Below, in pieces: positions 1-64,000 of a stretch of 64,000 nucleotides of DNA (position 1 is its first letter; every line of letters begins with the position of its first letter). Below the pieces are notes generated by a model. The model made no database searches, was not told the origin of the DNA, and saw only the letters and a program-made list of their open reading frames with translations. A program made the translations under genes and the position numbers. Where the stretch lies: IMG/VR virus record IMGVR_UViG_3300028802_000012, positions 1 to 64,000 of that record. The stretch is one strand, 5' to 3'. This DNA is from a virus.

Positions 1-1
1 C

Positions 2-727
2 CAGTACATAGCGCTGTTCGGAGCGCATGGGAACGAACCCGAAAGAATCTATGAGTGGAGCCAGTTGTCGCCGGAGGTCAGAGCGTACTACGCTGCGTTG
101 CCGACTTCGACTCCGACTCCGACTCCTGTTCCGCCCGCTGCTGCCGTGCCTCCTGAAACCGTCAGCGGTGGAGGCTATCCGCGCCTCCCGCCCAATGGAT
201 TCACTGGGTCGAACACGGGATTTGTTCCTGATACTGGCGGTGGTGGGTACGACGTTATCGGTGGGGGCTATCCGCATCTGCCGCCCAGTGGCATGAACAC
301 CGATCCTGCGGCGGCAGCCGCGCAGGCGGCGACGAACAACCTGGACGTCCCTGGCTATACCTATTCGCCCGAAGGCGCCCAGGCACCGACCGGTGCCTAT
401 AACTACTCGGCCACCGATCAGGGCCATACCCAGGTCTACCCACCAGGGGTCGCTGCTCCGTCCGATCAAGCGCAGGTCAGTACCCAGGCGCCTGTGAGTA
501 ATTCGACGGCGAATTCTCTCCTCGCCACCCCGATGCCCGGGACGGGTGGGAGCCTGTCGCCGAACCAGATCAACGCCGCGAACTACAACAAGATGAATCC
601 CTACGCCCAGTCTTTTCTCTGGGCGTATATGGAGAATCAAGGGTGGGATCCGCAGGCGGCGAAGTCGGAGTTCTTGCGGTCGCTGCCGAAATACAACGGC
701 CCGGCGCAGGGTCGCATCCAACTCTAG
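2..727 (+). CDS. Proline-rich virion-region protein, 5' end outside window
   Basis: The reading frame is open from base 2 to the TAG at 725-727. A TTG at 65 could be read as a start, but the frame upstream encodes ordinary sequence (residues such as EWSQLSPEVRAYYAALP run across it), so the gene most likely begins before the window. The product is rich in Pro, Gly and Thr with a run of Thr-Pro repeats. It contains a YPPGVAAP segment that recurs in the next two genes. The C-terminal 50 residues look folded (aromatic-rich, QSFLWAYMENQGWDP). No family is recognised. The position at the head of a run of virion genes suggests a structural or virion-associated role, which is inference. Confidence 0.7.
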   Translation, partial: QYIALFGAHGNEPERIYEWSQLSPEVRAYYAALPTSTPTPTPVPPAAAVPPETVSGGGYPRLPPNGFTGSNTGFVPDTGGGGYDVIGGGYPHLPPSGMNTDPAAAAAQAATNNLDVPGYTYSPEGAQAPTGAYNYSATDQGHTQVYPPGVAAPSDQAQVSTQAPVSNSTANSLLATPMPGTGGSLSPNQINAANYNKMNPYAQSFLWAYMENQGWDPQAAKSEFLRSLPKYNGPAQGRIQL

Positions 728-736
728 GGAGGTCCT

Positions 737-1144
737 GTGCCGGCTGAAAACGACTTCATGAACGACGTGTTTCGGAGTGCGGCGGGGAAGCCGAGGATCT
801 CGGTGGCCGAACTCGATGCTGAACCCGCGCCATCAGGCTTTTCAGGCTCGCGCGAATTCACCGTTCAGGCGCCCGGCGTTGCTGCTCCAGATGACCAGTT
901 CGTCTACGAGCCGTTGCCCGATACACCAGGGGCCTGGGCGGTGTATCCTCCTGGCGTTCCGTGCGAGACCAGCATCGCGCGGATCAGCCGAGCGACGCCG
1001 GCGGGCGTCGCTGACTTCCCGAAGATGCAGCAAGCGCTCGACGACGCTGGCGGCGGAGCATCGCTGCCGCCGCTCGACGAACTGGATACGCACGACACGC
1101 CGATGATGGAAGCGGCAGAAGGCGAGGGGACCGGTGGCTACTGA
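737..1144 (+). CDS. Small hypothetical protein with YPPGV module
   Basis: The GTG start at 737 follows a strong ribosome-binding site, AGGGAGGT at 727-733, which overlaps the stop of the preceding gene. The 135-residue product is acidic and Pro/Gly-rich. It holds a module (APGVAAPDD, then YEP, then WAVYPPGV) that matches parts of both neighbouring proteins. No catalytic motif or membrane segment is visible. It belongs to a tightly packed plus-strand run and overlaps the next gene by 11 nt, so it is probably co-translated with it. Confidence 0.7.
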   Translation: MPAENDFMNDVFRSAAGKPRISVAELDAEPAPSGFSGSREFTVQAPGVAAPDDQFVYEPLPDTPGAWAVYPPGVPCETSIARISRATPAGVADFPKMQQALDDAGGGASLPPLDELDTHDTPMMEAAEGEGTGGY

Positions 1145-1838
1145 TTCACAGGATATGAACGCCATGATGCGACAGGCCACGGATCGTACTCGTTTGCGGG
1201 TGCCGGCGATGGGGGCCAACCCCCGTCAGGGTTTGCCCCCGGCGTATTCAACGGGCAATGACACGCGGTTGGCGCAGGCTGCTCAGCAGGAGACGCCGAA
1301 CATCATGCCGCCGCAGCCGCCCGTGCAACACGAAGCTCCCCAGATGCCGACGTTTCCGACCCCGCCATCGTTCGGGGGTGGGGGCCAGGAGTCGCGTGGG
1401 ACGCCGGGAAGCGAATCGGGGGCTTCGCCCCAGTCATGGACGCCGCCGCCTGGGTTGATGACGCCAGGAAGCGAGCGGCCCGGCCAGCCGATGCCGAGGG
1501 TTCCTGGGCAGATGCGGCCAGGGATGCCATTCCCTATGCCGGGGCAAGTTCCGCCACCTCGCCATACGATCTTGCCGCCAGGCATGGCAGCGAATCCCAA
1601 CGATTACGCTTACGAACCCCAGTCCGATCGCACCTGGAAGATGTACCCACCAGGGGTCGCTTCGCCGCCGCATGGCTATCAGGCGAGTATGCCCAGAGCG
1701 GCCAGCACCGCCGATCTCGCCCGTATGGCGCAGGAGCTTGGGCCGTACATGCAGCGGCGCGAGCAGCTTCGTCAGTCCACACAGGCACCTGTCCCGCCCG
1801 GTTTCGGCCCGCCCACTGACGGGGTGATGGGGTCCTAA
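1134..1838 (+). CDS. Pro/Gln/Met-rich hypothetical virion-region protein
   Basis: GTG start at 1134 with GAGGGGA just upstream; it overlaps the previous gene by 11 nt. The 234-residue product has a low-complexity middle (Pro, Gly, Gln, Met) and then the YPPGVA module near residues 155-185 (PPGMAANPNDY, YEP, WKMYPPGVASPP). The C-terminal part, about residues 190-225, could form a helix. No known family is recognised. With the two preceding genes it forms a set of small proteins sharing one short module. Confidence 0.7.
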   Translation: MATDSQDMNAMMRQATDRTRLRVPAMGANPRQGLPPAYSTGNDTRLAQAAQQETPNIMPPQPPVQHEAPQMPTFPTPPSFGGGGQESRGTPGSESGASPQSWTPPPGLMTPGSERPGQPMPRVPGQMRPGMPFPMPGQVPPPRHTILPPGMAANPNDYAYEPQSDRTWKMYPPGVASPPHGYQASMPRAASTADLARMAQELGPYMQRREQLRQSTQAPVPPGFGPPTDGVMGS

Positions 1839-1841
1839 GCC

Positions 1842-4800
1842 GTGCCGTATAGGGACTTGAGAGACGAATGGGAAGAAGAAGGCGACGACGACGACGATGA
1901 CGGCGGCGGCGGCGATGACGACGGTGGGGGCGGAGGAGACGACGAGGGCGGAGGCGGCGGTGGAGGAGACGAAGGCGGCGGCGATGAAAGCGGTGGAGGA
2001 GACGAAGGCGGCGGGGGAGGAGACGACGAGGGCGGGGGTATCTCGTGGGAGCCGGGCCGCACAGATAGCGACTTCGGAGATTCGAGCGACGACGGCAGCC
2101 GCGATCGTGAGGATTCGGGCTTTGATCAATCCCGTTTCGGTGACGATGATGACGACGATGACGATCGCCGTTTCCGAAACTCCGACGAAGGCGACGGGGA
2201 CGGCTTCTTCGACCGCGAGCAGCGTCGTCGAGAACGAAAGCGCCTTGCTGATCAGCAGGCCTACGACGATCAGCAGCGGGTCGCCGAGGCCTTTCGGAAG
2301 CAGCAGCAGGATCTCGACGAGCTAGAGCGGAATCAGCTTCCTGAAGATCCGCTCCAAGAGCAGCAACAGCGGCAAGCCGAGCAGGCCCAGCAGGATCAGC
2401 GCCTAGCTGCTATGCCGGGTTATCAGCTGCCTGGCATGCTGCAGGTTCCAGACGCGCCTGCGCCGCCCGAAGCGGAGGTCCCGACTCCAGGAGAAACACG
2501 GGCTGATATCGAGTGGGACACGCAAGATCCGGCAGCCTGGGTCGCGGTTCGTGACCTGGATAGTCAGACCGATCGCTGGATTCCTGTTAGCGAGTTCGAT
2601 CCGACGCGACAACAGACCATCGACGAGCGGGCGCCAACACTGGGTCCAGCCCCGGCAGGATCTGTTGCGCATCTGCGACGGGTCGGAGATCGGGAATATA
2701 CGCCGCAGGCGAATCAGCCCGCTGCGCCGCAGGCGGCAGCGGTAAGCAGCCCTCCCGTTCGCGATACCTGGCCGATAGAGCAGCATCAACAGGCAGCGAC
2801 TGTAAGCAGCCCTCCTGTTCGCGATACCTGGCCGATAGAACAGCATCAACAGCAGGCGGCAGCTGATGCGGCAGCCAAAGCAGCCGCTGATGCGACAGCC
2901 GCTGCTGGAGCGCCGACGGAACAGGTCGCGCAAGCGGCAGCCAACGCAGCAGTCGGAGCTATAGCTCCGGCTCCAGGACGAACGCTGGACGGTCAGACCT
3001 TTCAGCAGCAGACTGCCTGGACGAAGATGGCGTTCCAGGCCAGGTACGGGACTGATGCAGCGAACCAGTGGGCCAGGGAACACAACGCTGAGCTGCAGCG
3101 GAACCAGCAGGTCTACGGTTCGCGTGAGCCAAGACCAGGGGATCCATCGAGAGTAGCTGGTATTGGTCCTGCCCCTGATCGACGGATCGGCGTGACACCC
3201 CCGCCAGGACCAGGACAGCAGGCGCGATTCGGGGTCAATAGCGGCATTGCCAGTGCTCCGATTCCGAAACCGGCAGGACCAGCGGCGGTTTCTCCGACGG
3301 CAGGTACAGCCGCTACGACGGGGAATGCGCTCGGCGTGGGAGCCTTGCCGGGTAGACCAGCTCCAGGAGCACCGACGGCACCTTCAGTAGCGACGACTCC
3401 GGCAGGCCGTGATCGCTATCCAGAAGAACCGTCGGGTCTTCCTCCGGCGACGACGCCTTCAGGGTTAGACCCTGGCAGTGATGCGATCTTGCCTCCTGGT
3501 GCGAATGTCTGGAAACCGTGGGAGCCTTCTGACTCTGAGAGTGGGAGAAATACGGCCGTTTCTGGGGACGTACCGCCTGAGCGTCCACTGCCGTCTGCGC
3601 CAGCAGCAGCCCCAGCGTCAGCGCCTGTGGCGGCAACTCCGCCTGTTGCTCAGGGGTCAGAGCTGGAACGACCGGGCGATACCCTGACGCTGCAGGCCAA
3701 GCACGATCCTCGGATCACGATGACGACGACCCGCGCCGACTGGGACCAGACCGACAAAGCCACGCAGAACGAGTGGAACGTCACCAATGCACGCGGCGCG
3801 TCGGTGACGGGACCGACGGGGAATTCGCCGTATGACGAGACGCCGCCGACAGCGGCGCCACCGCGCTCGACGGGTCCAGGCTATGACACGAATCCGATCT
3901 TGCCAGGACCAGGAGTGCCAGGACGATCAGGTCCCTTTGCGCCCCAGTCGACTGCTGCTCCTGTCGGGGCTGGGGCGGTGAGGCCCCTGATCGCGGCGTA
4001 TTCCTACGATGAAGATGCGGCAAATTTCCAGGCCGTTCCGCGTCCTGCAGGCGCGCCGCCACGTGGGGTGCCGACCGACCCGTTTGATCTGGTCACCCTG
4101 CATGCAGCGCAAGCGCAGAATAGTCCCGACGTCGAAGCGTTCCGACGGAGCGTCGCCGGGGGACTGGCAGCGGGTGAAGCCTGGGCCGAACCGTATGCCG
4201 ATAAGCTGGCCGAGCGCGCCTGGTATCAGGAGTCTGGCGGACTCGAAGGCGGTCCGGAGTACGCCGATCGGGGCTATGTCCAACGCTGGAAGAGTGCTTT
4301 CCGGGCAGGGAACATCAACGTCGTCGGTGTCCGGGAGGCGATGGAAGCCCTGGTCTCGCGCGGCGTTGCTCCTCCTTCGTCGGATCCGTTCAGGGCCGTT
4401 GTCGCAGACGCTGCTCGTCAGCAGGGCGCAACGGATCTGCAGGGCTTCGGACGCAGTGTGGCGGGTGGGATCGCCAAGGGCGAGGCCTGGGCGAAGCCGT
4501 ACGTCGAGAAGCTGGCACAACTGGCGTGGTACAAGGAATCCGGTGGTCGAGAAGGAGGCCCCGAGAACGCCCCAGCGACGTATGTGCGAGATTGGACGAA
4601 TGGGCTGCAGGCGGCTGATCACTCGATTCCTGGGGTCAAAGAAGTCAATCAGCGTCTGATTGAATTCGGGGCACGAACAACTCCGCCAGGAGGCGCGTTT
4701 GATTGGAAGAAGGTGTATGGTCCGACGGGTGAAGGTCTCGGAGCGAACGGTCCGACGCTGATTTCGCGGCAGTTCACCCAGATCGACTGCGGTCCAAACG

Positions 4801-6575
4801 CCTTCTCGAACATCATGCGTTCTCAGGGGTACAACGCGGCTCCCGCTGATGCGTTTACGTTTGCAAAGCAGTATGGGTACCACAGCGGAGAGATGTTCAA
4901 TGGGCCTCAAGCCTATGTGAATATGCTGCAAAATGAACTGGGTTTGAAGGCGCAACAAGCTCCTGTAGATTGGAATCGCATCGATCAAGAATTGGCGGAA
5001 GGTCGTTTGGTAACGCTGTCGTCTCCTGGTGCGACGGGGCATTATTGGACGATCGCGGCAAAAAATGATCAGGGTCAGTATTACACGGGGGCCACCGGAA
5101 CGTTCGTCGGTGATCCAGCTTGGTCTCGTCCTAATCAGATTACCTTCGCGAATAATCCGCCGACCACGATGATCACGTATTCGGGCACGATCGATCCGAA
5201 CTCGCGCGCGGTGAAGTCGCCGATCCTGAACGTGACGCCGCCGAATGTCCAACAGACCCCGCAGCCGACGATGGTGACGGCGCCTGCTGCTGCTGCTTCT
5301 TCTTCTGCGGCGGCGCCGCCGACAGGGGCAACCCGACAGGGACCGGGACCGGCTCCAGGACGCGAAGCTGCGCCTCAAGTGACAGACGTGTCGCTCCCTG
5401 ATCAGTTGCCAACCAGAAATCGTGTTGAAAACTTGCGGGCTCTCCAGCCGGCATTGGAGGCGGCGGCGCGTCGCAGTGGTATTTCCGCCGAATCCTTAGC
5501 GGCGATTATTATCGCGGAGAATGGGGCGGGAGATTCTCAGGATAATGATCTGGCTCGGGTGGGGAATAACCTGTTTTCGATTCAGGTCAGCGAGCAAGAA
5601 GGGCCGTATCAGAACGGTGCGTACGGGGCGGAGAAGCGCTTTGGAACGTACAAAAACCCGGTCGATTCTATCAATCACTTTTTGACGTTGGTTTCCACCA
5701 CGCCTCGGTACAAAGAAGCGTGGGATAACCGCGCGGACCCTGAGAAATTCGTGGCTGGTCTTATGAAGGGCCAGTATATCGTCGATGAAGCAAGGCATCC
5801 GGCTGCAAAGTGGCAGCAAGAGATGGCTGATTATCGGGAGCAGTATCGTCGAGCGACCGGTGGGCGGCAGGGCTTTGAGAATCCTGACATGAACCAGACG
5901 ATCCGAGCGATGGCTGGTCGGCCGGAGCGATCGGACGATCGTCGCATGGCACTGATGGGCTCGAATGGCCGTATGGAGAACATGTTCTCTCAGGCAGAAA
6001 ACCGAGAGACGTATCAAGAACCGAGCGAACGAGCCAATCTCAACGATCGCTTTACGGAGCAAGATGTCACGGAGATGCGTCAGCGAATCTTGGACGAAGC
6101 TCCCGATATCCGGTTTGATCCAGGGGATGACGTCGAGACTCGTATGCAGAAGATGATGCCGGCCCTGGAATGGCTTCAGAAAGAATACGGCTGGAATGCT
6201 GAGGCTCTGGCAGGGATGGCCTACAACGAGAGTCGGATCGGGACATCGGAGAAGGGCTACGCGGGCAAGGCGAATAATCTCTGGTCGACTACGTATATGC
6301 CGTCGGATACGCAGTCTACAGGACCGATTCCTGAAGGTCGCTGGTCGGCGTATCCGAACGTGAAGTCAGGTTTGGCGCGCTTTGTGGGCATGTACATGCA
6401 TCCCGACAATGGGTACAAGAATACGCCGCAGTCTCGGAAGGACGCAGACTCGTTGATCGAGGGACTGCTCAAGGATAAGTACATCAATCCAAACGAGAGT
6501 TCTGTTCCTGAATGGAAGCAAGGCATCAACGAGGGTCGGGCGATGTATCGTCGCTTGAAAGGCCGACAACGATGA
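1842..6575 (+). CDS. Giant virion-associated protein: C39-like peptidase plus two glucosaminidase/lysozyme-like domains
   Basis: 1577 residues, GTG start 3 nt after the preceding stop. The first 150 residues are almost only Asp, Glu and Gly. A Gln/Pro/Ala-rich region follows. Two tandem repeats of about 100 residues (near 744-845 and 846-947, each opening with DPF and containing SVAGG and ESGG) precede a papain-like C39 domain with Cys983 (IDCGPNAF), His1067 (GHYWTI) and Asp1091 (VGDPA). Two muramidase/glucosaminidase-like domains follow, with candidate catalytic Glu1226 (IIAENGAG) and Glu1463 (AYNESRIG). Proteins of this type cut cell-wall peptide or glycan during DNA entry or act as virion lysins. 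The domain reading comes from motifs only, so substrate is unknown. It sits in a virion operon and overlaps the next gene at ATGA. Confidence 0.8.
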   Translation: MPYRDLRDEWEEEGDDDDDDGGGGDDDGGGGGDDEGGGGGGGDEGGGDESGGGDEGGGGGDDEGGGISWEPGRTDSDFGDSSDDGSRDREDSGFDQSRFGDDDDDDDDRRFRNSDEGDGDGFFDREQRRRERKRLADQQAYDDQQRVAEAFRKQQQDLDELERNQLPEDPLQEQQQRQAEQAQQDQRLAAMPGYQLPGMLQVPDAPAPPEAEVPTPGETRADIEWDTQDPAAWVAVRDLDSQTDRWIPVSEFDPTRQQTIDERAPTLGPAPAGSVAHLRRVGDREYTPQANQPAAPQAAAVSSPPVRDTWPIEQHQQAATVSSPPVRDTWPIEQHQQQAAADAAAKAAADATAAAGAPTEQVAQAAANAAVGAIAPAPGRTLDGQTFQQQTAWTKMAFQARYGTDAANQWAREHNAELQRNQQVYGSREPRPGDPSRVAGIGPAPDRRIGVTPPPGPGQQARFGVNSGIASAPIPKPAGPAAVSPTAGTAATTGNALGVGALPGRPAPGAPTAPSVATTPAGRDRYPEEPSGLPPATTPSGLDPGSDAILPPGANVWKPWEPSDSESGRNTAVSGDVPPERPLPSAPAAAPASAPVAATPPVAQGSELERPGDTLTLQAKHDPRITMTTTRADWDQTDKATQNEWNVTNARGASVTGPTGNSPYDETPPTAAPPRSTGPGYDTNPILPGPGVPGRSGPFAPQSTAAPVGAGAVRPLIAAYSYDEDAANFQAVPRPAGAPPRGVPTDPFDLVTLHAAQAQNSPDVEAFRRSVAGGLAAGEAWAEPYADKLAERAWYQESGGLEGGPEYADRGYVQRWKSAFRAGNINVVGVREAMEALVSRGVAPPSSDPFRAVVADAARQQGATDLQGFGRSVAGGIAKGEAWAKPYVEKLAQLAWYKESGGREGGPENAPATYVRDWTNGLQAADHSIPGVKEVNQRLIEFGARTTPPGGAFDWKKVYGPTGEGLGANGPTLISRQFTQIDCGPNAFSNIMRSQGYNAAPADAFTFAKQYGYHSGEMFNGPQAYVNMLQNELGLKAQQAPVDWNRIDQELAEGRLVTLSSPGATGHYWTIAAKNDQGQYYTGATGTFVGDPAWSRPNQITFANNPPTTMITYSGTIDPNSRAVKSPILNVTPPNVQQTPQPTMVTAPAAAASSSAAAPPTGATRQGPGPAPGREAAPQVTDVSLPDQLPTRNRVENLRALQPALEAAARRSGISAESLAAIIIAENGAGDSQDNDLARVGNNLFSIQVSEQEGPYQNGAYGAEKRFGTYKNPVDSINHFLTLVSTTPRYKEAWDNRADPEKFVAGLMKGQYIVDEARHPAAKWQQEMADYREQYRRATGGRQGFENPDMNQTIRAMAGRPERSDDRRMALMGSNGRMENMFSQAENRETYQEPSERANLNDRFTEQDVTEMRQRILDEAPDIRFDPGDDVETRMQKMMPALEWLQKEYGWNAEALAGMAYNESRIGTSEKGYAGKANNLWSTTYMPSDTQSTGPIPEGRWSAYPNVKSGLARFVGMYMHPDNGYKNTPQSRKDADSLIEGLLKDKYINPNESSVPEWKQGINEGRAMYRRLKGRQR
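2742..2852 (+). repeat. 60-nt in-frame tandem duplication inside the giant hydrolase gene
   Basis: Two nearly identical copies start at 2742 and 2802 (GTAAGCAGCCCTCC then GTAAGCAGCCCTCC). The period is 60 nt, so each copy adds 20 codons containing SSPPVRDTWPIEQHQQ. The few differences are mainly silent, which points to a fairly recent duplication in a linker region. Confidence 0.85.
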
Positions 6576-7030
6576 GCGTCGATATGAATGCGCTGATTCG
6601 GCTGATCGCTCAGCGTCGCGGCGGGGCGGCAGAACCGCCTGCGCGCGGTGAGATCCCGACAGCCCGGCCCCTGACAGACGATGCTCCGGCGTATCCCAGC
6701 GAAGGCGGCTACAGGAACCCCGATATCGATGTGCTTCCCGCTCCCGCCCGGGAGTATCCGGAAGAGTATCCACCGAACGACGGGACCGAAGATCCGCTGA
6801 CGCGGTACGGCCCCGACGAATTCATGCCGATGCGACCGAACCCTGTTGATCCCTACAGTGGCGGTCCCGGCGGGTACGATAACTACGACGAAAACGCGTA
6901 TGCTCGGTGGGTGCAAGAGGTCGAAGCACGCGGCAACGAGGTTCGCGAGACCAGTATCGGCACGTTCGAAGTCGCTGCTGGGACCAACAACATCGTGTCG
7001 CGTCCGCCGTCCCCGTATCCTTTGATCTGA
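6572..7030 (+). CDS. Hypothetical acidic Pro/Tyr-rich protein
   Basis: The start is taken as ATG 6572, which overlaps the preceding TGA (ATGA), rather than an upstream in-frame ATG at 6512 inside the giant hydrolase gene. The 152-residue product begins MSVDMNALIRLIAQRRGG and then becomes rich in Pro, Tyr, Asp and Gly (YPEEYPPNDG). No domain is recognised. The overlap implies translational coupling to the virion-associated hydrolase. Confidence 0.65.
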   Translation: MSVDMNALIRLIAQRRGGAAEPPARGEIPTARPLTDDAPAYPSEGGYRNPDIDVLPAPAREYPEEYPPNDGTEDPLTRYGPDEFMPMRPNPVDPYSGGPGGYDNYDENAYARWVQEVEARGNEVRETSIGTFEVAAGTNNIVSRPPSPYPLI

Positions 7031-7040
7031 GGATCCTGCG

Positions 7041-10000
7041 ATGCCGCTGCCGAGACTGCCCGACATCTCGCTGGATTCCTGGATTCGGGATCAGCAGCAG
7101 CAGTTTGAGCGCACGATCTCGGGCCTGGCGGAAGCGACCGAGTTCAAGGACGCGATCTCGGATATCGAGTCGCAGGTCCCGGCTGACTATCCGCATCCTG
7201 GCGGCACCGATCAGTGGGCCGACGCGCAGCGCCAGCAGCAAGAAGAAGAGTACCGGCGTCAGCAGGACGAAGACGAGCGTCGTAAAGCCCAGCAGCAGGC
7301 CGACGAGAACCAACGCCAGCTCGATGCCTATCTCAACGAGAAGATGCGCTACGAGCAGGAGCAACAGCAGCAAGATGCGCTGACCCAGGCGCAGGGTCAA
7401 GCGCAGGATCTGGGCATTCCTTCTCCTGATCAGGCCGCTGCATCGTTTCAGCAGATCCAGCCAGGCGACCTTCCACAGCCGGTTCAGGACTTTCACAGCT
7501 TCGCTGACCAGATCGAACAGGGTCAGACGCCTGAAGGGCTGCAGGCCCCGCCGCCGGTCAAACGCGGCGTGCCGAGTCCGTACAGTCTGACGCCGCCTGA
7601 AGAACCTTTGCAGGCACCGCCTCCTCTGGAAGAGGCACCGCCACCACGACGCGGCGTCCCCAGTCCGTACACCCTTTCACCGCCGCCTGAGCCAGAACGA
7701 CCCTACTGGACGCCGACGGCGCGCGAAGCAGAAGGCATGGGACCGGCTGTCGGTCCTGATTGGCTGCCCGAACCGATCAGGCAAGCTGCCGGCGTCGTCA
7801 AGAAAGGTCTGGTGGACGCAGTCCACGCGGCCCCACAGGAAGATATCTCCCTACCGACAGGGCGGCAGGTGCATGTTCCGGGGTTTGCCCAGCAGGCTGT
7901 CGGGTCGTTCAGTGCGGCGATGGAGCCTGTGCAGGCCGTCGATGATTACACCGCCGCGAGGCTGGACCCGGAGACGTGGTACTTCGCGCGGGACGGTATT
8001 GCGCGAACGGAGCTTGATCCTGGGGAGTTCGACCGCTGGAATGAACTGCAAGGTTCTCGCCGGCTTGCACAGGGGACGAAGACAACCTGGACGCCTGAAG
8101 AGACGGCCGAAATCCAGCACACGTCGGAGAAGATCGATCGGATCTATCAGTCGATCAAGGACGATCCCGACAAGCTCAACGACTATGCGAAAGCCTCGCC
8201 AGCGTATGAGATCACCCGAGGGATTACCCATACCGTGCTGGGTGGGGCGCTCGGCAATGTCGTCGGCGGCGCAGCGGGCAGTGCGGCTCGTGGTCTGGGG
8301 GCCGGTCATCGCGCGATCAAAGCCGCCGAGTACGCGGGAGACATCGCCGCGCAGACGGCGTTCGACCCGACGACGCCGGCGATCCAGCCTCTGGGTGATC
8401 TGGCGCTACGAGGCGTCGGGGCGGGGATTCGCGGGACGCGATCTCTAGCAGGCCGTGCCGGTGAAGCTCTTGTTCGCTCCGCTGATGACGTTCCTGAGGG
8501 GGTTCAGCGTTTAGGTTCAGGGGTAAGTCCTGAAGAATCACGTCGGTTCTACCACGGGACGGCTGGAGAATTCGGCCGCCCTGATCCTGGGAAGTTCGAC
8601 GAGGATGGGTTGTTTGGTCCGGGTTATTACCTGACGTCGGATCCTCGGGTGGCAGGGAGTTATGCAGAGACGCGGGGCGGCCGAATACCCGTCGATAATC
8701 CGTATACAACGTGGTCGAAGGAAGCGATTCAGGCTGGGATTGATCGAGCATATAAAGAGTTAGAGGATCCTAGTTTAGATTTTGGGACTTCTCGTGACAT
8801 TATGGATGACCTGGATCTGCTGGAAGCAGCGCGTGATGATCTGGTATTGCCGTCTCCACGATCAGGTCCGAATGTTCGAGCGATCGATGTTCCAAAGAAT
8901 TTGAATTTATTGGATCTAGATAAGCCCGTAACTGCTGATCAAGCGCAGCGCGTGATCGACGCTACTCGAAAGGCAGGGTTTCCTGATTCAGCCGATGAAT
9001 TGCAGGCGCATATCGATATGAAGCGCGAAGCTATTCGGCGTGAATCGACCTACCGACAACCGACGAGTGATCCAAATATCGCATATGACACAGGTCAGGA
9101 ACTCCATGAAGAGTTAGCGTACCGCTTGAATGAAGACTACCAGACAGTGGTCGATACCGATCTGTACAGCGATAAGCCTGGAGCTAATCGCCTGCTGCGC
9201 GATGCTGGCTATGATGGAATGGTTCACACCGGGGGTAAGCGCGTTCCACTGCAGGATGCAGATGGGAAACCCATCGAACATGATGTGACGATCGTCTTTC
9301 CCGAGTCGCTGGATAAAATCCGCAACGCGTTCTCAGGAGAAGCCGGGGGTTCTGGCGTTATCCCGAACTTGCGTCGGCCGCTGTTCAACGCGGCCCAGGG
9401 CGCGTTTCTCGGGGCGTCATCCGAAGAGTTACAGGCCCGTGAAGAGGGTCGAGACGCCGATCCTGCCAGACGACTGCGCAGTGCGGGCATCGGGGCTGGA
9501 CTGGCGATGCTGGCAGGCTCCCGAGGCGCTCGTCGCGTTGCTGGGCGAGCGTTGCAGGCGGTTGGATCCGGGGTTGTTCCTGAAGGTGCAGCCCAAGCCG
9601 CTCGCAAGGTGCCCGTCGAATTCAAGACAGCTAAAGGCTCGTCCTATGAACTGCTCCCTGATGGAACCACGATCAGGAACAAGGCCGCGCGGTCTGATCC
9701 TGGGCACGAAGGCGACTTTGGGATTAAGCCCCAGAGCGATGCGACGTACTTCCTGACTAGCGAGAACTACCCGAAGCTCGGGCTGCCCGAAGGACCTAGC
9801 CGGATCGTTGATCACGGCGACGGGACGCTCTCCGTGGCAACGCAGAATGCGAATGGACGCTGGGGGATCGCGCCGAGTTCTCGAAACGTGCCGTACGAGA
9901 CGGAACCTGCGGTCGGCCTGCACCCGTTGGAGGTCTGGGGACCGCAGAAGGTCAACGGTCTGCCGGCCTATAAAGACGTACATTTTGGGAACGTGATCAC

Positions 10001-13000
10001 CGAGGTCGGTGGAGAGGCTGAGCAGGCGTTGGCTCGTATTCCGTCCGAGACCACGATGTTGGAGCCGCCGCCCAGGGCCGGTGAAGAAATCGCCAGTTCC
10101 GTGGCCGCTGCCGAGAACCGGATCCCTGAGGATCTCGAACAGGGCTATCTCCCTGGCATGCGGCCCAGAACGCGTCGTCCCAGTGCTGCGCAGCAGGCCG
10201 AAGCAACGGTCGATCAGATGCGGGAAGAAGTGCGAGGGCGCTATCAGGACGAACGGCGACGGTTTACCGAGAAAGAGATCTGGGCGCTGGCCGCGAAGTT
10301 GCGTCGAACGACACCGGAAAAGCTTCAGGAGATTCTCGAAGGCGCGCAAAACATGCGCGGCGACGAAGCTGCGACGGCTGGGTCGGCTCTTCGACAGGAG
10401 GGCGCAGCCCTGGGTGAGGAGACGCGGCTGGTCACTGAGGACTGGATGCGGGCCACACAGGATCTGAATGATGAGCTTCGACGGCGGGGCATTGACCCGG
10501 CAGATCTGCCCGCCCGTCGTGATGCCCTGGCGGGCAAAGATCCTATTCTCAACGATCTCGCCGATGAAGTCGAAGCGTCAGTGCTGGCCCAAGCAGAGTC
10601 GATGGATCGGTTTGAAGCCTGGCAGCGGGGCGACTTGAAGCGAGGATCGTCTGCCGCGCTCGAACTGCGGATGCGGCAGAAGCCGGTCTCTGCGCGCCGC
10701 GCGTATCGGCAGCTGAAGGCGAATCGCTCCTTCTATGAGGACATGCAGAATACGGCGAACGAGCTTCTGGCCAAGGGCGACCAGATGTCTGAGGCTGACT
10801 GGGAGAAGCTGACGTCGCTCCAAGAGCGGATGGGTCAGAAGGTCGGTTCGGGCGAGCTACTCGACGAAGTGAGTGGGCGCCGGATTCGTGACATCGAGCG
10901 CGAAGGCATTGCGAACGTTCAAGCCGGAAAGAAGCGAGCAGGTCGCGCACCGAAAGAAGCGCCACCTGAAACGCTGGCGGAACGCTACGGTCGGCTGGCT
11001 CGGCGCTTTGACGAATACAACGCCGAGGGCGACACTGACGCCGCACAAGCGATTCGGTCGATGATGGGCGACACTGTCGACGAGATGAAACTGCAGGCTG
11101 ATGAGCGAGCGATCAAGATCCTCGATCAGGAACTCCCCGACGCCAAGACGCCCGAAGAAGGCATGAAGATCATCCAGAAAGCTGTCGGGGATAAGGTCGC
11201 CCAGAAGCTCAACAAGGCCGCGCTTGCGGCCGAGGATGTTCGTGAAGGCCCTGGCGGCGTCGACCTGTCGATGAAGCAGTGGCGCGATCTTCAGAAGCTG
11301 CAGCGGGCGTTCCAGAACCGCATCGATCGAGCGTTCAAGGCCGAGTCGAACGAACAGGTCAGGATCGCCCTGCGCGCCCAGATGTCCAGGGCGCGAGACA
11401 TGATGAGTCGAGCGATCGATGATCCGACGTTTGCTCCAGCTTTGCAGGAGTTTCGGGATCGCGTGGCCGAGCTTCGGCAGCAGCCCGGTGTCGGTAAGAC
11501 GACGGGCGAACGACTGGCCAAAATTCTTGAAGATCAGTTCACGGATCGAACAGCCGAGAAAGCCTTTACGCAGAGCGCTCAGGACGAGGTTGGTCTGCTG
11601 CAGGCCAGGATTCGGGGTATTCGACAGCAGCTGGACGAGGCCATCAAAAACAAGGACGCACCGGGAGCCCAGGCGCGGGTCAAAGAACTTCTCCAGGACA
11701 TGCAGGATGTCGGCGGCGTTGGGAAAGTCGCGGCCGATCGTCAGCGTGAGCGGTTGATGCGCCAGAATCTTCACGATATTCCGGGTATTGATAAGTCTCA
11801 GCTGCGGGACGCGCTTGCGACGATCGACTTGCAGGACCCGAGTTCTATTCGGGCTGTGCTGGACGCCATGCAGAACCCGACGAAGTGGGATCTGTTTCGT
11901 GAGCGACTGTATCAAGCGCGCCTCTCCAACCCCTGGACCTGGCTGACGAACTTCAGTTCCAATGTGCTGACGGCGGGCGGGCATCTCGGTTTGCAGAACC
12001 CTCTTGAACGTCTGTACGGGGGCGAAGCAGCCGGTGGATCTCGTGCCGCCTGGGAAGAATTCAAAGCTGCACGAGGAGAAGCCGGACAGCGAGCCTGGGA
12101 TGTCCTGAAGTCGGGTCGGTCGCAGCAGAACCTGGAACAACTCGCGTCGGGTGACATGGGGGGTCTGCGGCGGGAGTTCACGACCGAGCAGGGCGCTTCG
12201 GAGTGGTATCACCGATTGTCGACGCGGCCTCTTGAAGCCGGAGACCAGTCGCTGGGCTATATGGTCTACCAGTCCGAGATCGGCAAGCTGGCTCAGCGTC
12301 AGGCCGACCGCCTCTTGAAGGCGGGCGATGCGCGCGTCCAGGGGATGACGCCGCTTGAAGCGCGCAAGTCGATCATGACGGATATCTGGGACCACCCGGA
12401 GATTATCGAAGAAGCGCGTAAGATCCGCGATCAGGTGCTGTTGCGCGAGCACGGGTCTCAGGGCTGGGAACGGGCGCTGCAGCATGTAGCAGCTTGGAGG
12501 GATCCAGGTCTGAAACCGGGTATGAAAGACTACGCCCGTGCTGCCGTGATGGATTTCGTGCTGCCGTTCTTCAACGTCCCGCTGAACTACGCGAGACAGG
12601 GCGTGCAGCGATCGCTTGGTGCGCCGTTTTATGCCTACTCTGGGGCGCAGAAGCTGCGGGCCGGAGATCGGGTCGGAGCAGCTCAGGACTTTGCAAAGGG
12701 GACGATCGGCGCAGCGGCGATGACCTCAGCGGCTGCGCTGTATTACGGCGACGCGCTGACGGGGGCTGGCCCCGATGATCCTGGGGATCGCGCGATCTGG
12801 CTCCGAACGCATCAGCCCTTCTCCTGGAAAGATCCGCTCGGCAATTGGCATTCCTATCAAGGCACACCGCTGGCGATTCCGTTCGCGATCGTCGCTGGGG
12901 CTGGGGAGGGCTGGGAGAAGCCGGGATCCACTCCGATTGTGGGCGGCGAGCCGATGTCGAAGCTCGCAGGCGGCGCGCTCGGGATCGTAACCGGAGCGGG

Positions 13001-13766
13001 TCGCGGCATCGCGTCGCAGTCGTTCTTGCAGGGCCTCTCGCAGGGGATGGAAGTCCTGACGAATCCCAACTTCTCAGCAGGGAACGCGGCTCAGCTCGGA
13101 GCCAATCTGGCCTTGACGTACGGCGGCGCGGCCGGGTTGAGCGCCGGAGTCCCAACTCTGACGGGTATGGCGGGCTTTCTGGCGTCGATCACCGATCGCA
13201 TGGAACGCGACGCGGGTCGACCGTCGGGGAAAGATGCCGGCGAGTTCGTCCAGAACGTTGGGGCACGGGTGGCCTCACGGATTCCCGTCGCTCGTTGGAA
13301 TCTCGATCCGCGCATCGGCGCATACGGTGAGCCCGTGGTCAATCAGCGAAGTCTGCAAGCCGCGGGGCCTCTAGCGCTTGATCCGTACTGGCGCGGACCG
13401 GCACCAGGCGGAAACGAACGAATCAGTCAGGATCTCGGGGCTCTTGGCGTAGGTCGTCCTCCGGCACCGGATGCTCTCACGATTCAGGGGTATGACGTTC
13501 CACTGACGATTCATGAACAACGTGAATTCGATACGGTCTATGGGCAAACGTACCGTGAGATCCTCGATGAACTCGAAAAATCTCGCGTCGAGACGACGGA
13601 GAAGACGGGTCAACGCCCGGTCTATAGTGCCGATCTGTATCTCCGCTTGCGAGAGGCGGCAAGAAAAGCAGCGCGGGGGCAGATTCTGGCGACGATTCCG
13701 GCTGCTGATCTAGAAGCCCGATTGACGCGGAGTATTGATCAGAAGCTGGCGGCCCCGAGGAGATAG
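7041..13766 (+). CDS. Giant polyvalent-type virion protein with ADP-ribosyltransferase-like domain
   Basis: 2241 residues. An N-terminal Gln/Glu-rich coiled coil (about 30-130) is followed by Pro-rich linkers. Residues about 500-760 look like an ADP-ribosyltransferase of the phage polyvalent (ART-PolyVal) kind: FYHGT, GPGYYLTSDPRVAGSYAE, LLDLD, AGYDGMVHTGG and HDVTIVFPE in order. A long helical and coiled-coil region runs from about 1040 to 1560. The C-terminal part (from about 1840, PFFNVPLNYARQ, then ALYYGDALTG and WHSYQGTPLA) resembles large-polyvalent-protein domain LPD38. Such proteins are usually packaged and ejected with the DNA and can modify host targets. Assignment is by motif memory; the catalytic activity is unproven. 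Confidence 0.7.
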   Translation: MPLPRLPDISLDSWIRDQQQQFERTISGLAEATEFKDAISDIESQVPADYPHPGGTDQWADAQRQQQEEEYRRQQDEDERRKAQQQADENQRQLDAYLNEKMRYEQEQQQQDALTQAQGQAQDLGIPSPDQAAASFQQIQPGDLPQPVQDFHSFADQIEQGQTPEGLQAPPPVKRGVPSPYSLTPPEEPLQAPPPLEEAPPPRRGVPSPYTLSPPPEPERPYWTPTAREAEGMGPAVGPDWLPEPIRQAAGVVKKGLVDAVHAAPQEDISLPTGRQVHVPGFAQQAVGSFSAAMEPVQAVDDYTAARLDPETWYFARDGIARTELDPGEFDRWNELQGSRRLAQGTKTTWTPEETAEIQHTSEKIDRIYQSIKDDPDKLNDYAKASPAYEITRGITHTVLGGALGNVVGGAAGSAARGLGAGHRAIKAAEYAGDIAAQTAFDPTTPAIQPLGDLALRGVGAGIRGTRSLAGRAGEALVRSADDVPEGVQRLGSGVSPEESRRFYHGTAGEFGRPDPGKFDEDGLFGPGYYLTSDPRVAGSYAETRGGRIPVDNPYTTWSKEAIQAGIDRAYKELEDPSLDFGTSRDIMDDLDLLEAARDDLVLPSPRSGPNVRAIDVPKNLNLLDLDKPVTADQAQRVIDATRKAGFPDSADELQAHIDMKREAIRRESTYRQPTSDPNIAYDTGQELHEELAYRLNEDYQTVVDTDLYSDKPGANRLLRDAGYDGMVHTGGKRVPLQDADGKPIEHDVTIVFPESLDKIRNAFSGEAGGSGVIPNLRRPLFNAAQGAFLGASSEELQAREEGRDADPARRLRSAGIGAGLAMLAGSRGARRVAGRALQAVGSGVVPEGAAQAARKVPVEFKTAKGSSYELLPDGTTIRNKAARSDPGHEGDFGIKPQSDATYFLTSENYPKLGLPEGPSRIVDHGDGTLSVATQNANGRWGIAPSSRNVPYETEPAVGLHPLEVWGPQKVNGLPAYKDVHFGNVITEVGGEAEQALARIPSETTMLEPPPRAGEEIASSVAAAENRIPEDLEQGYLPGMRPRTRRPSAAQQAEATVDQMREEVRGRYQDERRRFTEKEIWALAAKLRRTTPEKLQEILEGAQNMRGDEAATAGSALRQEGAALGEETRLVTEDWMRATQDLNDELRRRGIDPADLPARRDALAGKDPILNDLADEVEASVLAQAESMDRFEAWQRGDLKRGSSAALELRMRQKPVSARRAYRQLKANRSFYEDMQNTANELLAKGDQMSEADWEKLTSLQERMGQKVGSGELLDEVSGRRIRDIEREGIANVQAGKKRAGRAPKEAPPETLAERYGRLARRFDEYNAEGDTDAAQAIRSMMGDTVDEMKLQADERAIKILDQELPDAKTPEEGMKIIQKAVGDKVAQKLNKAALAAEDVREGPGGVDLSMKQWRDLQKLQRAFQNRIDRAFKAESNEQVRIALRAQMSRARDMMSRAIDDPTFAPALQEFRDRVAELRQQPGVGKTTGERLAKILEDQFTDRTAEKAFTQSAQDEVGLLQARIRGIRQQLDEAIKNKDAPGAQARVKELLQDMQDVGGVGKVAADRQRERLMRQNLHDIPGIDKSQLRDALATIDLQDPSSIRAVLDAMQNPTKWDLFRERLYQARLSNPWTWLTNFSSNVLTAGGHLGLQNPLERLYGGEAAGGSRAAWEEFKAARGEAGQRAWDVLKSGRSQQNLEQLASGDMGGLRREFTTEQGASEWYHRLSTRPLEAGDQSLGYMVYQSEIGKLAQRQADRLLKAGDARVQGMTPLEARKSIMTDIWDHPEIIEEARKIRDQVLLREHGSQGWERALQHVAAWRDPGLKPGMKDYARAAVMDFVLPFFNVPLNYARQGVQRSLGAPFYAYSGAQKLRAGDRVGAAQDFAKGTIGAAAMTSAAALYYGDALTGAGPDDPGDRAIWLRTHQPFSWKDPLGNWHSYQGTPLAIPFAIVAGAGEGWEKPGSTPIVGGEPMSKLAGGALGIVTGAGRGIASQSFLQGLSQGMEVLTNPNFSAGNAAQLGANLALTYGGAAGLSAGVPTLTGMAGFLASITDRMERDAGRPSGKDAGEFVQNVGARVASRIPVARWNLDPRIGAYGEPVVNQRSLQAAGPLALDPYWRGPAPGGNERISQDLGALGVGRPPAPDALTIQGYDVPLTIHEQREFDTVYGQTYREILDELEKSRVETTEKTGQRPVYSADLYLRLREAARKAARGQILATIPAADLEARLTRSIDQKLAAPRR

Positions 13767-13768
13767 TC

Positions 13769-15148
13769 ATGGCGCGGATGACGCAACAGGAATTCGATCA
13801 ACTTCTGGCGAGCCATATCCGGGGCGGAGAAGATCTTCGCCACTCAAAGGCCTTGCCACCGAAGAAGATTCCGAATCCCGCGCTAGCTAATATGACCCCG
13901 GCGCAGGCCATCCTGGCAAAAGAAGCCGGGATGGATACGATCATGGTCAGCCCGCAACGTTGGCAGGGCGTGGATACGCTGATCGAGGCGTATCAGAACG
14001 ACGACGGGTCCTGGGAAGTGCAGCAGGAGTCTCAGGACAAGCCGACAATCTCTTCAACGTCGTCCGTCGGACCTGCCCAGCGAGCCCTCGCGGAAGCGAA
14101 GGCTCAAGCCGAGAAAGATCAACGTGACTGGAACCGGACACATGGCCCAGGCACGGTTGATCCAGTCACCGGGGAACCAGGTCGGGGTTCGGGACTGGAT
14201 GAAACCCATGCTGAGCGGACGAAGCGTGAATTCGAAGCGCAGGACCAGGCGGGGCAACAGGAAACACGAGAAGCGGCGCGGCGGGCTGAGTTGCGAGCTA
14301 TCGACGCCCAACGCCTGCAGGCCGAGCAGCAAGCTGAACAGAACCGCCTTGCTCGCGACCGGCTTGATTTTGATAAAGATAAAGATCTCCGCCCACAGCT
14401 CGCCGGCACGCCGACCGATACGACCAGAAACATCGGCGTCTGGGACCCGGCATCTCAGACCTTGCGGTCGGTCGAGAACCCGATGTACGACGCGGCCAAA
14501 GTCGAGGCCGCCAGGCTGAAAGACCAGCTGTCGACGGGGATCGCCCTCAACCAGATCACGGCCCAGCAGGCTGCCCAGCAGTACAAGCAGTGGTGGGATA
14601 CCAACGTCGAACTGCCCTTCAAGCAGTCAGCGGAAGTCCGCGCCCGCGCCACCGAACAGCGCGAAGCCCTGGCGGCTGAAGACCGCCGGAAGCAATTCGC
14701 CTCGGACTTCAGCCTGCGGCAGAACACTCTGGGGTTCAATGCCGGGGACGCCGCCGTCAAGAACGAGATCAGTTTGCTGCCGTATCGGGCCGGCCCGACC
14801 GAAGCGGCGGAAATGTCCTCGGCCATTACCTCGCTCGGCCAGGGCGGCAAGATCGCCGGCCCCGACGCCGGAGCGGGGATCAACTTTACGCCCGAAGCCT
14901 TTCAGTTCGACCGACCAGACTTTGACAAGATCGCCCAGAAAGCGACGAAGAACGCCCTGAAAGGGATCACGAAGTACACGCCGGAAGGGAAGTTCTCGCA
15001 GGGCGATTACTCGGGGATCTCGATGCCGTCTGGACAGGGCGCCCCGTCGTCGACGGGCGGCGGCATCGACTTGAGTACGCTCTGGAATCAGTACCTCCAG
15101 AACGGCGTTGCGCCCTATCAAGGGCCGGAAGACGATGCCAAGGGCTAA
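13769..15148 (+). CDS. Helical hypothetical virion-region protein
   Basis: ATG start 2 nt after the preceding stop, with GGAGATAG as ribosome-binding site. The 459-residue product has a compact N-terminus (MTQQEFDQLLASHIRGG), then a long charged helical stretch rich in Gln, Glu, Arg and Ala from about 110 to 310 that should form a coiled coil. The C-terminus is Gly/Ser-rich. No family is recognised. Its place between the polyvalent protein and the scaffold gene suggests a virion or morphogenesis role. Confidence 0.65.
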   Translation: MARMTQQEFDQLLASHIRGGEDLRHSKALPPKKIPNPALANMTPAQAILAKEAGMDTIMVSPQRWQGVDTLIEAYQNDDGSWEVQQESQDKPTISSTSSVGPAQRALAEAKAQAEKDQRDWNRTHGPGTVDPVTGEPGRGSGLDETHAERTKREFEAQDQAGQQETREAARRAELRAIDAQRLQAEQQAEQNRLARDRLDFDKDKDLRPQLAGTPTDTTRNIGVWDPASQTLRSVENPMYDAAKVEAARLKDQLSTGIALNQITAQQAAQQYKQWWDTNVELPFKQSAEVRARATEQREALAAEDRRKQFASDFSLRQNTLGFNAGDAAVKNEISLLPYRAGPTEAAEMSSAITSLGQGGKIAGPDAGAGINFTPEAFQFDRPDFDKIAQKATKNALKGITKYTPEGKFSQGDYSGISMPSGQGAPSSTGGGIDLSTLWNQYLQNGVAPYQGPEDDAKG

Positions 15149-15160
15149 TCATGCCTGGAC

Positions 15161-15187
15161 GTAGCACACGTGCGAGTACTGTGCTAC
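15161..15187. other. Intergenic hairpin upstream of the scaffold-capsid genes
   Basis: GTAGCAC at 15161-15167 pairs perfectly with GTGCTAC at 15181-15187 around a 13-nt loop. It lies between the stop at 15148 and the ATG at 15207. It has no T-run, so RNA processing or a weak terminator is as likely as termination. Confidence 0.55.
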
Positions 15188-15206
15188 GCTAAGGCCGGAG
15201 TGTCGT

Positions 15207-16154
15207 ATGTCTCTCCCCCCGACCGATCCGCTCAATCCTGCATCCGGGAACGGCTCATCTGAGGACCAGCGTGTTCGGGCCGCGAACCTCGCTGCGCCTC
15301 CGCCGCCCACCGCCCCGACTTCGGACCCCTCGTCAGAGCAGGCCCCCGAGGACACCACGGATTGGTTCCGGGCTGCCTTCGCCACCATGCGTGGCCAGCA
15401 GTACGGAGCGGCCCCCCGTGAGGATCCCACCGAGGCTCCCCCTGCTTTCACGAGTACGCCGCCTGAGTCGACCGTGTTCGGTGATAGACCTGCCCCGGGA
15501 CGTGAGTCGGGTCAGCCTTCGGAGAGAACACCACCGTCGTCTCAGCGACGACGACAGCAGGCATCGCCCCCACCCCAGGAAGAATTCAATAGGGCTGTCC
15601 AATCGGAAGTCGATCGACGGCTCGATAAATTCAACCGGGAAGAGGCGATTCGGCGGCAGCGCGAACTTGAGGTTCGCCAGCACCAGCAGGAACGCTACCT
15701 GCGAGACAACGACCCGCACGAGTACGCTCGCCTGGTTCGTGAGCGTGAGGTCGAGCAGGCCGAAACCTCCAGGAAGCTCCAGGAGATCCAGAGTTTTGCG
15801 ACCGAGCAGGTGACGACCTACGATCGGCACGTGCTCGATCCGATTTTCAAGGCGCTCCCGGAATCCGATCGGCGCGAGATCCTGTCTCAAATTGAGGCCG
15901 GACTCGAAGGCCGAGGCAAAGCTGCCCAGGCTGCCCTGAAGGCGTTGGAGCGTCAGTACGTCGACAAAGGACGCCAATCGGCCCGCCAGAGTCTGATGCA
16001 GGATCCGACCTTTATCAAGGAGATCCTGACCAGGTACGGCGGCCAGAGTCCCGAGCCGACGTCGATCTCCGCCCTGCCCACGTCGCCCGGCACTGAGAGC
16101 GACAACATGAATGACCGGTTACGCGCGGCGGCGGCTGCTTCGCGCAAGCGGTAG
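15207..16154 (+). CDS. Probable capsid scaffolding protein
   Basis: 315 residues, immediately upstream of the major capsid gene, which is the usual place for a scaffold. The first 120 residues are Pro/Ser/Thr-rich and disordered. The rest is a long charged helical region (QEEFNRAVQSEVDRRLDKF, then repeated Glu/Gln/Arg heptads) expected to form a coiled coil. The C-terminus is basic (AAAAASRKR), as in many scaffolds that contact the capsid protein. The call rests on position and composition, not on a recognised family. Confidence 0.65.
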   Translation: MSLPPTDPLNPASGNGSSEDQRVRAANLAAPPPPTAPTSDPSSEQAPEDTTDWFRAAFATMRGQQYGAAPREDPTEAPPAFTSTPPESTVFGDRPAPGRESGQPSERTPPSSQRRRQQASPPPQEEFNRAVQSEVDRRLDKFNREEAIRRQRELEVRQHQQERYLRDNDPHEYARLVREREVEQAETSRKLQEIQSFATEQVTTYDRHVLDPIFKALPESDRREILSQIEAGLEGRGKAAQAALKALERQYVDKGRQSARQSLMQDPTFIKEILTRYGGQSPEPTSISALPTSPGTESDNMNDRLRAAAAASRKR

Positions 16155-16172
16155 ACGCAGGGAGCCTCGACC

Positions 16173-17189
16173 ATGAGCTATACCCAGGTCGTCACCCGAG
16201 GGACGGGTCCTACCTACTCGTCCACCCCGGGGACCCATCCGCTGATCCCCGAACAGGTCAGCCAGACGATCATCAAGGCCTCGATTCAGAAGTCGGCCGT
16301 CCGTCAGCTGCTGAAGACCCGGACTATGAGCACGGCCCAGCAGCGCATGCCGGTGCTGGCCACGAAGCCGCAGGCGTATTTCGTCACCGGCGACACCGGC
16401 CTCAAGCAGACGACCTCGATGTCCTGGACGAACAAGTTCCTGGATGCCGAAGAGCTGGCGGTGATCGTTCCGATCCCCGAGAAGCTCCTGGACGACGTCG
16501 GGTACGACCTCTGGGGCGAGATCAAGCCGGAGTTGGAAGAAGCGCTGGGCATCGCTCTCGATGCGGCGGTCCTGTTCGGCTACAACAAGCCGGCGTCATG
16601 GCCTGCCAGCATCGTTGCGGCGGCCATCGCGGCCGGGAATACCGTCACCCAGACGGTCCAGACGACCACCCACGACGTGGCGGACGACATCAACAACGTG
16701 ATGGCGGCGGTCGAACTGGACGGCTACGACGTCAACGGGTTCTTCATTCGGAACTCGATGAAGGCCGAGCTACGCGGCCTGCGCGACAACCAGCACGGGT
16801 TCATTTTCAACCCGCCGGCAGATTCGGGTCTGACCAACACGGTCTACAAGGGCACGATCTACGGCGAGAAGGCCGTCTCGTCGATGTCCGGCATCTTCGA
16901 AGATGAAGACCTCGGGACCTACGGTCGCGCGGCCAACTCGGTCAAGCTGATCGCTGGCGATTGGTCGCAGGGCATCCTGGGGATTCGGCAGGACCTGACC
17001 TGGAAGATGCTCGACCAGTCGGTGATCACCGACGGGGATGGCAACATCATCTGGAACCTGCCCCAGCAGGATATGGTGGCGCTCCGGGTCGTACAGCGCG
17101 TCGCGTTCCAAGTACCGAACCCCCTCAACCGCCTGAACATGGTAGAAGGAACCCGGTACCCGTTTTCTGTATTGAGAGACATAGCGTAG
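16173..17189 (+). CDS. Major capsid protein (HK97 fold)
   Basis: 338 residues. It shows the HK97-like order: a short N-terminal helix region (VSQTIIKASIQKSAVRQLL), a strand pair with ATKPQAYFVTGDTGLKQTT, the E-loop/spine-helix block (ELAVIVPIPEKLLDD, then EIKPELEEALGIALD), a P-domain region (DINNVMAAVELDGYDVNGF) and a C-terminal A-domain ending in the usual sheet (QQDMVALRVVQRVAFQVPNP). It builds the icosahedral shell. The gene follows the probable scaffold by 18 nt and is followed by a GC hairpin. Length is normal for the family. Confidence 0.9.
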   Translation: MSYTQVVTRGTGPTYSSTPGTHPLIPEQVSQTIIKASIQKSAVRQLLKTRTMSTAQQRMPVLATKPQAYFVTGDTGLKQTTSMSWTNKFLDAEELAVIVPIPEKLLDDVGYDLWGEIKPELEEALGIALDAAVLFGYNKPASWPASIVAAAIAAGNTVTQTVQTTTHDVADDINNVMAAVELDGYDVNGFFIRNSMKAELRGLRDNQHGFIFNPPADSGLTNTVYKGTIYGEKAVSSMSGIFEDEDLGTYGRAANSVKLIAGDWSQGILGIRQDLTWKMLDQSVITDGDGNIIWNLPQQDMVALRVVQRVAFQVPNPLNRLNMVEGTRYPFSVLRDIA

Positions 17190-17215
17190 TCGCAAAGATT
17201 ACACGACAGGCGATG

Positions 17216-17231
17216 GGGGGCTTCGGCCCCC
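17216..17231 (+). terminator. TTCG-capped GC hairpin after the major capsid gene
   Basis: GGGGGC TTCG GCCCCC forms a 6-bp stem with a stable tetraloop in the 57-nt gap behind the capsid gene. There is no T-run, so it may act as an mRNA-stabilising or partial termination element that raises capsid expression over downstream genes. Confidence 0.6.
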
Positions 17232-17246
17232 GTCCGAGGAGTTTCG

Positions 17247-17666
17247 ATGAGCAGTGCAGGACCTTCCGGCATTCGCCAGGAACTGGCGACGGCCGATCAT
17301 CCCGCGCAGGCGACGCCGGCGACCACAGAAAGCTTTGTCGTCGGTGAAGTTCAGATGAATGCCACGGTCACCGAAGTGGCCATCATTCCGGCGATCACTC
17401 AGGCTGGCGCCGATTCGACCACCCGGACCCTGACCCTCCAGAATCGAGGGACCACCGGCGTCGGGACCACGGCGATTGCAACCTTCACCACCGACGTTGC
17501 CGGTGGGGGGTTTGTCGCCAACGACGAAAAACTGATGACGCTGTCGGTCGTCGCGAATGCCACGAACGTCGCGGTCGGCGACGTGCTGGCCGTGGTCGAG
17601 ACCATCGCGTCCACCGGAGCCACTCATCCCGCGTTGCAGGTCGTCGTGCGCGGCGTAGCCCGCTAG
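17247..17666 (+). CDS. Small beta-rich protein after capsid, possible decoration or head protein
   Basis: 139 residues, ATG with GAGGAG just upstream. The sequence is dominated by Val, Thr, Ala and Gly in short alternating strands (TESFVVGEVQMNATVTEVAI, QNRGTTGVGTTAIATFTT), as expected for a small beta-sandwich. The location directly after the major capsid gene is typical of capsid-decorating or head-completion proteins. No specific family is recognised. Confidence 0.6.
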   Translation: MSSAGPSGIRQELATADHPAQATPATTESFVVGEVQMNATVTEVAIIPAITQAGADSTTRTLTLQNRGTTGVGTTAIATFTTDVAGGGFVANDEKLMTLSVVANATNVAVGDVLAVVETIASTGATHPALQVVVRGVAR

Positions 17667-17676
17667 GAGAAGAGAT

Positions 17677-18408
17677 ATGGCCGACGATGTCGCCTACATC
17701 CAGATGACGCAGGCTCAGGCCGATGCCAGCTACGGCAAGCTACAGCCGGGTCGAATATTGCGGGTCGATCAGGATCGGGCTGATCGCTGGATCACCGCTG
17801 GGCTGGCTGAGCCCTCCGACGAGGGTGCCTACCAGCAGCAGCTGGACGCCCGTGTCGAGACCATCAAAGACCGCGAAGGACGCTTTGCCCAGCTGAACCG
17901 CGATGACAAGGCCGCGCTCTGGGACGTCAGCACCCACCGTGATGCCCTGACGGCGCCCGAAGCAGGCCTCCGCGCGGCGGTGGAAGCTGGCGTTCCGCTG
18001 GTGAACCTGGGCCGACTCAGGACGCCAGAGGGTCTGCCGATCGATCCTGATGCGTCAGTCGAAGAGATTCTGGAAGCGCGGCAGAATCTGCATCCGGAAC
18101 TGCTGGCACCACTGACCAGCCATGAGCGGGCCAGTACCTCCGGCGGCGGATCGCACTACGATATGCCGATGCCGCTGAACCCAGAACTGCGCCAGCAGGA
18201 ACGGATCATCCGCCAGAACGAGCGCAACGCGCAGTCCGAGGCCTACGCCAACGAGCAGGAAGGTCAGGCGGCATCGCAGGACACGACGACCTTGTCGCCG
18301 TCGATTCGGCAGCAGGCAGCCGCTCGACGGTCCCAGGCGCAGCACTCAGAGAAGCCGGCACCGCCAGCGCCGACTCCTCCATCGGCTCCGACTCCACCCC
18401 CGTCGTAA
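17677..18408 (+). CDS. Hypothetical virion-region protein
   Basis: 243 residues with AGGAGAAG before the ATG. The N-terminal half is compact (MADDVAYIQMTQAQADASYGK, then GRILRVDQDRADRWITAGLAE) and resembles the small domain that many phages place after the capsid gene. The second half is charged and ends in Pro/Ala-rich sequence. No catalytic motif is visible. Confidence 0.65.
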   Translation: MADDVAYIQMTQAQADASYGKLQPGRILRVDQDRADRWITAGLAEPSDEGAYQQQLDARVETIKDREGRFAQLNRDDKAALWDVSTHRDALTAPEAGLRAAVEAGVPLVNLGRLRTPEGLPIDPDASVEEILEARQNLHPELLAPLTSHERASTSGGGSHYDMPMPLNPELRQQERIIRQNERNAQSEAYANEQEGQAASQDTTTLSPSIRQQAAARRSQAQHSEKPAPPAPTPPSAPTPPPS

Positions 18409-18425
18409 TCGGGGGCGTGTTTCAC

Positions 18426-18455
18426 GAGGGGCCAGGCTGTCTCACCTGGTCCCTC
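18426..18455 (+). terminator. 11-bp intergenic hairpin
   Basis: GAGGGGCCAGG (18426-18436) pairs with CCTGGTCCCTC (18445-18455), with one G-U pair and an 8-nt loop. It lies between two virion genes. No clear T-run follows, so it may be a partial terminator or processing site. Confidence 0.55.
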
Positions 18456-18478
18456 TCCTGTGGCTCTGTGAGGAAACC

Positions 18479-19213
18479 ATGAGCGTCGGCACGCAGCCCT
18501 CCGCACACGGGACGCTGTCCTACCAGCACGAACGGGTCTTCGCCCATCCCGCGCGACGGGGCTACGTCCGCGACGAGATCAACGGCCACTACCACCATGG
18601 TCGCGCCGGCTTGCTCCTGCATACTCAGGCTGTCAGAGCGCCGCGCCAACAGCAGGTGCTCGCCTGGCTGCGGGATCACGTCGACCATCGACTTCCCCGT
18701 GTATGGTACCGGCTTGTACTCGGCCACGATCTGCACATCGCCACCTATGCTCGGCTCTTCGTCCAGCACTATCACGCCACGCAGCCCGACCCGTTCACCG
18801 GCAAGCGGGGCTGGCTGGAAAACGTCGGACTCGTCTCGGAAGACAAAGTCACCACCGCTTTCCGAGACTTCGAGACGGCGCAGCTGGTGGCGGAAAGCTC
18901 CCTGTACGGCGACTTCATGTATCACGAAGCTGGGACATCGGCGACCGCCGAAGCTAACACCCAGACGGCGCTGATCACCCCATCGGGCGTTGCCAGGGTC
19001 GCGGGCACCCAGGTCAACGTCGGGTCCGGCGTCTATCGCAGCGTCGCGACGATTACGGCAGCAGGTTCGCAAACCTGGCAGGAGCACGGGATCTTCAACG
19101 CCCTGACCACCGGAACGATGATGGATCGGAGCCTGATCTCTCCGACGGTCGCCGTGGTCGCGTCGGACACCGTGACCTTTACGTATGAGATAACCAAAAG
19201 TGCGGAGGCCTAG
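18479..19213 (+). CDS. Virion structural protein, function unknown
   Basis: 244 residues. The C-terminal 130 residues (from LVAESSLYGDFMYHE through GSQTWQEHGIFNA and ITKSAEA) match a beta-rich domain I know from many phage structural clusters, usually annotated only as hypothetical. The N-terminal part is His- and Arg-rich. It lies between capsid and fibre genes. Tail-attachment or tail-accessory function is possible but not shown. Confidence 0.6.
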   Translation: MSVGTQPSAHGTLSYQHERVFAHPARRGYVRDEINGHYHHGRAGLLLHTQAVRAPRQQQVLAWLRDHVDHRLPRVWYRLVLGHDLHIATYARLFVQHYHATQPDPFTGKRGWLENVGLVSEDKVTTAFRDFETAQLVAESSLYGDFMYHEAGTSATAEANTQTALITPSGVARVAGTQVNVGSGVYRSVATITAAGSQTWQEHGIFNALTTGTMMDRSLISPTVAVVASDTVTFTYEITKSAEA

Positions 19214-19218
19214 CCGGT

Positions 19219-20226
19219 ATGGCTGGTAGTTTCCCCACAGGTGTCACCACCTACACCAATCCTGGTCCTACCGACACGACAGCCACGGTGATCGGTGGGC
19301 GCACCCACGATCAGTTGCACGGCGACGTCCAGGACGATCTCGAACAGGTCATGACCAAGCTCGGGACCGGGGCCGGAGCAGCGACGGCGAATACCGTCCT
19401 GCGTGGAACCGGCGCCGGAACAACGGCCTTCGGTCAGATTCAGGCTGCCGACCTGGCAGCCGGGGTGGCCTTCGGCAACCCGATGACAACCCAGTACGAC
19501 CTGATCGCGGGCGGGGCCAGTGGCGTGCCTGGTCGTCTGGCGAAGGGCGCGAACAATACGGTGCTGGCGGTGGACGCGAGCGGGATCCTGGCCTACCGTA
19601 TGATCGTCGCCGCCGATATCGGGGCCGGCCAGGTCGTCCAGGGCAAGCTTGCATCTGACGCCGTCACGACGGCCACTATTGTCGATGGGCATGTGACCAC
19701 TGCGAAGCTTGCTGATCAAGCCGTCGGCGTCGCAAAGCTCGGGTTGGGCGCGGTCTGGAATGTCAATGTTCAAGATAACCAGATCGTCGGCTCTCAGAAG
19801 CTCTATGACGGGTCCGTGACGACGGACAAACTCGCTGCCAACGCCGTGACGCAGTCGGTACTCGCTGTTGGATCAACCGGAAATCCGACCCAGGCCTCGG
19901 CGACCGACGCCGTCATGCCGCAGATGACCGTCACCCTGACCACAGTAGGGGGTCCCGTGCTGGTCATCGCGTCGGCGATGGGCAGCAACAACACCGCTGG
20001 CGGTCAAACCTCGTACACCTTCTACATCAACGGAGTAAATTCGAGCGTTCAGCGCATCTATAACGGCGCCAATGGGAACGAAACGATCAATGTCGTGATG
20101 ATGCATCTCTTCACGGGACTTGGAGCTGGGACCTATACCTATGATCTTCGTTGGCACGTCGATTCCGGGGTAGCTACATCGAGCGGGGTAAGTCGAGAAT
20201 TGATCGCCATCGAATTCAAGCGCTAG
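19219..20226 (+). CDS. Tail-fibre-like protein with repeated TTAKL motifs
   Basis: 335 residues. Residues about 130-215 contain repeated short motifs (KLASDAVTTATIVDG, VTTAKLADQAVG, VTTDKLAANAVT) typical of trimeric phage fibre shafts. The N-terminus has GGRTHDQLHGDVQDDLEQV, a common fibre attachment segment. The C-terminal third is a beta-rich head (TVGGPVLVIASAMGSNN, SYTFYINGV) likely to be a receptor-facing or oligomerisation domain. It probably forms part of a fibre together with 26994-28205, which carries the same TTAKI type repeat. Confidence 0.7.
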   Translation: MAGSFPTGVTTYTNPGPTDTTATVIGGRTHDQLHGDVQDDLEQVMTKLGTGAGAATANTVLRGTGAGTTAFGQIQAADLAAGVAFGNPMTTQYDLIAGGASGVPGRLAKGANNTVLAVDASGILAYRMIVAADIGAGQVVQGKLASDAVTTATIVDGHVTTAKLADQAVGVAKLGLGAVWNVNVQDNQIVGSQKLYDGSVTTDKLAANAVTQSVLAVGSTGNPTQASATDAVMPQMTVTLTTVGGPVLVIASAMGSNNTAGGQTSYTFYINGVNSSVQRIYNGANGNETINVVMMHLFTGLGAGTYTYDLRWHVDSGVATSSGVSRELIAIEFKR

Positions 20227-20238
20227 CGAGGGATACGC

Positions 20239-20832
20239 ATGCGGGTCACGAAGCCGATCGATCTCCAGCTCCTGATCCGTGAGCTTGCCACGGCGTCCGT
20301 GACCGTTCCCCTCGGGCTGGGCATGTCCGGGGAATCCCCAGAGGATCCCGGGGCGCAGGATCTGCATACCTACGGGGCCGACGGGTACCCGGCCGAGTTG
20401 CCCCCTGACGCTGTGCCCGTGGTCAACGCCCACGTAGCTCCGCCGTCTGTCATTGAACATGTTGAAACCAGGACCGTCAGCGCTGTAACCCGGACCACGG
20501 ACGGGGTGTTCCGAGAGATCTGGCGCCTGTCGACGACCTTCAAGCACATCTACCGAGCCAGCTTAGAAATGCGCGCCACGGACGCGACCGACGGGACGAC
20601 CAAAGCCCAGCAGGCCGTCCTGGTCTTCAAGGGGCTGGCAAGTTCTGTGGTGCAAGTCGGGACGACGACCGTCCTCTGGTCGGCCCCAGACGCGGGGACC
20701 ACGGCCTGGGCGATTCAGGCCCAGGTGCAGGGCCAGGATCTGGTGTTCGGGGTTCGCGGGGCTGCTGGGAAGACCATCGACTGGAGTTTGGCTGGCGAGG
20801 TGGTGATCTTCGCCCCGGAAGGACTGGCGTAA
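20239..20832 (+). CDS. Hypothetical tail-region structural protein
   Basis: 197 residues, starting MRVTKPIDLQLLIRELATA. The second half is beta-rich (IWRLSTTFKHIYRASLEM, QVQGQDLVFGVRGAAG). It ends one base into the next start (ATG at 20832), so translation is coupled. Phages often carry a protein of this size between fibre genes. No family is named with confidence. Confidence 0.6.
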   Translation: MRVTKPIDLQLLIRELATASVTVPLGLGMSGESPEDPGAQDLHTYGADGYPAELPPDAVPVVNAHVAPPSVIEHVETRTVSAVTRTTDGVFREIWRLSTTFKHIYRASLEMRATDATDGTTKAQQAVLVFKGLASSVVQVGTTTVLWSAPDAGTTAWAIQAQVQGQDLVFGVRGAAGKTIDWSLAGEVVIFAPEGLA

Positions 20833-21194
20833 TGGGCAAAGCCCACGTGCTGACGACGTCGGGTGAGAAGACCCACGTGGTCTATCACATTCCGGTTCCG
20901 AGTGGGAATAACGTCGTAGGCATCCCCTGGTCCACTGCACTTGTCAACAGCGGTCTTGGCGGAACGACAGTGTTGCCCGACGGGAACGGCGATGGCGGCA
21001 GTATCTCCGCCGCCGAGAAAGCCAGCATCGAAGCCGGTACCGTGTATGAAACGGATGCGACGCTCCTGCTCCAGCCGACGATGACGCCGGCCGAAGCGAA
21101 TGCGTTCATCGATGCGCACTACGACGCGGCCCGTGCTGACGTCCAAACCGCCATTCCTGCGCAGCTCCGCATGTTCGGCCATACAAGGACCTAG
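20832..21194 (+). CDS. Small hypothetical tail-region protein
   Basis: 120 residues, start overlapping the previous stop (TAATG). It reads GKAHVLTTSGEKTHVVYHIPVP and then IPWSTALVNSGLGG, a pattern I have seen in short phage structural proteins, and ends with a helix (TPAEANAFIDAHYDAARADVQ). No catalytic site or membrane segment is visible. Confidence 0.6.
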   Translation: MGKAHVLTTSGEKTHVVYHIPVPSGNNVVGIPWSTALVNSGLGGTTVLPDGNGDGGSISAAEKASIEAGTVYETDATLLLQPTMTPAEANAFIDAHYDAARADVQTAIPAQLRMFGHTRT

Positions 21195-21196
21195 CC

Positions 21197-21793
21197 ATGC
21201 CGCTGACCAAAACCGATGAGACAACGGTCTACGCCATCGCTTCGATCGCGTCGAACTCGGTCAGCGTTGGAACGGCCCTGGATGTCTCGACGTATTACGG
21301 CTGTCTGCTGCGCATCAAGATGGGGAGAGCCACGGGATCAGCCTTTACGACGGCGCCCATCTGCCGGATCGAAGGCACGGCCGAGCAAAGCGCGGCCACC
21401 GCCAATCAGTGGACGGTGCTGGCGCAGTTCCAGCCAGCGGTCGGAGCGACGCTGGCGTCGCAGGCCGTCTCTGGAACGGAAGCGGCCGGCCAGACAACCG
21501 TCACACTCGCAGCGGCGACAAACTTCGGCTCGGGGGATTACGTCTTCTTCCACAACACGACCCTGGCCAACAGCGAGTGGTCCCGGGTTGTCTCGATCTC
21601 CACGAACGACCTGATTCTGGAAGAAGGGCTCGTCTTCGCCCAGACCGGGGCCACGGCCCGAGATCAAGCCGAGCAGTATCTGTGCTCGCTCGATCTGACC
21701 GCCCTCAATAAACTGCGGGTGGTCATCGACGGTCGAGCCACGGGCCAGGCCGTGATCTTTGAGGTCCAGGGCGGCTTCGTCAGCGGGCTCTAA
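21197..21793 (+). CDS. Hypothetical beta-rich virion protein
   Basis: 198 residues, start 2 nt after the previous stop. It contains alternating Thr/Val/Ala strands (AIASIASNSVSVGTALDVST, ATNFGSGDYVFFHNTTLANS) and ends GFVSGL. The composition suggests a small jelly-roll or immunoglobulin-like fold. It sits in the tail-fibre region and overlaps nothing. Function is not recognised. Confidence 0.6.
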   Translation: MPLTKTDETTVYAIASIASNSVSVGTALDVSTYYGCLLRIKMGRATGSAFTTAPICRIEGTAEQSAATANQWTVLAQFQPAVGATLASQAVSGTEAAGQTTVTLAAATNFGSGDYVFFHNTTLANSEWSRVVSISTNDLILEEGLVFAQTGATARDQAEQYLCSLDLTALNKLRVVIDGRATGQAVIFEVQGGFVSGL

Positions 21794-21796
21794 TCG

Positions 21797-23551
21797 ATGC
21801 CCTCGTTCTGGCGCTCCAAACCTCCCGCCGGAACGCGACTGCAGCGTGAGCATCCGCTTGCTCGGGATCTGATCCTGTTCGTGCCCTTCAACGAAGGGGC
21901 AGGCCGTCCCCAGGATCTGATCAGCGGCATCACCGGCGAGACGACGATCGCCAGTGGCATCGGCATGTCGTGGGTCCCGAGCCCGCAGGGCATGGCGGTC
22001 AAGCACGACAACTCGGCGACCGGGTTCACCGACTCGGGCTCGATCACCTACCCGAACGCCTGTGCCCCACGTGGGCAGGCGTTTACGTTCTGGGTGCGGT
22101 ACTACCGCGCAGGGCTCGGGGCGAACGACTGTCGGATTCGGACCGAACATCCCGCGAACGGCGGGTTTCAGTTCGGCGTCGATACCTCGAACGCACTCCA
22201 ACTCGTCCGTGCCGAAGAAGCGGGGTTCACGTCGAGCGCAAGCACCGTGCCGGTCGGCTGGGTCGATATTGCCGTTGCGCACGCCGTCGACAACACCTAT
22301 CGCTACTACCTGAACGGCCAGGACATCGGCGGTGGCACGTCGTCTGGAACGTTCAACGTCACCAAGCGGATCAACATCGGTGGGTCCAGTACGAGCGCCT
22401 TTGCGCCGAACGGGTCGATCTCGTCCCAGGTCTTGATCTGGAATCGCACGCTCTCGGCGGGCGAGATTGCCTCACTGACCCCGGATTCGCACACCCTCTT
22501 TGAGGAACCGTTCTGGCGGCGGTTCTCGCGTGCGGTCAAAGCCGCGCAGCTTGTCGGAGCACAACCGGCTGCAACAGGAACGCTGACCCGATTCAAGACG
22601 GCTCTGCGGACGCTGACGGGCGCGCAACCCTCAGGAGCCGGGATTCTCACGCGCCGACTGGCGGCACCGAGGACGCTGCTTGGCAGCCAACCCGCCGCGA
22701 CGGGAACGCTGGTCGGGCTGGCGATCAAAGCCCGGACCGTTCTCGGAAGCCCGCCGTCTTCGACAGGCCTGGTCACCCGCATTCTGGCGGCGCTCCGGTT
22801 GCTGGCGGGGGCGCCGTCTGCCGCAACAGGGACGGTGACGCGGCGCCTCGCTGCGGGACGATCCCTCACAGGAAGCCAGCCGTCTCCGACCGGGATCGTT
22901 TCCCGCATCGCCCAGGCGCTTCGGCCGCTGACGGGAGCGCAGCCTGCCGCGACAGGCCTCCTGACGCGCACGTCGGGATTTGCTCGTGCGGTGACGGGCG
23001 CCCAGCCGTTCTCGACAGCGACGCTCACCGCTCGCATCGCACTCCGACGAATGATCACAGGGGCACAGCCGTCGGCAACGGGGATCCTGGTCCGATTTAC
23101 GACCGTCGCGCGCGCGCTGACGGGCAGTCAGCCGTCTGGGACGAGTACGCTCACCACGACGCTCGTGAGCGGGCGTGCCCTCGCTGGCGCCCAGGACGCT
23201 CCCAGTGGACAGCTGACGAGCGTCACCGGCGTCTATCATCGCACCTGCCAGGGCGTGCAGCCTGCGCCAAAAGGCGCGCTCACGGCCTTCCATCAGTGGC
23301 GGATGTACGTTGTCCCCGAGCACGGCCAGGGGACGTCGCCCGACGAGTACGTCCCCGGCCAGGTCTTCGGAACGGTTTACGACTACGGCTACGATCCGAT
23401 CGCCTCGGGTCCACCGGCCTCAGGCTACGAGCTTGTGACCTATGCTGACCCGACCGTGCTGTATAGCGATCCCGACGTGACCTATCAGGGCCGCATCGTT
23501 GCGGCTACGGTTCCGCATAGCGGACGCGTGACCTATGTCGTGAAACGGTAG
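21797..23551 (+). CDS. LamG/concanavalin-like protein with eleven 21-residue repeats
   Basis: 584 residues. Residues about 20-220 look like a concanavalin A/LamG-type lectin domain (FNEGAGRPQDLISG, WVRYYRAGLGAND, YYLNGQDIGG, IWNRTLSAGEIASL). It is followed by about eleven tandem 21-residue repeats of the type LTGAQPSATGTLTR, from about residue 252 to 485, then an 80-residue C-terminal region. The lectin fold suggests binding of surface glycans, and the repeats could act as a stalk. It lies among fibre genes, so adsorption is the likely role. Confidence 0.75.
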   Translation: MPSFWRSKPPAGTRLQREHPLARDLILFVPFNEGAGRPQDLISGITGETTIASGIGMSWVPSPQGMAVKHDNSATGFTDSGSITYPNACAPRGQAFTFWVRYYRAGLGANDCRIRTEHPANGGFQFGVDTSNALQLVRAEEAGFTSSASTVPVGWVDIAVAHAVDNTYRYYLNGQDIGGGTSSGTFNVTKRINIGGSSTSAFAPNGSISSQVLIWNRTLSAGEIASLTPDSHTLFEEPFWRRFSRAVKAAQLVGAQPAATGTLTRFKTALRTLTGAQPSGAGILTRRLAAPRTLLGSQPAATGTLVGLAIKARTVLGSPPSSTGLVTRILAALRLLAGAPSAATGTVTRRLAAGRSLTGSQPSPTGIVSRIAQALRPLTGAQPAATGLLTRTSGFARAVTGAQPFSTATLTARIALRRMITGAQPSATGILVRFTTVARALTGSQPSGTSTLTTTLVSGRALAGAQDAPSGQLTSVTGVYHRTCQGVQPAPKGALTAFHQWRMYVVPEHGQGTSPDEYVPGQVFGTVYDYGYDPIASGPPASGYELVTYADPTVLYSDPDVTYQGRIVAATVPHSGRVTYVVKR

Positions 23552-23563
23552 AATGAGGGTGCC

Positions 23564-24739
23564 ATGAGCGTGATCTCGATCCTGCGCTACGTCAACGGCG
23601 AGCTGGCCTCGGCCGAGATGACGACGCTGACTATCGAGAACACCAACGGCGTGGTCGTCTCGGGACCCGTCCTTGTTCCGCCTGTCTCGATCGGGACCTA
23701 CGTCTACGATGTGACGGCGCTTGGGCCTGGGAACTACACGGCCAACTGGACCTTCCAGGTCACAGGCGAGCCGACGGCTGTCGTCGCCCGCGCCTTTGTG
23801 ATCGATGCGCCGTCGACCGTAACTGCCGGCACGACCCTGATGGCGATTGAACAGGCCCTGGCCGGGAGATTAGGCGGCAGCTATCGGAGGCTCGTCGCAA
23901 CGACGGGCAGCACGATCACGGTCATCAAAGCCGGCCGGCTCCGATCGACGATCGACATCGGCGACTACGAAGACCTCTACGTGCTGCGTCGGGGGGTCCT
24001 GCGCGATGGGTCGAGGGTCAATAACTTCGACGAGGCTGACCGGATTCGGATGGTCGAGACCTATGACCATGCTGACGGCCGGCTGGTCGTCGACGACCCC
24101 TACACCACCGCCCCGCAGAGCACCGAGATCGTCGAGCTGCACTATTTTGATCCCGAGTTCGAGCTACGGCCGTCGGTCCTGGATGGGTTGACCCGGTGTT
24201 ACTTCTGGGACACGGTGAACATCGCCAGCACGGCGCCCTATGGGACGGTCGCAGTGTCCGATCTGGTCCCGTGGCTGGCCGATCCACGCCAGATCTTCGG
24301 GGTCGCGGGCCAGCTGACGAACAGCCGCTGGCCATCTCGAAGAATCCCCTGGTCCAGAGCGTACAGGAGGGGCGCGGGCATCTATCTCGACACCGAGAAC
24401 ACGATGCCGGGCACGCTGGCCCTGACGGTGCTCCGGCCGGTGTCGACCCTGGTCAACGACACGGCGTCGCTCGCGGGACCGAACGACGACTGGGATGTCC
24501 TGCCCGTCGAACTGGAGTATGCTGTGCGAGCCGCGCACGTCGCGGCCTGGATGCGCCATCCCGAGCGCTTGACGCCCGTCGCGGCCCTCGGGATGGGCAT
24601 CCCGCTCTCGATGTGTGCGCAGGCCTTCTCGATTCGGTCCCTGGCCCTGGTCAACTTCCAGCCCGAATTCCCTCAGATCAGGTTTGGACTGTATGCTGGT
24701 GACGTCGTTCTCGGGAACGCGCCTGAGGCCGTCGTCTGA
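23564..24739 (+). CDS. Virion protein, possible neck or tail component
   Basis: 391 residues, ATG start behind a weak purine run (GAGGG). The N-terminus is an immunoglobulin-like strand set (SILRYVNGELASAEMTTLTI, GPGNYTANWTFQV). The C-terminal half is mixed (VELEYAVRAAHVAAWMRHPE). No named family is recognised. It overlaps the following 31-residue gene by one base. Confidence 0.6.
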   Translation: MSVISILRYVNGELASAEMTTLTIENTNGVVVSGPVLVPPVSIGTYVYDVTALGPGNYTANWTFQVTGEPTAVVARAFVIDAPSTVTAGTTLMAIEQALAGRLGGSYRRLVATTGSTITVIKAGRLRSTIDIGDYEDLYVLRRGVLRDGSRVNNFDEADRIRMVETYDHADGRLVVDDPYTTAPQSTEIVELHYFDPEFELRPSVLDGLTRCYFWDTVNIASTAPYGTVAVSDLVPWLADPRQIFGVAGQLTNSRWPSRRIPWSRAYRRGAGIYLDTENTMPGTLALTVLRPVSTLVNDTASLAGPNDDWDVLPVELEYAVRAAHVAAWMRHPERLTPVAALGMGIPLSMCAQAFSIRSLALVNFQPEFPQIRFGLYAGDVVLGNAPEAVV

Positions 24740-24834
24740 TGACCAGGAACGAGCGCGACCTTGCCTGGTATGTCGGTCTCTACGTGCTCGCCACGGGGGT
24801 TACGTACGTGCTCTGGCGGCTGGGAGTACGGTAG
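24739..24834 (+). CDS. 31-residue single-span membrane microprotein
   Basis: The ATG at 24739 overlaps the preceding TGA (TGATG), and the TAG at 24832-24834 is followed at once by the ATG of the next gene, so this frame exactly fills the gap. The product starts MTRNERDLAWYVGLYVLATG and continues VTYVLWRLGVR: a charged N-terminus, one hydrophobic helix and a basic end. It could be a holin-like or inner-membrane protein, but its size and place in a tail cluster do not decide this. Confidence 0.6.
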   Translation: MTRNERDLAWYVGLYVLATGVTYVLWRLGVR

Positions 24835-26994
24835 ATGGCCCACCCCGTCGTCCAGCGATCGAACTCCAAACGGCGGCCCTACCCGTACGACATGTACATC
24901 GCCAACACCAAAGTCATCCTCGAACCGGGTGCTGATGGGAACCTGGTCGCCCAGAAGACCAAGACCCTGGACGCGACGGCGCCGGTGGACTACACCTACT
25001 CGTCGGCCAACCCGTTCAAAGAGCGGACGTTCGAGTGGACCAAGCTGTACGGCGGCTATGGCCAGGAGATCGAGGGCACCGCCCAGCCCCGACGCTTCGA
25101 GCACGGCGAGTACGTCGATAGCTCGATCAACGGGCTGATCTTCAAGGGTCCCAGGTTTGAAACGCACGTCGAAACGATCGCCGGAGCTGGAACCGTCCGC
25201 CAGTTTATTCTGGCCCTGCACGGGGGCGTCGAAACCCTGTTTGTGATCTGTTCGAACGGCGTCTGGCGGCGCGATCCGTCGGATTCGGGAGCCTGGATCG
25301 CCTCGCTCACTACGTCGACCACGCCACCGCTCCCAGGGGGCAAGAACCCGCAGTCAGCCCTACGGTTTCGGTCGAATGACATCACGACCAATGCGGCGAC
25401 CACAAAGCTGCCGATCTACGGTGTCGATTACCTGTACGTGGCCTGTTCCTCGGGCAACCTGCTGCGCTACACCGGCGTGGTGGGAGGGTGGAGCGAAGCG
25501 GCAGCGCCTGATGGGCCGGGCATCGGCGCGACGGGCTCGGGTGAGGCTCGGTATCTGGAACAGGTCGGCAACGAGTTCTGGGTCGCCGGCGACTACTGGA
25601 TTGTCAAAACCGAAGACGATCCGATGGTGCGCTCTCGCTACGCGGCGGTGATTTGGATCGGCGACCTGACCGCGAAGATCACGTTCCTGCGCCAGATCGA
25701 CAACACCCTCTACATCTTCAAAGAAGACGGGATCTACACCCTCTCCGACACCGGCGAAGACCAGGAGATCCTGCCGACCCTGCGGGGAGCCAACAACCGC
25801 CAGAACGGGGTCAACGCGACCATCTGGCTGGACAAGATGTGGGTGCCGTATGGGGACCAGACCTTCACGCTCGACGCCCAGGGCAACGTCCGGCCCGACG
25901 GCATCGAACAGGTGCTGGAGAACCAGTCCGACGTCAGAGGCCGCTGGGCAGCCGGCGCATCGCACAACACCTGGTTCATGTACGAGATCTACTACAACCC
26001 GCTGACGGCCGATTCGTACCTGATCAAGCACGGCACCTGGATCGAGGCGAACGAATCGGGTCAGACGGTCCCGGGCCTGGCCCAGTTCGCGGACGCCCAT
26101 CACGGCGCGCTCTTCATCTGGAACAACGCCGAGGTTACGGCCGCGAATATCCTGCCCGAGACGCTCTTTCCCGGCAGCAACGATCGGTTCTTCGTCGGGA
26201 TGACGACCCAGGCAGCGCCAACGGCCGCGACGATCAGCTGGTGCGTCCTGCCCCAGACGGGGCCGAATCCTACGCTTGACCAGGCCTGCGAATTCACGAC
26301 CAACACCAGCTGGATCTACCTGCCGGTCCACCATATGGGGTATCAGGCCGACAATAAGCTCTACCGGGGGATCTCGGTCGTCGGCCCGCACCTGACCAAC
26401 AGCGAGTGGGTCGAGATCGAGTACAAGTTCGACACGGTCGATCCGTTCGCGGCCTGGACCCTGATTGAACCGACCAACCCCAGATATACCCTCCCGAACG
26501 ATCGCAAAGAATTCCCGAACAACACCTACGGACGGTCGGTCAAGCTCCGGATCAAACTGATGGCCCCTGGCGCCCGTACGCCGATCATCGACGGCATCGC
26601 CGTCCACCAGGCCCTCCGTCCCTCGTTGGCCCTGGAGTGGGTGTTCTCGGTCAAGCTGGCCAGTCACCTGGCCAAGCACAACGGAACGACCGATAGACGC
26701 CGGGGCAGCGAACTGCGCCGCGAAATTCTGGACGCCTGTGCCTACACCGGCAATACGGTCATCGTCTTGCCGACGGGCGAGACCGAACTGATGACGCTGA
26801 CCGACTACCGAGAGTCCGCAGGCACCTGGACCAAGCGCCGCGATCACGAGTGGCTGGCGCAGATCACCGGGATCCAACTGCGAACCCTGTCCCGCCTGGA
26901 GCCCGGCTTCACCGGCCTGACCTATGCAACCCTGGAGCAGTACACGCTCGGCCAGCTGGAGATGAACTCGTTGATCTCGGGAGGAATTACCTGA
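24835..26994 (+). CDS. Large beta-rich tail protein
   Basis: 719 residues, beginning directly after the microprotein stop. The centre has repeated strand-turn units (YLYVACSSGNLLRYTG, EFWVAGDYWIVKTEDD, TLYIFKEDGIYTLSDTG, KMWVPYGDQTFTLDAQG) spaced about 40-50 residues apart, which suggests a beta-propeller. The C-terminal 250 residues are mixed. Proteins like this form tail tubes or hubs in short-tailed phages. The propeller reading is by eye. Confidence 0.6.
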   Translation: MAHPVVQRSNSKRRPYPYDMYIANTKVILEPGADGNLVAQKTKTLDATAPVDYTYSSANPFKERTFEWTKLYGGYGQEIEGTAQPRRFEHGEYVDSSINGLIFKGPRFETHVETIAGAGTVRQFILALHGGVETLFVICSNGVWRRDPSDSGAWIASLTTSTTPPLPGGKNPQSALRFRSNDITTNAATTKLPIYGVDYLYVACSSGNLLRYTGVVGGWSEAAAPDGPGIGATGSGEARYLEQVGNEFWVAGDYWIVKTEDDPMVRSRYAAVIWIGDLTAKITFLRQIDNTLYIFKEDGIYTLSDTGEDQEILPTLRGANNRQNGVNATIWLDKMWVPYGDQTFTLDAQGNVRPDGIEQVLENQSDVRGRWAAGASHNTWFMYEIYYNPLTADSYLIKHGTWIEANESGQTVPGLAQFADAHHGALFIWNNAEVTAANILPETLFPGSNDRFFVGMTTQAAPTAATISWCVLPQTGPNPTLDQACEFTTNTSWIYLPVHHMGYQADNKLYRGISVVGPHLTNSEWVEIEYKFDTVDPFAAWTLIEPTNPRYTLPNDRKEFPNNTYGRSVKLRIKLMAPGARTPIIDGIAVHQALRPSLALEWVFSVKLASHLAKHNGTTDRRRGSELRREILDACAYTGNTVIVLPTGETELMTLTDYRESAGTWTKRRDHEWLAQITGIQLRTLSRLEPGFTGLTYATLEQYTLGQLEMNSLISGGIT

Positions 26995-28205
26995 TGGCCC
27001 GTACGGTGACGACGAACTATCAGGCCGATGGTCCTCCCCCGGTTTCCGGAGGATCCGTCACCGACAGTACCTGGTTTGCCTATGCGGACAACGATAGCGA
27101 TCCGTTCAGTCGCGAGCAGGACCTGTACTATCTCGCCCTGGCCCTCGAACGACACGATCACCGCGATGGCCGGGGGCTCTCGGTCGGTCGGATCGATGCC
27201 AGCGCTATCACGGCAGCAGCCCTCGGACCGAACAGCGTCGGGAGTTCGGCTATCGCTGATGGTGCTGTCGGGACCACTGAGCTGGCCGACAACGCGGTGA
27301 CCACGGCCAAGATCCTGGACGGGACGATCAAGGGCGTCGACATGGAGCCGACCGCGATCGTCGATCGACTCGGCTACACCCCGATCAACAAGGCCGGCGA
27401 CATCGATATCGGCCCCCTGACGTTCGGCAAGGTCGGCCCACCCGCCGTGGCCACGACCCTCACGCTGCTCGGGAACAGCGGCATCCAGTTCGGCCAGGGC
27501 GCCATCAGTGGGAACGGCAGCGTGGTGGTCGCGCGGACGGTGGCCGGAACCGCCGCCGACTTCAGAGGAGTAACCGGTGGCAGCACCGTGCTGAATATCC
27601 ACAATAGCAACGCGGACCACGTTGGTCCCGGATATTCACTCGGCGTGCTCAACGAAGCGGCCAGTGGCTGGGAAATCCTGTGGAGTCACGGCGCTGCCTC
27701 GTTCAATATCCCGATCGGGTCGGGTGTCGCCCAGGGCACGGCCCCGATCGCCGTTGGCAGCACGACGATCTGCCCCAACCTGAACGCCAACTTCTTGAAC
27801 GGCTTTCGGGACACCGACTTCGTCAAGAGCGCGTCAGGCGGGGCTGTTCCCAGCGGGATGCACGCCTTCTTCGCCACGGCAGCCTTGATGCCGACGGGCT
27901 GGACTCGTGCGACATCTGGTCAGGGCTATCTCCTGGGTATATCCGGAACAGCGTTCTCGCAGACCCTCGGGGAGAACGAACTGTCCGGCAGCAGCTGGGT
28001 CCACACCCATGATTTGCGGAATCACCATCATGGTGGAGCCGATCACACCCACGACGGGACGATCGGTGGAACCGGAGCTGTTGGCAGCAGTGGAAACGCT
28101 GGCGCCCACTACACAGCTTTGTCGGGGACGCCTGATAGCAACTTCACGGATACCCCGGCGCGGAGCCTTCCCATCTATGCCATGGTCCTCTGCTTCAAGA
28201 ACTAG
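26994..28205 (+). CDS. Tail fibre/collar-like protein
   Basis: The start is ATG 26994, which overlaps the preceding TGA and has GGAGG 10 nt upstream; the frame stays open further upstream but without support. The 403-residue product has a fibre-shaft repeat (ADGAVGTTELADNAVTTAKI) around residues 88-110. It has a C-terminal collar-type head: VPSGMHAFFATAALMPTGWT, then a His cluster (HTHDLRNHHHGGADHTHDGT) like the metal-binding tips of phage fibres, and SLPIYAMVLCFKN at the end. It probably makes the distal fibre with 19219-20226. Confidence 0.8.
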   Translation: MARTVTTNYQADGPPPVSGGSVTDSTWFAYADNDSDPFSREQDLYYLALALERHDHRDGRGLSVGRIDASAITAAALGPNSVGSSAIADGAVGTTELADNAVTTAKILDGTIKGVDMEPTAIVDRLGYTPINKAGDIDIGPLTFGKVGPPAVATTLTLLGNSGIQFGQGAISGNGSVVVARTVAGTAADFRGVTGGSTVLNIHNSNADHVGPGYSLGVLNEAASGWEILWSHGAASFNIPIGSGVAQGTAPIAVGSTTICPNLNANFLNGFRDTDFVKSASGGAVPSGMHAFFATAALMPTGWTRATSGQGYLLGISGTAFSQTLGENELSGSSWVHTHDLRNHHHGGADHTHDGTIGGTGAVGSSGNAGAHYTALSGTPDSNFTDTPARSLPIYAMVLCFKN

Positions 28206-28217
28206 GAGGCACGCTCG

Positions 28218-28517
28218 ATGCCCTTCGAGAAGAAGCTCACCCCGGCTCAGTGGAAAGAGCGGTTGATCACGGAAAACACCCCGATCACGCTCGAAGAGTA
28301 TCACGCCGGAGCGATCATCCGTTTGATGGGCCAGATGATCGAAGCCACCCAGGCCCTGAGTCATCTGGAAGGCATGCTCGGGGCCATCGACGAGGCCTTC
28401 TCACGCCACGACGCGAACTATGCTGGCAGCTCAAAGATTCGGGAGGCCCTGCATCAGCAGCGGCTGGCCCTGACAACGGCCCTGCGCACGAATGGCCAGG
28501 TCCATGACCCGACTTGA
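28218..28517 (+). CDS. Small helical hypothetical protein
   Basis: 99 residues with AGGAGG upstream of the ATG. It is mostly helical and charged (PITLEEYHAGAIIRLMGQMI, SKIREALHQQRLALTTALR). It overlaps the next gene and lies at the end of the virion operon. A chaperone or tail-assembly role is possible but not supported by a motif. Confidence 0.6.
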   Translation: MPFEKKLTPAQWKERLITENTPITLEEYHAGAIIRLMGQMIEATQALSHLEGMLGAIDEAFSRHDANYAGSSKIREALHQQRLALTTALRTNGQVHDPT

Positions 28518-28860
28518 GGGTCACGATCTCTGGGAGTACCACCGGCTGCAGCTGCAGCTCGAAGAGCGGCAGCTCCTGTATCGCAGCGCAGCTCGCATGC
28601 TGGAACGCTTCGGGCAGAGCATGAAGACCAAGTATCTCTTCAGCGACGAGGAACTGATCGATCCGAACGGCGAGATCATCTCGAAGCAGACCTGGCAGGC
28701 GCAGCACGCGCAGACCGAACAGCCGGATCAAACCCCGCTTCAGCCTGCGTCGCCCCCTGATAATGGGACCCCAGATCCGCATGGCCATACAGCCGCTGGG
28801 CCGGCTTTTCCATTCGGACAAAATACACCTGGCAGATCGGCTGACCCGGCCGCAGAATAA
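28504..28860 (+). CDS. Helical hypothetical protein whose 3' end overlaps dCTP deaminase antisense
   Basis: ATG 28504 is preferred; a second in-frame ATG lies at 28492. The first 70 residues look like real protein (YHRLQLQLEERQLLYRSAAR, YLFSDEELIDPNGEII). The last 60 codons (28676-28860) are antisense to the dCTP deaminase C-terminus and encode Pro/Gly/Thr-rich sequence. It is the last plus-strand gene before the switch to the minus strand. Confidence 0.55.
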   Translation: MTRLEGHDLWEYHRLQLQLEERQLLYRSAARMLERFGQSMKTKYLFSDEELIDPNGEIISKQTWQAQHAQTEQPDQTPLQPASPPDNGTPDPHGHTAAGPAFPFGQNTPGRSADPAAE

Positions 28861-29311
28861 TCGTTGCCGGACCAGCGTTGAAGACTTCCAGGGTCAGCGC
28901 GCCTGACCAGCCTGGATCGGCCAACCCTGCTGCTTCGACGTGCAGGCCGTCGCGGGCGAGCGTGCTCTTCCCACACAGGATCGCCACCAGCCGTGGATCG
29001 TGCAGGGTGATCGACTCCGCCGTGGCGCAGAGCACGAATTCGCGAGGACCCAGCACGAGCATCTCATCATGCGCATAGGTGCGATACGTAACGTCCGGTC
29101 CCGTCGGTTCAGGACCGTAGCGATCGATACGCGTCGGGAGGAGCGCCCCCATCGTTGGACCCAGATGGAGGTCGATCGTACAGGGCTGAATACGCGCTGA
29201 TGGTGGGACGCGTAGACCACCCGGGGATCGCCAATCGGCGAGATCTGGTTCTATCTGGATACGCTCCTCCCAGATCGCCTCGATGATCTCGTCATCGCTC
29301 AAGATGCTCAC
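28676..29311 (-). CDS. dcd: dCTP deaminase
   Basis: 211 residues from a GTG at 29311 that overlaps the preceding TGA (GTGA), with GGGAGA upstream; a GTG at 29326 is the alternative. Family motifs are clear: IQPCTIDLHLG (about 41-51), GKSTLARDGL (114-123) with Ser116, and GLADPGWSGALTLEVFN, in which Glu142 is in the catalytic position. The enzyme converts dCTP to dUTP, feeding dTTP synthesis. Whether it also cleaves dUTP cannot be judged here. The tail after HYQG is short and not conserved, and this tail overlaps a plus-strand gene. Confidence 0.85.
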   Translation of the reverse strand: MSILSDDEIIEAIWEERIQIEPDLADWRSPGGLRVPPSARIQPCTIDLHLGPTMGALLPTRIDRYGPEPTGPDVTYRTYAHDEMLVLGPREFVLCATAESITLHDPRLVAILCGKSTLARDGLHVEAAGLADPGWSGALTLEVFNAGPATIILRPGQPICQVYFVRMEKPAQRLYGHADLGSHYQGATQAEAGFDPAVRSARAAPARSASR

Positions 29312-29598
29312 AGCGCTTTCTCCCACCGTTCGCTGTCTCGGAGAAAAAAGGTGTACATCTCGACGACGTGGTCGCGTGGTTCCTTCCAGGTTTGGTCAGG
29401 CAGCATCTGGTACCAGGCCCAGCCATTGACGAGCTTGAACCGCAGAAATTCTTTGCGGTCAAACATCATCCCGAACGCCTCGTCTTCGGTTCCAAGCTGC
29501 GCCAGCAGCTGGTCAGAGACGTCGATCTCTGGGAGCCACTCCGGGTCTACAAGCACTGTAAATCCTTGCGTATCGGTCCTGAACGACAGGCCCGGCAT
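29308..29598 (-). CDS. Small hypothetical protein
   Basis: The ATG at 29598 has a strong GGAGGAG; an upstream extension to 29661 lacks one. The 96-residue product (MPGLSFRTDTQGFTVLVDPE...) has an acidic, aromatic-rich sequence (LVNGWAWYQMLPDQTWKEP). It overlaps the dCTP deaminase start by 4 nt, so the two are probably translated together. Function is unknown. Confidence 0.65.
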   Translation of the reverse strand: MPGLSFRTDTQGFTVLVDPEWLPEIDVSDQLLAQLGTEDEAFGMMFDRKEFLRFKLVNGWAWYQMLPDQTWKEPRDHVVEMYTFFLRDSERWEKAL

Positions 29599-29615
29599 AG
29601 CTTCTCCTCCTGCTT

Positions 29616-30017
29616 TTAGGTGGGGGTGATAATCTCGATCAGAGGTCGAGGACCCCGACACGTCTGACGGGTGCAGAGTCCGACAGCCGCGATCATCCAG
29701 TGCTGGCCCAGCATGCCATGCACCCGGGTCTCGAAGCCGACCTGGCCGTCTTCGTAGTATTCGACGTTGGGCTCCGCCCGCTCAGCTAGCGCTTTCAAGG
29801 ACCGGAAGGCCCCTAGCTGACTGTCGTAGCGGGTGTCCCAGTCCGTGCTGATCGTGCCGCTTTTCGGATGACAATACACGAGATGGTAATGCTCCGGGAG
29901 CAGCGGCTGGGGGGCGATGACCTCTGACCGCTGCAGCTCCCGCAGCCTGCGGCGGCGCTTCAAGGCTTGACGGCCCGCCGCTTTGATATCGGCACCGGTC
30001 AGAAGATCATCGCTCAT
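29616..30017 (-). CDS. Hypothetical protein immediately downstream of the TIGR-like array
   Basis: 133 residues, ATG at 30017 with GGGGGAG at about 30021-30027. That ribosome-binding site lies directly beside the first array unit (30029). The N-terminus is basic (KAAGRQALKRRRRLRELQRS) and could bind nucleic acid. The rest is mixed, with two Cys near the end (LCTRQTCRG). No family is recognised. If the array is transcribed on the minus strand, this gene is on the same transcript. Confidence 0.65.
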   Translation of the reverse strand: MSDDLLTGADIKAAGRQALKRRRRLRELQRSEVIAPQPLLPEHYHLVYCHPKSGTISTDWDTRYDSQLGAFRSLKALAERAEPNVEYYEDGQVGFETRVHGMLGQHWMIAAVGLCTRQTCRGPRPLIEIITPT

Positions 30018-30028
30018 GACTCCCCCTT

Positions 30029-31335
30029 GGGGCGCTCCTGATGGATGGGATGGTCGTATCTCATGGCTCGCTCACGGGGCTTGGGGTATTCAAGAAGCTG
30101 GGCTCGCTCCGATCCTTGGGTGCTCGCAGGTAGAAGGGCTCGCTCACGGTGATTGGTGCTACTCCTCATGCCCGGCTCGCTCGACTGGCTTGGTGCGCAC
30201 ATCCATTAGGGCTCGCTCCGCTTGTCTGGAACACTCCCTACATCATGGCTCGCTCCAACAGCAGGGTGCTCTTCGGATCGATGGCGCGCTCTTCGTATAT
30301 GGGGCTGTCGCAGCGTGTGGCTCGCTCACTATTCCTGGGATGTTCGGGAGTTATGGCTCGCTCATCGAGATGGGGTGCTCTGCTGACATGGCTCGCTCTT
30401 CTGCCAGGGAACACACAGTCTTCGGGGCTCGCTCCCCTTCCACGGTACGCTCGTCGGATACGGCTCGCTCTCAAGACATGGTGCTCATGCGCGAACTGGC
30501 TCGCTCCATACATTTGGGACGTTCGAGCGGTGTGGCTCACACTACGAGACTGGTTCACTCCTCCAGCGTGGTTCGCTCGCGCTATCTGGACCGCTCAGCA
30601 GGCTGGGCTCGCTCCACCGCTATGGGTCTCACTGACATGGGGCTCGCTCTGCCTGATAGGTGCTCTCAGGGCGGAGGGCTCACTCCATTGGCAGGGCACC
30701 CTCTCACTGGTTGGATCGCTCAGGTGCTTTGGGCCGGCTCACATGGATTGACTCGATCAGCTACTTTGGTCCACCTCGCCAGGGTTGACTCACTCAATCG
30801 TTCGGGTGCTCTCCCATCTTTGGGCTCGCTCCAATGGCTTGGTGCTCTTCTGCTGAGGGGCTCGTTCAGGGACTGGGGTGCTCTCCTCCAGTGTGACTCG
30901 CTCTCAAACTGTGGTGTTCTCGAACTGTGTGACTCGCTGCAAAGGTATGGTGCTCTCCCTGGATAGGGCTCGCTCTGCCATTTTGGAACGCTCTCTTACT
31001 AGGGCTCGCTCCCTCTTCTGGGGGACTCCGAACTCACGGCTCGCTCGCCTTACCTGGTACTCCCGGTATCGTGTGGCTCGCTCAGAGAATTTGGATCACT
31101 CCAGAACGCTGGCTCGCTTCGCGAAGGTGGTGCTCTTCCGCTGTAGGGCTCGCTCCGGATCGACGGTGCTCTCGTGCATGATGGCTCGCTCGCTCTCTGT
31201 GGAACGCACTTGAATGGTGGCTCGCTCTCGGACCAGGGTTCACGCTTGGATCAAGGCTCGCTCCGATTCTTTGGTGCTCTCATGAACTATGGCTCGCTCT
31301 CGGACCAGGGTTCACTCGGAGGCTTTGGCTAGGAA
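30029..31335. repeat. TIGR-like array: 36 units of edge repeat, spacer A, loop repeat, spacer B (36-nt period)
   Basis: Thirty-six tandem units start at 30029, 30065, 30101, 30137, 30174 and so on to 31291. Thirty of the 36 steps are within one base of 36 nt or exact, and the rest are 35 or 37. Read on the plus strand, each unit is edge repeat GGCTCGCTC, a 9-nt spacer, loop repeat (often GGTGCTCTC; also GGAACGCTC, GGTTCACTC, GGATCACTC), and a second 9-nt spacer. A last degenerate edge (GGCTAGGAA, 31327) overlaps the stop of the Tas-like gene. Edge repeats are near-invariant except in units 1, 15-16, 19-22 and 24-26. Spacers differ, but units 34 and 36 share spacer TCGGACCAG. The layout matches TIGR arrays, which are processed to 36-nt tigRNAs with two spacers. 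Orientation is unproven; flanking genes and the tas-like gene suggest minus-strand transcription. Long plus-strand frames here are repeat artefacts. Confidence 0.9.
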
Positions 31336-32192
31336 ACCGGCTCGATACACGCATGATTGGGTATTCCTCGCAAATGTGTATGATGGAGATGCGCGATCGG
31401 GTACGGGAATGGCGGGAGTTTCCCGTAGTGCTGCTCGTACATCACATGGTGCAAATCGGCCAGGAACTGCTTCACCGCAAATCGCTCGGCGCGCGCCTGA
31501 ATGTGCGCCGGAGGCAGCTTACCGATCGAGTACGCTTTATAGGCGTCGGTGTCTTTGCCGATTCGCTTGCGTTCCAGGATGCCCGCCGCCTGGTCGGCCA
31601 GCTCACCACCCTCATTGCGGGTCTGCTCGTACAGTTTTCGGGTCTGGTACAGCTTGCCGTAGGTATCTCTGGGGTTGTTGCTGACCTTCACGAACGACTG
31701 CCCGAGTTTCCAGCAGAGCACTTTCAGCCGCGCGTTCCAGGGGCGCTTCTGGCCCTTGTCCCAGACGGCGGTCGGGTTCAACCCCGCGAAACTCCAGATG
31801 TGTCCCACCGTCGGGGCGCGTTCGATGTCGATGTGGGCCAGGAATCCAGCAGCGAGGACCGGCCCGATGCCGACGATCGAGCGAGCCCATTGCCCGACCC
31901 CCGTCGGCTCGTTCTTCGAGTAGACATCGAGGCCTTTACGGATTTCGTCCTCGATGCGCACGAACGCTGCACTGGTCCATTCCAACAGCGACGTCGGCTC
32001 GATGCCGTCTTCGAGGGCGCGAACCTGGTTCGACGCCGTAATCCGATACCCTTGCACGGTGTAATAGGTGTCCACCAGAAACCGAATTTCCGCGACCGAG
32101 AGGGTCGCGGCTGCCTGTCGAAGATCCTTCTTCGCACGTTCGAGCGGCTCCAACGCGGTGCCGTTGATGGGCGGATCTTGCACGTCGACCAT
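31329..32192 (-). CDS. tas: Tas-like protein (Nop/IS110-related), TIGR-associated, no nuclease domain seen
   Basis: 287 residues, ATG at 32192 with AAAGGAG about 8 nt upstream. Residues 108-140 (GIGPVLAAGFLAHI ... IWSFAGLNP) are the helix-hairpin-helix signature of IS110/IS116/IS902 transposases and of Nop-domain proteins. Helical segments flank it, followed by a basic patch (about 150-210) and a His-rich tail (AHLHHTHLRGIPNH). There is no N-terminal DEDD/RuvC-like catalytic block, so an active IS110 transposase is unlikely, and no HNH is visible. The TAG stop lies inside the last array repeat. In TIGR-Tas systems the Nop-domain protein binds tigRNA and targets DNA. This one would be the nuclease-less type. 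The family call is strong inference from motif plus array, not from a search. Confidence 0.8.
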   Translation of the reverse strand: MVDVQDPPINGTALEPLERAKKDLRQAAATLSVAEIRFLVDTYYTVQGYRITASNQVRALEDGIEPTSLLEWTSAAFVRIEDEIRKGLDVYSKNEPTGVGQWARSIVGIGPVLAAGFLAHIDIERAPTVGHIWSFAGLNPTAVWDKGQKRPWNARLKVLCWKLGQSFVKVSNNPRDTYGKLYQTRKLYEQTRNEGGELADQAAGILERKRIGKDTDAYKAYSIGKLPPAHIQARAERFAVKQFLADLHHVMYEQHYGKLPPFPYPIAHLHHTHLRGIPNHACIEPVS

Positions 32193-32213
32193 GATGGTCT
32201 CTCCTTTGGGTGC

Positions 32214-32247
32214 GTGTACTTTTACACTATTCCTGCGGGCCTGACAA
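32214..32247 (-). promoter_or_regulatory. tas-like promoter overlapping palindromic operator
   Basis: On the minus strand TTGTCA (32247-32242) is followed after 17 nt by TAAAAG (32224-32219). The latter lies within the 14-bp palindrome GTGTAAAAGTACAC (32214-32227). The palindrome ends 22 nt before the tas-like ATG. The identical sequence, in the same orientation to its gene, precedes the Xre regulator at 38616-38629. A repressor bound here would block the -10 region. Confidence 0.6.
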
Positions 32248-32442
32248 GGCGCAGGGTTGCCGCGTCGTGCGTCCCTTCAGGGGTGGAAGATCGAGAGGCT
32301 GCTCGTCGTCGATGACGATCAGCAGATTCCCGGTGATCAGACGGCTGATCGAGACCAGAGTTCCCGGGGTGAACCCTGCTCGCCAGGCTGCCTCCCCCAA
32401 CGGCAGGCAGCCATCGCTGCGCACGGCGCTCTTGTAGGTCAT
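32227..32442 (-). CDS. Small hypothetical protein, AbrB-like composition
   Basis: 71 residues from ATG 32442 (AGGAT 11 nt upstream); a GTG at 32472 would add ten residues. The product (MTYKSAVRSDGCLPLGEAAW, then TPGTLVSISRLITGNLLIVI) has the beta-hairpin and Gly/Pro pattern of a swapped-hairpin AbrB-type DNA-binding protein, but this is only a resemblance. Its stop codon touches the operator of the tas-like gene, so the tas promoter lies within its 3' end. Confidence 0.5.
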   Translation of the reverse strand: MTYKSAVRSDGCLPLGEAAWRAGFTPGTLVSISRLITGNLLIVIDDEQPLDLPPLKGRTTRQPCALSGPQE

Positions 32443-32468
32443 GGTTCCGCTAATCCTGCATATGTTCG

Positions 32469-32786
32469 TCACTCGGGCGCGTGTGTCACTCGGGGGTCTA
32501 TCCGTGAGAGCGCGGACAACCTCGCCAGAGCCTGACGCAGTTGCTCTCGGAGTCCCTCGACCTCGGCGCGTGCCATGTCGCGCTCAGCCCGCATCTGCCG
32601 GGCTTCCTCGACGAGTCGGTACGCCTCCGCCGACGTCTTTAGCGCCCGCTCAGCCGAGGGTTCAATGCCGGCGGCCGTCAGGCGTTCGATCTCGGCCTCC
32701 AGCCGCTCAACCTCTGATGCCCTCTCGTCGCGCCCATCCTGATACGTGGCGAATCGGTATCCGTGCGGCATATTCCCTGTCGTCAT
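32469..32786 (-). CDS. Coiled-coil protein
   Basis: 105 residues, ATG at 32786 with GGAGGAG upstream. From residue 24 to 90 the sequence is a continuous charged helix (ERLEAEIERLTAAG, then AEVEGLREQLRQALARL), predicted to dimerise. No enzymatic motif is visible. It lies between the DNA polymerase gene and the small gene before tas, so it may be replication-associated or regulatory. Confidence 0.65.
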   Translation of the reverse strand: MTTGNMPHGYRFATYQDGRDERASEVERLEAEIERLTAAGIEPSAERALKTSAEAYRLVEEARQMRAERDMARAEVEGLREQLRQALARLSALSRIDPRVTHAPE

Positions 32787-32831
32787 ACGCCTCCTCCACT
32801 CGGGTAGTGCCGAAACTAAGGCTGAATATCT

Positions 32832-34955
32832 TCACCAGGTCAGGGCGACGCGGCTATCGATCTTGATCGGGGCCGTCGGACCCAGCACGTCCTGCATACC
32901 CCGGTGCAGACAGCCCTTGGCGACCTCGGCCAGGTCGCGCGCGTCTTCTTCGGGAAACTCCAGCAGGATCTCATCGTGGATCTGGCCACACAAGAACGGC
33001 AGTAAGCCAGCCTCCATGAGACCAGGGAAGCTGTTCTTCAATCCGTACCCGGCAGTACTCTGGATCCAGGAGTTCAACCAGGACGTCGGCTTCCGGTTGT
33101 GACCTTCCAGAATTCTCCGAAACCCGACCTGGTTGACGACGTCAATCCGGGGTTCGGACTGCTCCATCGTCCGATAGGCTTGCTGGCGTTTGATGGCCAT
33201 GCCGAGATAGGTCCGAAAATATTTTCGGATGGTCTCAGCCGCCTGCTCCATCGAGATCTCGACGTCGAACAGGTCACGGGCCTGCTTGACGTAGCCGTTG
33301 ACGCCACCCCCGAACAGCAGGCCGAAGTTGGCGATCTTGGCGTCCTGTCGCTGGCTGCTGGTGACCTCCTCCTGCGGGATGTTGAGCAGCGCGGCAGCCA
33401 CAGCCGCGTGGGGATCACCAGTCCGACAGGCTTCGAGCAGCGCCGTGTCGTTGGCGAAGACGGCCGCTGTGACGACTTCGATGCTGGAATAGTCCAGCGA
33501 CGCTAAGCGCATCCCTTCTTCGGCCACAAACATCCGTCGAAACTCTGGCGCCCGGGGGATCTGCTGAAGATTGGGGTACGCACACGAGTACCGGGACGTC
33601 TCCGTCCCAATCTGCCGCCAGGACGGATGAAACCGGCGACAGACAGTGCAGACGTGCAGGTCCAGAAACCGCCCTTTCTTGGCGTACCCCCAGTTCTCGA
33701 TGCGTTTCTGCGACAACCGAAAGTCCAACAGTTGTTGGACCGGCCGATACCCGGCCCGTGCCAGAGATTTCAGCGTCGCCTTTCTGGTGTCCGCCAGTGG
33801 AAAGCCCAGGACGTCGTTCGACGTAGCCTTGAGTTGCACCGGCGACCGAAAGTTCTTGACCCCTGGCCAGGATCGAATCAGGTGCCAGAGCATGTGGTCC
33901 CGATCCTGCTCCCAGGTGGGGATGGACGCTTCCCAGAGAGCGACGTCGGGCTTGAGCCCGTTGTAGGTCATCCAGGCCGTGGCTGGGACGGCCCGTTGCT
34001 CGATCCAGTTGGCCCGCTCCTGCCCTTGCGCCATAAGGAGACCATCCTGGCGGTCTGCGAGCCGTTCAAGATGGACGATATCCTCCAGCATGTACGCCAC
34101 CATGTCTTGCGTCCACGGACCCGTCCAATCTGTTGTTTCATGATCGATCTCCTTGGCGATCGCGACCCCGAGCCGTTCTGCCAGCACCGATTGCAGATCG
34201 TTCGGCTTCCAGGACGTGGGTCGACCAGCCTTTGCGGCTCCGGTTCTGGTACGATACTCATGCAGGAGCAAGGACTGGATCAGCGTGTCGGTCGTGTTCC
34301 GGATGTACGCCATGTCGTCGCCCTGGTAGTGACTGAGCATCCATGCCAGGTCGAACGACAGGTTGTGGCCGATGACGCGGGTCTCGTCGTCGGCCAGGAT
34401 CTCACGCCACCAGGCGGGCAGCGTCCTCAGGATGAAGGTGTCTTGCCCGACCGCGAAGATCGCTGCGCCAATAGCAGCGCTTTCCGACGCGTGGAAAGCG
34501 AGCCCGGTTGTTTCAAGGTCGACGGCGACGGTGCCGTGTCGGGCGATGGCTGTTCGGAGGGCGCGTTCGTCGTCGTTGTAGCGGAGCGTGCGGCGCGTGC
34601 GGCTTCGGCGCGCTGTACCGCCGACGTGAGCGTTTCCTCCAGACGCTTGATCGGTTTGGAGTTCGCCGGTGTGAGCAGGATCGCTGGCGGCTTCTCCTTC
34701 GGAGGCGGCACGCTCGGCGTCGAGGGCGTCGCCAGAACTTCCTCCCGGCTCTTGGCGTACAGGACGAGTGGCGGAAGGGTCAGCCCGGCTGGGCTGTTCG
34801 GCAACGGTAACCCGGCCCAGAAGCTCGGCTCGTATCGCCAGGATTTTATCAGCATCTGATAGAGGTTCTGGGTGGCCCACTTCTTGGGACCCGTCCACTC
34901 CAGCGTCTGAAAGGCTGGCCCGGTTGCGTCGAGCCCGACCTTTCCCTGTTGGCAT
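32832..34955 (-). CDS. DNA polymerase I-like (family A) with 3'-5' exonuclease
   Basis: 707 residues from ATG 34955, which has GGAGG 5 nt upstream. Exonuclease motifs: DLETTG with Asp146/Glu148, HNLSFD with Asp202, YMLED with Asp292. Polymerase motif A LDYSSIE with Asp488, motif B RQDAKIANFGLLFG with Arg536 and Lys540, motif C QIHDE with Asp661. TSRYSCAYPNLQQIP precedes motif A as in the family. It copies the phage genome with proofreading. The first 120 residues look disordered and overlap the upstream nuclease gene in another frame, yet no better start lies within the overlap. Confidence 0.9.
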   Translation of the reverse strand: MPTGKGRARRNRASLSDAGVDGSQEVGHPEPLSDADKILAIRAELLGRVTVAEQPSRADPSATRPVRQEPGGSSGDALDAERAASEGEAASDPAHTGELQTDQASGGNAHVGGTARRSRTRRTLRYNDDERALRTAIARHGTVAVDLETTGLAFHASESAAIGAAIFAVGQDTFILRTLPAWWREILADDETRVIGHNLSFDLAWMLSHYQGDDMAYIRNTTDTLIQSLLLHEYRTRTGAAKAGRPTSWKPNDLQSVLAERLGVAIAKEIDHETTDWTGPWTQDMVAYMLEDIVHLERLADRQDGLLMAQGQERANWIEQRAVPATAWMTYNGLKPDVALWEASIPTWEQDRDHMLWHLIRSWPGVKNFRSPVQLKATSNDVLGFPLADTRKATLKSLARAGYRPVQQLLDFRLSQKRIENWGYAKKGRFLDLHVCTVCRRFHPSWRQIGTETSRYSCAYPNLQQIPRAPEFRRMFVAEEGMRLASLDYSSIEVVTAAVFANDTALLEACRTGDPHAAVAAALLNIPQEEVTSSQRQDAKIANFGLLFGGGVNGYVKQARDLFDVEISMEQAAETIRKYFRTYLGMAIKRQQAYRTMEQSEPRIDVVNQVGFRRILEGHNRKPTSWLNSWIQSTAGYGLKNSFPGLMEAGLLPFLCGQIHDEILLEFPEEDARDLAEVAKGCLHRGMQDVLGPTAPIKIDSRVALTW

Positions 34956-35272
34956 ATCGTCCTCCAGTTGTAGAGAAACAAGGAGTCGGTGCCCACGCCA
35001 ACGGCCAGGATCGCACAGCCGTTGGCGCTCTCACCGACCCTGTTCAGGATGTCTTGCTGCACCGGTGGCACCAGCGTGTTCGGGGTGAACGACTTCCGGT
35101 TTGCGGGCAGGCTCTTGACTTCGATGACGATGCAGCGACCCAGAATGTCGCACGCGATAAAGTCGATCCTCGGTTTGCCCCCGTAGCCAGGGCTATCGGG
35201 GGCCTTGAAGTACCAGACGATCTCCAGGCCCGCTAAGAGCAGCTTGACCCGGTCCTCCCATTGGCCTTTCAC
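34427..35272 (-). CDS. PD-(D/E)XK nuclease, Holliday-junction-resolvase-like
   Basis: 281 residues from a GTG at 35272 with GAGGTGAT upstream, 0 nt after the helicase stop. The core is RIDFIACDILGRCIVIEVKS: Asp37 and Glu51-Val-Lys53 form the restriction-fold D...ExK site. An N-terminal helix with Glu6 precedes it, as in RecU-type resolvases or single-strand junction nucleases. The last 120 residues are Pro/Ala/Ser-rich and overlap the polymerase gene. It likely resolves branched replication or recombination intermediates before packaging. Confidence 0.7.
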   Translation of the reverse strand: MKGQWEDRVKLLLAGLEIVWYFKAPDSPGYGGKPRIDFIACDILGRCIVIEVKSLPANRKSFTPNTLVPPVQQDILNRVGESANGCAILAVGVGTDSLFLYNWRTICQQGKVGLDATGPAFQTLEWTGPKKWATQNLYQMLIKSWRYEPSFWAGLPLPNSPAGLTLPPLVLYAKSREEVLATPSTPSVPPPKEKPPAILLTPANSKPIKRLEETLTSAVQRAEAARAARSATTTTNAPSEQPSPDTAPSPSTLKQPGSLSTRRKALLLAQRSSRSGKTPSS

Positions 35273-37264
35273 CTAGTCATCACCTCGTGTCTGGTCGTCG
35301 GTGTCGTCCCCGAGCAGATCGCCAACCCTGTTCGCGGCCAACGTCAGGGCCGAGTCGTAGCCGGGACCTGCGCGGAAACGGTAGAGCTTGCCACCAGCGG
35401 CTTTGCTCTCATCCAGGACGACCAGCGTGCCCTCCGTCTCCATGTCGTTCAAGCGTTCCTTCAGCAGGGCTTCACTGGGCGGGTCGGTCGGCCCCGACCA
35501 GGACATCGGCAGCACGTTGACCAGCTGCTTGACCCGCATACCCGCACTCCTGGGGTTCATGGCTGACATCGCGATCATGCTGGTTGTCAGCCAGGCAATA
35601 AGCTTTTTGGGATCATTCTTGGCCACCGACGCGACCCGTGACTGCGCGTCACTGATCTTGCCGGTGAACTTCATCGACACGTACGCTCCAGCGTGGGTGT
35701 CGAACTCACTCAAGAAGCCAGGGAGTTCCAGGCTGGTGCGGGCTTTGGCGTGGATCACCGACAGCTGTCGGGTATCCGTGGCCCGCTCCTCCTGGTCGTA
35801 CTCGGCCAGGATCAGGGCAGCGTCCGCTTGCTGCATGATCTGCCCCGACCCCCGAATCGAAAACTGCACGTGATCTTTCTTGCGGGTCCCTGAGGGTTTC
35901 AAAAGATGGTGGATCAACCCCCAGGCTACGCCGGTTCGTTCCGTGATGCCCCGCAAGTAGGCGTAAAACCTCCCGACTTCGGACGAGCTGTTCTCGTCTC
36001 CGGTCCAGCACATCGAGAAACTGTCCAGGATCACCAGCCGCACACCCAGATCCAGAATTGCCGTCTCGATGCGGCGGCGCTGCATCTCTTCGGTAAAATC
36101 AATCACCGACTCGTCGGCAAAGTGAATCCGTTCCCGGATCACCGTCTCGTAGTCGCTGTGCTTGGCGTACCGTTCGTTCCGGGCGATGGCTCGCAGCCGT
36201 TGGCCCAGCATCTTGGAGCCCATCTCCTTGTTGACATACAGGGTGGAGAAGGCGTCCGGATGTTTGAGATCAGGGTGGTCCAACCAGGGGATTCCGAGCG
36301 CGCCGTCCAGACACAGCTGCAAGCCATGCCAGGTCTTATAGGACCCGGAATGCCCACCGATCACCAGGATCCCCTCTTCAGGGAGCAGCGGATTGATCAG
36401 GTGCGGGACGTCACGCACGGCTTCTTCGATCAAGGTAAAGGCGGTCTTGACGATGAGGGGTGGGGCCTCATCGAGGGCGGCGTCCGCCAGTGCGAACGTC
36501 GGAGTGGTCGCCGCTCCCAGGAGATCCGCAAGCGTCCCACCCCCAGCCAGGTAATCGTCAGCCCCCTGTCGTTCCAGCCCGGCGTACGGTACGACCGCGA
36601 CGTAGACGTGACGCGCACCCGTCTTCGCTGAAGCGTACTGCGCGAGATCTGACCACCCTGCACGGACTGCGTCGTTCGTACGAAAGTCGGAATCTGGCGT
36701 CGTATACACCCGACGACGCTTGAGCGGAAGATCCAGGAAATCGTAGCTCGCCACACTGGACCCGGATTCGGTCTTGCAGCGCCAGCCGTAGTTCCCATTG
36801 AGGGCGACCACGACACAGGGGATGCCCTCCCGTCGGGCAGCGCTGAGTATTGCATCGCCTTTCTTGACTCCTTCCGCGAAGATCAACGGGACCTGTTCGT
36901 CGTACAGGTCAGCAAAGAATCCCGGATGGACCATCAGCGCGTTCCGCGTCCCCGTCGGCCAGACGTACTTCGTCGGGAAGCTCCCACCGAAGACGCGCAT
37001 GACCTCACAATGCTTCTCACCGTCGGGTCGATGAACCGGGATAGCCAGCCAGGAGTCCGCCGTCAGGATCCGATCTTGCACCAGTCCAGCAGCCACCAGG
37101 GCTGCCATCTGGCGCGTGGTCGGTGAGTAGTAGCCGCGCCCCACCACGATGTCGCCGTCGATACCGCTGTCGTCTTCGAGCACTTTCCGGTGGGCGTCAG
37201 AAAGCTGACGCTCTCGCAGGGGGACGGCCTGTTCCCACGCGTCGACAGGACCAGGCGTAGGCAT
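35273..37264 (-). CDS. Primase-helicase: Toprim-like plus RepA/DnaB-type ATPase
   Basis: 663 residues, ATG 37264 with GGGAG upstream. The N-terminal third has a Toprim/DUF3854-like pattern: IFAEGVKKGDA with Glu131, later PDSD with Asp191. The second part is a RecA-fold helicase with Walker A GGHSGSYKT (303-311), Walker B LVILDS (Asp414) and IRGSGQIMQQADAALILAEY as the arginine-finger/sensor region. It would unwind the fork and prime synthesis for the family-A polymerase encoded next to it. A terminator-like hairpin lies upstream of its ribosome-binding site. Confidence 0.8.
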   Translation of the reverse strand: MPTPGPVDAWEQAVPLRERQLSDAHRKVLEDDSGIDGDIVVGRGYYSPTTRQMAALVAAGLVQDRILTADSWLAIPVHRPDGEKHCEVMRVFGGSFPTKYVWPTGTRNALMVHPGFFADLYDEQVPLIFAEGVKKGDAILSAARREGIPCVVVALNGNYGWRCKTESGSSVASYDFLDLPLKRRRVYTTPDSDFRTNDAVRAGWSDLAQYASAKTGARHVYVAVVPYAGLERQGADDYLAGGGTLADLLGAATTPTFALADAALDEAPPLIVKTAFTLIEEAVRDVPHLINPLLPEEGILVIGGHSGSYKTWHGLQLCLDGALGIPWLDHPDLKHPDAFSTLYVNKEMGSKMLGQRLRAIARNERYAKHSDYETVIRERIHFADESVIDFTEEMQRRRIETAILDLGVRLVILDSFSMCWTGDENSSSEVGRFYAYLRGITERTGVAWGLIHHLLKPSGTRKKDHVQFSIRGSGQIMQQADAALILAEYDQEERATDTRQLSVIHAKARTSLELPGFLSEFDTHAGAYVSMKFTGKISDAQSRVASVAKNDPKKLIAWLTTSMIAMSAMNPRSAGMRVKQLVNVLPMSWSGPTDPPSEALLKERLNDMETEGTLVVLDESKAAGGKLYRFRAGPGYDSALTLAANRVGDLLGDDTDDQTRGDD

Positions 37265-37291
37265 AGGCAGAGACTCCCGTAGAAGATCAAA

Positions 37292-37331
37292 AAGCGGGCG
37301 GGCTTCTCCTGAAGGAAAGGCCCGCCCGCTT
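37292..37331 (-). terminator. Rho-independent-type terminator or attenuator
   Basis: AAGCGGGCGGGC (37292-37303) pairs with GCCCGCCCGCTT (37320-37331), 12 bp with a 16-nt loop that can itself pair partly. On the minus strand the stem is followed by TTTTT. It sits between the ssDNA-type gene at 37353-38276 and the primase-helicase, so it probably lowers transcription into the replication genes. Confidence 0.75.
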
Positions 37332-37352
37332 CTTCCTATCCCGAAGCAGGCG

Positions 37353-38276
37353 CTACTCGGGATCGGCTTCTAGGGTAGCTCGAATCGACGCAGAGTTCAC
37401 AACCTTGGCCAGCTTCATCGCCCGCGCCCGCGCCGTGGGATACTCTCGCGAGTCGCCGACGTACTCAGCTTCCGGCTTCTTATACGGTCCCATCGGACTG
37501 CTGGCATCTCCCAGCCGGATGGAGATCGCGAGATCCCACCACTCGCAGTCGTCCTCCATCTTCATCCCGATGATGTCCTTCGCCGCACTGATGCCCGTCT
37601 TGCGGAAGGTCACCACCCCACGGAGCAGCGGACTATCTTCGTTATCCGGCTCAGGAATGATGATGACGGTGAAGTTGTAGTTCTCGCCACAGAGCGGTGC
37701 CCCCGACGGATTGGTGGTGGTCTTCTCGCCCCAGTTCTTGAGCGGGCAGCCGGCGGTCTTTCCCTGGGTGCTCTGCTCCTGAATGGTCCCCTCGCAGAGG
37801 CCCCCCGGCGTCCCTTCGCCCACGGTGAAGTTGAAGGAGCGACACATCAGACCTGCAGAACCACCGACGTAGTAGCTCCTGGTTTTCTGCATGTCCACCG
37901 GAATAACCAGGACCTCGGTCCCGAGATCACGATCGCGACTGGTGTGATACCAGTTACCAAGTGGTACCCGGCCTTCACGGACGACCTTGGACATTGACTG
38001 CGCAACTTTCAGCTGCGGGATCTTGACATCGCTCGATGTGATCTCGCGCGACTTGTCGATCTGCGGCAAGACCAGGGATCCGTTGTCCTTTGGGAGAGCG
38101 GCAATCGCAACGGCGCGCTGGATCATCTGCTCGGTGACCTCGACGGCGGGGGTCGAGGCGGCAAACGTCGGGGTCGAGGCAGTTTCGACAGCGGACTTCG
38201 CACGTGCCGAAGCCGCCGTCGCTGCCCGTCGCTTGGCCATCAGTCGGTCTTTCTCGGTTTGTCGTGTGTCTGACAT
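37353..38276 (-). CDS. Conserved phage protein of the replication block
   Basis: 307 residues from ATG 38276 with GGAGAA upstream; longer frames lack support. The N-terminus is a basic Ala-rich helix (MAKRRAATAASARAKSAVET). The core has strand-rich segments and four to five Cys (GLMCRSFNFTVGEG, GGLCEGTIQ, AGCPLKNWGEK, PLCGENYNF, DDCEWWDLAIS), which may bind zinc. It resembles proteins that many phages keep beside the primase-helicase, possibly for single-stranded DNA or as a replication accessory. No firm family name is given. Confidence 0.65.
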   Translation of the reverse strand: MSDTRQTEKDRLMAKRRAATAASARAKSAVETASTPTFAASTPAVEVTEQMIQRAVAIAALPKDNGSLVLPQIDKSREITSSDVKIPQLKVAQSMSKVVREGRVPLGNWYHTSRDRDLGTEVLVIPVDMQKTRSYYVGGSAGLMCRSFNFTVGEGTPGGLCEGTIQEQSTQGKTAGCPLKNWGEKTTTNPSGAPLCGENYNFTVIIIPEPDNEDSPLLRGVVTFRKTGISAAKDIIGMKMEDDCEWWDLAISIRLGDASSPMGPYKKPEAEYVGDSREYPTARARAMKLAKVVNSASIRATLEADPE

Positions 38277-38348
38277 CGTCGTGTTCTCCTGCGGTGGTGT
38301 GCTGTCGGTGATGCAAAGATGTGATGGTCGTCGTGATGACACGGTGGC

Positions 38349-38447
38349 GGCGTCGCTCGCAGGGTGTGGTGCGCTCCCAGAGATGGGCTGAGCAGGAACG
38401 CTCGGGGTTTCGGGGGCTCTCAGTTGATCGGGCTGCGAGGGTCGCTC
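38349..38447. repeat. Degenerate TIGR-like relict
   Basis: Elements GGCGTCGCTC (38349), GGTGCGCTC (38368), GGCTGAGCA (38386), GGAACGCTC (38395), GGGGCTCTC (38413) and GGTCGCTC (38440) resemble edge and loop repeats of the array at 30-31.3 kb. Offsets of 18, 18, 9, 18 and 27 nt keep the 9-nt register. GGAACGCTC is identical to the loop repeat of array unit 27. It may be a decayed copy or chance in a GC-rich region. Confidence 0.45.
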
Positions 38448-38615
38448 TGCGCAGAAGCCGTACCCACGGGTGGGTGCTGGTCCTTTCGGGGCTCCTGACC
38501 CCCTTCAGCGGCGATTTTCACGGTGTTTGGGAGGCTGACCGTGTCTGCTCCCAGCGTCTGGAGCGGTCCGCCTCCCGCTGAGGACCGAGAACTGACCTCC
38601 TTTCGGCGGGCTAGG

Positions 38616-38629
38616 GTGTAAAAGTACAC
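38616..38629 (+). promoter_or_regulatory. Palindromic operator GTGTAAAAGTACAC before the Xre gene
   Basis: GTGTA-AAAG-TACAC, 5-bp arms, lies 53 nt upstream of the Xre start codon. The same 14 bases occur 22 nt before the tas-like gene at 32214-32227. A natural reading is that the Xre protein binds both sites and controls itself and tas; this has not been shown. Confidence 0.6.
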
Positions 38630-38682
38630 TTCTCCGAGTGGCCCCGTCAAGCGGGCCGTCGCACTCGAAGGGAAGCGATGTC

Positions 38683-38922
38683 ATGGGCCTGGCCTGCACG
38701 GCCGAGAACTATCGCGCCGAGATCGCCCGCCACCAGATCCAGCAGCAGGATCTGGCCGACGCCATCGGCATGAACAGGAACCAGCTGTCCAACTATCTCA
38801 CCGGGAACCGCCCACTCCCCGACTGGGCGGCGCGCACGATTGCGGCGGGGCTCAATCGTCTGCTGGGCCGAGAGATCTTCTCCGTCGCGGAGGGTGATCG
38901 TCATCGCCGTGCGGGCACATGA
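38683..38922 (+). CDS. Xre-family helix-turn-helix regulator
   Basis: 79 residues from ATG 38683 with GAAGGGAAG upstream; an upstream in-frame ATG at 38638 is not supported. The helix-turn-helix covers about residues 12-45: IQQQDLADAIGMNRNQLSNY, then LTGNRPLPDWAARTIAAGL. It is the only plus-strand gene inside the long minus-strand block and diverges from it, as phage Cro/CI-type regulators do. The operator at 38616-38629 lies in its leader. Confidence 0.8.
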   Translation: MGLACTAENYRAEIARHQIQQQDLADAIGMNRNQLSNYLTGNRPLPDWAARTIAAGLNRLLGREIFSVAEGDRHRRAGT

Positions 38923-38989
38923 ATTCTGAGATAGGGTTCGGTGGGGTGGCTCCAGAGGACGGCTTGCCCGAGCTTGCCCCGCAATGGAA

Positions 38990-39055
38990 GCCCCCCAAAC
39001 CAGCGGTGGCCCTTTTTAACGGTGGCCCTAAAGGGCCACCGCTGGTTTGGGGGGC
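38990..39055. terminator. 26-bp inverted repeat with a competing inner hairpin
   Basis: 38990-39015 pairs perfectly with 39030-39055 around a 14-nt loop. The loop repeats part of the left arm (CGGTGGCCCT), so the right arm can pair instead with the loop copy (GGTGGCCCT, 39021-39029, with AGGGCCACC, 39032-39040). The element lies between the convergent Xre gene and zinc-ribbon gene and probably ends transcription from one or both sides, although T-runs are weak. Confidence 0.7.
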
Positions 39056-39139
39056 TGAAAGGGCAAGCCGCCCGCATGGCCCCCGAAAAATTGGGAGGGG
39101 CTGACCAAAACGTAAAGTTTTGCCACGGACCCGCCGCGC

Positions 39140-39463
39140 TCACGACGAAGCCGTCCGACGATGGCGGGGCACCGTATTGACCCGGAGTACATCGCAGATC
39201 CGCATGAAGCCGTGGGCGTACTGGTGCGATCCGCTCCGGCGCACGGACAGCCCGCGACTGGCGACCGTGATCCAGTTCCAAGCTTTCTCCGGCTTGTAGT
39301 TCCCGCATGTGGGGCAGAGATTCGGTGCCCAGATCTCCCGGTCTGGGAGCTTCATCAGCTCCCGAACCGGAAACGTCATATGGTCGCCGCAGTTTCGGCA
39401 CACCAGGATCAAGACTTTGTCGTGCTCGTTAGGGTTGTGTTCCGCTGTCTCGTTGTTGCTCAT
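39140..39463 (-). CDS. Zinc-ribbon protein
   Basis: 107 residues from ATG 39463. Two CxxC knuckles (CRNCGDHM and CPTCGNYK) 32 residues apart form a zinc ribbon. The sequence before is polar (MSNNETAEHNPNEHDK); the C-terminal part is basic (GLSVRRSGSHQYAHGF). It overlaps the end of the winged-helix gene by 35 nt. A nucleic-acid-binding or transcription-accessory role is typical of such proteins. Confidence 0.65.
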   Translation of the reverse strand: MSNNETAEHNPNEHDKVLILVCRNCGDHMTFPVRELMKLPDREIWAPNLCPTCGNYKPEKAWNWITVASRGLSVRRSGSHQYAHGFMRICDVLRVNTVPRHRRTASS

Positions 39464-40514
39464 GTTTCGGCTCTTTCTTTTGACGCACAGACGCGCCCGT
39501 ACTCGTCTTGCTGACGCGCCCATGATACGCACGGCGTTGTCGATCGGGATTATCACGCTCGCGTATACGCGCCTTGATCAGGGTGTTCGCCTGCCGTAAA
39601 CGGCGCGCCCGCTCGGCGAGAATTTTCGGATCCGGAATCCCCATATTCGTGCGTGGAATCCAGTCCGGGTTGGGACACGCGACGTCAGGCTGACTGTGCA
39701 GGACGGCGCCTTCCAGGTAGTAGCCTCGACGCGTGGTCGCTTTGACCTCGGGCCGCCGGGCTCGAAGCCGCCGCAATTGTTTCAGGGCTCGGGCGTGGGG
39801 GATGCCGAGATAGTCCGCGATCTCTCCCACCGACACGTACCGTTCGTTGGCCCCGAGTTCGAGCAGCGTATCCAGATACTTCTGGTCGTGATTCGGCCGA
39901 CCGATCGGACCCGTAGAAATCCGGGTCTGGATATGCTCGACGGCGTCTTGCAGGACGGCCTCGGCCTGCTCGATCTCGCCCTCCTCTAAAAACTTGAGGG
40001 CGGTCTGGACCGTGCTGCGAACTTCGACACGTGAGTAGCCCACGGACGTCTCCTCCTGCAGTGCATTCCTGTCCTCCTCCTCGTCGCGTACACCCGACGG
40101 TACGCACGGTCGGCGAGCCAGCATCCGACTGCTGGTCGTTTGAGACCCGGCATAGATGAGGTTGTTCAGGTGATAGGCCTGAAATTTTTTGCGTATTCTA
40201 TGGATCACGTTGTCCAGGTTCTTCCGCCGGCTCTGATACGGGACCAGGTCGACGTTGTCCAGGTTCAGGATGGCCCGGCTCAGATCTTTCTCGTGGACCA
40301 GCCGGCCCAGATGACTGGCCAGAACCTGAAGCACCCGGGTCTCGATGGCGGAGAACCGCACGATCTGGCTGTCAATCCTGATCTCCGCCGAGTGCAGATC
40401 GATGGACAGCCGGTCCGTCTGGACCAGCTGCGGTGTCAGGTCACGAACGGCTTCCTCATAGCCGGCTTGCCAGGCGAGCGCCAGGCGTGTTTCGCCATAC
40501 GGTGCGCGTGCCAT
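39429..40514 (-). CDS. Two-part DNA-binding protein: OmpR-type winged helix plus second HTH
   Basis: 361 residues, ATG 40514 overlapping the previous TAA (TAATG). Residues about 36-115 are a transcriptional-regulatory-C winged helix (LSIDLHSAEIRIDSQIVRFS, ETRVLQVLASHLGRLVHEKD, NLDNVIHRIRKKFQ). A second helix-turn-helix lies near 225-265 (YVSVGEIADYLGIPHARALK). The tail is basic. There is no receiver domain. It is likely a phage transcription regulator, perhaps of the middle genes around it. Confidence 0.75.
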   Translation of the reverse strand: MARAPYGETRLALAWQAGYEEAVRDLTPQLVQTDRLSIDLHSAEIRIDSQIVRFSAIETRVLQVLASHLGRLVHEKDLSRAILNLDNVDLVPYQSRRKNLDNVIHRIRKKFQAYHLNNLIYAGSQTTSSRMLARRPCVPSGVRDEEEDRNALQEETSVGYSRVEVRSTVQTALKFLEEGEIEQAEAVLQDAVEHIQTRISTGPIGRPNHDQKYLDTLLELGANERYVSVGEIADYLGIPHARALKQLRRLRARRPEVKATTRRGYYLEGAVLHSQPDVACPNPDWIPRTNMGIPDPKILAERARRLRQANTLIKARIRERDNPDRQRRAYHGRVSKTSTGASVRQKKEPKHEQQRDSGTQP

Positions 40515-40714
40515 TAGCCGACGATAGCGGACGGCACTTCGAGCACCTCTTCGCTGTCGAAGTCGCGGTCGTCGGCTCCGAATGCCTGGAAATACACGAG
40601 GGTTCTCTCCGGCTTGCGACCTGCTGCCTCCAGACGGTTGATGGTCTGGACCCGATCCAGGTTGACGTAGACCTCGGTTCCATCGCAGCGCGTCAGGCGT
40701 TTGAACGTCGGCAT
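40514..40714 (-). CDS. FlbD-like small protein, copy 1
   Basis: 66 residues (MPTFKRLTRCDGTEVYVNLD...). It and the neighbour at 40714-40950 share the pattern of a start, a short strand, a Gly/Asp turn and VNLDxIQxxxRL, so they are paralogues. The pattern recalls the FlbD/regulatory small-protein family. The stop overlaps the next ATG, so expression is coupled to the winged-helix gene. Confidence 0.6.
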   Translation of the reverse strand: MPTFKRLTRCDGTEVYVNLDRVQTINRLEAAGRKPERTLVYFQAFGADDRDFDSEEVLEVPSAIVG

Positions 40715-40950
40715 TACTCGATGTCCTCCAGATGTTGCCGGATATCGAGGAAATCGTTGAACGATTCGATGTAGGTCATCCCGTGTTCTCCGAAGTAGAG
40801 TCGGGTTCGTTCGGGCAGTCCTCGATCTCGATCCCAGGTGTTGGTCGGCGTGATCGGTGTGGCGTCCAGGCGTATGGCCATCTGGATGTGATCCAGATTG
40901 ACAAGAACGGACTTCCCAGCGAGCGACGTGAAGGAGCGCAACGTGGCCAT
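40714..40950 (-). CDS. FlbD-like small protein, copy 2
   Basis: 78 residues. The N-terminal half (SLAGKSVLVNLDHIQMAIRL) aligns with copy 1; the C-terminal half (RTRLYFGEHGMTYIESFNDF) has the beta-hairpin and helix also seen in FlbD-like proteins. Its stop overlaps the start of copy 1 by one base. Function is unknown; a small regulatory role is possible. Confidence 0.6.
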   Translation of the reverse strand: MATLRSFTSLAGKSVLVNLDHIQMAIRLDATPITPTNTWDRDRGLPERTRLYFGEHGMTYIESFNDFLDIRQHLEDIE

Positions 40951-40955
40951 GCTGG

Positions 40956-41261
40956 CTACTCCTGGTTCTTCAGGCTTGGTCGACAGGTCGTGCAGAGAAA
41001 TCCGTAGGTGACTTTCCGCAGGATCTTTCCGGGAACTTTTCGTCCGCGACGAGATCGGGTGTAGTCTTTGCGCAGACCTTCAACGGTCTCGTCACACGGA
41101 CGTGGCGACAGGTGGTACTTTGCCCAGATCGTCCCGTCGAGCACGGCGGGAACACGATTCCACGCGTCGTCTGGAAACAGTTCGTGACACACCCAGCAGT
41201 GGTCGTACATGCCGGTTGGAACACTGCGTCGTTCGGGGTAGTGCAACTTGATGGCGGCCAT
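40956..41261 (-). CDS. Two-knuckle zinc-binding protein
   Basis: 101 residues, N-terminal MAAIKLHYPERRS. CWVC (about 22-25) and CTTC (about 91-94) could form one zinc site across the chain, separated by a basic stretch (RSRRGRKVPGKILRKVTYG). It lies between the helicase gene and the FlbD-like genes. A nucleic-acid-binding role is likely from composition, not from a known family. Confidence 0.55.
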   Translation of the reverse strand: MAAIKLHYPERRSVPTGMYDHCWVCHELFPDDAWNRVPAVLDGTIWAKYHLSPRPCDETVEGLRKDYTRSRRGRKVPGKILRKVTYGFLCTTCRPSLKNQE

Positions 41262-41270
41262 CTGCGCTCC

Positions 41271-42689
41271 TTATTTGAGCATCGCCAGGGCGTCGGACCG
41301 GGTGAGTTGCCTGCTCATACCCGCTTTGCCTACCAATTTCTGGCGGACGTATTCGTCGACTGTGTTGCGCACGACCAGGTGCTCGATCTCCAGGTGATCG
41401 GCGGTCGTGGTGAGACGGTTGTTCCGTTCTTGCGACTGCATGAGCGCGTCCAAATCCCAGGTCAGGCTGTGATAGATCATCCGGGTAGCCCGGGTGAGGT
41501 TCAATCCATAGGCTCCCTTCGCCAGCTGGCTGATGTAGACGTTGGCCTCGCCCCGCATGAAGCGATCACGCGAGCCATCTCCTGCCTTCTTGAACGTGAT
41601 GAACGGGATGCCTTCCTTGGCTAAGCTCCCTTCGATAATGGCCAGCTCTGGCGTCCACCAGTACCAGAGCACGGTCGGTTTGTCGGGATCTTCCAGAAGC
41701 AGCTCGATCATCTCGTCGGTTTTCTGGGAGCCGAAGAGCCTGATCTCACCCTCGACGTTTCGCGCAAAGCCGGAGGCTATTTCTAGGAGCCTGGTCAGCC
41801 TGACAGAGTAGGTACTGGCCTCGGCTTTGAACTCCGCTTCGGTCAGGCTCTGGATCCAGACCCGGAGTTCTTCCCGCATCTGGCTATAGACCTCGGTCTG
41901 GAGCCCGCTCTTGAGATTGACCCGGCGGACGGACAGCGTCCGCAGCGGCATGGTCCTGACGTCGGACAGCTCCGCGTGAATCGCATGCGCATCGATGATC
42001 CGCTTGAGCTGCTGGATTCGATCGGGACGAATCCCAATGGCTGCCGTGCCGGTGTAGCCTCCGAGCACACAGTATTCGGTCTTGAAGGTCTGGATGTTCC
42101 TGGTCCCGAAGAGCCCCGGGACCAGGAAGTTCATGATGTACCAGACATCGGCGGGATTTCGGGGCATGATGTTGCCCGAGAAGACGTACCGGGACTTCGA
42201 CCGCTGGCCGATGACCTGCAGGGTTCGCGTGCGCTGCGAGTAGTTCCTGAACCTGGACCCCTCGTCGATGAACGTCGCTGCCCACTGCCGCTTGCGCAAC
42301 CCTTCGCGAATCTTCGGATACGACAGGCTCTCCGTCGAGAGCAGGTAGACCGTTTCGTGTTTGGTGATACCTCCACCCGTATTGGAGAGGTACTCTGCTC
42401 GCTTCTGGATACTGGTGGATCCGTCCATCACCAACACGTGCTTGAGGCGCCAGGCTCTCCCGAGCCACTGCTCGTACTCTTCGACCGTCTGTTCGATCAG
42501 GGAGTTCGGCACGACGTGCAGGATCGGCACGTCGCCAGCTCCGACCAGGATGTCGATGGCTTCTATAGCTACCCGAGTCTTTCCTAACCCGGTGCCATGC
42601 CGCACCAGCAGGGCCTCGCGTTCGATGATCACGTCGATGGCCTGCCACTGGTGCGGCATAACATCCGGTATGGTGGGTGTGACAGTCAT
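41271..42689 (-). CDS. SNF2/SSL2-like helicase-ATPase
   Basis: 472 residues from ATG 42689, which has a near-perfect AAGGAGGAG; a longer frame to 42914 overlaps the RNA ligase gene and is rejected. Motif I GTGLGKT (32-38), motif II IDEGS (about 141-145), and a C-terminal RecA fold with ISQLAKGAYGLNLTRA and motif VI QSQERNNR are present. SNF2-type enzymes translocate on duplex DNA; phage versions act in replication or recombination. The ATG overlaps the ligase stop (ATGA). Confidence 0.8.
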   Translation of the reverse strand: MTVTPTIPDVMPHQWQAIDVIIEREALLVRHGTGLGKTRVAIEAIDILVGAGDVPILHVVPNSLIEQTVEEYEQWLGRAWRLKHVLVMDGSTSIQKRAEYLSNTGGGITKHETVYLLSTESLSYPKIREGLRKRQWAATFIDEGSRFRNYSQRTRTLQVIGQRSKSRYVFSGNIMPRNPADVWYIMNFLVPGLFGTRNIQTFKTEYCVLGGYTGTAAIGIRPDRIQQLKRIIDAHAIHAELSDVRTMPLRTLSVRRVNLKSGLQTEVYSQMREELRVWIQSLTEAEFKAEASTYSVRLTRLLEIASGFARNVEGEIRLFGSQKTDEMIELLLEDPDKPTVLWYWWTPELAIIEGSLAKEGIPFITFKKAGDGSRDRFMRGEANVYISQLAKGAYGLNLTRATRMIYHSLTWDLDALMQSQERNNRLTTTADHLEIEHLVVRNTVDEYVRQKLVGKAGMSRQLTRSDALAMLK

Positions 42690-43243
42690 GTCTCCTCCTT
42701 TCGTAGCGGCCAGGAGAGTCCGAAGTCTCGGCGCTTGATCTTCACCATCCTTCCATCTTCGTGGTGCCAGACGATGCCTTCGATGGCGTTCGCTTCGAGG
42801 TAGGCGTGAATGCTGTCGAAACTTCTCGACGGCAGCGTCAGAAACGCTCGGCCGTGAGGGACTAAGACGTGCGTCGTGAAGCCGTGTGGATTGCCCTGCA
42901 CTTTTGGACCGCATAACTCGTACGTGCCATTCGTCTCATCGTGAAACGCCTCACGATGCCAGCGATCTTCGGGTCCACCGCCTACTGGCACCCATCCCTG
43001 TACCCGGCCAGTCACCGGGTCTGGTTCTCCGCTTTGCTCAAATCCAAGAGGAGGTCGACGCCCGGGCTTGGCGTCGTAGCGCCTGTACAGCACCCCCTCT
43101 CGGACCATGCATGACGTACCGTCGTACTTGACCGTCGCTACGCCCTGACCTTCGAGCACCCACTCAGCACCGGGTACTATCTCGTCTCGCACGAGCCTGT
43201 CCGTCTCGTAGTTCCTCTGGAACAGACTGATGATCTTTTCCAT
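42686..43243 (-). CDS. RNA ligase-like nucleotidyltransferase
   Basis: 185 residues from ATG 43243 with GGAGGTAAGC. Motif I VKYDGTS carries the adenylated Lys39. Near the C-terminus EGIVWHHEDG and MVKIKRRDF are motifs IV and V. A small DUF5565-like RNA ligase is the best fit. It may seal tRNA or guide-RNA breaks made by host defences; the substrate is unknown. Confidence 0.75.
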   Translation of the reverse strand: MEKIISLFQRNYETDRLVRDEIVPGAEWVLEGQGVATVKYDGTSCMVREGVLYRRYDAKPGRRPPLGFEQSGEPDPVTGRVQGWVPVGGGPEDRWHREAFHDETNGTYELCGPKVQGNPHGFTTHVLVPHGRAFLTLPSRSFDSIHAYLEANAIEGIVWHHEDGRMVKIKRRDFGLSWPLRKEET

Positions 43244-43245
43244 GC

Positions 43246-43371
43246 TTACCTCCAATCTTTGGTCTGGTTGAGAATGATGACGACCAACACGAGGATCACC
43301 CCGACCCAGAAGGCGACGCCCAGGCACAGCAGCAAGAGCAGCCACCAGAGGGTCGAGGTGACGTCAGGCAT
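43246..43371 (-). CDS. 41-residue single-span membrane microprotein
   Basis: An ATG at 43371 and TAA at 43246-43248 define a frame that fills the gap between the genes at 43243 and 43379. The product begins MPDVTSTLWW and continues with an unbroken hydrophobic helix of about 25 residues, ending ILNQTKDWR. The ligase ribosome-binding site overlaps its last codons. It could be a holin-like or inner-membrane protein. Confidence 0.6.
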   Translation of the reverse strand: MPDVTSTLWWLLLLLCLGVAFWVGVILVLVVIILNQTKDWR

Positions 43372-43378
43372 GGCCGTC

Positions 43379-43699
43379 TCAGTGAGTGGGACGGTACTCG
43401 GGCGGAGGAGTCTGGGGCTCCTCCCGCTTTGGGGTCACGTCGCGTCCGTCCAGGATCAGCTTGTCCCCGACATGCCGGATCTCGACGTTCATCGGATAGC
43501 GTCCTTCCCGGCGAGCCTGTTCCTCGTCCAGCTGAACTTCGCGGGACCGATCGCTATGCCCTCGGATATACCCTCGCCGGTAGATCTTGTAGAGCATCTC
43601 GGCCAGGGTCTCTTCGAGGATCTTGTCCATGCCTTCATGCTTGACCCGGTTGTACTCGTCCTCGAAGGCCGCCTGGATTCTTTCGTTTTGTACTGACAT
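43379..43699 (-). CDS. Charged helical hypothetical protein
   Basis: 106 residues from ATG 43699 with GAGGT; the frame upstream is not supported. The N-terminal half is an amphipathic helix (ERIQAAFEDEYNRVKHEG, MDKILEETLAEMLYKIYR), the end is Pro-rich (EEPQTPPPEYRPTH). No family is recognised. Confidence 0.6.
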   Translation of the reverse strand: MSVQNERIQAAFEDEYNRVKHEGMDKILEETLAEMLYKIYRRGYIRGHSDRSREVQLDEEQARREGRYPMNVEIRHVGDKLILDGRDVTPKREEPQTPPPEYRPTH

Positions 43700-43701
43700 C
43701 G

Positions 43702-44052
43702 TCAGTACCTCGGTCTTCGGAAGCAGGCCCACCTGGTACCTGTCAAGGCGTACGCTTCTTGCCGGGTCCATGTTGCGATGTCGAGCCACGGCATAGGCTC
43801 GCCGTGGCCGAGCATCCCACGATCAGCTACCCGGAAGGTTCCAAGCCCATCGATGTCGACCCAGCTTCCCATCTTCACATCCCAACTTGCTGCCACAATC
43901 GCTTCGCCGGTCCATATCGAGGTGCCGTCGTAGGTCTGGGCGTTACCCTCCGTTCGCACATAGGCTGTGTTTTTGGTCAAGCCACACCAGGGCGCTTCAG
44001 CAGGGGAGAACAGGCTGGTCAGGAGCAGGGCCGCACCGATGGCGGTCGTCAT
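43702..44052 (-). CDS. Secreted 3D-domain (double-psi barrel) protein
   Basis: 116 residues. The first 20 residues are a signal peptide (MTTAIGAALLLTSLFSPAEA). The core matches the 3D domain: YDGTSIWTGE, then WVDIDGLGTFRVADRG with Asp66, Asp68 and Asp77-Arg78, and later Asp91. 3D domains occur in cell-wall-acting exoproteins and in MltA-like lytic enzymes. It may help cell-wall access or lysis. Confidence 0.7.
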   Translation of the reverse strand: MTTAIGAALLLTSLFSPAEAPWCGLTKNTAYVRTEGNAQTYDGTSIWTGEAIVAASWDVKMGSWVDIDGLGTFRVADRGMLGHGEPMPWLDIATWTRQEAYALTGTRWACFRRPRY

Positions 44053-44082
44053 ACGTGACGTCCTTTCAGTATTCCTTCGGTA

Positions 44083-44271
44083 TTACTCGGGCGTTGTGTC
44101 GATCTCTAGCTCAGCTTCGAGATCCACGTAGATACGCAAGGCTTCGCGAGCTGCGGTATCCGGGTCAGCGTGATAGACCTTGACCACGAGACCGGGAGGA
44201 CCTTTTGCTCGGCTACTGATCTCCACGCTGGACAACGGGGTGTCGGTGGTGCTGACGGTGTGGTCGGACAT
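44083..44271 (-). CDS. Small hypothetical protein
   Basis: 62 residues, ATG 44271 with AGGAAAG upstream. The core reads VEISSRAKGPPGLVVKVYHA, then a helix (DTAAREALRIYVDLEAELEI). No family is recognised. A strong hairpin lies upstream of it (44316-44352). Confidence 0.55.
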   Translation of the reverse strand: MSDHTVSTTDTPLSSVEISSRAKGPPGLVVKVYHADPDTAAREALRIYVDLEAELEIDTTPE

Positions 44272-44315
44272 GCTCTATACTTTCCTGGTACGGTGGATTC
44301 GCCTTCGGCGGGCAC

Positions 44316-44352
44316 CCGACGACCCCCGGTCGCACAGACTGGGGGTCGTCGG
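44316..44352 (-). terminator. 12-bp intergenic hairpin
   Basis: CCGACGACCCCC (44316-44327) pairs perfectly with GGGGGTCGTCGG (44341-44352) around a 13-nt loop. It follows the stop of the zinc-ribbon gene ending at 44365. There is no T-run, so partial termination or transcript protection is possible. Confidence 0.6.
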
Positions 44353-44364
44353 TCGTTCAGGCGC

Positions 44365-45210
44365 TTACTTGGCGGCGGTCATGCGCTGGCGCATCGCAGC
44401 TCGGCGCCGTTCGCTGCTGGCCTGGCTCCGCTTCTCAGCGGCCGACGGCTGGGCGACAGGTGCCGGAGCCGGAGCTTCCTCCTCCTCCTCTTCTTCCTCG
44501 TCGTCGATGATGTCGTCGTCGATGTCCTCCTCTTCCGGCTCGCTATCGTAGACGATCTCAGCAGTATCCAGATCATCGTCGTCGAGTTCCGGGGGTGCAG
44601 CCTCCGCGACCGTCTCGGTCAGACCCTTCTTGGGCTGGCGCTTGCTCGGCGGCTTCGGGGTGATGGCGGCCCAGGTTCCACCGACGCCGCCACTGGCCGT
44701 CGGCATCGACCCGAAGGTGATCGCGTTGTCCCGCACCCAGATGTGCATGAGGATCGTCTTGTCCGAACCCGGCACCAGCTTCAGTCCCTTGGTGAAGGCG
44801 GCCAGCGGGTCGGTCATCTCGCCGGTGTGTATGAGGTACTGCCGCCAGGCGCAGAGTTCGTCCTCCGCCCCGCCGCCGAGGTTGTAGTGGGCGACGCCGT
44901 TACAGTGCGGGCAGCGCGGCTTCTCGGTCTTCTTGCCGCGCGGCATCCCTGCCCCTGAGCGAGAGACAACGGGCGCCGCCCCTTTGGTGACGGTGAAGCT
45001 ACTCCCAGGGCAGTTGTGTCCATCCATCGTCTGCCCACACCCTGAGCAGAGCAGGTCGTGTAGCTCGATCTCTTCGCCCGAGTCGGCGTCCTTTGCGGTG
45101 GTCACCATAATCCTTTTGCTCCCGTCGAATTTCGTACGGCACACGGAAAAAGCGGCCAGAAAATTTTTCTGGTTTTTCCTCCTGGCCGGAGGACTTTTGT
45201 CCCCCGGCAT
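44365..45210 (-). CDS. Zinc-ribbon protein with acidic tail
   Basis: 281 residues from ATG 45210, or 247 from ATG 45108, where AAGGATT is close. The first start sits 7 nt after the previous stop. Cys clusters LLCSGCGQTMDGHNC and RCPHC suggest two zinc sites. The C-terminus is a long run of Glu and Asp, then a basic end (RRRAAMRQRMTAAK). SSB-like acidic tails often recruit partners. It follows the VWA and MoxR genes and may serve the same complex. A palindrome at 45156-45172 lies inside the longer N-terminus. Confidence 0.6.
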   Translation of the reverse strand: MPGDKSPPARRKNQKNFLAAFSVCRTKFDGSKRIMVTTAKDADSGEEIELHDLLCSGCGQTMDGHNCPGSSFTVTKGAAPVVSRSGAGMPRGKKTEKPRCPHCNGVAHYNLGGGAEDELCAWRQYLIHTGEMTDPLAAFTKGLKLVPGSDKTILMHIWVRDNAITFGSMPTASGGVGGTWAAITPKPPSKRQPKKGLTETVAEAAPPELDDDDLDTAEIVYDSEPEEEDIDDDIIDDEEEEEEEEAPAPAPVAQPSAAEKRSQASSERRRAAMRQRMTAAK

Positions 45211-45216
45211 GATACC

Positions 45217-46764
45217 TTAGAGGCAGTAGCTGACCGGCTGCGCCCGGATCGGATCGGGCCACACCAACGTATGGTCCAGGGGTCCCCAGTGCGGGACGCT
45301 GAAGTCCCAGGCGTTCTTGCTGACACACGTCGCATAGAGCGTCACGCGCTGGCGCTTCAACAACAGGTGCATGACCTTCAAGGTCGGCACTCGCAAGATC
45401 TCATGCTGCTTCATCATCCGGTTGCACTCGTCGACCAGCTTCCCGTGACTGCTCATCCATCCTCGCATTCGGTGATGCTCGGGTCTGGCGCCGTCGTGCA
45501 GTCCGCCGCAGACCAGACCGTCAGACAGCCACAACCTGGGCTTGGGCCAGGTGGCGAGCAGCTTCAGGGCTTCGAGATCGACCTCGTTGCCCTGGGAGGC
45601 ATCAGACTCCTGCTTGCTGACGTGCTTGGCGAACCGCCCGTGCTTGGCCAGGATGCAGATCCGACCCGTCACCGGACCAGCACTCGTGTACTTGTGGACG
45701 CCGTTGTACCTGCCGATCCAGACCGCCGGCATCCGCGCGATGACGGCTTCCATGTCCTCGTCGGTCCAGGCCATGGACCCGGAGCCGTCGATCATGATAC
45801 CGCCTTCGGTCAGGACCCGCTGCGCAAAGACGGCTTTGTCCAGCATGTACCGATGGGCGAACGTAAACTTGACCCCGGCAAACACGGGGATCTCTTTGCG
45901 CGCGATCCGCATGCTGGGCCGCCTGATCGAGGCGGTATGATCGTGGATCTCATGGCTGCCTTCGAGGGCTGGCTCGCCGCCCGCGCCGGATTCTTCTTCC
46001 TCCTCGCGCTGGTCGCGTTCCTGCTCTTTGCGCTCCTCTTCGTCCTGTTTCTGCTGTTCTTCCGGCTTCGGCGGCGGTAACTCCTCGTCCGGTTCTTCCT
46101 CTTTGGGGGGAAAGTAGGCTGCCAGCTCAGCCGCCACCGAATTCCGCATCTGGTGGGTCGGATCCAGGTACATGCGCTGGCAGCCACGAACCAGAGCCGG
46201 CAGGATCTCGTCGTTGTAGTCCTCGACCACGGCCCAGCACTGGTCGAAGAACGCTTCCACGTCCTCAGCTACAGGTCGTGGTGGTGGGGCATCGGGGATG
46301 GCGCCCAGCCCTTTCGATCCCCAGACCGTCCAGGCCAGCTGCAGGACCCAGCCCAGCGCACGCCAGGGTTCGTCGGGGACCTTCATCGACGCCCAGTCCA
46401 GCACTTCGCGGGCCGAACGGATGTCCCGCTTGTACCAGTGCCAGCCGAGCCAGTCGACCCTGTTTTCCTCCAGCATCTTGAGCATCTTCATGCTCACGTC
46501 TTGTCGAACCGATTCACCGTTGGCGATAGCCCGCGCCATGGTGTCGGCCAGCTCAGCCCGCCAATCCCGGGGGCTATGCTTGACGTGGATCAGCTCGTGC
46601 AGCCGGGCCAGGATCTGGGCCTCGGTGTGCGGCTTCGGCACCCGGATCATACGATGGCGGGTGTCGACGGCTGACTCGCGAATATCGCACTGGTACTTCT
46701 GCCAGCGTCCAGCTTCTGGTTCGAGCAGCTCTGGCAGGATCAGGCCGCTAGTCCTACTCGGCAT
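45217..46764 (-). CDS. VWA-domain protein with N-terminal HExxH-like motif (MoxR partner)
   Basis: 515 residues, ATG 46764 overlapping the MoxR stop (TAATG). Residues 56-60 read HELIH, a metallopeptidase-like HExxH in the context LHELIHVKH. A strongly acidic linker (about 220-260) precedes the von Willebrand A domain with MIDAS IDGSGSM (325-331). MoxR-VWA pairs use the AAA+ ATPase to remodel protein complexes on the VWA partner. Whether the HExxH is catalytic is open. Phages carry such pairs, often with unknown substrates. Confidence 0.75.
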   Translation of the reverse strand: MPSRTSGLILPELLEPEAGRWQKYQCDIRESAVDTRHRMIRVPKPHTEAQILARLHELIHVKHSPRDWRAELADTMARAIANGESVRQDVSMKMLKMLEENRVDWLGWHWYKRDIRSAREVLDWASMKVPDEPWRALGWVLQLAWTVWGSKGLGAIPDAPPPRPVAEDVEAFFDQCWAVVEDYNDEILPALVRGCQRMYLDPTHQMRNSVAAELAAYFPPKEEEPDEELPPPKPEEQQKQDEEERKEQERDQREEEEESGAGGEPALEGSHEIHDHTASIRRPSMRIARKEIPVFAGVKFTFAHRYMLDKAVFAQRVLTEGGIMIDGSGSMAWTDEDMEAVIARMPAVWIGRYNGVHKYTSAGPVTGRICILAKHGRFAKHVSKQESDASQGNEVDLEALKLLATWPKPRLWLSDGLVCGGLHDGARPEHHRMRGWMSSHGKLVDECNRMMKQHEILRVPTLKVMHLLLKRQRVTLYATCVSKNAWDFSVPHWGPLDHTLVWPDPIRAQPVSYCL

Positions 46765-47711
46765 TACTCGTCGTCCCAGCTTTCGTCGTCGTCGATGTCG
46801 TCGATGTTGTCGTTCAGGCCAGGGATCTCGTCTTCCTCAAGAGCGCCAGCATCGTTCAGGGTCGCCTGACGCGTGGTCGTGCGCGGCGTTGACGTACCCC
46901 GAGCATGGGTTCTGGCTTTCCTGGGGGGCGTGACCTCTTCGATGGGATCGGTCAGCTGGATGACCTCGAAGAGGCTCTGGGCCAGGCCCTTGTTGCCATT
47001 GCAGGCACTGAGCACGGCCATTTCCAATGGCATGATCTTGCGCAGTTTCTGCAGGCCCACCAGCATCCGAAACGTCGTCTCGGGACCAGCCATCTCGTCC
47101 TCGACGACCTCCGCCGAGTAGTAATCACGGCAGATGTCACGCAGATCCGGCTCCAGAAGTTGGAGCTGTTCCTCCGACGGTTGCGTGACGATAAACCAGG
47201 CGTCAAAGCGATCGAGCAGCGCTGGTGACAGCCCACCCTGGTCAGGCCAGCCGTTCATCGTGGCCACGACCTGATAGCCCGGCTGCTGGACGAACGTCCG
47301 TCCCGCATACGAGATCGTCCCACCCGGCCCACGATCCAACGCCCCGTACAGGAACGTCTTCATCGGCCCCGACGCTTCGATGATCTCGTCGATCACCAGC
47401 AGGCCGCCCTGCGTATAGCACAGGTCGATCGGCCCCGGCATCCACTGAAACCCGTTCTCGACCGGGACATACATGCCAAGCCACTCGGCGGGCGAGACCT
47501 CGCTGTGACTCTGGGTTTTGTGGGTCACCTTGGGGAGCTTCTTGTTCGGGCTCTGGGTCCGACAGAGCATCGCCCCGTAGGTCTTGCCGACCCCTGGCGG
47601 GCCAGCCAGCCCGACCTGGATGGTCGGATCGGCGAGCGCCTTCTTGATGTAGTCCCAGCTGGCACGCTCCACGACAATCGGAAGCGGTTCTTCGTGTTTC
47701 CTGGCAGCCAT
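46764..47711 (-). CDS. MoxR-family AAA+ ATPase
   Basis: 315 residues. Walker A GPPGVGKT (37-44), Walker B LLVIDEI, sensor 1 ATMNGWP and a downstream LSPALLDRFDAW arginine-finger region are visible. This is the MoxR/CbbQ pattern. The C-terminus is acidic and disordered (DIDDDESWDDE). The gene is coupled to the VWA gene and should act with it as a remodelling module. Confidence 0.8.
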   Translation of the reverse strand: MAARKHEEPLPIVVERASWDYIKKALADPTIQVGLAGPPGVGKTYGAMLCRTQSPNKKLPKVTHKTQSHSEVSPAEWLGMYVPVENGFQWMPGPIDLCYTQGGLLVIDEIIEASGPMKTFLYGALDRGPGGTISYAGRTFVQQPGYQVVATMNGWPDQGGLSPALLDRFDAWFIVTQPSEEQLQLLEPDLRDICRDYYSAEVVEDEMAGPETTFRMLVGLQKLRKIMPLEMAVLSACNGNKGLAQSLFEVIQLTDPIEEVTPPRKARTHARGTSTPRTTTRQATLNDAGALEEDEIPGLNDNIDDIDDDESWDDE

Positions 47712-47714
47712 AAT

Positions 47715-47936
47715 TCAGGTGTCATCCTTGCTACGCGACCCCTCAGACGGTGGATCGAAGGGTCGGTGATAGAGCGAGGGACAGTCGGCCCCGCAGATTT
47801 CAACGTAGGCCGACCAGCCCTGGCGATGGAGTTCATTCCGTTCAGCCCGCGCCTCAGCAGGCGTGTGATACGTCCTGATCTCCTCGTCTTCGGTGATCAT
47901 GACGTGGTAGTGGATGCCATCTTCAGGCAGCGTCAT
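47715..47936 (-). CDS. Small hypothetical protein
   Basis: 73 residues (MTLPEDGIHYHVMITEDEEI ...). It contains AEARAERNELHRQGWSAYVE, reminiscent of small SPOR-like or DUF1508-type folds, and two Cys. It is the first gene upstream of the MoxR-VWA pair with no ribosome-binding site of note. Function is unknown. Confidence 0.5.
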   Translation of the reverse strand: MTLPEDGIHYHVMITEDEEIRTYHTPAEARAERNELHRQGWSAYVEICGADCPSLYHRPFDPPSEGSRSKDDT

Positions 47937-48010
47937 CTCAGGGGCCTCGATCCATAGATTCCTCCTCGGAATGGGGACTGTAGCAGACAGAAAGAATTCT
48001 GTCCAGCATG

Positions 48011-48364
48011 CTACCGTTCGGTGGGTTCCCAGTCGTCATCGTCCAGAAGCTGATCGATAAACCGGGTGATCTGCTCCGATGCTGGTGCTCGACCAGACTG
48101 CAGCCAGCGATCAGCGACGATCGGCCGCAGGGTCAGGCAGGTCTGGCCGGTCTCCCGACTGACGACCCGAATGACGTTCTGGTGCGAGCGTGCGACGACC
48201 AGATAGGGCTGGTCGTGCTCGTGCTGGACGATGTACTGGTGGGCGATCTGCAACGCGATCCGGACCGCCGCATCTTCCCTGGAGTAGCGCCGGTCCAAGA
48301 GGACGTCGACCTGACCCGGCCCACTGTAGACCAGGCCCCATCCGGGGGAATCAGGAGATGACAT
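48011..48364 (-). CDS. Hypothetical protein
   Basis: 117 residues. Mixed alpha/beta sequence (SGPGQVDVLLDRRYSREDAA, YLVVARSHQNVIRVVS) with an acidic C-terminus (QLLDDDDWEPTER). It overlaps the start of the next gene in a staggered way (48351-48364), typical of this packed block. No family is recognised. Confidence 0.55.
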   Translation of the reverse strand: MSSPDSPGWGLVYSGPGQVDVLLDRRYSREDAAVRIALQIAHQYIVQHEHDQPYLVVARSHQNVIRVVSRETGQTCLTLRPIVADRWLQSGRAPASEQITRFIDQLLDDDDWEPTER

Positions 48365-48605
48365 ACGGCCCCCGTGGGGCAGCGGCTATCGAGGCCGCTG
48401 CCAGGTCGGTAGGCACCCAGCCGAGCGATGCTGCACAGGCCAGGTGATAGCTGCCGCCCCCTTTCTCCCGGGCTATGACCAGCAACGTCGCCATGTCGAT
48501 CCCGCGACGACAGTGCCAGCAGGGCAACACGTCGTCGTCGTTGACAGCCAGCAGGCCGTCGAGCAGGACATCGTCGTCGATACTATCGTCGCTGTTGTGC
48601 GACAT
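48351..48605 (-). CDS. Small acidic protein with CxxC
   Basis: 84 residues starting MSHNSDDSIDDDVLLDGLLA, with LPCWHCRRG at about 28-36. A possible zinc-binding small protein. The ATG at 48605 follows AAGGAGGG. Function is unknown. Confidence 0.55.
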   Translation of the reverse strand: MSHNSDDSIDDDVLLDGLLAVNDDDVLPCWHCRRGIDMATLLVIAREKGGGSYHLACAASLGWVPTDLAAASIAAAPRGPYVIS

Positions 48606-48614
48606 ACACCCTCC

Positions 48615-48707
48615 TTATGGTGCGAATACGATGTACAGCAGGACCAGCGTGGCCAGCAGCAGGATCAGCGCGATGAACTGCCACCAGGTATCCCGATACT
48701 CGTTCAT
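48615..48707 (-). CDS. 30-residue membrane microprotein
   Basis: The frame from ATG 48707 to TAA 48615-48617 fills the gap exactly and overlaps the preceding gene. The product (MNEYRDTWWQFIALILLLAT...) is one transmembrane helix with a short cytoplasmic start. A longer frame extends upstream but overlaps the gene at 48704-49240. It could be one of the phage's membrane proteins for lysis or exclusion. Confidence 0.6.
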   Translation of the reverse strand: MNEYRDTWWQFIALILLLATLVLLYIVFAP

Positions 48708-49240
48708 CGCCGCCTCGCTGGCAGTCCCGTACTCGGGATCAACGTGCCCTCCTGGAGCAACGGCGATTCGAGCAGCCAGTCGTTGTAGAGCACGCCGTAC
48801 ATCCCATGGTGAGTAATCAACCGGCCCAGGATATCCTGCGGAATGATGATCCCCCAGTACGACGCCTTTTCCGGGTGCTTCCAGGTCAGGTCGACAACGA
48901 CGCCGTCTTCGACGTTCCAGGCATGCTCGACGACGATGCCGTACTCGGACATGGCATAGCCTTCGACATAGGCATAGCCATACTGAAACATGGCCCGGGT
49001 ACTGTTGCGGTAGCACAACTTATTGCGCTGTTTGCGCAGGCCTTTCGGGCGGGGTGCAGCCACGAACGGCTGCCCCAGATCGAGCAGCGCCTCGTAATAG
49101 GAGGCGTAGCAGGCGGTGCGTGGATCGTTCGCGCGTAGATGACGCTGCTGCATCAGGCGGACGACCTCTGCCATCTGGCGGAGGTAATCCCCAACGGAGT
49201 GTGAGGCGGCGTCATCCTGGTCGAGCGTGTCAGCGGTCAT
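48704..49240 (-). CDS. Hypothetical protein
   Basis: 178 residues. The core is aromatic-rich (MFQYGYAYVEGYAMSEYGIV, VDLTWKHPEKASYWGIIIPQ), probably a compact alpha/beta domain. The middle is basic (RPKGLRKQRNKLCYRNSTRA). It overlaps the following microprotein by 4 nt. Related unknown proteins occur in phages, but no role is known to me. Confidence 0.55.
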   Translation of the reverse strand: MTADTLDQDDAASHSVGDYLRQMAEVVRLMQQRHLRANDPRTACYASYYEALLDLGQPFVAAPRPKGLRKQRNKLCYRNSTRAMFQYGYAYVEGYAMSEYGIVVEHAWNVEDGVVVDLTWKHPEKASYWGIIIPQDILGRLITHHGMYGVLYNDWLLESPLLQEGTLIPSTGLPARRR

Positions 49241-49242
49241 GC

Positions 49243-49584
49243 TCAGCCTTTCCAGGCATAGCCTGCGAGCAGGCCCCGAGTTCCTCGGGGGGTGAGTTCG
49301 TAGACCGAGAGCAACCGGCTGGGATGGTTGCGTCGTTCGCCAAGCTTGGCGCGAATACTCCCAATGGCCGTTCGGACGCTGTCCTTGGTCGGCCCGCCCC
49401 AGGCCGGGTTCGGCACGATCGACGAACGCAGCTTCCTGACGATGGCATCGAGCATCACCGGATTCGGGGAGTTCGACGCGATCAGGTTCAGGATCACCGC
49501 TTCCACCGGCGTAAAGCGCGGGAAGACCGGCTTCATCAGGGGATGCGCTGGTGCCTCTGGCTCACGCTGTTGTTGGATCTGCAT
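49243..49584 (-). CDS. Winged-helix DNA-binding protein
   Basis: 113 residues, ATG 49584 overlapping the previous TGA (TGATG). The pattern RFTPVEAVILNLIASNSPNP, then LDAIVRKLRSS, then DSVRTAIGSIRAKLGER, ending in a strand pair (LLSVYELTPRG), is an OmpR-type winged helix without receiver domain. It is shorter than the regulator at 39429-40514 but of the same type, so two transcription factors of this class are encoded. Confidence 0.7.
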   Translation of the reverse strand: MQIQQQREPEAPAHPLMKPVFPRFTPVEAVILNLIASNSPNPVMLDAIVRKLRSSIVPNPAWGGPTKDSVRTAIGSIRAKLGERRNHPSRLLSVYELTPRGTRGLLAGYAWKG

Positions 49585-49799
49585 CAGGCGTACTCCTCGG
49601 CGCCGAACTCGTAGCTATGCAGGGTCACGCCGTTGCGCTGGACCAGCACGTAGCCGGAGCCGTCGGCGTTGACCTGGCAGGACACAAACGTCTGCCAGGT
49701 ATTGACCTGGGACTGGGCAGCAAAGCTACCCAGTCGATGCACTTCTTTCTGTCGTCCGTTCGTGTCAATCCCGGTACAGATCGCGATCGTCTTCGCCAT
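49584..49799 (-). CDS. Small hypothetical protein
   Basis: 71 residues from ATG 49799 with AAGGAGGAAG. A beta-rich sequence (KEVHRLGSFAAQSQVNTWQT, GYVLVQRNGVTLHSYEF) such as a small OB or Tudor-like fold. Its stop overlaps the start of the winged-helix gene. Function is unknown. Confidence 0.6.
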   Translation of the reverse strand: MAKTIAICTGIDTNGRQKEVHRLGSFAAQSQVNTWQTFVSCQVNADGSGYVLVQRNGVTLHSYEFGAEEYA

Positions 49800-49828
49800 G
49801 CGTGGCTTCCTCCTTGGATGTGGGGGCG

Positions 49829-50071
49829 TCATTCGCCCTCTTCCCACGAGTCGATGATGTCTCGCTCGCTAATGGTGTCCGGCTGAATCTTCAACCACAC
49901 CCGCGCGTAGATTCCCTGGTCGGAATCCTGCAGCGTGATCGGATCTTCCGCGTCGACCGTACGATCAGCGAATGCTCGCATCTGCGCGACAGCTTCTTCT
50001 GGTGACGATGCGGTACTGTCCACGACAATATCCGCATACTCTCCCGCGAACTCAAACTGATACACGGGCAT
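49829..50071 (-). CDS. Small acidic hypothetical protein
   Basis: 80 residues (MPVYQFEFAGEYADIVVDST ...) with a helix (SPEEAVAQMRAFADRTVD) and a beta-turn end. No family is recognised. It lies 1 nt from the next gene, so it belongs to the same transcript. Confidence 0.55.
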   Translation of the reverse strand: MPVYQFEFAGEYADIVVDSTASSPEEAVAQMRAFADRTVDAEDPITLQDSDQGIYARVWLKIQPDTISERDIIDSWEEGE

Positions 50072-50072
50072 G

Positions 50073-50294
50073 TCAGTACGCCTCCGGCCTGGTGCAGCCT
50101 TCAGATCCAGGAAGGTGGACCTGATAGGCCGTGATGTCGGTGATCTGATCGTAGTCGTACATTCCGAACTTGACGGGCACCCGGAACCGCGCTGGTGCGC
50201 GCTTCCAGGTCTGCGTCATGCCGTTCCGGCGCCATCGCCTGCACTGCTCGTCGTGGAACAGGTTCGCCGTCAGCGCCTCGTGCTTGGTGATCAT
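50073..50294 (-). CDS. Small basic hypothetical protein
   Basis: 73 residues from ATG 50294 with GAGAGGAGT. The centre is basic and aromatic (HDEQCRRWRRNGMTQTWKRA), then VKFGMYDYDQITDIT. It may bind nucleic acid. No family is recognised. Confidence 0.55.
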   Translation of the reverse strand: MITKHEALTANLFHDEQCRRWRRNGMTQTWKRAPARFRVPVKFGMYDYDQITDITAYQVHLPGSEGCTRPEAY

Positions 50295-50399
50295 GCTGAT
50301 CACTCCTCTCGGTCCCCCATGTCGGGAGCCGGTGAAATTTCGCCTGTCTCGTGGCAGGCGCGGGAATCCACGAACACACCTCATGGACTCCGGCGCATG

Positions 50400-50837
50400 T
50401 CAGCGGGCGGCTCGGGTTAGTACGCGGAGCTGGTGTACGGCGTCCTGGGTTTCGGCGTAGACCTCGGGGATCGTCCAGTCGTGAGCACCAGGATGTCCTG
50501 TCCCATATGTGATGTCGAGTTTCGACAGGTCCCTGGAATGGGCATAGTCCCAGCCGTACCAGTACCACCCGGCTGGGAACGATGGCGTCCCGCCTGCGCT
50601 GGCATAGGTCAGTCCGCCATGGACGTCGAGCCGGAAGTCGTCGTAGCTCTGGCCTGCCAGTGGATGGTCGAGCGGCAGGCCGACGTAGGCCGTGAGCGAG
50701 GCCGTACTTTCCACGACCATCGCGCGGATTGGGGTGTCGTGCTCGTCGTCGCCCCGATCAACCCAATCGTGGTAGACGAAACCAATATCGTCAGGTCGGC
50801 GCTCGGGGGTGCGGACCAGCTCAGAGAGCGATGGCAT
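50400..50837 (-). CDS. Hypothetical protein
   Basis: 145 residues, starting MPSLSELVRTPERRPDDIGF. Aromatic and Gly-rich in the middle (FPAGWYWYGWDYAHSRDLSK), which suggests a compact alpha/beta protein. No motif points to a reaction. Confidence 0.55.
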   Translation of the reverse strand: MPSLSELVRTPERRPDDIGFVYHDWVDRGDDEHDTPIRAMVVESTASLTAYVGLPLDHPLAGQSYDDFRLDVHGGLTYASAGGTPSFPAGWYWYGWDYAHSRDLSKLDITYGTGHPGAHDWTIPEVYAETQDAVHQLRVLTRAAR

Positions 50838-50839
50838 GG

Positions 50840-51064
50840 TCAGATCCTTTCTGGGGTGTCGGAGATGTTCGCGCGGCGCTGGAGTGCCAGCAGATCCTGA
50901 CGCAGGGTCAGCAGATCGGCCAGGTACCGGAGCGCTTCTACTTCGCTCGTCTCCGCGCAGCCCTGCCAGGTGCTATCGGTGGACATTCGTCGCGCTGTTG
51001 CGAGCGCCTCGCAGAGATGCTTGTCGGCTTCCTGCAGCTGGCCCCAGAGGGTTGGGAGTCGCAT
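50840..51064 (-). CDS. Small helical hypothetical protein
   Basis: 74 residues from ATG 51064 with GAGAAAGG. Mostly helix (LQEADKHLCEALATARRMST, SEVEALRYLADLLTLRQDLL). A frame extending to 51214 adds low-complexity sequence and overlaps the next gene, so it is not used. Function is unknown. Confidence 0.55.
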   Translation of the reverse strand: MRLPTLWGQLQEADKHLCEALATARRMSTDSTWQGCAETSEVEALRYLADLLTLRQDLLALQRRANISDTPERI

Positions 51065-51152
51065 GATCGGGCCTTTCTCGTCTCCTGGTAGGAGACGGTG
51101 CGTGGCGCGCTGGAGGCCCTGTGAGGGCCTCCAGTCGCGATGGTGAGGGTGT

Positions 51153-52256
51153 CTAGCTGGCGCTGGTGCGCTGGGCCTTGGCCTGGGCCTTACGAGCCGC
51201 CTTGGCGGTGTCATTGGGCACGACGGCGCCCGTGATCGTCTTGTCGCGGACGGTCGCCAGGATCGGCGTGCTGTTGCCGTGCGCGGTCAACATGTCCAGC
51301 AGCTTCGGCTGGATCTCATCGCTGGCGAAGTAGCTATAGCCGCCGCCCGTCTGGCCGTTCTGGAACAGATCGCCGCTGAGCCGGAAGATCGTCTTGTACT
51401 TATTGCAGCCATCGAGAATGGCGTAGTGCGTCCCGCTGGTCGGCCGTTCGGTCCCGAACGGCTTCTCCTGTGGCGCGGGTGCCGGCGTGCGTGCCTCCTC
51501 CGTGACCACGTCCAGCGTGGTTTCGTTCTGCGGATTGCTCATGGCCTTGACCACGGCACTGGTGCCGTGGTGCCGACAGGGGCTCTTGGCCGTGTTCCAC
51601 TGGCACGGTGTGCCGTCCTTCTTGGGCAGACCGCACCGTGTGACACCCGGCTTGTCCTGGGCCTGTTCAGCTGGCGTCAGCGCGCTGTCGTTCTGGCGCG
51701 CGTTCCTGGTCTGCTCGTCGTACGGCGCATAGATGGCAGCCGCTTTCGCGGCTGCCAATTCCTGCTCTAGCTCCTGGATGCGCTGGCGCTGCATCTCCAG
51801 GATCGGCCTGATCGCGGCGAGCTTGGTCAGGTACTCAGCCTCGATGGTGGCGCGAAGCTGGGCTTCGTCGATCGTCGGGGCAGGGGTGCTGGTTTGGACA
51901 TCCGCACCCAAACCCGCAGGGGTGGGCAGGCTGATCGCCGCTGTGCGCTTCTCCGCTCTGGCCGCCTCACGCGCGGCATCGCGGCGGGTCTCGTAGGCTT
52001 TCATCGCCTTGAACTTGGCCGCGCCGTCGGTGCTCAGCGTGGCACCAGGCACCTGGCGCAAGCACTCGATGTGCGTCCAGACAATCGCCGTCCCCGTGAA
52101 GGAACGGGCGGCGATCGCGCCAGAAGGCACGCTCACGTTGCAGAACAGGCAATCATAGTTGGTCGTCCTGCTTTCGCCACTGGCGCGAGTGCTCTGGAAA
52201 AAGGGCGTGAAAATGTTGTACTTCTGCACAGGTGTCACGGTGTCAGTGTAGGCCAC
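51153..52256 (-). CDS. Two-zinc-site hypothetical protein with conserved structured leader
   Basis: 367 residues from a GTG at 52256 with GAGAAAGAC upstream. N-terminal CLFC and HIEC form a putative zinc site; a second site is CGLPKKDGTPCQWNT ... CRHH, the pattern of a small DUF5763-type domain. A coiled-coil middle (ILEMQRQRIQELEQELAAAK) separates them. The leader at 52273-52388 is a duplicate of that before the gene at 52592-53107. The context does not define a role. Confidence 0.65.
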   Translation of the reverse strand: MAYTDTVTPVQKYNIFTPFFQSTRASGESRTTNYDCLFCNVSVPSGAIAARSFTGTAIVWTHIECLRQVPGATLSTDGAAKFKAMKAYETRRDAAREAARAEKRTAAISLPTPAGLGADVQTSTPAPTIDEAQLRATIEAEYLTKLAAIRPILEMQRQRIQELEQELAAAKAAAIYAPYDEQTRNARQNDSALTPAEQAQDKPGVTRCGLPKKDGTPCQWNTAKSPCRHHGTSAVVKAMSNPQNETTLDVVTEEARTPAPAPQEKPFGTERPTSGTHYAILDGCNKYKTIFRLSGDLFQNGQTGGGYSYFASDEIQPKLLDMLTAHGNSTPILATVRDKTITGAVVPNDTAKAARKAQAKAQRTSAS

Positions 52257-52272
52257 AATCGTGTCTTTCTCG

Positions 52273-52388
52273 CAGGCAAAACTGCCTGGTGTACGGATGA
52301 GCCGACGCCATAGGTCATCGCAGATTTGACCTATCCCTGTTCAGACAGGGTCCGTGTCTACTCCATTCTGGAGTAGACAGGGTCGCAC
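52273..52388 (-). ncRNA. Structured leader element, copy 1
   Basis: Four hairpins in order on the minus strand: A 52355-52379 (11 bp), B 52335-52350 (CCCTGT/ACAGGG), C 52310-52334 (ATAGGTCA/TGACCTAT, loop AATCTGCGA), D 52273-52288 (CAGGCA/TGCCTG). It ends 17 nt before the GTG start at 52256. The same order, spacing and loop occur at 53125-53230 with changed but still paired stems. Confidence 0.7.
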
Positions 52389-52404
52389 GAATGGCTCGCG
52401 CTGG

Positions 52405-52497
52405 CTAGATGGAGCGGCGCACGTACGCCGGATACCGATAGCGGAACCAATCAACTTCTGCGCGCAGCTTCCAGTACCAGACGATCAGGGTTTCCAT
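52405..52497 (-). CDS. 30-residue basic/aromatic microprotein
   Basis: ATG 52497 has AGGAGAAAGACC upstream. The product METLIVWYWKLRAEVDWFRY, followed by RYPAYVRRSI, is rich in Trp, Tyr and Arg and may be membrane-active or nucleic-acid binding. A frame extending to 52650 is not supported. It sits just before leader copy 1. Confidence 0.55.
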   Translation of the reverse strand: METLIVWYWKLRAEVDWFRYRYPAYVRRSI

Positions 52498-52535
52498 GCG
52501 TTGGTCTTTCTCCTGGCATGGCCAGGGTGAACGTA

Positions 52536-52564
52536 GACCCCCGTAGCGCGCCGCTACGGGGGTC
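52536..52564. other. 13-bp perfect hairpin
   Basis: GACCCCCGTAGCG (52536-52548) pairs with CGCTACGGGGGTC (52552-52564) around a 3-nt loop, between two minus-strand genes. No T-run follows on the minus strand. A processing or stalling site is possible. Confidence 0.65.
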
Positions 52565-52591
52565 AAAAGGCACGCTAGGCTCGCGGCTGGA

Positions 52592-53107
52592 CTAGACGCG
52601 CTTGATGAGGAACCAGACACCCTTTTCGGTGGCATGGGCGCGGCAATCAAACTTGCCGGCGCTCGCCAGGCGAAGCTTCAACGAGCGGGTGATCGCAGCC
52701 CAGATTTTCGTCGTCGGCGACTTGGCCGCGCTGTTCTCGGAGCGGCGAATGCGCAGCATGCACGACGGCTGCGTGTCGAGCCACTCCAGCACGGGGTACC
52801 AGTCGTTCGTCGTGGCGCGCAGTGCCAATGCCTTGAAGAGCACCTCGTCAATCTTTTCCGTCTCGACGACGAACCCGTCAGGACTGGTGAAACTGGCGAC
52901 ACCCTTGACGGGAGCGGTCTTGACGGGAGCGGTCTTGACGGGAGCGGTCTTGACGGGAGCGGTCTTGACGGGAGCGGTCTTGACGGGAGCGGTCTTGACG
53001 GGAGCGGTCTTGACGGTCACAGGGGCGACAGGGGCGACGCCATACTTCGCCTGGAGCGCGGCCATTTCCTGGTCAAAGGACATCGGAGCAACAGTCTGGG
53101 CGGTCAT
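52592..53107 (-). CDS. Hypothetical protein with seven KTAPV repeats
   Basis: 171 residues from ATG 53107 with GAGAAAGAC upstream. After a 32-residue N-terminus come seven perfect KTAPV units, then a folded-looking C-terminal domain (FTSPDGFVVETEKIDEVLFK, NDWYPVLEWLDTQPSCMLRI, GKFDCRAHATEKGVWFLIKR). The repeat probably forms an extended linker. It follows a leader (53125-53230) homologous to that of the gene at 51153-52256. The function is unknown. Confidence 0.65.
   Translation of the reverse strand: MTAQTVAPMSFDQEMAALQAKYGVAPVAPVTVKTAPVKTAPVKTAPVKTAPVKTAPVKTAPVKTAPVKGVASFTSPDGFVVETEKIDEVLFKALALRATTNDWYPVLEWLDTQPSCMLRIRRSENSAAKSPTTKIWAAITRSLKLRLASAGKFDCRAHATEKGVWFLIKRV
52905..53009 (-). repeat. 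15-nt minisatellite, 7 perfect copies
   Basis: TTGACGGGAGCGGTC repeated seven times without change, in frame, encoding KTAPV on the minus strand. Perfect copies suggest recent expansion or ongoing slippage. Confidence 0.95.
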
Positions 53108-53124
53108 ACCGGTTCTGTCTTTCT

Positions 53125-53230
53125 CAGTTTTGCAACTGGTGTACGAATTCCTACGCCATAGGCTATCGCAAACTTAGCCTATCCCGTTGCATCGGGCACA
53201 GCCTGCTAGCGTGCTAGCAGGCTATCGCAC
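53125..53230 (-). ncRNA. Structured leader element, copy 2
   Basis: Hairpins A (53201-53222, 10 bp, 2-nt loop), B (CCCG/CGGG, 53183-53196), C (ATAGGCTA/TAGCCTAT, 53158-53182, loop AGTTTGCGA) and D (CAGTT/AACTG with loop GCAA, 53125-53138). It ends 18 nt before the ATG at 53107. Stems C and D differ from copy 1 at several positions but each change keeps pairing. Confidence 0.7.
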
Positions 53231-53232
53231 GC

Positions 53233-53670
53233 TTAGAGTGCTGCGTAATCCGCGCGGGATTTCAACAATCGCGCCGTGATTTTCTCTCGATGCGACAACA
53301 CGCGGCCCGTTTCTTTCTCGCGATGCTGCAACGTTTTGGGATCAGGATCTTCGCGAGTTTTGGGCAGTGACCGCGAGCTAACGTCGTGCAAGCGTGGCTC
53401 ACAGTACCGACCTAGACACTCCTGACATCCTGGTAGGATCACTGGCGCACTGGTCGTGACAACTTCTGAGGGTTTCTCGCACGTTGGCGTGCGACGCTTG
53501 GCTGGTCGGTAGGGATCGGGCAGCACATAGGCTGATCGCGTTGTCGCCAGATACTTCGAGCGTTGTGACATGCGGGGCAGCATCTCGCCTGTAAGCCGTT
53601 TCTCACGGCGCTTTGACGCACGACGATTGCCGCGCGCAGTGACCAGGACATCAGTCACAAAATCAGACAT
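53233..53670 (-). CDS. Basic hypothetical protein, first gene of the minus block
   Basis: 145 residues from ATG 53670 with AGGAGCAACG. The product is rich in Arg, Lys, Ser (RGNRRASKRREKRLTGEM, DPYRPAKRRTPTCEKPSEV) and has CQECLGRYC. It is the gene nearest the divergent noncoding region and is probably transcribed early. It may bind nucleic acid. No family is recognised. Confidence 0.55.
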   Translation of the reverse strand: MSDFVTDVLVTARGNRRASKRREKRLTGEMLPRMSQRSKYLATTRSAYVLPDPYRPAKRRTPTCEKPSEVVTTSAPVILPGCQECLGRYCEPRLHDVSSRSLPKTREDPDPKTLQHREKETGRVLSHREKITARLLKSRADYAAL

Positions 53671-53981
53671 GGATCGTTGCTCCTGAGGATGATGGATCGG
53701 CGGACGTGCCAGACAATTGAATCTGGTCACAGGGAATTGCACCCCATGTAACTGAATTCACGTCCTAAGAAGGCGCAATCCCGTTGGTCGCTACGCCAGT
53801 CACCAATGGCGACCTATTCACGTACACAACGTGATTGCTGTTTCACTCGTTATCTGGCCGTTTCTTACGCTGCCCATCAGTTACATGGGGGACACGAACG
53901 GGGCAAACACAGGGGAGGGAACCGACCAGGATTTGAACGTTGCCGTTCCGATCGATTCTTCCTGCCGCTACCGTCTCGCGG

Positions 53982-54007
53982 GTGGTTCTGGGAATGACCA
54001 GAACCAC
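53982..54007. other. 10-bp hairpin GTGGTTCTGG/CCAGAACCAC
   Basis: Perfect 10-bp stem with 6-nt loop GAATGA. It lies in the noncoding region and is a candidate terminator for transcription from either side; no T-run. Confidence 0.6.
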
Positions 54008-54061
54008 TAGTACGCATGGTCATCCTGATACCCCCGTTTCCTAGGGGGTGGGTGCCTGCGA

Positions 54062-54101
54062 GTCGGGCGGGCAGTGGACACGTCCAATGTGCCCGCCCGA
54101 C
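54062..54101. other. 12-bp GC hairpin with inner hairpin
   Basis: GTCGGGCGGGCA pairs with TGCCCGCCCGAC; the loop contains GGAC-AC-GTCC, which can pair within itself. Confidence 0.65.
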
Positions 54102-54463
54102 GAGAAGAGATCAGGACAATCTGCGATCCGTCACCTACTCACAGGGGACGTACCAGAAAACTATGATCCGTCACCCCGTCAGGATCGCTCGCCAGCGTAC
54201 GGCGGTCCGATCCTTCGAGTGTTCAGGTGTCAAGGTGCTGCGCCGCTCGTCGTTCGGAGGGAAGAGGAGCGGGCAGCGATACCTTGACGGTTCTCCTGGT
54301 AGGGGTGCAAATGATGTTTTGTCTGTCAAGGGGCGTGCTGCATCGGTTTAGCAGGCGGGCTTTGCGGGTCTGACTCGAAGGGACGGAACGAATTCAGGGC
54401 AGTCCCAGCAACCGCTCGTTTTGGGGTCTTTTGGGCAATCGAAGATGCTCCGTTTTTCCCGTC

Positions 54464-54487
54464 GCGTAACGATAGGCGTAACGATAG
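54464..54487. repeat. Tandem 12-nt repeat GCGTAACGATAG x2
   Basis: Two perfect direct copies at 54464-54475 and 54476-54487. Short direct repeats in a noncoding region are common at phage origins or binding clusters. Confidence 0.7.
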
Positions 54488-54814
54488 AAACGGCTCTTAT
54501 CGGGACGGAGTCTCATCAAGACGCGGCTTGCGGGACGGCTTTTTGGGTACCTGGCAAGCGCTCTGAGAATGCCAGGTTTCATCGCGCACATGAGACAGTA
54601 CGGCGATGCCGTACGGTATGGAGCATTAGGACGACAGCGTGTCGCGCCAGACTTGCAAATGTGAAGGGTGACGCAAAGAATTCGTTGCATCATTGTTCAG
54701 AGGGGAAGAGATAGCGCTAAATCCTGGAGATAATTCGCATCCTTAGAGAAAGCATCGTTGCTCAATGCGACGCTTTTGCAGATCCGCAACACTCGAAGAA
54801 GCTACCCTCTTTTC

Positions 54815-54842
54815 TAGATAGACAGACCAGTCTGTCTATCTA
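54815..54842. promoter_or_regulatory. 28-nt perfect palindrome
   Basis: TAGATAGACAGAC (54815-54827), CA, GTCTGTCTATCTA (54830-54842). A 13-bp arm with a 2-nt centre, followed by CTTTT. It could be a protein-binding site or a low-GC terminator. Confidence 0.7.
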
Positions 54843-55190
54843 CTTTTCCCTGTAGTCTCTAGGTATAGGTCGGGAATAGCAGGCACGATAAAGCACTCCC
54901 TGAGTGCTACCTAAGTGATCCCTATGGAGTAGTCTTTTTCAACCTGTCGCGAGTCTGTGACGGGTTTCCACGTTATGCGAAGAGTTTTCTGTCGCATGTT
55001 TAGGTTCGCGCTTTTTCGCGACAGCTAAACCGGTTCAGGATCACTCACCGTTTCGCGTCTCTGACACTGCCAGTCGCGCCGTGCGATCGCTTTTCTTTTA
55101 TCCTTATGGGTGCCTGCGAACACTTCCGAGAAAAATAACCCGCGTCCCCTTCATGACGCGCTCGCGCGCGCGGCTACGCCCGCCTGCGCC

Positions 55191-55259
55191 GGGGGCCTAC
55201 GGCCCCCCTCGCCGTCCTCGCCGTCCAGGCTCCTTCGTCGCCTGGACGGCGAGGACGGC
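55191..55259. other. Two adjacent hairpins, 7 bp and 19 bp
   Basis: GGGGGCC/GGCCCCC (55191-55207) with loop TAC is followed at 55211-55259 by a perfect 19-bp stem (55211-55229 with 55241-55259) and an 11-nt loop. This is the strongest structure in the noncoding region. Confidence 0.7.
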
Positions 55260-55716
55260 TCGGCCATGGCTGGGGTCTTTTGGGTACTCAGGTTTAAACA
55301 CGAAGAAACGGCATGGGATGCTGAGATGCCGATTACCCCGTGATTCTGCGTGGAAGCTTTAAAGCAACCGTCTCAGAATCCCAAATACCCACGTTCCACG
55401 CTCACTCGTCGTCAAAGCCCCGACACTGCGTCACCATTCGACGCTGGCATCTCAAAACAGGGAGAAACCACGGCAACGCGGCGAACTTTCGACACTGACA
55501 ACACACAAACGCACCGGTTTCCCTTCGAGTCAGCCCCGCCTGGCTGCGTTGCACTGGTCTAGCATCGTTGTGACTGCTAGTCGCGATCATCCGCGGGCGG
55601 CGCTGGCGCGTGGCGTATGGGTACACCGGCTCAAATTTTGTGGTAGTAGGAGCACCCCAGGGTCTATTTTGAGATATATACGCTGGAAACGCTCGAAAAG
55701 AGCCTCATAAAGACTA

Positions 55717-55746
55717 TTGACACGTTTGCAGCGCACCCGCTAAACT
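55717..55746 (+). promoter_or_regulatory. Sigma70-type promoter for the rightward operon
   Basis: TTGACA (55717-55722), 18 nt, TAAACT (55741-55746), followed by GGGAGGAG and the ATG at 55767. The -35 is a full consensus match. It would drive the Xre gene and perhaps the packaging genes. Confidence 0.7.
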
Positions 55747-55766
55747 CCTGAGGGAGGAGAAAAGCG

Positions 55767-56180
55767 ATGGAAGACCTCTCCCAGCAACTGTCGGAGATCG
55801 TGAAAACGTGGCGGGCTCGGAGAAAATGGAATCAGGTGCAGCTATCGGCTGCTTCCGGGGTCAGTTTGACCGTCGTCCAGGGTGTTGAACAGGAGACGCA
55901 GCTGCCGAATCTACGCACCCTCAATCGCTTAGCGCATGCGCTAGGCATAGAACTCCGGTTGACAGCGAGCGCGCCTACCGAGGCCTCCTCGGAGGAGGAA
56001 GCGTCCCCGACGCAAGAAGAATCGGAAGATGAACGTCTCCGAGAGGGTGACGTGATGATCGTGCAGGCGTTTCGACGGAGGTTTCCGGACCCGGAGCACG
56101 TCGCAGCCAGGAGTTATGCCGAGGAGTATCCTGACGTAGCGGCGGCGCTCGCCCGTCATGAGGCCAGAAATGGCCGCTGA
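55767..56180 (+). CDS. Xre-family helix-turn-helix regulator
   Basis: 137 residues. Residues 8-55 are the Xre domain (SEIVKTWRARRKWNQVQLSA, ASGVSLTVVQGVEQET, LNRLAHALGIEL). An acidic linker and a C-terminal helix (AARSYAEEYPDVAAALARH) follow. It is the first gene of the rightward block and has a strong promoter and GGGAGGAG. It probably controls the divergent noncoding region. Confidence 0.8.
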   Translation: MEDLSQQLSEIVKTWRARRKWNQVQLSAASGVSLTVVQGVEQETQLPNLRTLNRLAHALGIELRLTASAPTEASSEEEASPTQEESEDERLREGDVMIVQAFRRRFPDPEHVAARSYAEEYPDVAAALARHEARNGR

Positions 56181-56217
56181 AGGCCCCGTACAGCCCGCGA
56201 AGCCCCCAGACGTGACT

Positions 56218-56241
56218 CCGAGGTCAGGCAGGGGCTAGAAT
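56218..56241 (+). promoter_or_regulatory. Possible promoter for a leaderless or near-leaderless transcript
   Basis: TAGAAT at 56236-56241 ends 6 nt before the ATG at 56248; GTGACT about 18 nt upstream is a weak -35. The start point would fall at the ATG itself. No good ribosome-binding site precedes the ATG. Confidence 0.4.
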
Positions 56242-56247
56242 CGGGCT

Positions 56248-56838
56248 ATGGGGTACGGCTATTTGCTCCCGCCACATCAGGGCAATGACCCGGTCCAGGA
56301 TGAGGTCGACCGCTTGCGACGCGAGCGACCCCACACGGCGAACGCGAATCAGCAGCAGAACCAGCACGCCCAGCCCGATGGACGGTTCCTGCCGCCGGGC
56401 GGACTCTCCAGAAAAGCGCGCCAGATGCACGCCAGAAACGGGAACGGCCAGAACAGCACCGCGCCGACCCTGACAGCGGAGCGGGTGATCGAGCAGGATC
56501 TGGTTCCCGGCGAACCGGCTCCGATCCTCCCACCAGCCATGAACGTCGACGCGGTCCTGCGGTATGCGCCTTCCCCGGATCCGCAGCCGACGGTGACCAC
56601 GGGGACACCGACGCTGTCGATCCCAGCGCCCCCAGCGTCGGTCTCGCCAACCCCAACCCCCCTGGCTCCGCTGTCTGGACCCTGCACCGAGGGGGTCTTT
56701 ATCCGGGTCCAGCAGCACAGAATGCTGTTGGACTGCACCCTGCAGGGGCCGCACCCGAATCAGCCGCACATGGCGCCACTCGTCCCGATCGAAGCCGGAG
56801 ACTCCGTCTTCGTCGGCTGGTGGCACCAGGGAGAATAA
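56248..56838 (+). CDS. Pro-rich hypothetical protein
   Basis: 196 residues. The N-terminal and middle regions are Pro/Gln/Thr-rich; the C-terminal 50 residues look folded (TEGVFIRVQQHRMLLDCTLQ, IEAGDSVFVGWWHQGE) as a small beta domain. It starts the packaging cluster. No family is recognised. Confidence 0.55.
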   Translation: MGYGYLLPPHQGNDPVQDEVDRLRRERPHTANANQQQNQHAQPDGRFLPPGGLSRKARQMHARNGNGQNSTAPTLTAERVIEQDLVPGEPAPILPPAMNVDAVLRYAPSPDPQPTVTTGTPTLSIPAPPASVSPTPTPLAPLSGPCTEGVFIRVQQHRMLLDCTLQGPHPNQPHMAPLVPIEAGDSVFVGWWHQGE

Positions 56839-56842
56839 CCGG

Positions 56843-57151
56843 ATGAGTTTGCCGCCCCCAGAACCATCGCCGCTGCCCCCACCCGCAACGCCGCCCCTCC
56901 CACCCGTGACGCCGCCGCTGCCCACCCAGAACCTGATTCCAGCGCAGGCTCCGATCCAGGGCGACGATCTCGTCAGACGGGACGAGGTCCAGCACATGGT
57001 CGCCGGGACCATGGACCTGGTCCAGAAGTACGCCGAGCTGACCGGCCAGATCAGTCTGCTCCGGAGTCAGATCGACACCCTGCAGGGCAGCGTGGATGCC
57101 CTCGACGCGGAGGTCGCAACGATGCAGGAGCAGGCCGTCCCGCATGGTTGA
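56843..57151 (+). CDS. Pro-rich/coiled-coil hypothetical protein
   Basis: 102 residues. A Pro-rich N-terminus (residues 1-35) is followed by a coiled coil (YAELTGQISLLRSQIDTLQG, SVDALDAEVATMQEQ). It overlaps the next gene by 8 nt. Likely a small structural or assembly protein. Confidence 0.55.
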   Translation: MSLPPPEPSPLPPPATPPLPPVTPPLPTQNLIPAQAPIQGDDLVRRDEVQHMVAGTMDLVQKYAELTGQISLLRSQIDTLQGSVDALDAEVATMQEQAVPHG

Positions 57152-57851
57152 TCTCGAAAGCCGGTTGGAAATTCTGGAAGCCCTGGTCGCACGACTGCTC
57201 CGCGAGCGGTTTCTGGACCTGCCCGCCCCTCACCAGCCGGAGGCCTCCGACCCGCCCCCGCGTTCTTCCTCTCTGCTGACCTGGGAGCGCATAGAACCTC
57301 CTCCGCCTGTCTCGCCCTCGGCGCCCCTGCTCACGCAGGACGCCTCGCAGTTCGTACATCCGGAGCCGCACCCGGCGTGGCTGCCTGTCGTCCATGCGAA
57401 CGGGTCGACAGCCTGCGGACGACCCGGGCTCTTTCTGACCCAGCGAGTCTCTGGCGTGCACAAAGCCGGCCCGAATTTCGTACGGATCCTGCCGCGCCTT
57501 CGGGATCCCGCGACGGGGATCTGGATCACCGAACCGTTCCGCGCTCCCGTCTCCAGCGATCTCGTGGTCTGCGCAAGCTGCGCGTCGCCCCTGGAGATCT
57601 GGTCCTCGCAGGATCTGGACTACCGGCCGCATCTCGATAATGAGATCGGCCAGCCCATGCACCCGAAGGCGGCCAGCGCAGCATCCCCCACCCTCCCCGA
57701 CATCCCCCAGGCCTCAGCTTCACCCACCCCCACCCCGTTTACGGACGACGAACGGCTGGCGCAGCTCAAAGCGCAGGCCGCGATCCTGCGCGATCAGGCC
57801 AGTCAGGATCGGGAGCGGGTCTACGGTGCCCCGATCGCCGCGCACTCGTGA
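57144..57851 (+). CDS. Hypothetical protein of the packaging cluster
   Basis: 235 residues from ATG 57144 with AGGAG upstream; a longer frame to 57096 is not used. The N-terminus is a short coiled coil (DLESRLEILEALVARLLRER). A Cys/His-rich centre (STACGRPGLFL, VVCASCASPLEIW) may bind zinc. No family is recognised. Confidence 0.55.
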   Translation: MVDLESRLEILEALVARLLRERFLDLPAPHQPEASDPPPRSSSLLTWERIEPPPPVSPSAPLLTQDASQFVHPEPHPAWLPVVHANGSTACGRPGLFLTQRVSGVHKAGPNFVRILPRLRDPATGIWITEPFRAPVSSDLVVCASCASPLEIWSSQDLDYRPHLDNEIGQPMHPKAASAASPTLPDIPQASASPTPTPFTDDERLAQLKAQAAILRDQASQDRERVYGAPIAAHS

Positions 57852-58233
57852 GCAGCAGCAGGCCGACCGGGACGCCTCCAGGATCTATCATCTGGAGGTC
57901 CGGCTGCATATTGCGAGACGGCTCACCGACGGGTTCACCATCGACGAGATCGCCGACGAACTCCAACTCACCCCGGGTCAGGTCCGTTGGGAGCACCAGC
58001 AGACCATCGCCCGGTACACGAAGATTCTGACCTGGCGCGCGAAAGCCCTGGAGACGCAGCGATGGCGCAAGGCCCGACGCGATGAGCAGCGAGCCCAGGC
58101 CCGAGCCGCCTGGTACCGGCAGAGCCCTCGTCCCGACCGTGCGCCGGGTGTCGGGTACGGTCTTCGGACCCGAGGCGCTCGATCCCCGAGCCCGGCAGGT
58201 ATTGGATCTGCGCAAGCGTGCCCTGCCCTATGA
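57826..58233 (+). CDS. HTH protein, possible small terminase subunit (1)
   Basis: 135 residues from a GTG at 57826 with GGGAG upstream. The centre holds a helix-turn-helix (TDGFTIDEIADELQLTPGQV, EHQQTIARYTKIL) on a basic helix. The last 50 residues overlap the next gene in another frame and look non-native. The location before terminase fits a small packaging subunit, but the next gene is an equal candidate. Confidence 0.55.
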   Translation: MPRSPRTREQQQADRDASRIYHLEVRLHIARRLTDGFTIDEIADELQLTPGQVRWEHQQTIARYTKILTWRAKALETQRWRKARRDEQRAQARAAWYRQSPRPDRAPGVGYGLRTRGARSPSPAGIGSAQACPAL

Positions 58234-58639
58234 CGTCATCGCCGAGATGCTCGGGATCACCGAAGACGAGGCCACCGACCTGGGTCGGCAGGCCCTGCGG
58301 GCGATCAAGCGGGCCACCGTCGAAGAGCTGGACCTGGCCCGCCAGCTCCAAGTAGAACAGCTGGAAGCGATGATCGCTGCCATCTATACGCCGGCAACCG
58401 GCACCGATCTGGATGGCACGCCGCAGCTGGTCAGCCTGGACGCCATCGATCGGATGGTCAAGCTCCTCGATGCCAAGGCCAAACTGCTGGGCCTGAACGC
58501 GCCGACGAAGATCGACATCGACGCCCGCCTGGTTGTCATGGCCGAGGAGCTGAACGCCGACGTCGATGAGCTGCGGGCGATCGCGAACGACGTGCTCAAG
58601 GGCTATACTCCGTCCAGAGCTGGCCGGCGAACGGAGTAG
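58082..58639 (+). CDS. HTH protein, possible small terminase subunit (2)
   Basis: 185 residues. After a disordered N-terminus the sequence has a sigma-like HTH (RQVLDLRKRALPYDVIAEML, GITEDEATDLGRQALRAIKR), then two long helices (ARQLQVEQLEAMIAAIY, DAIDRMVKLLDAKAKLLGL) as in terminase small subunits. It lies about 1.4 kb before the large subunit. The true start may be a GTG near 58139. It overlaps 57826-58233 by 152 nt. Confidence 0.6.
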   Translation: MSSEPRPEPPGTGRALVPTVRRVSGTVFGPEALDPRARQVLDLRKRALPYDVIAEMLGITEDEATDLGRQALRAIKRATVEELDLARQLQVEQLEAMIAAIYTPATGTDLDGTPQLVSLDAIDRMVKLLDAKAKLLGLNAPTKIDIDARLVVMAEELNADVDELRAIANDVLKGYTPSRAGRRTE

Positions 58640-58646
58640 CCCCCTC

Positions 58647-58895
58647 ATGCATGAACCGGTACGCGAAGCCGCCGTCGTCAGCCCGGTCGCCCACGAAAAG
58701 GCGCATACCCGCCTGGCCCTGGCGGCCCTGCTGGCCAGTCTGGCGGCCGTGGTCATCGCCGTCATGCTGGCGGTGTACCTGCTGTGGATCATCGTCTCCC
58801 AACCGAAAGCCACCGGCTTCGATGCTGACGGCGTCCGCTGCTATCGGGCGGCCTCGGAGATGACCTGCATCAAGACGGCGGAGCCGCCACGCTAA
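58647..58895 (+). CDS. Single-span membrane protein, possible holin/antiholin
   Basis: 82 residues from ATG 58647 with GGAG. One long hydrophobic helix (ALAALLASLAAVVIAVMLAV) follows a charged start. The C-terminal part has two Cys (GVRCYRAASEMTCIK), so it may face the periplasm. It lies near a C39-like peptidase (59100-59858), which would fit a lysis group, but this is inference. Confidence 0.55.
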   Translation: MHEPVREAAVVSPVAHEKAHTRLALAALLASLAAVVIAVMLAVYLLWIIVSQPKATGFDADGVRCYRAASEMTCIKTAEPPR

Positions 58896-59116
58896 TGCGG
58901 CGGTTTGTGCTGGAACGTGACGTCGACGCCACGGGGATCTCGGGCACGGGGCTGGTCGCCGAAGGCGTCCAGTTCAGTACCGGCTGGTGCGCGATGATCT
59001 GGCTCGGGGCCTACTTCAGCGCCGTGATCTATCCGAACGTCGAGCACGTCCTGCAGATTCACGGCCACCAGGGCACGACGCGGCTGGTCTGGATGGACGA
59101 TGACGGTCGACCCTAG
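58895..59116 (+). CDS. Small hypothetical protein
   Basis: 73 residues, ATG overlapping the preceding TAA. A hydrophobic centre (GWCAMIWLGAYFSAVIYPNV) may be membrane-associated. It overlaps the next gene by 17 nt. Function unknown. Confidence 0.5.
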   Translation: MRRFVLERDVDATGISGTGLVAEGVQFSTGWCAMIWLGAYFSAVIYPNVEHVLQIHGHQGTTRLVWMDDDGRP

Positions 59117-59858
59117 TCGCTGGCTGCCCCGCTATGACGCTGACGCGCCGGCGATTACGCAGCAGCATGACTGGGATTGTTCGGAGGAGAGCGCCCACTG
59201 GATGCTCTGTGCCTACGGCCGCGACCCGAGCGAGTCCTGGATGGAAGCGTCTCTGATAGAAACCGGGACAGTGACGCCTGCGTATGGCTTGATGGACGCT
59301 TCTGGGTTCGGCATGGCCGCCTGGCTCAACGATCAGTATGGGGACTTCGGCTACCTGGCCTCGAACGATAATCCGGTGTCGTTCGACGAGCTGGCCAGCG
59401 AAGCGGGCAGTCTCCAGCATCCGTTGATGATCGGCGGGCGGGCGTTCTATCACTGGGTCGGCCTCAGAGGCTACGATCCCGGCCAGGACATCCTGGTCCT
59501 GGCCAACCCAGCCCCTGGATACCGGGGCGTCTATCAGGAGCTGACCCGATCGCAGTTCGCGGCTCTGGGAAGCTTCTCGCTGGTTCGGCTGACCCATCCT
59601 GAGGCCGAAGATACGCGGCCGCCGTCACCGCCGCCAGCCCCGCCGGAGCAGCCCAATCCTGGTGACTGGGACGGGCGGATCGGCTCGGGGCTCTTAGCGA
59701 TGATGGCGCGGGATAGCACCTATCCGGCGCAGGCGATCTCGACCTGGCTGCCCCTGGGCCAGCACCCCGCGTCGATCGAAGAGGCCTATGCCGTCAATGG
59801 CACGCGCTACGTCTGGCTCCTCGGGCCGAATCAGGGGTTTCGCTATGTACCGTCCTAG
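59100..59858 (+). CDS. C39-like cysteine-peptidase-fold protein
   Basis: 252 residues from ATG 59100. QQHDWDCSEESAHWML has a candidate catalytic Cys27; FYHWVGLRGYD has the His; ILVLANPAPG the Asn/Asp. A Pro-rich linker leads to a 65-residue C-terminal domain. It could be a cell-wall-acting peptidase or a peptide-processing enzyme. Together with the membrane proteins upstream it may be part of lysis. The giant virion protein at 1842-6575 has a second C39-like domain. Confidence 0.6.
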   Translation: MTVDPSRWLPRYDADAPAITQQHDWDCSEESAHWMLCAYGRDPSESWMEASLIETGTVTPAYGLMDASGFGMAAWLNDQYGDFGYLASNDNPVSFDELASEAGSLQHPLMIGGRAFYHWVGLRGYDPGQDILVLANPAPGYRGVYQELTRSQFAALGSFSLVRLTHPEAEDTRPPSPPPAPPEQPNPGDWDGRIGSGLLAMMARDSTYPAQAISTWLPLGQHPASIEEAYAVNGTRYVWLLGPNQGFRYVPS

Positions 59859-60081
59859 GGAGACGCGGCCCCTGCCGAAGCGCGCCCAGGTTCGGCCGGC
59901 GACCGTCGACCGCGTGGTCTGGGAGCGCCTCTGGAGTGCCTGTGGGCGCAAGGTCCTGTACGCCAGCCAGGCGCAGGCCGAACAGGCCCCGTCGGCGCGC
60001 ACGGCGGACCTGGTGCCGTACCTCTGTCCGACGGGTGAGCACCACTGGCACCTGACCAAGCGGACCGCCCCGGATGCCTAG
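59845..60081 (+). CDS. Small Cys/His protein
   Basis: 78 residues from ATG 59845. The pattern is CGRKVLYASQAQAEQAP ... YLCPTGEHHWHLTKR, a short zinc-type CxHxH. It is often found in phages next to terminase. It overlaps terminase by 8 nt. Confidence 0.6.
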   Translation: MYRPRETRPLPKRAQVRPATVDRVVWERLWSACGRKVLYASQAQAEQAPSARTADLVPYLCPTGEHHWHLTKRTAPDA

Positions 60082-61669
60082 GCTGCCGCGCAGCCCGCTC
60101 TACGATGTCCCGGCGGCCGATGCCGATCCCGTTCTCCAGGAAGTCCAGATCCGCTACGCCGTCCAGAAAACGCTGGGCCGCCAGCAGGTCGATCCCGCCC
60201 TGGGCGAAACCCCGGAAGACGTCCAGCGGGCGCTGTCGGAGATGCGGACCAGGGTCGGGCCGTATGCGAAGTACGTCTACGGCCTGGAGCCGGCCCGGGT
60301 CCATCGCCTGTGGAACAACGCCATGGACGACATCATCGAGCGCAGATGCCGGCAGAACAAGCTGCTGATCATCGCGCCGCCGAACTCGGCCAAGAGCACC
60401 TATGCCAGCATCATTCGGCCGACGCACTATCTGGGCAACCATCCCGATCACCACCTGCTGTTCTTCACCAGCTCCGACGAGATGTCCAAGACTTTCGGGT
60501 CGACGGTGCGGCTGGCCCTGGATCAGAACGAGAAGCACAAGGCCGTCTTCCCCGATTTCGCGACCCGGCCCGATAAGAAGCGCGGGTGGTCCAGCGACGG
60601 CCTGTATCTGCAGGGGACGCCCCCGGCTGCCAAAGATCCGGCCTACAAGGCCGTCGGGTTCAACGCCACGATCATGGGGGCCAGAGCCCACGGGGTGATC
60701 CTGGACGACCCGCTCGATCAGAAGGACGCCGTCTCCGAGATCGAGCAGGCCAAGGCCAAGAACTACTACACCCAGACCATCCGGTCCCGACTGCACACCT
60801 CGGAAGGTTGGCTCGTGGCCATCATGACCCGCTTTCACGAGCACGACCTGGCGAGTTATTTCATCGAGCTGGCCGAGCAGTCCGGCGAGTGGCTGGTCCT
60901 GCGAACCCCGCTGGTCGCCGAAGATCAGGGCGATCTGCTGGGTCGCTCCCCTGGCGAGAGCCTCTGGCCGGAGCAATATCCTCAGGCCTACATCCAGCAG
61001 ACCCAGGCCGGGATGTCGATCGCCGAGTTCAACCTGGTCTACCAGGGCGACCCGACGGGCATGGGCGGCGATATCTTCGAGTCCGAAAGCTGGTTTCAGG
61101 ATCTGCCGCCGGGCTTCTGGACGGAGATCGAGCCGAAGACCCAGACGGTGCAGGCCTGGGACCTGGCCTGGTCCGAGAAAGACCGGACCTGCTACACGGT
61201 CGGGATGACCTGTGCCGTCGATCAGCACCTGAACATGTACATCCTGCATGTGACTCGCCAGCGGCTGACCGACCTGGCGCTCGAAGACGAGATGGTGCGG
61301 GCGATCCGACTGGCGAAGCCCGTCGTGGTCGGCATCGAAGAGTCGACCTTTCACCTGACGGTCACGCGGTCCCTGGTCCAGCGCATCCTCGGGCGGGTGA
61401 TATGCAACATCCAGCTGCCTCGGCCTGATAAAGACAAGATCACCCGCGCCCGATTGCCGGCCGGTCGCGCTCAGCATGGCAAGATCTTTGTCGACAAACG
61501 CCGAGCCTGGTACCGGACGTTTATCTCGGAGTGCCTGGGCTTTCCGAACACCCGTTACAAAGATCAGGTCGATGCGCTATCGTTGCTGACGTTGCTGGTG
61601 CAGAACCTGGGCGAGGACCAGCGGGAACGACGGGCAGTGCGGCAGGTAGAAACGGCGATGTCGGCATGA
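60074..61669 (+). CDS. terL: Terminase large subunit
   Basis: 531 residues. ATPase: PPNSAKST (Walker A-like) near residue 103, GVILDDP (Walker B) near residue 210, and the coupling-motif region LVAIMTRFH. Nuclease: AWDLAWSEKD, VGIEEST and KDQVDAL with the metal-binding acidic residues. It cuts concatemeric DNA and pumps it through the portal encoded next to it. ATG 60074; it overlaps the previous gene by 8 nt and the portal by 4 nt (ATGA). Confidence 0.9.
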   Translation: MPRLPRSPLYDVPAADADPVLQEVQIRYAVQKTLGRQQVDPALGETPEDVQRALSEMRTRVGPYAKYVYGLEPARVHRLWNNAMDDIIERRCRQNKLLIIAPPNSAKSTYASIIRPTHYLGNHPDHHLLFFTSSDEMSKTFGSTVRLALDQNEKHKAVFPDFATRPDKKRGWSSDGLYLQGTPPAAKDPAYKAVGFNATIMGARAHGVILDDPLDQKDAVSEIEQAKAKNYYTQTIRSRLHTSEGWLVAIMTRFHEHDLASYFIELAEQSGEWLVLRTPLVAEDQGDLLGRSPGESLWPEQYPQAYIQQTQAGMSIAEFNLVYQGDPTGMGGDIFESESWFQDLPPGFWTEIEPKTQTVQAWDLAWSEKDRTCYTVGMTCAVDQHLNMYILHVTRQRLTDLALEDEMVRAIRLAKPVVVGIEESTFHLTVTRSLVQRILGRVICNIQLPRPDKDKITRARLPAGRAQHGKIFVDKRRAWYRTFISECLGFPNTRYKDQVDALSLLTLLVQNLGEDQRERRAVRQVETAMSA

Positions 61670-63795
61670 GCATAGCTCTCTGGGATAAGCCCGTCTCGCT
61701 GGTGTCGGGCGAGCCGACCATCACCGATGCCGATCGGGCCGCCCTGGTGCTGGACTTCGCCCTGGATCTGACCCAGGATTTCGCTCGCCGCAACCAGCAG
61801 TTTGCCCTGATCGACGACGTGATCTTCCTGCAGCAGGCCGTGCAGATCCCCGAGAACTTCAGGAACACGGCCGTCGAGGTCAGAACACCGCTGCCGGCGC
61901 ATATTGCTAACAACATCACGGCGGCCATGTCGGTCAACGCTCCGAGGGTGATCTTTCGCCCGATCGAATTTGGGGATCCCGGTGAGGAAGAAGCGGCCTA
62001 TCGGGCCAGGTTCTTCGAGGGGTCGTGGCTCAGACAGCAACGCGAGAAGAAGCGCCCGTTGCACCGCCTGTTCATGCACAGCGTCGTGACGAAAGGCGAG
62101 GGGATTCTCAAGACGATCCCCCGAAAGAACCGCGCCTGGGCCAAGTACAAAGACTTCTCGCTGAAAGCCCTCGAAGAGATGGACGCGGCCGTCGAGCGGG
62201 GCGACCTGGATAGAAATTCGGCCGTGCGGGTCTGGGACGCGAAGACCGAGGAGTACAAGCGCGGGGCGCCGTATCCGATCGAGACGACCGATATTCCGCC
62301 GGAGACGTTCTATTATCAGCGCGGCGAAGACGGGTTTACCCGCGTCGCCGAGATCAAGAACGTCCCGTACTACGAGACCTTGCTGCGCTACAACTGCTCG
62401 CTGAATCCCGAGGGGAAAGTGATATGGGACGACGTGACCGGTCTGGGTGTCCCGGCCACCGAGTGGGGGCAGGCGTTCACGGGCGACAGCACGCGCCGCA
62501 CGATCCAGATGGTGGAGATGTGGGACGCCAGAGAATGTCAGATCGTCCTGCGGGGACCGGGCGACCTGTCGTCATCGGGGAGTGGCCATCGCGGCTCGGG
62601 CCTGCTTGTCGAACGCTTCTCGCACAACTACGGCAGCACCGAGCTTGGGACGCTCAAAGGGCCATACTTTCATGCATCCGGCATCATGACGAGCAGCCGC
62701 GAACCGCACCGCGCGAGCTTGAGCGTCTTGTTCGCCTATCTCCACTTGTTTCCCCTGCTCAACAGCCTGCTGACGATGCAGTCACAAGCCGCCTTTTCCA
62801 CGTCGTATCCGGCGTACCGGCGCACCACCGCGCCACTGGTCGGTATGCCCGAGACACCGTTCGGCTTCGACGCCGTGGAGATCAATCAGTCCCGCGAGAA
62901 GCTCGTCCCTGGCGCAATCTTCCCCTACGATATCGCCCCGATGGACCAGCCCCGGACCTCGATCGATTTGGACAAGGCGATTGGCTTCGTGCGTTCGATG
63001 ATCGATATGGCGCTCCCCGATTCGATCCAGGGCGTGATTACCGGCGAGACGGCTGGCTACGCCTTGAATCAGTCTGCGCATCTCGCAAGCTTGCAGTGGA
63101 CGCCGATCGTCGCCAATGTCCAGGAGACGCTGTCTGATCGGACCAGCTGGGAATCCGAGCTGATCGAGACGACCATCGGCGAGACGGTCTACGTCTGGGG
63201 CGCGGTCCCGCAGCCCCGCAAGCAACCCGGCCAGCCTCGACAGTACAAAGACGGCTGGATGGGGATGGCCCCCAAAGACCTCAAGGGGTATCACAACTAC
63301 GAGGTCAAGTTGGAGCCGGCGATCCTGGACAACCAGGAGATCAAGCTCCGCGTGATCAAGCAGAAACTCGACATGCGGTTGATCTCGCCGGCCGATGCCG
63401 TGCGCGAGATCGGCGGGAACCCCGTCGAAGTCGAGCGGGCCTGGATGCTCTACGAGATCAAGCAGGATCCCGAGATCCGCAAGAACCTCAAGCAACGGAT
63501 CTTCTCCCGACTCGGGTCGCTGGAACAGGAAGAGATGTCCAAGGTCCCAGCGGCGATGATGCCCAACGCCGCGCCGCCCCCAGGGTTCCAGCAGCCAGCG
63601 GGTGCGACCCCTGGCGTTTCGCAGGGCTTGCCGGTTACGGGCTTTGTCCCACCCCAGGGCGCCGTGCCGAACGCCCCGCCGCCAGAGGGCGGCGGTATGC
63701 CGATCACGAACTTGCCGCCGGGGACGGCGACGGGCCAGCCAGGCCCGACCAGGAACGCCCCGCCGCAGCACGTGCCGTTGCCAGGACAGAGCTAG
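61666..63795 (+). CDS. Portal protein
   Basis: 709 residues from ATG 61666 (overlap with terminase TGA); the frame upstream is not used. Portal-like order: RRNQQFALIDDVIFLQ N-terminal helices, APYRARFFEGSW-type wing, YPAYRRTTAPLVG, and the clip/stem helix region SIDLDKAIGFVRSMIDMALP with GVITGETAGYALNQ. The C-terminal 120 residues are Gly/Pro-rich. It forms the dodecameric DNA gate. Length is at the upper end for the family. Confidence 0.85.
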   Translation: MSIALWDKPVSLVSGEPTITDADRAALVLDFALDLTQDFARRNQQFALIDDVIFLQQAVQIPENFRNTAVEVRTPLPAHIANNITAAMSVNAPRVIFRPIEFGDPGEEEAAYRARFFEGSWLRQQREKKRPLHRLFMHSVVTKGEGILKTIPRKNRAWAKYKDFSLKALEEMDAAVERGDLDRNSAVRVWDAKTEEYKRGAPYPIETTDIPPETFYYQRGEDGFTRVAEIKNVPYYETLLRYNCSLNPEGKVIWDDVTGLGVPATEWGQAFTGDSTRRTIQMVEMWDARECQIVLRGPGDLSSSGSGHRGSGLLVERFSHNYGSTELGTLKGPYFHASGIMTSSREPHRASLSVLFAYLHLFPLLNSLLTMQSQAAFSTSYPAYRRTTAPLVGMPETPFGFDAVEINQSREKLVPGAIFPYDIAPMDQPRTSIDLDKAIGFVRSMIDMALPDSIQGVITGETAGYALNQSAHLASLQWTPIVANVQETLSDRTSWESELIETTIGETVYVWGAVPQPRKQPGQPRQYKDGWMGMAPKDLKGYHNYEVKLEPAILDNQEIKLRVIKQKLDMRLISPADAVREIGGNPVEVERAWMLYEIKQDPEIRKNLKQRIFSRLGSLEQEEMSKVPAAMMPNAAPPPGFQQPAGATPGVSQGLPVTGFVPPQGAVPNAPPPEGGGMPITNLPPGTATGQPGPTRNAPPQHVPLPGQS

Positions 63796-63938
63796 TGCCG
63801 CTCTTCAGGGGGAAGAAAAACGTCAGCCGGAACATCCGACAGCTGCATCGGGACAATGCTGGGCGCAAGAAGAAGCGCCCGAATAAGCAGATCATCGCGA
63901 TTGCCCTGGCGGTGAGTCGGCGGCGCAAGAAGCGATGA
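63795..63938 (+). CDS. Small basic protein after portal
   Basis: 47 residues. The GTG at 63795 uses the last G of the portal TAG. The product VPLFRGKKNVSRNIRQL... ends NKQIIAIALAVSRRRKKR, a pattern of short basic proteins often found after the phage portal. Role unknown; DNA or RNA binding is likely from charge. Confidence 0.6.
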   Translation: MPLFRGKKNVSRNIRQLHRDNAGRKKKRPNKQIIAIALAVSRRRKKR

Positions 63939-64000
63939 CGCGACTGGCCGGGGGTGGTATGCTGGCCGAAGCAGAAAGCGGGATGTCGTGCCTGAACCGC
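63935..64000 (+). CDS. Possible next gene, truncated by window end
   Basis: An ATG at 63935 overlaps the preceding TGA (ATGA) and its frame is open to the end of the window (22 codons). A GTG at 63988 in another frame is an alternative. Too short to classify. Confidence 0.3.
   Translation, partial: MTRLAGGGMLAEAESGMSCLNR

What the first reader, a model, noticed from the sequence alone, without database searches (positions are those of the whole stretch)
30029..31335. TIGR-like guide-RNA array of 36 units, 36-nt period, two 9-nt spacers each
The sequence shows 36 tandem units in strict 9+9+9+9 register: near-invariant edge repeat GGCTCGCTC, spacer A, more variable loop repeat (often GGTGCTCTC), spacer B. 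Established knowledge: TIGR (tandem interspaced guide RNA) arrays yield 36-nt tigRNAs with two spacers and are paired with Nop-domain Tas proteins in phages and small parasitic bacteria. Here the array directly abuts such a protein. This would normally be missed as non-coding or as false ORFs because 36 nt is 12 codons. Inference: a working guide array with about 72 spacers.
Basis: partly seen in the sequence, partly recalled or inferred. Interest (0 to 1): 0.96.

Follow-up and report, generated by a model that had tools for sequence, protein, structure and literature searches.

The report
Phage TIGR guide array with TasA
This bacterial-virus contig carries a long, real array of paired miniature guide sequences next to the Nop-domain protein expected to use them: a new member of the TIGR-Tas RNA-guided DNA-binding systems described in 2025, whose natural targets are still unknown.

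Summary
The array is real. Window 30029-31331 holds 36 tandem units (the first with a truncated edge repeat), period 36 nt, well above chance. It lies on the MINUS strand, directly downstream of a 287-aa gene (32192-31329) on the same strand. That protein's profile and AlphaFold model match solved TIGR proteins: TasR E 3.6e-25, Z 19; TasH E 3e-16, Z 21. It has no RuvC or HNH domain, so it is TasA (solo Nop). About 105 of 107 related records also carry such arrays near tas, with near-identical repeats. The guide strand is the complement of the one read, so spacers A and B swap. The family register is 10+8+10+8 rather than 9+9+9+9, giving 16-nt guides. The first edge repeat shares bases with the tas stop codon. 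The effector lacks a nuclease, so binding or blocking is more likely than cutting. 36 units is long but not exceptional; relatives reach about 81. No targets were found in the phage itself or in about 2.9 Mb of related-phage DNA. New member of a known kind. The most useful extra: closely related phages share shuffled subsets of units, so array turnover can be studied directly.

The parts
31329..32192 (-). tasA: 287-aa solo Nop-domain Tas protein, the presumed effector of the array; no nuclease domain
   Evidence: Pfam Transposase_20; PHROG 4285 E 1.4e-52; profile vs TasR 9mty E 3.6e-25, TasH E 3e-16, IS621 E 1.9e-5; AlphaFold pLDDT 83, TasH Z 20.9, TasR Z 19.1
30029..31331 (-). TIGR array: 36 units edge(10)-spacerA(8)-loop(10)-spacerB(8), 36-nt period, 72 spacers, read from 31331 down to 30029
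31326..31331 (-). 5' truncated first edge repeat (TAGCCA); its TAG is the tasA stop codon (31331-31329). The same stop/edge fusion (e.g. TAAGCCA) occurs in several relatives
30029..30037 (-). last, degenerate edge repeat (GAGCGCCCC), running into AAGGGGGAGTC just before the start codon of the next gene; no terminator-like site found here
29616..30017 (-). 133-aa ORF of unknown function directly downstream of the array, same strand
   Evidence: no Pfam or PHROG match
32832..34955 (-). family A DNA polymerase, upstream on the same strand (replication module context)
   Evidence: Pfam PF00476 E 4.8e-42; PHROG 17
35273..37264 (-). primase/helicase-like protein, replication module context
   Evidence: PHROG 239 E 8.1e-20 and others
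28676..29326 (-). dCTP deaminase, downstream on the same strand
   Evidence: Pfam PF22769 E 2.4e-26

Best explanation
A TIGR-TasA system in a tailed-phage genome. The minus-strand operon is inferred to be transcribed through tasA and on through the array. Each 36-nt unit would be processed inside its edge repeats into one tigRNA that a TasA dimer binds through the box D-like (GA) and box C-like (CCA) ends of the edge and loop repeats. The two 8-nt spacers would pair with opposite strands of one 16-bp DNA site. Because TasA has no nuclease, the most likely outcome is programmable binding, unwinding and bending of foreign DNA that blocks its transcription or replication, in competition with other mobile elements (this functional step about 0.5 likely). 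Shown here: array, strand, register, Tas homology and fold, absence of a nuclease domain, family-wide linkage. Inferred: transcription, processing, binding, function.
For: Array statistics and anatomy. Tas profile and fold matches, above IS110. Same-strand array at or near the tas stop codon in most relatives. Edge and loop ends change together between loci: position 2 A/A in 91 loci, T/T in 5; position 10 A/A in 91, G/G in 5, the edge-loop covariation reported for TIGR in PMC12045711. 104 of 107 records parse with an array; two of the other three show array-like repeats on inspection. No self-targets, consistent with foreign targets.
Against: No RNA or binding data. No natural target found. 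The loop repeat here is more degenerate than in most relatives. No terminator at the 3' end, unlike typical published arrays. The biological effect of TasA is unknown in the literature as well.
Confidence: 0.93

Rival explanations
1. A decaying, no longer used TIGR array: tas and edge repeats persist, but drifted loop repeats and irregular unit lengths make most units non-functional.
For: Loop positions 2, 4, 6 and 7 are degenerate and 8 spacers deviate in length. The array ends in a degenerate edge without a terminator.
Against: tasA is an intact frame carrying the residues conserved in relatives. Loop CC is 35/35 and loop G1/G5 28-29/35, the positions shared with the edge repeat. Other long arrays (L012, L013) also mix 8- and 9-nt spacers.
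Confidence: 0.1
2. A repeat protein encoded by 12-codon repeats.
For: 36 nt is a multiple of three; a 327-aa plus-strand ORF overlaps part of the region.
Against: Units of 35 and 37 nt shift the frame repeatedly, no ORF spans the array, the overlapping ORF has no Pfam match, and spacer columns carry almost no information while repeat columns are nearly fixed at the nucleotide level.
Confidence: 0.01
3. A CRISPR array or an IS110 element with its guide RNA.
For: Alternating repeats and spacers; Pfam labels the protein Transposase_20 (IS110 C-terminal domain).
Against: Repeats are 9-10 nt, alternate in two kinds with 8-nt spacers, and no Cas protein turned up among the proteins scanned. The protein lacks the N-terminal DEDD domain and matches Tas far better than IS110.
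Confidence: 0.01
4. A TIGR-TasA system aimed at the phage's own genome, as a regulator of its own genes.
For: It sits in the replication module, and TasA without a nuclease could act as a repressor (inference).
Against: No unit matches the 66-kb record better than shuffled spacer pairs in any of four geometries with gaps 0-4. Spacers are 51% G+C against 62% for the genome.
Confidence: 0.06

Closest known systems
TIGR-TasA with dual-repeat array (FpTIGR-type; Faure et al. 2025, PMC12045711)
   Same: Solo Nop-domain protein beside an array of alternating edge and loop repeats with two short spacers per unit, 36-nt unit, 5' truncated edge, edge and loop ends covarying; reported from tailed phages
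   Different: 36 units against the 5-15 most often reported; 8-nt spacers; box D-like GA instead of the UG of TasR arrays; stop codon fused with the first edge repeat; no terminator found; processing and targeting untested here
TasH, Salicola phage CGphi29 (SpTIGR)
   Same: Only relative in the phage reference collection by tblastn, 24.6% identity; best fold match Z 20.9; also 16 nt of spacer per tigRNA
   Different: TasH has an N-terminal HNH nuclease; this protein does not
TasR (TaTasR, PDB 9mty)
   Same: Best profile match E 3.6e-25, 193 residues aligned at 2.3 A
   Different: TasR has an N-terminal RuvC nuclease and 9-nt spacers with UG/CCA boxes
IS110-family recombinases (IS621, ISCro4)
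   Same: Shared RNA-binding Nop-like domain, Z about 14
   Different: No DEDD catalytic domain here; array of guides instead of one bridge RNA
Archaeal Nop5 (box C/D snoRNP)
   Same: Weak fold match Z 7.5
   Different: Z is at the level of chance helical matches; no fibrillarin context was examined

Membership tests
TIGR dual-repeat array | two distinct alternating 8-12-nt repeats separated by short spacers | tested here: met
   10+8+10+8 units, information content per column
TIGR dual-repeat array | located beside a gene for a Nop-domain Tas protein | tested here: met
   array starts at the tasA stop codon; Tas identity by profile and fold
[quoted passage not shown]
   positions 1, 2, 9 and 10 match between edge and loop across loci, and positions 2 and 10 change together; motif is GA...CCA rather than UG...CCA
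[quoted passage not shown]
   TAGCCA at 31331-31326
TIGR dual-repeat array | typically ends with a 3' truncated edge and a rho-independent terminator (not obligatory) | tested here: inconclusive
   degenerate last edge present; no terminator-like site near 30029 by a simple scan
TIGR dual-repeat array | transcript processed into 36-nt Tas-bound tigRNAs | not testable with these tools
   needs small-RNA sequencing
TIGR-Tas system | tandem-spacer targeting of opposite strands of one DNA site | tested here: inconclusive
   no natural target found in own genome or relatives; binding itself not testable here
TasA subtype | solo Nop domain, no nuclease domain | tested here: met
   Pfam finds no RuvC or HNH domain; the confident part of the model begins directly with the helices that align to the Nop part of TasH/TasR
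TasR / TasH subtypes | N-terminal RuvC or HNH nuclease domain | tested here: not met
IS110 transposase | N-terminal DEDD RuvC-like catalytic domain | tested here: not met
   alignment to IS621 starts at chain residue 125 and covers only its RNA-binding part
CRISPR-Cas | single repeat of about 25-36 nt and Cas effector genes | tested here: not met
   two alternating 9-10-nt repeats; no Cas match among the neighbours scanned

The most novel reading that the evidence does not exclude
In this Tas clade the arrays are fast-evolving, non-self programmable DNA-binding repertoires carried by phages: whole units are gained, lost and reordered between phages whose tas genes are 94-96% identical, with no adaptation gene known, and a nuclease-less TasA uses them to silence competing genetic elements. 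The window would be one of the larger repertoires (72 spacers).
Probability: 0.3. Interest if true: 0.75.

Novelty: new member of a known kind. Interest (0 to 1): 0.42.

Why it matters
TIGR-Tas was described in 2025 and its targets, biological role and array growth are open. This locus is a clean phage example with a large spacer set. The family collected around it (over 100 records) supplies what those questions need: closely related phages with partly shared, reordered arrays, and arrays of up to about 81 units. The negative target results also constrain ideas: exact matches are not enriched in the phage's own genome or in other Tas-bearing phages.

Tried and rejected
(1) Self-targeting: unit pairs against the own 66-kb record, four geometries and gaps 0-4; no excess over shuffled pairs. 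(2) Targeting of other Tas phages: 426 unit pairs on 0.93 Mb, none in excess. With 1271 pairs on about 1.6 Mb, the published geometry at gap 0 gave 5 exact hits against 1.1 expected. I wrote down a replication test before fetching more DNA; 1.3 Mb of new Tas-phage DNA gave 1 against 0.5, so the 5 are treated as chance. (3) Three scans of viral contigs with single 16-nt predicted targets (unit u05 of L020-L022; the first and third units of the window): 9, 5 and 19 hits, mostly unrelated lineages; the largest cluster conserves a DPIGP peptide motif in AT-rich contigs, judged coincidental. (4) Closer relatives of the phage through its terminase or DNA polymerase: one remote terminase hit, no polymerase hit. 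Such a search with a single protein finds only close relatives, so it does not show that none exist. (5) A conserved partner gene for TasA: none; recurrent neighbours (helicase, PD-(D/E)XK-like nuclease, DNA polymerase; names by my own reading of the sequences) occur in at most 14 of 105 loci. A first version of that script was faulty (it dropped every protein with asparagine) and was rerun. (6) CRISPR, IS110 and repeat-protein readings: see rivals. (7) Folding the whole array transcript was uninformative (no shuffles at that length).

Full report
WHAT IS THERE. The window is most of a 66,243-base virus record with a major head protein, large terminase, DNA polymerase A and primase/helicase, so a tailed phage. 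Between a 287-aa gene (32192-31329, minus strand) and a 133-aa gene (30017-29616, minus strand) lies a 1.3-kb tandem array. Identity at lag 36 is 0.469 against 0.267 +/- 0.013 in 1000 simulations.

STRAND AND REGISTER. The array should be read on the minus strand, the strand of the neighbouring gene. Edge repeat GAGCGAGCC(A) and loop repeat GAG...(A)CC(A) alternate with variable stretches. In edge columns 1-9 the information is 1.4-1.9 bits; in spacer columns it is near zero. The tenth base is A in 19/35 edges and 25/35 loops; in 91 of 100 loci with at least 5 units it is A in both repeats, in 5 it is G in both. The family register is therefore 10+8+10+8, and each guide offers 8+8 nt. Eight spacers deviate by one base, which speaks against a 12-codon repeat protein.

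THE PROTEIN. Pfam gives only a partial IS110 C-terminal match, PHROG 'transposase'. phmmer against solved structures finds TasR (9mty, 1.2e-10) and TasH (3e-9); the profile of 20 relatives finds TasR 3.6e-25, TasH 3e-16 and IS621 1.9e-5. The AlphaFold model (pLDDT 83) matches TasH at Z 20.9 and TasR at Z 19.1, IS621 and ISCro4 at about 14, Nop5 at 7.5. No RuvC or HNH domain precedes the Nop part. This is a TasA.

RELATIVES. One protein search and one profile search of viral contigs gave 27 and 80 loci (376 relatives in all in the second), and the bacterial/archaeal collection gave 12, including Halomonas sp. NO4 and Acidobacteriaceae bacterium KBS 96. Of 107 distinct records, 104 parse with an array of at least 3 units, median 17 units. 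Of the other three, L028 has an AT-rich array with a period near 38 ending in a terminator-like hairpin, the record behind L016 shows array-like units about 9 kb from its tas gene, and L091 remains without one. In many loci the tas stop codon lies in or beside the first truncated edge repeat (TAAGCCA, CTAGCC). Edge and loop ends change together between loci, which is the covariation reported for TIGR repeats (PMC12045711). Array sizes reach 63 (L012), 69 (L173, on a 327-kb contig) and 81 (L159) units, so 36 is long against the published 5-15 but not exceptional.

HOW IT MOST LIKELY WORKS. From the published TasR/TasH/TasA work (PMC12045711): array RNA is cut inside edge repeats by an unidentified host RNase in a Tas-dependent way into 36-nt tigRNAs; a Tas dimer holds one tigRNA; the spacers pair with opposite strands of one site. 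The published 8-nt 3' overhangs and the tolerance of A/B swapping imply a target reading spacerA followed by the reverse complement of spacerB; that order is my deduction. Without a nuclease, binding, unwinding and sharp bending of foreign DNA is the likely action. Every step after 'array and TasA exist' is inference for this locus.

TARGETS. Unit pairs do not match the own record more than shuffled pairs do. Against other Tas phages a small excess in the expected geometry (5 against 1.1) failed a replication test written down beforehand (1 against 0.5 in 1.3 Mb new DNA). Three whole-collection scans of single units returned hits like chance. Spacers of the window are 51% G+C against 62% for the genome (p 1e-7), and across 89 loci spacer G+C tracks but stays below genome G+C. 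This is compatible with foreign origin but also with a preference for weaker pairing.

ARRAY TURNOVER. In the L019-L026 group, tas genes are 94-96% identical between L019-L023, yet only 2-7 of 8-13 units are homologous between any two, some in changed order (L021: u04 u05; L020 and L022: u05 u04), with spacer differences of up to 4 bases by the criterion used. Similar partial sharing occurs in L125/L126 (8 of 25-26) and L120/L129 (5 of 47 and 13). Units are gained, lost and reordered as wholes. This bears on the open question of how these arrays grow. I did not test recombination between loci formally.

VERDICT. A genuine TIGR-TasA locus: a new member of a known kind with an unusually large spacer set.

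Noticed in passing
L019-L026; L125/L126; L120/L129; L137/L139/L143: Close relatives share only part of their TIGR units, sometimes reordered and with a few spacer substitutions, although tas is 94-96% identical between L019-L023: a natural data set for array turnover.
   Followed up: partly
L159:5810-8725; L173:5892-8325; L012:3675-5953; L120:2326-4009: Very long TIGR arrays of about 81, 69, 63 and 47 units, L173 on a 327-kb contig.
   Followed up: no
L092:4834-5948: TIGR-like array of about 32 units with a 34-nt period beside a tas gene on a Woesearchaeota MAG contig, sharing the GAGCGAGCCA edge.
   Followed up: no
L028:9110-9690: AT-rich array (AAATGAATTA, period near 38) about 1.9 kb from a 419-aa Tas relative, ending in a terminator-like hairpin with a T run.
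   Followed up: no
L085, L089, L106, L133, L138, L148, L167, L179, L181; L017:5392-5849 and 6877-7989: Several loci carry two arrays, on both sides of tas.
   Followed up: no
window 52904-53016: Perfect 15-bp tandem repeat, 7.5 copies of CTTGACGGGAGCGGT, inside overlapping ORFs on both strands.
   Followed up: no
window 1842-6575 and 7041-13766: Two giant ORFs of 1577 and 2241 aa in the structural half; the first has no PHROG match, the second was not scanned.
   Followed up: no
window 42686-43345: Protein matching a PHROG RNA ligase family, E 6.2e-72, in the same minus-strand gene block as tasA.
   Followed up: no
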